A stretch of DNA of 25,590 nucleotides from a virus. The position numbers and the translations under genes were made by a program. This document shows, in pieces, positions 1-25,590 of the stretch. Position 1 is the first letter of the stretch, and the number at the start of each line of letters is the position of its first letter. The stretch covers positions 1 to 25,590 of IMG/VR virus record IMGVR_UViG_3300044843_000696; one strand, written 5' to 3'. Below the pieces are notes generated by a model. That model saw nothing but the letters and a program-made list of their open reading frames with translations. It was not told where the DNA came from and made no database searches.

Positions 1-1158
1 CAAGAATATGGTATTGATCCTAGAGAAATATATACAACATATATATGCAGAGCTTGCGGAGAATATGAAGTAAAAAATTTCACTGGTCAAGATTTGGACT
101 GTAAATACTGCAGATCTGCAAAGTCACAGATTACAACTAATGTAGGCATAGGTGTAACAGAGGAAGAATTAAATCAAATCTATAATTTAATGGATGTGTA
201 TTGTCATCCATTTACGAGCGGTGGTCAAGAGATTCCAATACAAGAAGCAAAACTAGCCGAACTAATCACATTAGTCACTAATTACTCATGTGGAGAAGAA
301 ATGTGTCAAAAAGAAGCCTATAGTTTGCCATTAGAATGGGCAGAGTATAGAGAGCATGGAACAGAATTTATTAAAGCTTCTACTTTACCAAAGTCCATAG
401 CTGATAAATTACAAATAGTTTATTCAATGTCAATTGAAGAAAGAAAAGATTTTGGCAATAAAGCTAGACAATGGACAATTAATAATTATTCCGTAGAGAG
501 CATTGGAAAAACCATAGAATCTTTTATAGACTCTTGCAAAACAATTGATAAAAGTATTAATTTTAAATTTGAAGAAAAAGACCCATATCATCAAGTCCCA
601 GATATAAAAGAGAATTTAGAATGGTTAAAATATATGTATAAACATATATTAAAAATGCAAGTAGAGAATAATGATGATGGTGTTAGATATTGGTTAGATG
701 AACTATCTAAAGGTAAAAGCAGAGCAGATGTAGAAAACTATTTTAGACATGTAGCCAATGAGAAAAATAAAGAATCTAAAAAAATATCTTTTGAGGATTT
801 ATTGGATAAAGACGATGAATCTAAAAGATTGTTATATGTTATGCCAGAAAGTATAGGAGATATATTCTTGTCAACAAGCCTTTTCAAATCTATCAAAGAA
901 CAATATCCAAACTATAAATTCTATGTTGCTACAAAACAGGAATATTTTGATGTTTTAGAAGCTAATCCATATGTAGATAAAATTATACAATACGTTCCAC
1001 AAATGGACAGTTTAATATGGCTAGAAGGTGGTGGAGATCATAATGGATTTTTTGAAATAGCATTTTTACCATATTCTCAAACTCAAAGATTTTTAACATA
1101 CCTTCATAATGGTAAAACAAATATAGCTTATAAGGACTTTAAATATGCACCTAATTGA
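1..1158 (+). CDS. Multidomain glycosyltransferase (GT4-like, DUF4214-like, GT9 N-half), 5' partial
   Basis: The frame is open from base 1, so the true start lies upstream; a TTG at 94 is the first in-frame alternative start but would cut into a domain. About 385 residues are visible. The first ~180 look like the C-terminal half of a GT-B family 4 glycosyltransferase: the segment HPFTSGGQEIPIQEAKLAEL (from about nt 214) corresponds to the GT4 EX7E nucleotide-sugar site, but the first Glu is replaced by Gly. A CxxC...CxxC pair (CRAC, CKYC; nt 46-111) suggests a zinc ribbon inserted just before it. Residues encoded by about 622-765 fit the DUF4214 pattern (Y...L, DDGVRYWLDELSKGKSRADV). From about 829 the sequence resembles the start of GT9 ADP-heptose transferases (VMPESIGDIFLSTSLFKSI). 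The GT9 fold is completed only in the next gene. The likely role is glycan synthesis or modification, but sugar and acceptor cannot be read from sequence. Confidence 0.75.
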   Translation, partial: QEYGIDPREIYTTYICRACGEYEVKNFTGQDLDCKYCRSAKSQITTNVGIGVTEEELNQIYNLMDVYCHPFTSGGQEIPIQEAKLAELITLVTNYSCGEEMCQKEAYSLPLEWAEYREHGTEFIKASTLPKSIADKLQIVYSMSIEERKDFGNKARQWTINNYSVESIGKTIESFIDSCKTIDKSINFKFEEKDPYHQVPDIKENLEWLKYMYKHILKMQVENNDDGVRYWLDELSKGKSRADVENYFRHVANEKNKESKKISFEDLLDKDDESKRLLYVMPESIGDIFLSTSLFKSIKEQYPNYKFYVATKQEYFDVLEANPYVDKIIQYVPQMDSLIWLEGGGDHNGFFEIAFLPYSQTQRFLTYLHNGKTNIAYKDFKYAPN

Positions 1159-2314
1159 AACATACGCTCTAAATTGTGGATTAAAAATTGATAAACCATA
1201 TATATATCAAAAGTATTGCCCAGTTCCATTTGAAAAATACATATCATTTCAACCTTATAGTAAGTATGATGCAAAAAGCTACGATTATTGGCAAGAGGTA
1301 ATAGACCAATTATTCTTTAAATTACAAGAACATAATATTCATATAGTACAAATTGGTGGAAAAGATGAAAAACCAATTCAAAATTGTTATCATCTTCAAG
1401 GTAAAACATCAATAGGTCAAGCCGCATATTTAATAAATAAAGGAATTTTACATCTAGGAGTAGATAGTTTTGGCGTACATATCGCAAGTCATTTTGATAA
1501 AAAAATAGTCTGTTTATATTCTAATAGTCGCCCAGAAAATGCTGGACCTTATTTTAGCTCTAAGGAAAATATTAAAATATTTGAAGTTGATAGGAGCAGA
1601 AAACCAAGTTATTCAGCAGTAGAAAATCCAAAAACAATAAATAAAATTAATCCAGCAGATATAGCTAATTCTGTTTTAGAGTATCTAAATCTAGAGTCAA
1701 ATAAAATTAAAACAATATTTTTAGGAGAGAATTATAATAGAACGCTAATAGAATCTGTTCCAAATCAAGTAATAGAGAATATATCACAATTTGGTATCGA
1801 ATCTTTAATTATTAGAATGGATTATGAATTTAACGAGAGAAATTTAGCAGAACAGCTTAAGAGAAATAGATGCTCAATTATAACTGATAAGAAAATAGAT
1901 TATAATATATTGAATACTTTTAAGGGTAATATAGATCAAATAATCTATAATATAGATGAAAATCACGATGTAGAATTTGCTAAAAATCTTAAAAAACTAG
2001 CAAGACCATTTATATTGTCTACATTTCTAAATGAAAACTTTGTAAATTCTCTAAAGTTAAGTTATTTAGATGTTGCACAAATAATGGTTAATCCAAAGAC
2101 ATGTAAAAATGATTTAAAATTAAATTTAAATAATTTAAATGATATTTATTATAAATCTAATAAATATACATTAAGTAATGGTAATACATACAATTCTAAA
2201 GCTGCATATAAATTAAATATACCATTCCAAGGTAAACCAATAAAAATTATTGATCATGAAGATTTTTGGGAAGAAGCAAAACATTTATACATATTTGAGT
2301 TGACAAAAGATTAA
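1145..2314 (+). CDS. GT9 heptosyltransferase-like C-terminal half plus unknown C-terminal region
   Basis: 389 residues. Residues ~1-180 match the second Rossmann domain of GT9 heptosyltransferases: IVQIGGKDE, then YHLQGKTSIGQAAYLI, then HLGVDSFGVHIASHFDKK and VCLYS, the usual nucleotide-sugar-binding end of the enzyme. The N-terminal half of the same domain ends the upstream gene, whose stop codon lies inside this start (ATGcacctaatTGA, 14-nt overlap, different frame). The opening residues HLIETYALNCGL are what GT9 proteins have in the interdomain linker, so the two genes read as one enzyme split in two. Residues ~190-389 (Asn/Lys/Ile-rich) I do not recognise. No clear Shine-Dalgarno precedes the ATG, so translational coupling is likely. 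It could be a two-subunit enzyme, a frameshifted gene or an assembly error. Confidence 0.7.
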   Translation: MHLIETYALNCGLKIDKPYIYQKYCPVPFEKYISFQPYSKYDAKSYDYWQEVIDQLFFKLQEHNIHIVQIGGKDEKPIQNCYHLQGKTSIGQAAYLINKGILHLGVDSFGVHIASHFDKKIVCLYSNSRPENAGPYFSSKENIKIFEVDRSRKPSYSAVENPKTINKINPADIANSVLEYLNLESNKIKTIFLGENYNRTLIESVPNQVIENISQFGIESLIIRMDYEFNERNLAEQLKRNRCSIITDKKIDYNILNTFKGNIDQIIYNIDENHDVEFAKNLKKLARPFILSTFLNENFVNSLKLSYLDVAQIMVNPKTCKNDLKLNLNNLNDIYYKSNKYTLSNGNTYNSKAAYKLNIPFQGKPIKIIDHEDFWEEAKHLYIFELTKD

Positions 2315-2334
2315 ATATATATTACAATTCAATA

Positions 2335-3123
2335 ATGGAAGAATCAATCTCAATCAATAGTTCAGAGTTGAATAAAATAGACTCTATTGCAGCAAATGTT
2401 CTTATACAAGAACCAAGGATTATTCCTCCAAAACTCTTTATAAGAAATAGCTTTGGCTTACTAGAAAACGATAATATAAATTATATTTTTAATGATGATG
2501 GCTCTATCAATTGGAGAGCAATGGTTAAAACACAATATCTTGTCCCAAATCGTCAAAGAACACAAGAGACAGATGTTTCAAAACTGGAAGATAAAGATCT
2601 TTTAATACTTCTTGGTGGAATTAAGGAGCTAGCTCAAATTAGAGGATTTACTAGTGTTGAATATAATGTAGTAACTGCTACCGATAATTATTTCGCAACA
2701 TCTTGTAAGATTACTTGGATACCTAATTATGAGACAGGAAATCGTCCTGTGACATTTGAAGCTCTTGCAGATGCATCTCTTGTAAATACTAAAGATTTTG
2801 CTCGTTATTTTCTTGCAGCTATAGCGGAAAATAGAGCATTTGTTCGTTGTGTTCGTAATTTCTTAAAGATCAATATTGTATCACAAGAAGAATTAGGAGA
2901 TGCCAAATTAGGGCTAGTAGCAAAAGAAGATACAGAAAAAGAAAATCCAATGAATCCAACTGTTTTATTGGAAAAAATAATGCAAGATAAAAATATTTCT
3001 TTCGATACCTTAAAGAAGAAATTGATTAAAGAAAAATTCGATGGAGCAGAAAGCTTTAATTTTATTAAAGATATACCAAAAAGTAAAGTATTTGAATTAA
3101 TAGAAAGACTTAAGAAAGTCTGA
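2335..3123 (+). CDS. Possible Rad52/DdrA-like single-strand DNA annealing protein
   Basis: 262 residues, beginning 20 bp after the glycosyltransferase gene, with no obvious Shine-Dalgarno. The middle part suggests the Rad52/DdrA-type annealing fold: a helix (INWRAMVKTQYLV), strands around VEYNVVTATDNYFATSCKIT and WIPN, then the helical signature AENRAFVRCVRNFLKI, reminiscent of the A-E-[NT]-R-A...R..R..L.I helix of phage Sak3/DdrA-like proteins. The C-terminal ~50 residues are Lys-rich and helical (LLEKIMQDKNISFDTLKKKL...), as in a DNA-binding tail. If correct, it would anneal single strands during phage recombination or replication. Family assignment is from pattern only. An unrelated phage hypothetical protein is the alternative. 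Its 3' end overlaps that of the convergent fibre gene. Confidence 0.4.
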   Translation: MEESISINSSELNKIDSIAANVLIQEPRIIPPKLFIRNSFGLLENDNINYIFNDDGSINWRAMVKTQYLVPNRQRTQETDVSKLEDKDLLILLGGIKELAQIRGFTSVEYNVVTATDNYFATSCKITWIPNYETGNRPVTFEALADASLVNTKDFARYFLAAIAENRAFVRCVRNFLKINIVSQEELGDAKLGLVAKEDTEKENPMNPTVLLEKIMQDKNISFDTLKKKLIKEKFDGAESFNFIKDIPKSKVFELIERLKKV

Positions 3124-3136
3124 TTTTAATAAAATC
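3106..3136. terminator. Two adjacent short hairpins at the convergent gene ends
   Basis: 3106-3121 is a perfect 6-bp inverted repeat (AGACTT, loop AAGA, AAGTCT). Directly next to it, 3122-3136 is GATTTT-AAT-AAAATC, another perfect 6-bp inverted repeat. They sit where the rightward gene (stop at 3123) and the leftward fibre gene (stop at 3110) overlap, and are flanked by short T runs on both strands. This is where a bidirectional terminator would be expected. The stems are short and AT-rich, so intrinsic termination strength is doubtful. Confidence 0.35.
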
Positions 3137-6100
3137 ACCACTTCTATACAATCCACCAACTGGAACAAGACCACTGCTTGTTGGTAATGAATTAAGAGCG
3201 AATATGATTGGCGCTCTATTTGAACCAGTATCAACGCCAGTTATATACATGCCATTTGTAAAAAATAACGTTAAACTATTTTCATTGAAACTAGGCTTTA
3301 ATTGATTTGATGTTGCGTCTGATAAAACCATAGATCCACTTTTAGTGTTAAATACATTTCTTCCTAATCCATAACCAAACGCTCCGCTAACTATATTATT
3401 AAATCCACCTAATATAGTCGAATAAGATCCAGAAATGACATTATTTTTTCCACCTATAATAGATGTTGCCGTAATTTCCTCCGCAGTGTCTCTTGCGGAG
3501 TTCATAATTAGATTTGTTTCGCCTCCTAAAATTACTCCGTCAACAACATTGCCAGATATTGTATTGAAATTACCACCAAGAATAGTAGAAAACAATGCTT
3601 GTGGAGGTAAGTTGCCAGGAGGAGTGTCTATAATAGTATTTGATCTTCCACCTGGGATAGTATTGTAATCTCCAATAATAGAGTTATTTATACCTCCACC
3701 AATTGTATTTACTAAACCTTTAATATAATTTCCTGTTCCACCGAATATAGAAGAACTACCTACATCTTCGAAACCCAATAGAGAAACTCTACCAAATGCT
3801 CCTTCACCCAATAATTCTCTTAATGTAGAATAATCAATGTCTTCATCTGTTAATATATAATCTATCTTTAGACCAGTTAGCATTCTATTTTTATTAATAG
3901 CATATGAATCAATATTTGGATTATTTAGTTTAACATAAATGTTTCTTCTATTATCAAAATCTTCTTGTCGTGAAATACTTATGAGAGAACTATAAATCTC
4001 ATTATTTGTCCCAGTTGGATCATAAAATACATTTACATTTACTCTATATAAATCTCCAGATGATGCATAATCAATTCCAGTATTATGCATAGAATATATA
4101 TGGGAATCAGTATATATTTTTTCTTGAACTGTGAACCAATTTGAACCAGTATTTACGCTTTTTTGTAATCTAAATGAAACAGATTTTGAAACATCTGGAC
4201 CACTTATTTTATCAAATGTAGCAGCATATTCTATATTGTAATAATCATCTTTCAAAATCTTTATCTGATAAGCTGTTGGATAAAATGGTATAGGCATTCC
4301 TGTACCTCCAGTTATTATATCAAATAAATTAATATTAGATTCTGGAGGACTATACATACCACCACCACTAAAAGGAAGATATGTATCTGGTGAAGAAAAA
4401 GCAATACTAGCTGCTGGAGAATAAAAATATTGACGATATTGTGCGGCTCCTGATACCTCTCCTATACGATATATATATGAATATTGTGAATCAATTATAT
4501 CCGAGCCACTTTGAGTATATACATTACCAAAAAATCTTGGTTTATTATAATTAATATAATCTACATTAAGTAGCCTTGGTATCCTAATCCATCCTGTATA
4601 ATCATTAAAGAATTGATCACCAGTAAGATTATTAGCGCCACTTAAATATAGTGAATTTATTTCTATAAATTTTCCAGAATTACCATCTATTCCACGAAAA
4701 GCACCAGTTTGTGCAACAAAAAACATGCCTGTTGTATCTAATGATAATGTATTATCTATTTTGACTCTAAATCCACTGCTTGTAAAATTATTTATCTTAA
4801 ATCCAGTCTTAGAAAAATTATTATATATATTTCCAGTTTGAATATAGCTAGGAAGCACGATATAATTAAAATTGTTAACAACACCAGTATTAAATTTATT
4901 TACAAAGTTAACATTAATTCCCGTATTTGTAGAAGTATTTAAAGAGTTTAATAACACTTTAAATTGAAGCCTTTTATTATTTTCTATTGAATTTCTTCCA
5001 GATGCTGACGCAAAAGTTCCAGAATAAACATTTTCACTTACAGAATTTATCCAACTACTCATACCAAAAGTTGTTGGAGGATAATATCTTCCTGTTATAA
5101 AGTTTTGAGTAAAATTAGCTAAATAGTCTACATATCCAGTAACATAATTTGTAGACAAATGTTTTTTATTATATTTTAAATTTGAATTATCAGATATAAA
5201 TATATTTGATCCAGATGGTTTTACATGTAATAAAGGTCTTCTAAACTCATCTATAAATCCTTGAACATTAAAGGATTCTCCAGTAATTGCATAGTCATCA
5301 ATTCTTACTTCACCAATATAACCTTGAAATGCATGCGATACTAGTTCTCTTCTTACTCCACTTAAAACTGGCATAGCTCCAATATATATTTTGTTGAAGT
5401 TTCCATAATATGAAGTGGCATCACCTTTAGAAGCTCTTGCGCTAAAGTTCTTACGTCCAGATGTTACAAGATTACCATTTATATAATATCTTATATTTCT
5501 TGTATTATTATAATAATAACTTTTAGTGGCATCATAAGAAAATGCAACATGATTCCACTGATTAGGTATTAATCTCATTTCACTTAAAACACCATAAGTT
5601 GGTGTAGGGACAAAATTAAATGGACTTTCTCCTGTAAATATTGAAGGACTTACACCTCTGAAAGATGTACCAGTGGTCCACAATCTTCCAAGAGTATGAT
5701 TTGGCACATAACCTACTTCATTAGAACATAATGTACCAGACGAGGTCATTCCGTCAAAAGATCCAAATAAAAAAGCTCCAGTATTTGAATAAGGATCGCC
5801 AGCAACTCCTGGTCTTGTATCTAACGATATTCTTTGTGACCCATAAGGATAAGGCAAATCCGTTGCATATCCAAAAGAGTTATCTCCATATCCAGTTGTT
5901 TCTACAGCCCCAACAAATAATCCCCAAGTCCAATTAGGATTTGCAATTTTTAATACTCCTGTACCAGTTTCCTGTACAAATGCTATTAAAGTTTTTAAAT
6001 TAGATCTATTTCCAGTTATATCTGCTCCGTTTGGTAACCAAGGAGTTTTTTGTACTTGAGGATACACCCAAGCAGAGATAGTAAAATCTGCTTGACCAGA

Positions 6101-9100
6101 GGTCATATGAGCTTCTATTGCATGACCAGAACCTAAATCTATTTCAATATATTTTGCATTTGTTTCTACTTTAGCTGGTAGAACACCATAATATGAGCTA
6201 GATAGGTTTCTTATTTTTGTCGTTTTTTGCTCTCTAATTACAAAAGAATTAGTCACACTAATTCCTCCAGTGTTTATAATCGAGTTTGTATACAAATTAT
6301 TAATGTCAATAATTCCGCTAAAAGGTTTTTGAATTTGTCCAGGACCAAATTGAAATCTTGAACCAATTCCACTATAACCTGTAATAACTCTTGCATCATT
6401 TTTATAAAAATTATCATAACCAAATTCTGTTAAATAATATCCATAATCGCGACTTGGATAAGTTGTTCTTACTAGATTTGTATTATATATTAAATTTCCA
6501 CTAGGTTTATCTTGAGTATCTAAAATATCATTTACAGTTACGCTATTAGTTCCAGTAAATCTAAAATTTTTAATAAAGACTTCTCGTTGATTAGTATCAA
6601 GAGCAAATTCATTAAAATTAGGAAATAATCTAAAGCCCATATGATGATGAAGCCCACTATTACTCGCATCAATATATGGAGTATACGCAGCGGTAATACC
6701 TGATATGCGTAAAATATTATTAACATATATTCTTATATTATGACCTGGGAAAGGATTTCCAAAACTACTAAGATATCCATTTGGATCTCCAATAGGAGCA
6801 GAAGTTTGTTCGTATCTAATCTTGTTCCATTTATTTACTTGGAATGGTCTAATTCCAGAATAGTTATTTTGTACAAAATCTAAACTATTAAATCCATATG
6901 GAGAATAACCAGAAATATATTGTGTATTACTTAACCAGTTTGTACTTGTATTTCCTTGATATTGCAGCCATAATTGAGCGTTTTGACCAGTTGCCCCAGA
7001 AATCCATAATTTTGGATAATCCCACCAAAGATCAGGTTCTGATCCAGTATTTAACATATTCATTCTTGGAGCATTCCAATAAAACATTAAAGTAGAATTT
7101 CTTATATCAGAAATTTTTGAATTTAATTTGAACTCAAATTCTCCTGTAAATCCACGATACCAAATTCCTGTATTATTAAATCCAAATGAATAATCAATTC
7201 CACCATAACTTTCCTCCGTAAAAGTATTTGGATAAATAACATGACCACGAGCTTTAACGCATTTAGAAGGAGTATCATAATCTTCATTGTATGGATTTAA
7301 TCCAACCGAGAAATTAAAGTTTCTTATAGCATGATTACCACCAAAACCAGAACCAGTATAGGCTCCTAAACCAAATCCTTTAGAATCTTTATTTCTATAT
7401 AAGAAATCATTATCTTTATAATTATCTATAACAAGTTGATTATTTAATAAAACATTAAATACTCCTGTATGAAAATTTATTCTCCCTGTTATAGGCCAAC
7501 TATTAATTGAAGTAGACGAAGCACTTAGAGCTGGTAATATAGCGCTTTCAGTTAAAAGACCAGTATTCCAAAAAATTTGTACTTTGCCATCTTTTTCATT
7601 AAAGTCAACAACATAACCTACTCCAGAACTATTTCCAAATCTTCCTATTGGTGGATTACCACTGGGAGCGTAAAAATAAAAATAATTACCAATACCTTTA
7701 TTTGCCCCATTATAATAACCAATAAATTCTGCATCTAAATTAACAAAATCATGATAATAAGTGTTTTTGTAATTTGTATAAAAACTATTTGTATATGGTA
7801 AAGTATATCCTATAGCTATATTACCATTTCCAGAAATAAATTGAGCAGTATTATTTGTGCTTAAAATTCTAGAAGTATTAAACCCACCAGTATTAAATAA
7901 ACTACCAAATACGCCGCTTTTACTTATTAATGTGGTTCCGCCATATAGATCTTTAATTTGAGTATTTCCATTTCCTGTTGTTCCGCTATTAATATCTGTA
8001 AGATAAAATAATCTTTGTAGTGAAGATCCGTAATTTGATCCATTCCACAATCCTGTTAATCCGCTATGAGCAAAAGTGCCATCTGGCAACAAAGCTCCAT
8101 ACATAGTTATATTCCCACTCGTTAAAGTTGTATATATTCCAGTTCTTCTTCCGTAATAATCTGATCCACTTAATCGAGCGCTAATAAATCCAGCTCCTAA
8201 TCCTATCCCATTAAAAGATCCATAATGATTAGATCCAAGGTCTGGATTATACGCATAACTTAATGTTTGAATTAAAAATCCAGTAATAATTCCAGTCAAT
8301 CTACCACTAACTAATCCAGTATATATTCCTGTTTCATATGTAAGTTTATTATCATAATAAACGCTATAATCAAAATTTCTTCTTCCAGATAAGTTAAAAT
8401 AAAATTGATTTGGAAGCGGAATAAGAAAATTACCACTCTTTTTAAAGTTACCACTTATAATTTGAGAGCCATTTGCTCCAGTAAGCGATTCAGTATATTC
8501 TTGTGAATTTAATATTGCATAATTTGCTGAATTTCTTGGTTTTGGTATTTCAATATTTATATTTTGAATACCTGCACCAGTAGTCCCAGTAACAGGCACA
8601 TCAAAAAGTTGATTTGATATTGCACTATATCCAGAAGTCACACTATCTATAAAATTATTTTTACCTCCAACAATATTAGAATAAGATCCATATAAAGTAT
8701 TATTTACTCCTCCAACAATTACTGAATCTAAAGATTCATAATTTTTATCTCCAGAGATGATATTTCTAGATCCCGCAGATATAGCGATTCTTCTTCCCCC
8801 AGTAACAATATTATTCTCTCCAAATATAAATGAATTAGGAGTATTTTCATGAATTAAATTATTTGATCCAATAGCAATTGAATTATTCGCACCTGTTTCT
8901 ATTCTATTGTTAAATCCAACAGAGAGAGAATATTCTGAACCTACAGTATTATCTGTATTTCTTACATTTCTTGACGTTGTTAAAACGCCAGATAACGGGC
9001 CAAATATATCTAAACCTAATCCATCAAACTTTATATATCCACCACTATTGCCAACTCTAAACTTTGGAAGACCAGCATTATAACTATTATCATAACCTAA

Positions 9101-11860
9101 ATAGAATCCACTTCCTTCATTAGAATTAATATCATTAGCACTTTTTATAAAACCAGAAGGAATACCTGCTTGGCCGATATTTAATTCGCTAGTTATATTA
9201 GATCTTTCTGCTAGTAATATTTGAGTTGCAGTGGCGCTAAACTCATTAGTGAATGGTATCCAATCTGGACTTGTTCCACTAGGAGCAGAATCTATATTAG
9301 TAGTTGCTGCATACCAATAGTTAACACCGCCAAAACTATATTTTACAACATCTCTTCTTAAATTATTTCCAACATATCCAATTCCTGTAGACCATTCTCC
9401 TCTATATGTAATGCCAGGACCAGTTAAAGATCTTCCAGAATAACCAAATGCAGCATTTAGAATCATTCCTTCATTAGGGAAATCTCCATCAAGCGCTCTT
9501 ATCTTTATATAATAAATACCACCACTACTTGGTGTACCAAAAATTTGATTAGATGAATTTAGAGTTGTATTTATTCCTGGAGGAAAAATTGCACCATCAT
9601 CAACACCAGATAATGTTGTAGCGCTAATTGAGAAAGATGTTGCTCTAGAATTTGTTTGAATTTTATAGAAAAATGGTTCGTCTATTGGTGAACTTATATA
9701 ACTAGGACTTGTAAATATAGTAGAATTTGGTGGTCTAAATCCTTCAATAGCAGAGACAGAAACTGCATCAGATAATATAGAATTTTCATATCCAATTCCA
9801 GTATCATAGTAATTATTAAATAAGAATAATTTACCTGTTCCTTGAAAATCTCCACCAAGTTTAGCTCTAATATATGTATAATCTGGACCAATACCACTTG
9901 AGATTCCGCTAATATTTTTTTCTAGAATATCTATTTTTATTTTTTCAACATCTTTAAATCCGAATATATTTTTAGTTCCAGCATTCCCGCTAAAAAATAC
10001 TTGATTAACATTTGTTGCATTAATTCCAGAGATAATAACTTCGCCTAAATTATTATAATTAGTATTTGATGGACTATTAAATGATATAGTTGGAAGAATA
10101 TCAAAACTTTTATTAGCTGGTAATAAATATTCATCATTAAATTTATTTCTTTTGATCTTAATTTGAGATCTTGGATTTTGAATTTCTCTTGGTATTCTTA
10201 TTTTAATACCAGTTGAAGTATTATCTATCTTTATTCCACTTACGCTATAGTCTCCAGTTATATTTATTTTACCAGTTGGTGTATTAAAAAATATTTCTGA
10301 ATTAGTTAGGTTTCCATAATCTCCAGAATATGCAATTGGGCTATAAATTTCTACTTCATCAAGATATTTTGCTGCTTGTACCCCAGAAAGATATCTTATA
10401 TTGATAAGATCAGTATTTAATCTTACTGATGCTATTAATTTATCATTTGTATCTGGAGATACAATCTTTGTTCCAGAATTTGGATAATCAAGAGAATAAG
10501 CATATATCTCATTTGTTATATAATTATTTGGTAAAATAAAAGAAGCCTGGTGAGTAGATCCAGTGAGATAATTTACTGTAATCTTTTCTCGATTAATATT
10601 TTGCTGACCAAGATTAATATAATTTATTCTATGTAAATTTTTACCAGATATAGATACTGATCCTCCAGACAATAATATATCATTAGGATTAAATCCAGTA
10701 GGATCTAATGGTCTATATAAAATTTGTAATAATTCATCTGAACTATCTTCTCCAAAATTTGTAATAACATTGACTTTATTATTCTCTGCTAGATATGGAA
10801 TTTGAAAAACTAAATTTTCTCCATCGTAATTAAAATTTATATTCTTTAATGGACCCAGGTTTAAACCAGTTACAAATGTTAAATTATCTCCGCTTATTCT
10901 TATGTAAGATTCTTGATTATATCCAGTTATTGGATCTATGCTATAAATTTTAGGACTACCAAGGACTTGGAAACCAGTCTTAGAGATGCTTATAGAATTA
11001 ATAGTTAAATCTGTAGGCGCTTTGTATTTTAAATTTTCTACAAAAATAGCTTGATTTTTAGTTATATTTCTTGGTATTTTAAATTCTATAAATTGATTGA
11101 ATCCAGTATATTCAAATTTCTCATAATTTAAAATTATATTTGCATCTCTTCCATTTCCAGTTTGAGATTGTAAAATAAAACCAGTTGGTATAATTGTAAA
11201 TGATCCAGAATCAAATATGTTTAGAAATGCTATAGATCCACTTATGCCAGTGGATTGAACTTCTAATATACCACTTGAATTAATATCAAATAGTTTATGA
11301 TATGTTGAATCGATATATATCTTTTCACCAACATTATAACCAGTGCCATTATTTAACAATTCATATCCTGTTATTTTATATAATCCAGTCTTTTGCTCTG
11401 TTGGAATAATTTTATTATTTCTCGAATCAATAAAGAATAAATTTGGTGCGGGATAAAAATTAGTTCCACTTATTCTTACAAATTCGTCTGGAAATGCGCC
11501 TGTCTTTTCGATTCCAACAATGCTAGGTTGATCTAATACATTTAATTGAACAGTATTTGTAGATTTTCCTTCAAGATTGAATACAGAAAGATCATATTTC
11601 GTCTTTGTTACTCCTGTTGATATAGTGAAACCAACAACATCTAAATATAATGTATTATCAATTCCACTAACATCTTCTAATCTTCGTCCATATACATTAA
11701 AATAATCATTCGAATTATAAATATTTTCTCCAGAGACTTGTATAATACCTTTTTTAAATTCAATACCAGATAGTATTATTTTCTCACCAGTAACAGCGTA
11801 AACTATACTAGGACTTTGTATAAAAGGTGCTGATTGATTAATCTGTAAGATTAAACTCAT
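3110..11860 (-). CDS. Giant mosaic tail fibre/adhesin with IPT/TIG, CBM-like, YadA-like and LamG-like domains
   Basis: 2916 residues, Asn/Ser/Gly/Thr-rich, with no signal peptide seen. The N-terminal ~650 residues hold repeated IPT/TIG Ig-like units, for example PSIVGIEKTGAFPDEFVRIS (~111) and SPKIYSIDPITGYNQ (~302). A putative-Ig (He_PIG) domain lies at ~715-790 (PSSGGIYYIKIRA). A CBM5/12-like module is at 823-867. YadA-head-like repeats are at ~968-1080, a LamG/ConA-like domain at ~1900-2198 (FTISAWVYP, then WNHVAFSYD, ending YIGEVRIDDYAI), and a second YadA-like array at ~2700-2850. The C-terminal tail LPTSSGLVPVGGLYRSGDFI resembles the end of many phage fibres. The gene overlaps the upstream gene by 4 nt (ATGA) and has a Shine-Dalgarno AAAAAGGAAA. 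Its role is most likely host-surface binding from the virion. The reading as a fibre is inference from architecture and position. Confidence 0.8.
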   Translation of the reverse strand: MSLILQINQSAPFIQSPSIVYAVTGEKIILSGIEFKKGIIQVSGENIYNSNDYFNVYGRRLEDVSGIDNTLYLDVVGFTISTGVTKTKYDLSVFNLEGKSTNTVQLNVLDQPSIVGIEKTGAFPDEFVRISGTNFYPAPNLFFIDSRNNKIIPTEQKTGLYKITGYELLNNGTGYNVGEKIYIDSTYHKLFDINSSGILEVQSTGISGSIAFLNIFDSGSFTIIPTGFILQSQTGNGRDANIILNYEKFEYTGFNQFIEFKIPRNITKNQAIFVENLKYKAPTDLTINSISISKTGFQVLGSPKIYSIDPITGYNQESYIRISGDNLTFVTGLNLGPLKNINFNYDGENLVFQIPYLAENNKVNVITNFGEDSSDELLQILYRPLDPTGFNPNDILLSGGSVSISGKNLHRINYINLGQQNINREKITVNYLTGSTHQASFILPNNYITNEIYAYSLDYPNSGTKIVSPDTNDKLIASVRLNTDLINIRYLSGVQAAKYLDEVEIYSPIAYSGDYGNLTNSEIFFNTPTGKINITGDYSVSGIKIDNTSTGIKIRIPREIQNPRSQIKIKRNKFNDEYLLPANKSFDILPTISFNSPSNTNYNNLGEVIISGINATNVNQVFFSGNAGTKNIFGFKDVEKIKIDILEKNISGISSGIGPDYTYIRAKLGGDFQGTGKLFLFNNYYDTGIGYENSILSDAVSVSAIEGFRPPNSTIFTSPSYISSPIDEPFFYKIQTNSRATSFSISATTLSGVDDGAIFPPGINTTLNSSNQIFGTPSSGGIYYIKIRALDGDFPNEGMILNAAFGYSGRSLTGPGITYRGEWSTGIGYVGNNLRRDVVKYSFGGVNYWYAATTNIDSAPSGTSPDWIPFTNEFSATATQILLAERSNITSELNIGQAGIPSGFIKSANDINSNEGSGFYLGYDNSYNAGLPKFRVGNSGGYIKFDGLGLDIFGPLSGVLTTSRNVRNTDNTVGSEYSLSVGFNNRIETGANNSIAIGSNNLIHENTPNSFIFGENNIVTGGRRIAISAGSRNIISGDKNYESLDSVIVGGVNNTLYGSYSNIVGGKNNFIDSVTSGYSAISNQLFDVPVTGTTGAGIQNINIEIPKPRNSANYAILNSQEYTESLTGANGSQIISGNFKKSGNFLIPLPNQFYFNLSGRRNFDYSVYYDNKLTYETGIYTGLVSGRLTGIITGFLIQTLSYAYNPDLGSNHYGSFNGIGLGAGFISARLSGSDYYGRRTGIYTTLTSGNITMYGALLPDGTFAHSGLTGLWNGSNYGSSLQRLFYLTDINSGTTGNGNTQIKDLYGGTTLISKSGVFGSLFNTGGFNTSRILSTNNTAQFISGNGNIAIGYTLPYTNSFYTNYKNTYYHDFVNLDAEFIGYYNGANKGIGNYFYFYAPSGNPPIGRFGNSSGVGYVVDFNEKDGKVQIFWNTGLLTESAILPALSASSTSINSWPITGRINFHTGVFNVLLNNQLVIDNYKDNDFLYRNKDSKGFGLGAYTGSGFGGNHAIRNFNFSVGLNPYNEDYDTPSKCVKARGHVIYPNTFTEESYGGIDYSFGFNNTGIWYRGFTGEFEFKLNSKISDIRNSTLMFYWNAPRMNMLNTGSEPDLWWDYPKLWISGATGQNAQLWLQYQGNTSTNWLSNTQYISGYSPYGFNSLDFVQNNYSGIRPFQVNKWNKIRYEQTSAPIGDPNGYLSSFGNPFPGHNIRIYVNNILRISGITAAYTPYIDASNSGLHHHMGFRLFPNFNEFALDTNQREVFIKNFRFTGTNSVTVNDILDTQDKPSGNLIYNTNLVRTTYPSRDYGYYLTEFGYDNFYKNDARVITGYSGIGSRFQFGPGQIQKPFSGIIDINNLYTNSIINTGGISVTNSFVIREQKTTKIRNLSSSYYGVLPAKVETNAKYIEIDLGSGHAIEAHMTSGQADFTISAWVYPQVQKTPWLPNGADITGNRSNLKTLIAFVQETGTGVLKIANPNWTWGLFVGAVETTGYGDNSFGYATDLPYPYGSQRISLDTRPGVAGDPYSNTGAFLFGSFDGMTSSGTLCSNEVGYVPNHTLGRLWTTGTSFRGVSPSIFTGESPFNFVPTPTYGVLSEMRLIPNQWNHVAFSYDATKSYYYNNTRNIRYYINGNLVTSGRKNFSARASKGDATSYYGNFNKIYIGAMPVLSGVRRELVSHAFQGYIGEVRIDDYAITGESFNVQGFIDEFRRPLLHVKPSGSNIFISDNSNLKYNKKHLSTNYVTGYVDYLANFTQNFITGRYYPPTTFGMSSWINSVSENVYSGTFASASGRNSIENNKRLQFKVLLNSLNTSTNTGINVNFVNKFNTGVVNNFNYIVLPSYIQTGNIYNNFSKTGFKINNFTSSGFRVKIDNTLSLDTTGMFFVAQTGAFRGIDGNSGKFIEINSLYLSGANNLTGDQFFNDYTGWIRIPRLLNVDYINYNKPRFFGNVYTQSGSDIIDSQYSYIYRIGEVSGAAQYRQYFYSPAASIAFSSPDTYLPFSGGGMYSPPESNINLFDIITGGTGMPIPFYPTAYQIKILKDDYYNIEYAATFDKISGPDVSKSVSFRLQKSVNTGSNWFTVQEKIYTDSHIYSMHNTGIDYASSGDLYRVNVNVFYDPTGTNNEIYSSLISISRQEDFDNRRNIYVKLNNPNIDSYAINKNRMLTGLKIDYILTDEDIDYSTLRELLGEGAFGRVSLLGFEDVGSSSIFGGTGNYIKGLVNTIGGGINNSIIGDYNTIPGGRSNTIIDTPPGNLPPQALFSTILGGNFNTISGNVVDGVILGGETNLIMNSARDTAEEITATSIIGGKNNVISGSYSTILGGFNNIVSGAFGYGLGRNVFNTKSGSMVLSDATSNQLKPSFNENSLTLFFTNGMYITGVDTGSNRAPIIFALNSLPTSSGLVPVGGLYRSGDFIKIRLS
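3330..3760 (-). repeat. YadA-head-like repeat array, C-terminal (residues ~2700-2850 of the giant fibre)
   Basis: Repeats of the form (S/N)-x-I-(G/L/I)-G-G-x-N-N-x-I with 11-17 residue spacing, for example NTIGGGINNSIIGDYNTI, STILGGNFNTISG, SIIGGKNNVISGSYSTILGG. This fits the left-handed beta-roll of trimeric autotransporter heads (YadA head / Hep_Hag) and similar trimeric phage fibres. It suggests that this end of the protein trimerises. Confidence 0.7.
5265..6165 (-). other. LamG/concanavalin-like domain in the giant fibre (residues ~1900-2198)
   Basis: The segment begins YIEIDLGSGHAIEA, continues FTISAWVYPQ, has WNHVAFSYD followed by RNIRYYINGNLV, and ends GYIGEVRIDDYAI. These are the conserved strands of the LamG/pentraxin-like jelly roll (S-x-W-V/F, W-x-H-V-A, Y-x-N-G, G-x-I-x-E-V-R-I), a carbohydrate- or protein-binding fold. 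Binding specificity is not deducible. Confidence 0.7.
8640..8960 (-). repeat. YadA-head-like repeat array, internal (residues ~968-1080 of the giant fibre)
   Basis: The same repeat grammar as the C-terminal array: SLSVGFNNRI, NNSIAIGSNNLI, NSFIFGENNIV, DSVIVGGVNNTLYG, SNIVGGKNNFI. The NNSIAIG unit is closest to canonical YadA head repeats. It starts about 100 residues after the CBM-like module. Confidence 0.7.
9260..9394 (-). other. CBM5/12-like module in the giant fibre (residues 823-867)
   Basis: A pair of Trp (GEW and DWIPF) brackets a 45-residue unit with RRDVVKYSFGGVNYWYAATT and a SAPSGTSPDW ending. This is the W...(D)xVxY..G..YxA.......P....W pattern of family 5/12 chitin-binding-type modules. 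Related units occur at the N-terminus of gpM and inside gpL. Confidence 0.6.
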
Positions 11861-13596
11861 TCGTATATATTTCCTTTTTCATCTAATATTTGCACCATAT
11901 ACCTACCACTAGATAGATTATCTAACGGCAAAATACCTGTTAATGTATTTACATCTAATAATGTACAATTCATACTAAAATCATTATTTTTCTGTTTATA
12001 TAAATCTTCTAGATATCTAAATCTTACAGTAACACCATTGTATCCTGTACCATCAATAAGAATTGACTTCTTAAAGCTTAAACCACTTATTATTATATAA
12101 TCTCCTTTGTATCGATTACTATATTTTAATCCTGTAGCTAATGGAGCTTCTCTAAATGAATCTAAAGATATTTTTTCTAAACCTATAGAATTAACTAAAA
12201 TTAATTCTCCATTTATATAATAATCGGTATTAGGAATATTAAATTGCAAAGTATTCTTATTAATAATTTGAAGATTATTTACCTGTACCCTTTCTTTAAA
12301 TGAGTTTTCATCACCTGTAAATAAATATATTTTTTCATAGTAAGATCCAGAACCTTCTAAAACAAAAGTATTTAAATTTGTATTTATGTTATCAAAATTT
12401 AAATAGTTTATCTTCATCATTCCTGTACCTGATAGATTTAAACTACCACTAGGTAGATTTAGATAGAAATTATTATTATTTAATTCGTATAGATTTGAAT
12501 CTATATAAGTTAATCCAATTGAAGCTCTTCTTTGAGATAATGCACTACCAGAATTTGTTAATCCTTCTAAACTTGTTAAAATAAAAGGTGGATATAGTTT
12601 ATCATTATCAAATGTAATGTTATGATCTGTTGTTCCAGTAGCAAGATTTATTCCAGAGCATACATAATTTCCACTATCATAGACTCCAGTTCCATATTTT
12701 ACGGCTAGATAATAATATTTTATATCATTACTAAAAGTATCGCAGAGATTTATAGCAAATCCTGAGATTGTTTTCATATCTATATATGAGAATGGAGTAT
12801 TATAATTTAAATTATTAGAATTTCCTGTTCCAGTATAATTCATCGAATAGAATACGGCATAACCTGTATCTGAAAAATTGCTTTGTAAATTTACATCAAC
12901 ATATAGATTTCCAGTAGAGATAACTCCTGTATGACTCTTGATATTATTTGAATTAATTAAAGGGAAATTAAATATATGTTGTTCATAATATTTTTGAGAT
13001 AAGTCTTCTTTAAACTTTAAATCTAGAACTCTACCGCTAGCAATCGTTGGCTGAGAGTAGTTAATTATATTAAATTTATTTTTTTCTTTATTTAAATTAA
13101 AATTTTGGATTAAGACTATATCAGAATTTCCAGTATCTGAATATGTAGGCAAACTTATTGTTTGATTAGAATTTAAAAAATAATAATTAATATCATTCGT
13201 TATAGGTTCTGCTAATAAATATCCTGTCGTGATCGATGTTAAGACTTTGCCACTTACTGTTACTAAAGTTCCTAATGGACCTTGTTTTGGATCAAAATTA
13301 TCTATTTTAAATATTGGTAAAAAATCTAATTCATTTTGGGACATGACTATATCAGTAGATGAGGCTACAAGTTTACCTGTGGTAAGATTGTTTGGAACAA
13401 TAAAATTTCCCTCAGATTCTGAAATTAAGTTTAGATTTACTTTTTCTCCACAAAGTATTAAATCCTCAATATAGTCTAAATCCGTACCATAAAGCGTTAC
13501 TGTATCTCCAATATCTCCAGTCGTTAAAGATAAACTTGTTATCTTTGGAGCTACAGGTATATATTGAAAAAATTGTGATGAGGATACTAATGGCAT
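11857..13596 (-). CDS. IPT/TIG-domain structural protein (probable tail-associated adhesin)
   Basis: 579 residues. At least three Ig-like IPT/TIG units can be seen: APKITSLSLTTGDIGDTVTL (from ~16), FKIDNFDPKQGPLGTLVTVS (from ~95), and a C-terminal unit with KYSNRYKGDYIIISGLSFKK followed by GRYMVQILDEKGNIYE. The middle (~130-480) is Asn/Ser/Thr-rich beta sequence with many TG and SG dipeptides, like the giant fibre next to it. The start has GGAG 10 nt upstream. The gene begins 13 bp after the preceding gene and overlaps the fibre gene by 4 nt (ATGA), so the two are probably translationally coupled and act together. A fibre-attachment or fibre-base role is plausible; no enzyme motif was seen. 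Confidence 0.7.
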   Translation of the reverse strand: MPLVSSSQFFQYIPVAPKITSLSLTTGDIGDTVTLYGTDLDYIEDLILCGEKVNLNLISESEGNFIVPNNLTTGKLVASSTDIVMSQNELDFLPIFKIDNFDPKQGPLGTLVTVSGKVLTSITTGYLLAEPITNDINYYFLNSNQTISLPTYSDTGNSDIVLIQNFNLNKEKNKFNIINYSQPTIASGRVLDLKFKEDLSQKYYEQHIFNFPLINSNNIKSHTGVISTGNLYVDVNLQSNFSDTGYAVFYSMNYTGTGNSNNLNYNTPFSYIDMKTISGFAINLCDTFSNDIKYYYLAVKYGTGVYDSGNYVCSGINLATGTTDHNITFDNDKLYPPFILTSLEGLTNSGSALSQRRASIGLTYIDSNLYELNNNNFYLNLPSGSLNLSGTGMMKINYLNFDNINTNLNTFVLEGSGSYYEKIYLFTGDENSFKERVQVNNLQIINKNTLQFNIPNTDYYINGELILVNSIGLEKISLDSFREAPLATGLKYSNRYKGDYIIISGLSFKKSILIDGTGYNGVTVRFRYLEDLYKQKNNDFSMNCTLLDVNTLTGILPLDNLSSGRYMVQILDEKGNIYE

Positions 13597-13609
13597 ATAT
13601 ATTACTCCA

Positions 13610-14575
13610 TCATGCGGTTAAGATTTTAATCTGCTGAGTAAATGGTCTCTTCATTCTGGGTACTCTTGCTCTAACAGTTTGAGAGTTTAGAATTGTAAAT
13701 TCTTCTGCTGGAGTATTTCCAAATAAAACAGATACAGTATATTCTAAATTACTTCCACTAATAGTTACTATATCATTAATTTGTGCAGAAGATGGACTAA
13801 ACCCAGAAATAACTGCATCAGATATTAAGTTGTATTGTCTTATTGATATTTCTGTTGTTAATAGATCATCTGATTTTGTTTGAAAAGATTTCTTTGTTAA
13901 AAATCCAGAAGCTAGATAACTTTGTATATATGGTTTATCTATAGGACTAACAATAAAAGATACTCCAACCATTTGTCCAGAAATTTCAACTAAAGGGTTT
14001 AAGTTATCGCATACTATAGACGCTACAATCTCTTTTACTCCAAAGACTCCACGCCTCTCTTCTTTATCTCCTATATATATTTCTTGCCTAATGTCTGCAG
14101 AGTATGTAAAATTAGCAGATAAATAATTACCAGTTATATATTGATTGTTAAAGTTAGAAATAAGAACTTCATTAATATGTACTAGATTATCTTCAATAGG
14201 TTGATTAGAGTACGATGGATTAAAACTACCACTTGGAGATCTAAAGAAAACGATATCTGCATTACAATTAACAGGATTATGAGGAGCTAATCTAGCTGTG
14301 TAATTTTTTATATACCCAGTTTGTATAATGCCACCAAAATCAAATTTTATTGGATCATTTGAATATAGATTTTTCCTAATTGGATCTTCTCCAGTTAAGT
14401 AATATGAAAAATTTAAAGATCCTTGTATAGTATTTTCTGGAGTTATTTGATTTGTATATCTTTGACCAATCTCAAAATAGGGAGCAATTTGCGCTTCATA
14501 AGAAAGTTGAGCCTCTGTAGCAAGGATTGCTTCATCATTAATTTTAACTAAAACATTTTTTCCATTATAAAACAT
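13610..14575 (-). CDS. Tail-tube-like duplicated protein with C-terminal IPT/TIG domain
   Basis: 321 residues. The N-terminal 255 or so residues consist of two similar beta-rich halves, each with an Y/S-x-A-x...P-x-Y/I-x-I/L-G motif followed by a conserved strand: YEAQIAPYFEIGQR...GSLNFSYYLTGEDP, then YSADIRQEIYIGDKEERR. The upstream neighbour (262 residues) has the same two-half layout and aligns throughout (IxINxxxILAxxAxL, YxxxxxGDP, VxPxNxV). The last ~65 residues form an IPT/TIG unit (ISGFSPSSAQINDIVTISGS), as the lambda tail-tube protein gpV carries an Ig-like C-terminal domain. The start is 3 nt after the upstream stop and no Shine-Dalgarno is seen, so translation is probably coupled. 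The tail-tube call is an inference from strand pattern, duplication and context. Confidence 0.55.
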   Translation of the reverse strand: MFYNGKNVLVKINDEAILATEAQLSYEAQIAPYFEIGQRYTNQITPENTIQGSLNFSYYLTGEDPIRKNLYSNDPIKFDFGGIIQTGYIKNYTARLAPHNPVNCNADIVFFRSPSGSFNPSYSNQPIEDNLVHINEVLISNFNNQYITGNYLSANFTYSADIRQEIYIGDKEERRGVFGVKEIVASIVCDNLNPLVEISGQMVGVSFIVSPIDKPYIQSYLASGFLTKKSFQTKSDDLLTTEISIRQYNLISDAVISGFSPSSAQINDIVTISGSNLEYTVSVLFGNTPAEEFTILNSQTVRARVPRMKRPFTQQIKILTA

Positions 14576-14578
14576 AAA

Positions 14579-15367
14579 TTAATAATATTGAATAAGTGTT
14601 TTAGTTGTGCGAACAATATCATCAAGATTTGATTCTATCGTACTATTATTTACATAAGCATCTGGCATTTCAATCTCAAAACTATTTGAATCTAGTAAGC
14701 CAGAAACTTGTATTTTTATTGGTATATTTTCTCCTGTATAAACAAGCTTTGTGAATAGATTCTCTGTCATATTAACTGTTTCTTGCGCTCTTATTGGTTT
14801 AACTTCAACAGGATCTTCATTTCCTAAAGAATAGACAGGAGTTAGATTAGCTGCAAATGTATAAGTTAAATTATAAGTATCTGCTCCAAAATTCTTTCCA
14901 GAAACAATATTGCTTTTTGAACTATGAGCAATACTATCAGAAGATGCCGTATTAGGATTAGTTTTTGTATTTAGGTTGCCGCTTATTTTATGATATGAGA
15001 CATAACTAGCTTGTGCAACAACAACATTATTTGGTTCTACTTTAAAATTATAATTATTTAGATAGCAATTATATCCAGTAACTCCAGCAAAAGCAATTGT
15101 TACTCCAGGATAATTTGCTGGTGCAGCTATAAAATTTTTTATTTCTTTTACAGTGTTAAATGCAGGATCGCCAGTTGGATTGATAAGGTAAGATATTTGA
15201 AATGTATTATTTTTTGGTCCTGTAGTTATCTGTTTTTTAAATGGTTTTCTTTTGCCTAGAGTATAAACTGGTCCTAAAGTGACATCTGTATTTAGATTAG
15301 CAGAAACAGCCAAAATCCCTGTATTATTAATTCTAATTTCGCATTGATCGTAATATATTCTAGCCAT
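14579..15367 (-). CDS. Tail-tube-like duplicated structural protein
   Basis: 262 residues. Two repeats are visible: first LNTDVTLGPVYTLGKRKPFK then SYLINPTGDP (~25-70), and second YTFAANLTPVYSLGNEDPVE (~168-190). The PVY(T/S)LG core is nearly identical between halves, showing internal duplication of one beta domain. The protein is a clear relative of the 321-residue protein downstream. A strong Shine-Dalgarno (AAAGGAGTAAGG) lies upstream of the ATG, better than that of any neighbour, which suggests high expression as expected for a tube-forming protein. Whether it is the major tail protein or a tube-like adaptor cannot be settled here. Confidence 0.55.
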   Translation of the reverse strand: MARIYYDQCEIRINNTGILAVSANLNTDVTLGPVYTLGKRKPFKKQITTGPKNNTFQISYLINPTGDPAFNTVKEIKNFIAAPANYPGVTIAFAGVTGYNCYLNNYNFKVEPNNVVVAQASYVSYHKISGNLNTKTNPNTASSDSIAHSSKSNIVSGKNFGADTYNLTYTFAANLTPVYSLGNEDPVEVKPIRAQETVNMTENLFTKLVYTGENIPIKIQVSGLLDSNSFEIEMPDAYVNNSTIESNLDDIVRTTKTLIQYY

Positions 15368-15399
15368 AATCCTTACTCCTTTTACCTATTAAAATTACA

Positions 15400-16206
15400 C
15401 TATCTGTGGACAGTACTCGAATATGTTAATTGTAATAGTATACTACCATCAACATCTGCGCTATAATCTTCTCTTATAAGAAGAGCGTTATTCATATTAA
15501 AAGTATTAATAATTGTATTTGTATTACTCTTTTTCAAGTCTACAGAAAAGTTGTAAACGTTCTGTTTATTTGGAAAGTCAAATAGATTTTTAACTTTATA
15601 ATCGTCTAATGTTATAGAAAACGCTGCTGTTATTAATAATGGATATTGCAACTTTACATCAACTGGTCTTATATTTGTAGCGTCATATATTGGCAATCTA
15701 GAAGATTTAATATTTAAAGAGAACTGATTAATTTTTTGATTTTCTATCTCATTAAAATTAATAGAAATATCACCAGGATTCACTATATTTAATTGTGAAT
15801 TGTCTAAATTGAACGGTTCACTAGATGAAATACCGCTTCCAAAGTTATTATAGATATTCCATTTTGTGGCTATTGTAGGAATAGTTCCTATAGCACATTC
15901 AAAATTATACTCAGCCAGATAACCACTATTCATTAAAAATTTATTATCATTATAGTCTATCTTTAGATTAGCACCTATGTCTCCTGTATATTTTATAAAT
16001 GGGTCATAATTAATTAAAAATGCATCTAAACTTAACGCTCCAACATATAGGCCTATAGGAGCCCTAGATAAATTGTTAGTATTGGAACCTAAATATTTTA
16101 GATCTTCATATGGTAATTCATAGCTTGCGGCTATAGATTGAAGGCCTGTTAATGGCGCAGAATCTATATAAACCTTATTAAATTCCTTTGTAAGTCTAGA
16201 TAACAT
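15400..16206 (-). CDS. Tail-tube-like structural protein, first gene of leftward unit
   Basis: 268 residues. The N-terminus VYIDSAPLTGLQSIAASYEL, followed by LKYLGSNTNN...RAPIG and SLDAFLINYDPFI, fits the pattern of phage tail-tube-like proteins with a GxQSxxxSY...xxxG...P...xxxxxxYxDP arrangement. A second weaker copy seems to lie at ~165-215 (SLNIKSSRLPIYDATNIRPV). It therefore looks like a third, more divergent member of the family formed by the next two genes. It is the first gene of the leftward unit, starting with an AAAGG Shine-Dalgarno 8 nt before the ATG, and is divergent from gpM across 68 bp. No catalytic motif was seen. Confidence 0.5.
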   Translation of the reverse strand: MLSRLTKEFNKVYIDSAPLTGLQSIAASYELPYEDLKYLGSNTNNLSRAPIGLYVGALSLDAFLINYDPFIKYTGDIGANLKIDYNDNKFLMNSGYLAEYNFECAIGTIPTIATKWNIYNNFGSGISSSEPFNLDNSQLNIVNPGDISINFNEIENQKINQFSLNIKSSRLPIYDATNIRPVDVKLQYPLLITAAFSITLDDYKVKNLFDFPNKQNVYNFSVDLKKSNTNTIINTFNMNNALLIREDYSADVDGSILLQLTYSSTVHR

Positions 16207-16274
16207 TCCTTATACCTTTACTATAAATTACACAGCATTAGGTGTAAATATATTAAAGGAATAAGGTAAGGTAT
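16207..16274. promoter_or_regulatory. Divergent promoter region with hyphenated palindrome
   Basis: This 68-bp gap separates the leftward structural unit from the rightward tail-tip operon, so it should hold promoters for both or read-through control. It has an inverted repeat TTACAC-AGCATTAG-GTGTAA (16228-16247). On the + strand TATAAATT (16222-16229) differs by one base from the T4-type late promoter box TATAAATA. On the - strand TTTACA (16243-16248) and TATAGT (16220-16225) are 17 bp apart, like sigma-70 elements, but the implied start would fall inside the Shine-Dalgarno. The + strand also shows AAGGA and AAGG before the gpM ATG. Confidence 0.4.
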
Positions 16275-16835
16275 ATGGCTTCTATTAATGATAATATAGA
16301 GAATTGGGCTAGTATTAGTGGCGGACATCAGTTTATTAAAAATGACATAGTAAAATATCATGGTTATTTTTGGTATGCATTAAAAGACCATGTAAAAAGT
16401 TCAAGTCCAGGTTCTCCTGATGAACCAGATACAGGATCAGGATCAGAGTATTGGGGCGGAGTAATTACTTTACAAAATAATAAAAAAATACCATTTTTTA
16501 TATGGATTGCATCTTATACATCAACAGTTCAGCATAAACCATTAGTTACAACTATAAGATTTGGAAATGGATATGAACAAAGAATTAGTAAAAGCTTTAA
16601 TCCAGATCTAAAAGTTTTACAATTTAATTTTGATCAAAGAACAGAACATGAAGCCAGAGCAATTGTTCACTTTCTTAAAGAAAAGGGTGGAACAAAATCT
16701 TTCGCATTTAACCCTCCTGGAATTTACGCGGACACAACATATAAAACTAGATTTGTTTGCAGAGAGTGGGAATCTAATTTTACATTTAAAGAAAATTATT
16801 CAATACGAGCAAAAATTGAAGAAATTGCAGGTTAA
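16275..16835 (+). CDS. M: Minor tail protein gpM with N-terminal CBM5/12-like module
   Basis: 186 residues, against about 109 in lambda gpM. Residues ~72-186 match gpM: IPFFIWIAS, then VTTIRFGNGYEQRISKSFNP (lambda-type RFGDGYxQR), then HFLKEKGGTKSFAFNPP and a final CREWESNF. gpM joins the tape-measure end to the tail tip with gpL and gpJ. Residues 11-60 are an extra module with the pattern of chitin-binding family 5/12 (W...DIVKYHGYFWYALKDH...P...YW). The gene opens the tail-tip operon and lies 5 nt before gpL. The gpM call is firm; the sugar-binding role of the extra module is inferred. Confidence 0.88.
   Translation: MASINDNIENWASISGGHQFIKNDIVKYHGYFWYALKDHVKSSSPGSPDEPDTGSGSEYWGGVITLQNNKKIPFFIWIASYTSTVQHKPLVTTIRFGNGYEQRISKSFNPDLKVLQFNFDQRTEHEARAIVHFLKEKGGTKSFAFNPPGIYADTTYKTRFVCREWESNFTFKENYSIRAKIEEIAG
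16305..16454 (+). other. CBM5/12-like module at gpM N-terminus (residues 11-60)
   Basis: NWASISGG, then DIVKYHGYFWYALKDH, then a Pro/Gly/Ser stretch ending EYW. The bracketing Trp residues and the aromatic VxYxGxxWxA core are typical of CBM5/12 modules, which bind chitin or related glycans through exposed aromatics. Confidence 0.65.
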
Positions 16836-16840
16836 AAAAA

Positions 16841-19156
16841 ATGAGTCAACAAGCTAGCGAATATTTCCTATCTGCGTTAGAGGCTCAAAGATCGATCAAT
16901 ACTCATATTCATGAAGTCGAGCCTACAACTCCAATTATGTTATATGAAATCAATTTAAATGAAATTAAACCAGCTACAATTACATATCCAACTGTTAATG
17001 GACCAATAAGAGATGGTGTTCTAAGAATTCATAATGATTTTAATTTATTTAATATAAATCGAGGTATTATAAAATGGAAAGGCAATTATTATTTTCCATT
17101 TCCAGTTTTTGGTGAACAATTTGATATCACTTCAAATGGTACAATTCCAACGCCAAAAGTAAAATTTTCAAGTCAGTTTTTAGATGATGAATATAATTCT
17201 TTCTATAAATATATTCGTATGCAAATTAATGAACTTAAAGATATTGTTGGGGCAAGAGTCACAAGGAGAAAAACTTTTGTTAGATATCTAAGTCCAGATA
17301 ATTTTGCTGGAAATGTAAATCCATTTAATGAATTTAGTCAAGCTCCTTGGGCTTCAAGAGATGGAGATACATTAACCGTAAGAGCAAATAGCCCTATACC
17401 TCCTCCAACAGACATGTCAAAATGGTTAATATATTATCCAAAACCTAATTATGGCTCAAGAAATAAAATTTTTACATCAATATCTACTGATGATAGATTA
17501 AGAACTTTAGGAATTCAATTACAACAACAGAATTATTCGATAGAATCAACAGATTTTTTTAGTTTGTTAACAAACGAAAATATAGAACTATCTAATTTAT
17601 TAGATAATTATTTTTCTGTAAATGTATTTGCTATATCAGGAAATTCTTCAAATTATTCCACTATTATTCCTGACTATAAAAACGAATTCACGCTTTTAAA
17701 TGAAACAGGAAAATTAAAATTAGTTTGTAGTTCTTTGAATATAGATTCAAATACAGGAATAACTGGACAATTAATTCCATATAATTTAACTTTTTCTGAG
17801 AATAGTGGTAATATAGTTAGTTTTATATCTATAAAATCAAATGTAGACAGTATTGGAGTAAATACAAATTATTATATTAAAGATCAATATAATACTGGAA
17901 TTAATGTAATATTTTCTAGTGGTTTAGATGGTAATTTTGATTTGAATTATTTAAGTTTAAAAACTGGATATTATACTGGAATTAATCCATACTCCAAGGA
18001 GCAAATAAAATTAGCAGCATTAAGAATAGAAAAAAATTTTTCAACAAGTACTTCGGGCGACTTAAATATAAACTTTCCATTTTCATTCTCTAATGTTCCT
18101 AAAGTTTTATTTAATGCATGGTCTGAATCAGGATTTATTTTTGATAAATATATACAAAATATTACTTCAACTGGGCTTACAATTACTGCAACAAATACTG
18201 GATTAGAATCTTTTGATCTTGGGGTTCAAAAATTTAATATTATTGCTACAGACTATATTTATGAAGATGCTACGCCAACTGGAGCAACTCAGATTTTTTC
18301 TTCACAAGCTAACTTAGCTATTGAATACAAAGACCAAATGATAACTCAAAATATTGAAAATTATGAAACAGAATTGACTCCAGATATTTTTTATATAGAT
18401 AGAAAAGTACAAGAAGATTCTACTAATGTTGTTTATGAATTATCATCCCTACTTGATGTTGAGGGTGTAAAATTACCTTCACGAATTTTGTTGTCTAAAA
18501 ATTGTCCATTTACATATAGAGGAGAAGGGTGCATATATGAATATTCAAATAGAATAACCTCTATACATTCTGGAATTTATGGAGAAGTTTCTCTTGATTG
18601 CTCTCCAACAGATGATGTCGTTACGAATAAAAACTTATCATATTCCCAAATGGTGATGGGATTACAATCTGCACCACCAGTTGCAGATGCGAATGATAAT
18701 CCATTTACTGGAGCTATAAATCAAACTAATTGGATCGATAAAGGAGCATGGAATCAAAATATAATTTATACAAAAAATAATTTTGTTTTTATTGAAAAAA
18801 ATGATATTAAATATTATTTTGTCTGCACTCAAGATCATACAGCTAACGCAATTAATGCGCCACCTAATCAAAATTATTGGTTATCAGACACATGTTCAAA
18901 AACTCTAAATGGTTGCAGATTAAGATGGAAAGAAAATCCTAATTTTCAACAAAAAACATTTTCTGGTAGCTATAATTATAGCGCATATTCTACTGCAGTT
19001 GGACAGAATGTTGAAATCATAGATAATTTAATTGCTTATAATATACAATCTCCAAAAGATGCGAATGGAAATCAATTAATTGGTCTATTACCATTTGGAG
19101 GTTTTCCATCTGTAGAAGGAAAATATCAAAGTCAGCAAGGACCACAATCTTCATGA
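16841..19156 (+). CDS. L: Minor tail protein gpL (Fe-S tail-tip protein), greatly enlarged
   Basis: 771 residues, against about 232 in lambda gpL. The core is in pieces: LYEINLNEI...GPIRDGVLRIHNDFNL and GARVTRRKTFVRYL (~33-150), DIFYIDRKVQEDS...LSSLLDVEGVKLPSRILL (~515-552), then the cysteine-rich end. Four cysteines C555, C564, C685 and C692 give C-x8-C and C-x6-C (CSKTLNGCRLRW), the same pair spacing as the 4Fe-4S ligands of lambda gpL as I recall them. Insert 1 (~155-505) is Asn/Thr/Gly-rich beta sequence ending in a segment like H-type-lectin or fibre-tip units (FPFSFSNVPKVLFNAWS...FNIIATDY). Insert 2 (~570-684) holds a CBM5/12-like module. The last 4 nt overlap gpK (ATGA). A weak GCAGG precedes the ATG. 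gpL is a central ring or hub part of the tail tip. Confidence 0.9.
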   Translation: MSQQASEYFLSALEAQRSINTHIHEVEPTTPIMLYEINLNEIKPATITYPTVNGPIRDGVLRIHNDFNLFNINRGIIKWKGNYYFPFPVFGEQFDITSNGTIPTPKVKFSSQFLDDEYNSFYKYIRMQINELKDIVGARVTRRKTFVRYLSPDNFAGNVNPFNEFSQAPWASRDGDTLTVRANSPIPPPTDMSKWLIYYPKPNYGSRNKIFTSISTDDRLRTLGIQLQQQNYSIESTDFFSLLTNENIELSNLLDNYFSVNVFAISGNSSNYSTIIPDYKNEFTLLNETGKLKLVCSSLNIDSNTGITGQLIPYNLTFSENSGNIVSFISIKSNVDSIGVNTNYYIKDQYNTGINVIFSSGLDGNFDLNYLSLKTGYYTGINPYSKEQIKLAALRIEKNFSTSTSGDLNINFPFSFSNVPKVLFNAWSESGFIFDKYIQNITSTGLTITATNTGLESFDLGVQKFNIIATDYIYEDATPTGATQIFSSQANLAIEYKDQMITQNIENYETELTPDIFYIDRKVQEDSTNVVYELSSLLDVEGVKLPSRILLSKNCPFTYRGEGCIYEYSNRITSIHSGIYGEVSLDCSPTDDVVTNKNLSYSQMVMGLQSAPPVADANDNPFTGAINQTNWIDKGAWNQNIIYTKNNFVFIEKNDIKYYFVCTQDHTANAINAPPNQNYWLSDTCSKTLNGCRLRWKENPNFQQKTFSGSYNYSAYSTAVGQNVEIIDNLIAYNIQSPKDANGNQLIGLLPFGGFPSVEGKYQSQQGPQSS
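18731..18880 (+). other. CBM5/12-like module inside gpL (residues 631-680)
   Basis: NWIDKGAWNQNIIYTKNNFV, then IKYYFVCTQDHTA, then PPNQNYW. It shares the bracketing Trp, the Y...N(N/D)xV...YY.....H core and the Pro-x-x-W ending with the modules in gpM and the giant fibre. It sits between the second and third Fe-S cysteines, a position that has only about 22 residues in lambda gpL. Confidence 0.6.
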
Positions 19157-19899
19157 ACCTAGAGTTTAACCTTCAACTTAAAGAAAAGATTAAGAATGAA
19201 AGTATTAAAAAATATCCACAAGAAGTTTGTGGTTTTATCTATTTTGACCAAAATACATATAAATTTGATATTTATCCATGTAAAAATACAGCAAATCAAA
19301 AAAACAATAATTTTTTAATCTCTCCTCAAGAATATTTATCATGCACTTTATTAGGGAAAATTACAGCATGCTATCATTCTCATTCTAATGATAATTTAGA
19401 ATTTAGCGAAATGGATAAAGAGAATAGTAACAAATATAATATACATTATATACTTTATAATGTTAAATATGATGAATTTAAATTTTATAGTCCAAATTCT
19501 GAGAAGAACCCCTATATTGGAAGACCATTTATGTTAGGTAGATCAGATTGTTTTACATTAATGCAAGAGTACGCTTTAAAAGAAGAGAATGTTAAGATTA
19601 ATTTTCCAAAGATAAATTCTTATCCAAGATCATTAAAAGATATTAAAAGTTTATATGAAAATAATTTTATAGAACAAGGTTTTGTTAAATTAGATAAGGA
19701 TACTCCTTTGAAAAAATCAGATGGATTAATGATGCTTTTTCCCAGTGTTTCAGAAGAATATCCAACTCATGCGGCTGTTTTTCTAGGTAATAATTTAATC
19801 CTACATCAACCTTATAATTCTTTTTCTTGTGTAAATTTATATGATAGCTTTTATAAGAAACATACAAGTTATGTTTTAAGGCATAGGAGCAAACTATAA
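19153..19899 (+). CDS. K: Tail assembly peptidase gpK (JAMM/MPN + NlpC/P60)
   Basis: 248 residues, the usual gpK length and domain order. The N-terminal JAMM metalloprotease domain has Glu24 (PQEVCG) and the intact zinc motif H75-S-H77-x7-S85-x2-D88 (HSHSNDNLEFSEMD). The C-terminal NlpC/P60 cysteine peptidase domain has Cys133 (GRSDCFTLM), His206 (THAAVFLGN) and His218 (LHQP), a complete Cys-His-His set. Such proteins are needed for tail-tip assembly and may cleave either a tail protein or peptidoglycan. The start overlaps gpL by ATGA and the stop overlaps the gpI start (TAATG). Both active sites look functional. With self-processing domains in the next two genes, this operon carries four potential proteolytic centres. 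Confidence 0.93.
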   Translation: MNLEFNLQLKEKIKNESIKKYPQEVCGFIYFDQNTYKFDIYPCKNTANQKNNNFLISPQEYLSCTLLGKITACYHSHSNDNLEFSEMDKENSNKYNIHYILYNVKYDEFKFYSPNSEKNPYIGRPFMLGRSDCFTLMQEYALKEENVKINFPKINSYPRSLKDIKSLYENNFIEQGFVKLDKDTPLKKSDGLMMLFPSVSEEYPTHAAVFLGNNLILHQPYNSFSCVNLYDSFYKKHTSYVLRHRSKL

Positions 19900-21212
19900 T
19901 GGTTAAGGTTAATCTACATGGTTATTTGGGTGAAGAATTAGGTTCAGAATGGAACCTAGAAGTTTCAAGCGTTGCCGAGGCTTTTAGAGCAATAGAAGCT
20001 AATACTCAAAAATTTACTAAACTACTTATTGAGCAAGCAGAGAAGAATGCTAAATACGAAATTTTAATAAATAATCGTCCAGTTTGGGTTCCAAAACCAG
20101 AAAAACTACCTCAAGAATTAAAAGATTTAAAAAGAGAGCATTTTGAAATATTGAATAAATCAGAAATTGTTATGAATTTCGGAAAAGAATTGAAAACAAT
20201 CGATGTTGTTCCAATTTTAGAAGGTGCTGGTGGAGGCGGAGGTGGTGGAGGTGGTGGAGGATGTTTTCCATCTGGAACAAGAATATCTACGCCTAATGGT
20301 TTATCAAATATTGAAGATCTAAAAGAAGGAGATAAGATTTTATCTTTTGATAAAGATGGGAAAATTCACGAAGATATAATAGAAAAAACTTTTTCACATG
20401 AATCTAATAAGATTCTAAAAGTTACTTTATGGGGTGGAAAAATTATAAAAGCTACTCCAAACCATTGGTTTTTAAATGAATATAATAGATTTGCGCCTCT
20501 TGAAAAATTTCAAATTGGAGATGTATTAATTCATGAAAGCGGAGATGTTCTTCCAATAGAAAATATAGAAGAAATAGGTTTCGAAAAAACTTATAATTTT
20601 CATGTTAAAGAATATCATACCTATATTGCAGATGAAATAAGAGTACATAATGGAGGAGGTGGTAAAGCTGGTGGAGGAAAGGGAGGAATGGGTGGTGGAG
20701 TTAAAGGTATCTTTGCTATATTTTTAGGTATTTTATTATCACCTATAACTGGTGGAGGATCTCTTGGTCTATTAGGAGCTTTACTTCCAGCTATAGTTGG
20801 TTTAATCTCTCTAGGAGTCTCAATGTTGTTAATGAAACCACCACCAATGGTAAGTCCACAACAAATCGCTAATCCTTCTGCAGATTTTGAAGCTTCGCCT
20901 GATAGTGGTGGAGGTGAACCTTCTTATACTTTTAATGGACCAGTCAATACGGTAGGAGAAGGTGGTCCAATTCCAATAGGTTATGGAAGATTAATTGTAG
21001 GAAGTCATCAAGTATTTAGTTCTTATGATCAATTATATCGTATACAGTCTAGAGCTAATAAATATGATAGTGCAGGTAAACCTCCAGAGGATGCAGGACA
21101 ACAAAACTATCCAACTAAAAGTTATTACTTTACTCATTATGGTACGGCCATAGATATTCAAGATGTACAAGGAAACTCCTTGTCAGATTCTTCATTAAAC
21201 GCAGGAAATTAA
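19899..21212 (+). CDS. I: Tail assembly protein gpI with embedded Hint (intein-like) domain
   Basis: 437 residues, about twice lambda gpI. Residues 1-108 are the gpI N-terminal ubiquitin-like domain (VKVNLHGYLGEELG, VSSVAEAFRAIEANT, YEILINNRPV). An 11-Gly run (111-121) leads into the Hint domain (Cys122-Asn251), followed by a second Gly-rich run (252-270), a strongly hydrophobic stretch of one or two membrane-like helices (~271-315), and the gpI C-terminal domain (FNGPVNTVGEGGPIPIGYGR, LIVGS; ~345-376). Without the Hint domain it would be an ordinary gpI with a continuous Gly-rich linker. The start has AGGAG upstream and overlaps the gpK stop; gpJ begins 1 nt after the stop. In lambda gpI is needed for tip assembly but is reported absent from finished virions, so processing here is plausible. 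Confidence 0.9.
   Translation: MVKVNLHGYLGEELGSEWNLEVSSVAEAFRAIEANTQKFTKLLIEQAEKNAKYEILINNRPVWVPKPEKLPQELKDLKREHFEILNKSEIVMNFGKELKTIDVVPILEGAGGGGGGGGGGGCFPSGTRISTPNGLSNIEDLKEGDKILSFDKDGKIHEDIIEKTFSHESNKILKVTLWGGKIIKATPNHWFLNEYNRFAPLEKFQIGDVLIHESGDVLPIENIEEIGFEKTYNFHVKEYHTYIADEIRVHNGGGGKAGGGKGGMGGGVKGIFAIFLGILLSPITGGGSLGLLGALLPAIVGLISLGVSMLLMKPPPMVSPQQIANPSADFEASPDSGGGEPSYTFNGPVNTVGEGGPIPIGYGRLIVGSHQVFSSYDQLYRIQSRANKYDSAGKPPEDAGQQNYPTKSYYFTHYGTAIDIQDVQGNSLSDSSLNAGN
20262..20651 (+). other. Hint / BIL-like autoprocessing domain in gpI (residues 122-251)
   Basis: 130 residues with all splicing blocks and no endonuclease. Block A: CFPSGTRISTPNG with Cys1, then LKEGDKILSFD. Block B: KATPNHWF with Thr186 and His189 (TxxH). 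Blocks F and G: YNFHVKEYHTYIADEIRVHN with His250 and Asn251. The residue after Asn is Gly, not Cys/Ser/Thr, so canonical splicing is unlikely; N- and C-terminal cleavage, as in bacterial intein-like (BIL type A) domains, is expected. Confidence 0.88.
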
Positions 21213-21213
21213 T

Positions 21214-24200
21214 ATGGCTAAAAAATGTAAAGATTGCGATCCAAATAAATATATTGAAGGACTTGCATATCGCGGAGAAAATGGAGTATCTTTTGATAAT
21301 TTTAATAATTATAACGATATTGGACAACCATATGATGCTAATAATGAGCCTACCACAGATATGCTCGCAAATGTTGATGACATGCTTGATGCTTATAATC
21401 CAATATTTTCTCCTGGTTCATTAAGGTCTTGGCCAGTGTCTCAAAATAATGCGATAAAAATTAATGGAATTGATAATAGTCGAGGATTTTGGTTCGTTTG
21501 GAGTTTAACAGATGGGTTAATTATGTATGGAAGCCCAGGAGTTGGTATAACTCCAGCATCAATAACTGCGGCTTATCAAAATTTTATAAATAAAACCGTA
21601 TCAAATGCAACGGTTTTATCGGCGATAAAAAATGAACCATTTATAACACAATTTCAAACAGATACATTACCATCTTATTTTACATTTAATGGTTTCAGTT
21701 CTATTGCAGAAACGAATTCAAATGATCCTATTAGATTTTCTGATGTATATGATGTTAGTTATTCTCAAAATGGTAATGAAGTTAGCGTGACTTATAGTAA
21801 CCATGGTTTAATTGTAGGAGACAGAATTTATGTTATTTTTTCAAGCGGAAGTAATCTTGGATTAAAAACTTATGGAACAGTTAATTATGTTAGTGGAGAT
21901 TTATTTAGATTTACTTATGCAACAAGATCGGTAACTACTAGTGGATTTGCACAATTATATACATATAATATCACAAAAAATAAAAATTTCATAAAAAATA
22001 AGATTAATATCGTTGGGTATGATACAGGTTATATTACTACTCATGTACGTGGTAGCAAAGTAGTCAATGTAGGTACAAGAAACAAACCAGTTTATGAAAC
22101 AGAAACATTTAAATCAACAAGAAGTATTACTATAAAATGTCAAAGTAGTGATATTCAAGATCCAATGTATGTTACTAGTGCGCCAACAATAAGTTTATTT
22201 AAAGGGCAGTCTATTAGTTATACTATAACAACGAATTTAATATCTTCAAGTCAATTTAGTGTTTACGTACCACCAAAAACAAAAGATTTACTTCAATATT
22301 TAAATTTATCTTTTAATCATCAAACAAAAACTATATCTGGTACAGTTTCTAATAGTATTAAAGATCAGATAGAAATACAAAATCTATTATTTACTATTCG
22401 TGGCCCAGATTTTGATTCTGGAAACCAGAAAGAATTTAATCTAAGTGCTATAGTTGGGAAACAAGCAACTACTGGCCCATTACCAACTATTTCTGCATTT
22501 ACTTATGGTGGTTCAGTTGGAGATAAATTCAGCAATTCAATACGCGGATTAAATGGAAAACAAAGGATCATAGCAATATCTTCTTTACCTGATGGACTTT
22601 CTTATAACGCTACAAAAAATGTAATATCAGGAACAGTTAAACATGCTGGAATTTTTTACGCATATGCAAGCGCTTCTAATGATAGAGGAACAACATCAAA
22701 AGTAACTTTAACTTTTAATTTTACAGATTATATTGAAAGAAATCCAAATGAAGGAGCTTCTTTTCCTTCTACAATTAATTTACCTCAAGGAAACTTTGAT
22801 ATTATAAAAAATAATAAATTTATTATAAAATCTTTAATTAGTAGTCGAACATCTATATTTTCTCCAAATTTAGGCGATTTTATTAAATATAAGAAAATTA
22901 ACAAGAATGAATTTGACAAAATCCGTAAGGATGGATATCCTGACGGGATTCAATTAGAAGGATTGCAAATCAACTATGACTCAACGAATGCTAATTTTTT
23001 AACTTTTATTCCTGGTAATAGTAAAGATGCAGAAACGTGTCTTTGGATATCAGTAGAAAATATACGTAATCCTGCTCGTGAATTTAGAAATATAATTGGT
23101 ACAATAGACATTAATGGCACATACGATGTTGATTTTGCATCTGCTGGGCTTGTAGATGGTATAGGTAACGCTTGTTATCCACCAGATAGTACAAATGGAC
23201 CAGTTTCAAAACCTTATTCACAGAATATAGATGTAACGTCTGGCGGTAATACTAAAACTGGTATAAGTGCTGATCCAGCTCAAAATGTTCCAATTATATC
23301 TATGAGTCCATCAACAGTAGAGCATCAAGTGGTATTTGATTCTGGCCCTAGTTTTGACACAACTTCTGAATTTGCAAACCAAAGATTACCTAAAAGCAAG
23401 CTTTTAGCTTACCCAAATGGAATTCCAAATGCAAATGGAACATATACTTATTATGTAAGATTTACAGATAGTTGTGCGTTTAATTATATCTTTACAAGAT
23501 TTACAATGTATATTGGAGTAACTCTTGCCCCAAGAGCTGGAGACGTTTATTCTTGCGTCTTCAAAGGAACATGTTTTGCAAAAGGAACAAAAGTAAAAAC
23601 TCCAAAAGGCGACATCGAAATTGAAAAAATTAAAGTAGATGATGAAGTTTTAGCTTTTGATGAAAATGAGGATATTCATATTTCAAAAGTTATAGATTTT
23701 ATAGATCATAATAAGGAACCTCAACCTATATATCAAATAGAATTAGAAGATGGTACAATTATCAAATCTACATTAAGTCATCAATTCCTAGTAAATGGAG
23801 AATTTAAATTCCTAAACGATATTGAAGTGGGTGAGAATTTAACATCTTTCGATAAGAAAAAGCTACAGATTAAAAGTAAAAAATATATTGGCATGGATGT
23901 TGTTTACAATTTAGAAGTAGACAAATATCATACTTATATCGCTGAAAATATATTTGTTCATAATGGCCGTGGACCTGGAATAAAGATAGGAACTGTAGAA
24001 TGCAGCAGAAAAGGTGGGTGTCGAATTTATACTTCAAGAGGATGGCAAACAAAACGTGCATATAATTATTCAGAGAACGTTACTTTAACTTCATCTTCTA
24101 TCCCAGCAAATTGTACTACTCTTGTTAGTCAAGCTGCTGCAACTTCAACCATAATTAATTATGGTTATCAATATAGAAATAGCCTTCTTGAATCAAAAGA

Positions 24201-25590
24201 TATAGGAATAACATCTTTAACAAATATATCAATTCTTGATGTTTTAGGCGAAGGACCGATTGAAGGTATTGTTGATTATGAAATTATACCAAACCCTGGT
24301 TTTCAAAAAGGAGATATTGGATATAAAAATGGCGTTACTATTAAAAGATATCCAGGGAATTCCTCTCTTATTAGATCTGTATATTGGAATGAAATTCCAT
24401 TAGCAGACAATACATATCCAAATAATGGAAGTTTAAATTTTGAGTTTATAAGATTAAAATTTGATAATGGAGATTCTGCACCAAGACATACAAATATAGA
24501 TGAATTGAAAAATATTAGTCTTGAAGAAGAGTATTATTCTAGACAAATACAAAATGGTATTTATGTTAATTATTTAAAGGCTAGAGATGAGAATGGTACA
24601 GTAATAGCAGAACAAATTAAATTACCTAAGAGATTAACTAGTACCAAAACAGTTGGTTCAAAACTATTTGGAAAAAGAAAATTCCAAGATGGTTCAGAGA
24701 AAACTTATAAAAAATCAATAACTATTCTTACTAAAGATCTTTATGGATTAAAATTGCATATAAAAGCTTTGAGTTTATTTAAACAAATTGTAGATTTAAC
24801 TATTTGGGACACATCAGATCAAGCAGCTGAGAATAGCGTAGGTGGTAGAATTGATAGACAGAGTATGACATTTAAATTATATCTAAAAAGAGTAGATCGT
24901 GGGGTAGATTCAGGTGGACTCGTTATCACTCCTATTAAACCTGATTTAAATCTTCCAGAAGAATATTCTACATTAATAATGACTGGTAAGTTAAATGCTG
25001 GACCATATATTGAAACATTTGAGTGGACAGGATTAGACAAAGAGACAAATGACAATACAATTGGATGGGAAATAGAAATAGAACCAACTTATACAGAGAG
25101 TGTTGATGCAAATATATTATTAAAATCCGCTATAGACTCTATTACAGAAATATATAATGATTTTCTTGTTCTTCCTCATACAGCAGGAGTAATGACAACT
25201 TTTGATGCAAGATTTTTCCAAAGTATTCCACAAAGAGCCTATGATACAAGATTACTAAAGGTAAAAGTTCCAACTAATTATAATCCATTTAGTAAAACAT
25301 ATGATCCTCCTATTTGGGATGGTACATTTAAACTAGCTTGGACAGATAACCCAGCTTGGTGCTTTTATGATATAATTACGAATAAAAGATATGGACTTGG
25401 AAAATATATTGATCCACAATTTACAGATAAATGGACACTTTATGAAATTAGTAAATATTGTGATGAGCTTGTTAGCGATGGTAGAGGTGGTCTTGAACCA
25501 AGATTCACATGTAATGTTTTAATTAGTACAAGAGAAGATGCTTATAAAGTAATGAATGATATGGCGAGTGTCTTTAGAGCTATAGTCTAT
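21214..25590 (+). CDS. J: Tail-tip host-specificity protein gpJ with 786-residue extension and Hint domain, 3' partial
   Basis: The frame is open from the ATG at 21214 to the window end: 1459 codons, no stop, so the gene continues beyond. Residues 1-~320 are unrecognised (start MAKKCKDCDP, a CxxC). Two cadherin/putative-Ig (He_PIG-like) units follow at ~324-416 (FNHQTKTISGTVS) and ~419-504 (SLPDGLSYNATKNVISGTV). Residues ~505-786 are unrecognised beta-rich sequence. The Hint domain is 787-917. The gpJ core then begins (~1007: ILDVLGEGPIEGIVD) and continues through IWDGTFKLAWTDNPAW, KRYGLGKYID, WTLYEISKYCDELVSDGRGG and EPRFTCNV, all hallmark gpJ segments. In lambda the GPIEG motif is near the N-terminus, so everything before ~1000 is extra. 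gpJ binds the host receptor. It starts 1 nt after gpI with GCAGGA upstream. Confidence 0.92.
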   Translation, partial: MAKKCKDCDPNKYIEGLAYRGENGVSFDNFNNYNDIGQPYDANNEPTTDMLANVDDMLDAYNPIFSPGSLRSWPVSQNNAIKINGIDNSRGFWFVWSLTDGLIMYGSPGVGITPASITAAYQNFINKTVSNATVLSAIKNEPFITQFQTDTLPSYFTFNGFSSIAETNSNDPIRFSDVYDVSYSQNGNEVSVTYSNHGLIVGDRIYVIFSSGSNLGLKTYGTVNYVSGDLFRFTYATRSVTTSGFAQLYTYNITKNKNFIKNKINIVGYDTGYITTHVRGSKVVNVGTRNKPVYETETFKSTRSITIKCQSSDIQDPMYVTSAPTISLFKGQSISYTITTNLISSSQFSVYVPPKTKDLLQYLNLSFNHQTKTISGTVSNSIKDQIEIQNLLFTIRGPDFDSGNQKEFNLSAIVGKQATTGPLPTISAFTYGGSVGDKFSNSIRGLNGKQRIIAISSLPDGLSYNATKNVISGTVKHAGIFYAYASASNDRGTTSKVTLTFNFTDYIERNPNEGASFPSTINLPQGNFDIIKNNKFIIKSLISSRTSIFSPNLGDFIKYKKINKNEFDKIRKDGYPDGIQLEGLQINYDSTNANFLTFIPGNSKDAETCLWISVENIRNPAREFRNIIGTIDINGTYDVDFASAGLVDGIGNACYPPDSTNGPVSKPYSQNIDVTSGGNTKTGISADPAQNVPIISMSPSTVEHQVVFDSGPSFDTTSEFANQRLPKSKLLAYPNGIPNANGTYTYYVRFTDSCAFNYIFTRFTMYIGVTLAPRAGDVYSCVFKGTCFAKGTKVKTPKGDIEIEKIKVDDEVLAFDENEDIHISKVIDFIDHNKEPQPIYQIELEDGTIIKSTLSHQFLVNGEFKFLNDIEVGENLTSFDKKKLQIKSKKYIGMDVVYNLEVDKYHTYIAENIFVHNGRGPGIKIGTVECSRKGGCRIYTSRGWQTKRAYNYSENVTLTSSSIPANCTTLVSQAAATSTIINYGYQYRNSLLESKDIGITSLTNISILDVLGEGPIEGIVDYEIIPNPGFQKGDIGYKNGVTIKRYPGNSSLIRSVYWNEIPLADNTYPNNGSLNFEFIRLKFDNGDSAPRHTNIDELKNISLEEEYYSRQIQNGIYVNYLKARDENGTVIAEQIKLPKRLTSTKTVGSKLFGKRKFQDGSEKTYKKSITILTKDLYGLKLHIKALSLFKQIVDLTIWDTSDQAAENSVGGRIDRQSMTFKLYLKRVDRGVDSGGLVITPIKPDLNLPEEYSTLIMTGKLNAGPYIETFEWTGLDKETNDNTIGWEIEIEPTYTESVDANILLKSAIDSITEIYNDFLVLPHTAGVMTTFDARFFQSIPQRAYDTRLLKVKVPTNYNPFSKTYDPPIWDGTFKLAWTDNPAWCFYDIITNKRYGLGKYIDPQFTDKWTLYEISKYCDELVSDGRGGLEPRFTCNVLISTREDAYKVMNDMASVFRAIVY
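23572..23964 (+). other. Hint / BIL-like autoprocessing domain in gpJ (residues 787-917)
   Basis: 131 residues. Block A: CFAKGTKVKTPKG, then VDDEVLAFDENED. Block B: IIKSTLSHQFLV with Thr853 and His856. Blocks F and G: VYNLEVDKYHTYIAENIFVHN with His916 and Asn917, followed by Gly918. No endonuclease insertion. It separates the extra N-terminal region from the gpJ core. Cleavage after Asn917 would leave a gpJ beginning GRGPGIKIG, similar in style to the Gly/Lys-rich start of lambda gpJ. Confidence 0.88.

Follow-up and report, generated by a model that had tools for sequence, protein, structure and literature searches.

A BIL-type Hint domain at the junction between an N-terminal extension and the tail-tip hub of a lambda-like phage gpJ

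The tail-tip hub protein gpJ of an uncultured lambda-like phage carries a Hint domain between a long N-terminal extension and the hub proper. By its fold, catalytic residues, absent +1 nucleophile and variable flanks, this domain is an A-type bacterial intein-like (BIL) domain, a known kind of domain in a new setting. From the features described below, we put at about even the chance that the Hint frees itself from the translated precursor, with extension and hub ending up mostly as two separate chains.

The DNA analysed here, referred to as the window, is an entire IMG/VR virus record of 25,590 bases, which bears a lambda-like tail module on the + strand with the starts of M, L, K, I and J placed by profile matches at positions 16275, 16841, 19153, 19899 and 21214, respectively. 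The gpJ-like hub gene (21214..25590, + strand) encodes 1459 residues here and runs off the 3' end of the record; a near-identical contig (L004) sets the full length at about 1808 residues, and the frames of L003 and L004 measure 1813 codons from stop to stop. Both the homology of the core to gpJ families (phrog_2589, 8.7e-72; phrog_31, 9.3e-68; residues 1283-1459) and the M-L-K-I-J gene order identify the product as a lambda-like gpJ, a tail-tip hub that governs host recognition and tail opening. Families and gene order are shared with lambda, whose gpI and gpJ, in contrast, have no Hint and whose gpJ has no extension. Elsewhere in the module, gpL (16841-19153; 771 residues) has its two Phage_tail_L parts separated by a long insert and gives a sub-threshold H-type lectin match. 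The minus strand encodes, within 3110-14575, a 2916-residue protein, a protein of 579 residues that lacks family matches and a TIG-domain protein (13610-14575), and this block is adjoined by a glycosyltransferase family 9 gene (1145-2314).

The Hint domain maps to positions 23572..23964 (+ strand), that is, to gpJ residues 787-917, according to profiles, predicted fold and the match to the BIL structure 2LWY. These residues match PT-HINT above the cut-off (7.1e-9) and the Hint module at 7.8e-8; the intein_Nterm signature (TIGR01445) begins at residue 787 and the intein_Cterm signature (TIGR01443) stops at residue 917, which renders the coordinates given in the original prediction exact. By sequence, the domain matched 2LWY at 2.5e-8, and inteins were also hit. 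In an AlphaFold model of gpJ residues 1-1040, the Hint region reached a pLDDT of about 75-92 and superposed on 2LWY (TMt 0.87, rmsd 1.8) and on the gp41-1 intein (TMt 0.90), with Tetrahymena BIL2 (6TMM) also among the fold matches. The predicted catalytic set (Cys1, TxxH, His-Asn) is complete. It comprises the block A nucleophile Cys787 (Cys1; 23572..23574), the block B motif TLSH (T853-x-x-H856; 23770..23781) and the block G pair His916-Asn917 (23959..23964), and block F contributes His906 (23929..23931); all lie on the + strand. Asn917 is followed by Gly918, so that the +1 position holds no nucleophile. The domain spans 131 residues, with no insert between blocks B and F and no homing endonuclease.

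We then compared 36 tail-tip Hints, from gpI and gpJ of about 25 virus contigs. Cys1, TxxH and HN were each present in all 36, the block F histidine in 25 of 26 aligned Hints, and the +1 residue was always G, R or M (C, S or T in 0/36). Mean identity among the nine gpJ Hints in the window's group is 53%, with 25 invariant columns that include all five catalytic positions; the eight relatives are 47-78% identical to the window's domain. The dN/dS ratio was 0.12 between the window and its nearest relative (L005) and 0.08 between L008 and L009; across tail-tip Hints it was mostly 0.04-0.3, with 0.46 in one low-divergence pair. These ratios indicate that the gpJ Hint is under purifying selection. 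A chance open reading frame is excluded by the nine distinct sequences, their invariant catalytic residues and the dN/dS of 0.12, and the recurrence of tail-tip Hints makes an origin by chance or artefact unlikely. The joint conservation of Cys1 and HN further argues that both ends of the domain react. Phage tails contain many passive beta domains and the activity of A-type BILs varies, so that the Hint could be conceived as folded but inert, retained in the virion as an extra tip domain; we deem this improbable, as Cys1, TxxH and HN stay invariant at about 50% overall identity, in several gpJ and gpI settings, which is hard to explain without catalysis.

With the A-type BIL of Clostridium thermocellum (2LWY) the domain shares the HINT fold, Cys1, TxxH, the terminal HN, the absence of a +1 nucleophile and hypervariable flanks. 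The differences lie in the host protein, here a phage tail-tip hub (and the plug protein gpI), and in a placement that recurs, in separate phage groups, at the N-terminus of gpJ. Phage genes for helicase, terminase and ribonucleotide reductase contain class 1 inteins with the same fold and motifs A, B, F and G. The gpJ Hint, however, has no C/S/T at +1 and no endonuclease, the latter not being decisive since mini-inteins also lack one, and it lies outside any conserved active-site motif, in a variable linker among the window's relatives and in a Gly-rich leader in other gpJs. A mobile class 1 intein was therefore rejected on the +1 residue and the variable insertion site. PT-HINT is the best Pfam name for the domain, which would suit a pretoxin Hint releasing a C-terminal toxin in the style of polymorphic toxins. 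This reading is scarcely credible: the Hint is followed by the conserved hub of gpJ, to which several phage tail families match and which is embedded in the M-L-K-I-J module, and neither a toxin domain nor an immunity gene was seen behind it.

Upstream of the Hint, the 786-residue extension (21214..23571, + strand) appears to carry Ig/cadherin-like beta domains. Relatives in 20-odd contigs also have it, and from residue 3 onward its N-terminus (KKCKDCDPNKYIEG) does not vary. Its He_PIG match is weak in the window and significant in L007, and its fold matches include the SraP adhesin and cadherins; a search of solved structures with the extension as query gave no match. The original prediction had described about 786 foreign residues and had suggested a chaperone, capping or adhesin segment that Hint chemistry would release or re-join. 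The extension is indeed real and of that length, but it is conserved through the phage family rather than foreign, and its Ig/cadherin-like make-up renders an adhesin plausible while lending nothing to a chaperone or capping role. Downstream, gpJ family matches and the junction alignment define a variable linker and the hub core (23965..25590, + strand). The GPIEG motif that opens the hub (residues 1014-1018; 24253..24267, + strand) has G1014, P1015, E1017 and G1018 invariant across 15 aligned gpJ sequences and lies 96 residues past Asn917, close to the 90 or so anticipated. The alignment over relatives shows both flanks of the Hint at this junction to be variable and poorly conserved, and the residues right after it are hypervariable (RSYVTR, MGYSSG, GGHAPR, RYGANR). 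Conserved sequence resumes about 35 residues beyond this stretch, so that the normal gpJ N-terminus (GRGPGIKIG) proposed to follow the Hint is only partly right, and the idea that cleavage would restore it is not supported.

Three states of this junction were found among the window's relatives. The Hint is present in the window/L003, L005, L006, L007, L008, L009, L012, L018 and L046; six distinct relatives (L013-L017 and L033) have no Hint and hold extension and hub in one frame; and in L038 the two are separate genes, split at the junction. In the Hint-less records the profile search found the gpI Hint only; the profile used was likewise blind to the gpJ Hint of L012, a divergent one that is evident by alignment. 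In contigs of 68-96 kb, Hints were found in gpI and gpJ only. The L038 extension is a 748-codon frame ending in ...GDVYSCRYT, followed by TAG, an N codon and TAA, and its hub gene begins ATG GGA TAT, preceded by AAGG. Given the two in-frame stops, the resemblance of this AAGG to a ribosome-binding site and the new start codon, a single sequencing error is an unlikely source of the split, which is known from one contig. L038 groups beside fused relatives in the gpJ-core tree (support 99/97), and the split state is thus probably derived. In the gpI-flank tree the Hint state takes about three changes, with gain and loss not firmly separable. As far as one contig can say, extension and hub work as split chains in L038, which argues that a covalent link is dispensable and that the Hint sits at a real junction between the two, as had been claimed. 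On the other hand, the single chain kept by the six Hint-less relatives argues that a tip can work without cleavage.

How such a domain would act can be anticipated from studied A-type BILs. Their chemistry consists of thioester formation at the N-end and Asn cyclisation at the C-end, with cleavage dominant and ligation by aminolysis possible (PMC4031507, PMC7664689); they give 'predominantly cleaved products' (PMC7664689), and in the Magnetospirillum BIL splicing was seen only after the +1 residue had been replaced (PMC4031507). In gpJ, Cys787 would attack the Thr786 carbonyl (N-S shift) to yield a thioester at the N-end of the Hint, and cyclisation of Asn917 at the C-end would set the Hint free. 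The main products would be the Ig-repeat extension and the gpJ hub, held together non-covalently in the tip; in a minor share, the newly freed amine of Gly918 may attack the thioester and so link the two chains again. Cleavage at both ends would be expected as the main result because A-type BILs mainly cleave and Gly918 cannot serve as a splicing nucleophile. The self-processing, its products and their fate in the virion are all predictions from sequence. Cleavage is favoured by the invariance of the catalytic set at 53% mean identity, the low dN/dS, the split in L038 and the presence of Hints near the same point in two other gpJ groups. Against it stand the fused frames of L013-L017 and L033, which imply that one chain works too, the varying activity of A-type BILs and the situation in short-leader gpJs, where the Hint breaks up a leader motif and ligation would make it whole again, so that splicing fits at least as well.

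The original prediction had proposed a survey of gpJ homologues for Hints at the same position, and other gpJ groups do carry them just before the hub N-terminus. In two such groups, one or two Hints lie within a Gly-rich N-terminal leader and directly precede the hub. Leaders of about 17-75 residues were seen in L087, L090/L091/L092, L099, L101, L102 and L103, the Hint of these short-leader gpJs being located in the Gly-rich run, and two Hints stand in tandem in L105 (from 2377) and L109 (from 4452), separated by GGGGKGG and each with a complete catalytic set. In the Hint tree, the Hints of these groups branch apart from those in the window's gpI and gpJ. For comparison, gpJ of 15 named Hint-less phages usually opens with a short leader ahead of the hub, and this leader carries a hydrophobic-x-G-x-(K/G)-G motif together with a Gly-rich run.

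This arrangement bears on the main and serious rival to cleavage, in which the Hint cuts itself out and its flanks are mainly joined again. By the BIL route, Asn would cyclise and the freed amine of the C-flank would then attack the thioester, to give a Hint-free fusion of extension and hub, the domain being an intein-like passenger settled in low-complexity linkers. Were the Hint removed and the flanks ligated in L087, L090, L101, L102, L103 and L105 (for example VVIEGSG, Hint, GGSGKG), the leader would resemble that of named phages without a Hint (UAntarctica, RIQGSGGGSK; H4907, WIEGAGGGGKGG). The Hint-less relatives of the window are likewise fused in one frame, and BILs can ligate even when no nucleophile stands at +1 (PMC4031507; Aranko 2013 as cited in PMC7664689). 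However, the lack of C, S or T at +1 in all 36 Hints removes the efficient route, studied A-type BILs are dominated by cleavage, the hypervariable flanks at the window's junction leave no visible selection on a ligated product, and L038 works split. We hold predominant splicing to be possible, if on the unlikely side.

The same gpJ leaders offered a separate observation. In 14 of the 15 named lambdoid phages (L121-L135), the N-terminal hydrophobic-x-G-x-(K/G) motif of gpJ resembles, by eye, the tail of the gpI ubiquitin-like domain of the same phage (AIEGAG and WIEGAG in H4907; IVIGNK and FLIGNK in PMBT14). The two may share one recognising partner, perhaps gpK.

A second Hint lies in the neighbouring tail assembly protein gpI (19899..21212, + strand; phrog_32, 2.3e-25, and phrog_4554), at residues 122-251 (20262..20651, + strand; PT-HINT, 1.4e-13). 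An alignment of 16 sequences gives the order ubiquitin-like N-terminus, Gly tract, Hint, Gly tract and C-terminal plug part, and in the window's group the Hint is present in every complete gpI sequence (17 distinct ones). Hint and Gly tract are clear in the alignment and the N-terminus matches phrog_32; the AlphaFold model of gpI is poor outside the Hint, and the ubiquitin-like fold is taken from Iyer 2006 (PMC1779556). Iyer and co-workers described this domain and the Gly tail at its end, which they proposed as the site where the JAB domain of gpK cuts (PMC1779556). In lambda, the plug of the tail is formed by the C-terminal part of gpI, and the N-terminal part is not resolved in the virion (PMC10721106, PMC11101478). 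In the window, gpK (19153..19899, + strand; JAB protease and NlpC/P60) retains an intact JAMM motif (HSH-x7-S-x2-D), and replacement of a lost JAB protease by the Hint was accordingly rejected. An obligate partnership between the gpI and gpJ Hints was also rejected, since gpI Hints stand beside Hint-less gpJs in L013-L017, L033 and L038, and L087, L090 and L105/L109 combine gpJ Hints with Hint-less gpIs.

The gpI arrangement recalls ciliate BUBL loci (BIL2, 6TMM), where ATP-free transfer of a ubiquitin-like domain to a substrate is carried out by the adjacent BIL (PMC8616854). In gpI, too, the putative ubiquitin-like domain ends in a Gly tract directly before the BIL; the differences are that gpI is a phage tail protein with one ubiquitin-like unit and a plug domain after the BIL. 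By this analogy, the gpI Hint might form an ATP-free thioester at the Gly tail and pass the domain to another tip protein, possibly to the N-terminal amine that the gpJ Hint would free, and the JAB protease of gpK would serve as the matching deconjugase. We judge this very improbable; if true, the phage tip would be assembled by E1/E2-free ubiquitin-like conjugation.

When 50,697 named phage records were searched by tblastn with gpI, gpJ and both kinds of Hint, no Hint-bearing gpI or gpJ turned up, and a literature search found no paper on a gpI or gpJ Hint or on autocatalytic maturation of either protein. Scans of the genome collection found nothing with the gpI query and cyanobacterial Hints only with the other gpJ group. 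Hints of the gpI type were seen in unannotated proteins of named Ruminococcus phages (NatCom_3870 and relatives; L089, PV036417.1), at up to three places per genome. Further Hints were noticed in a 1329-residue protein beside a PhoH-like gene (L084:2713-6702; two Hints, the second ending in Ser-Asp, not His-Asn), at the C-terminus of a fibre-like protein (L085:3820-6411) and inside a Gly-rich fibre-like protein (L111:4479-5789). BIL-type Hints may thus be spread more widely across phage tail proteins.

Although present in no named phage record searched, the tail-tip Hint recurs in several uncultured lambda-like groups, and the features gathered here suggest that self-catalysed cutting is probably how the tip for host recognition matures in some phages. 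If so, siphophage tail assembly would include an extra maturation step, the tail-tip Hints would be natural substrates for learning how BILs choose between cleavage and ligation, and these phages would provide a testable setting for the long-open roles of the gpI ubiquitin-like domain and the gpK JAB protease.
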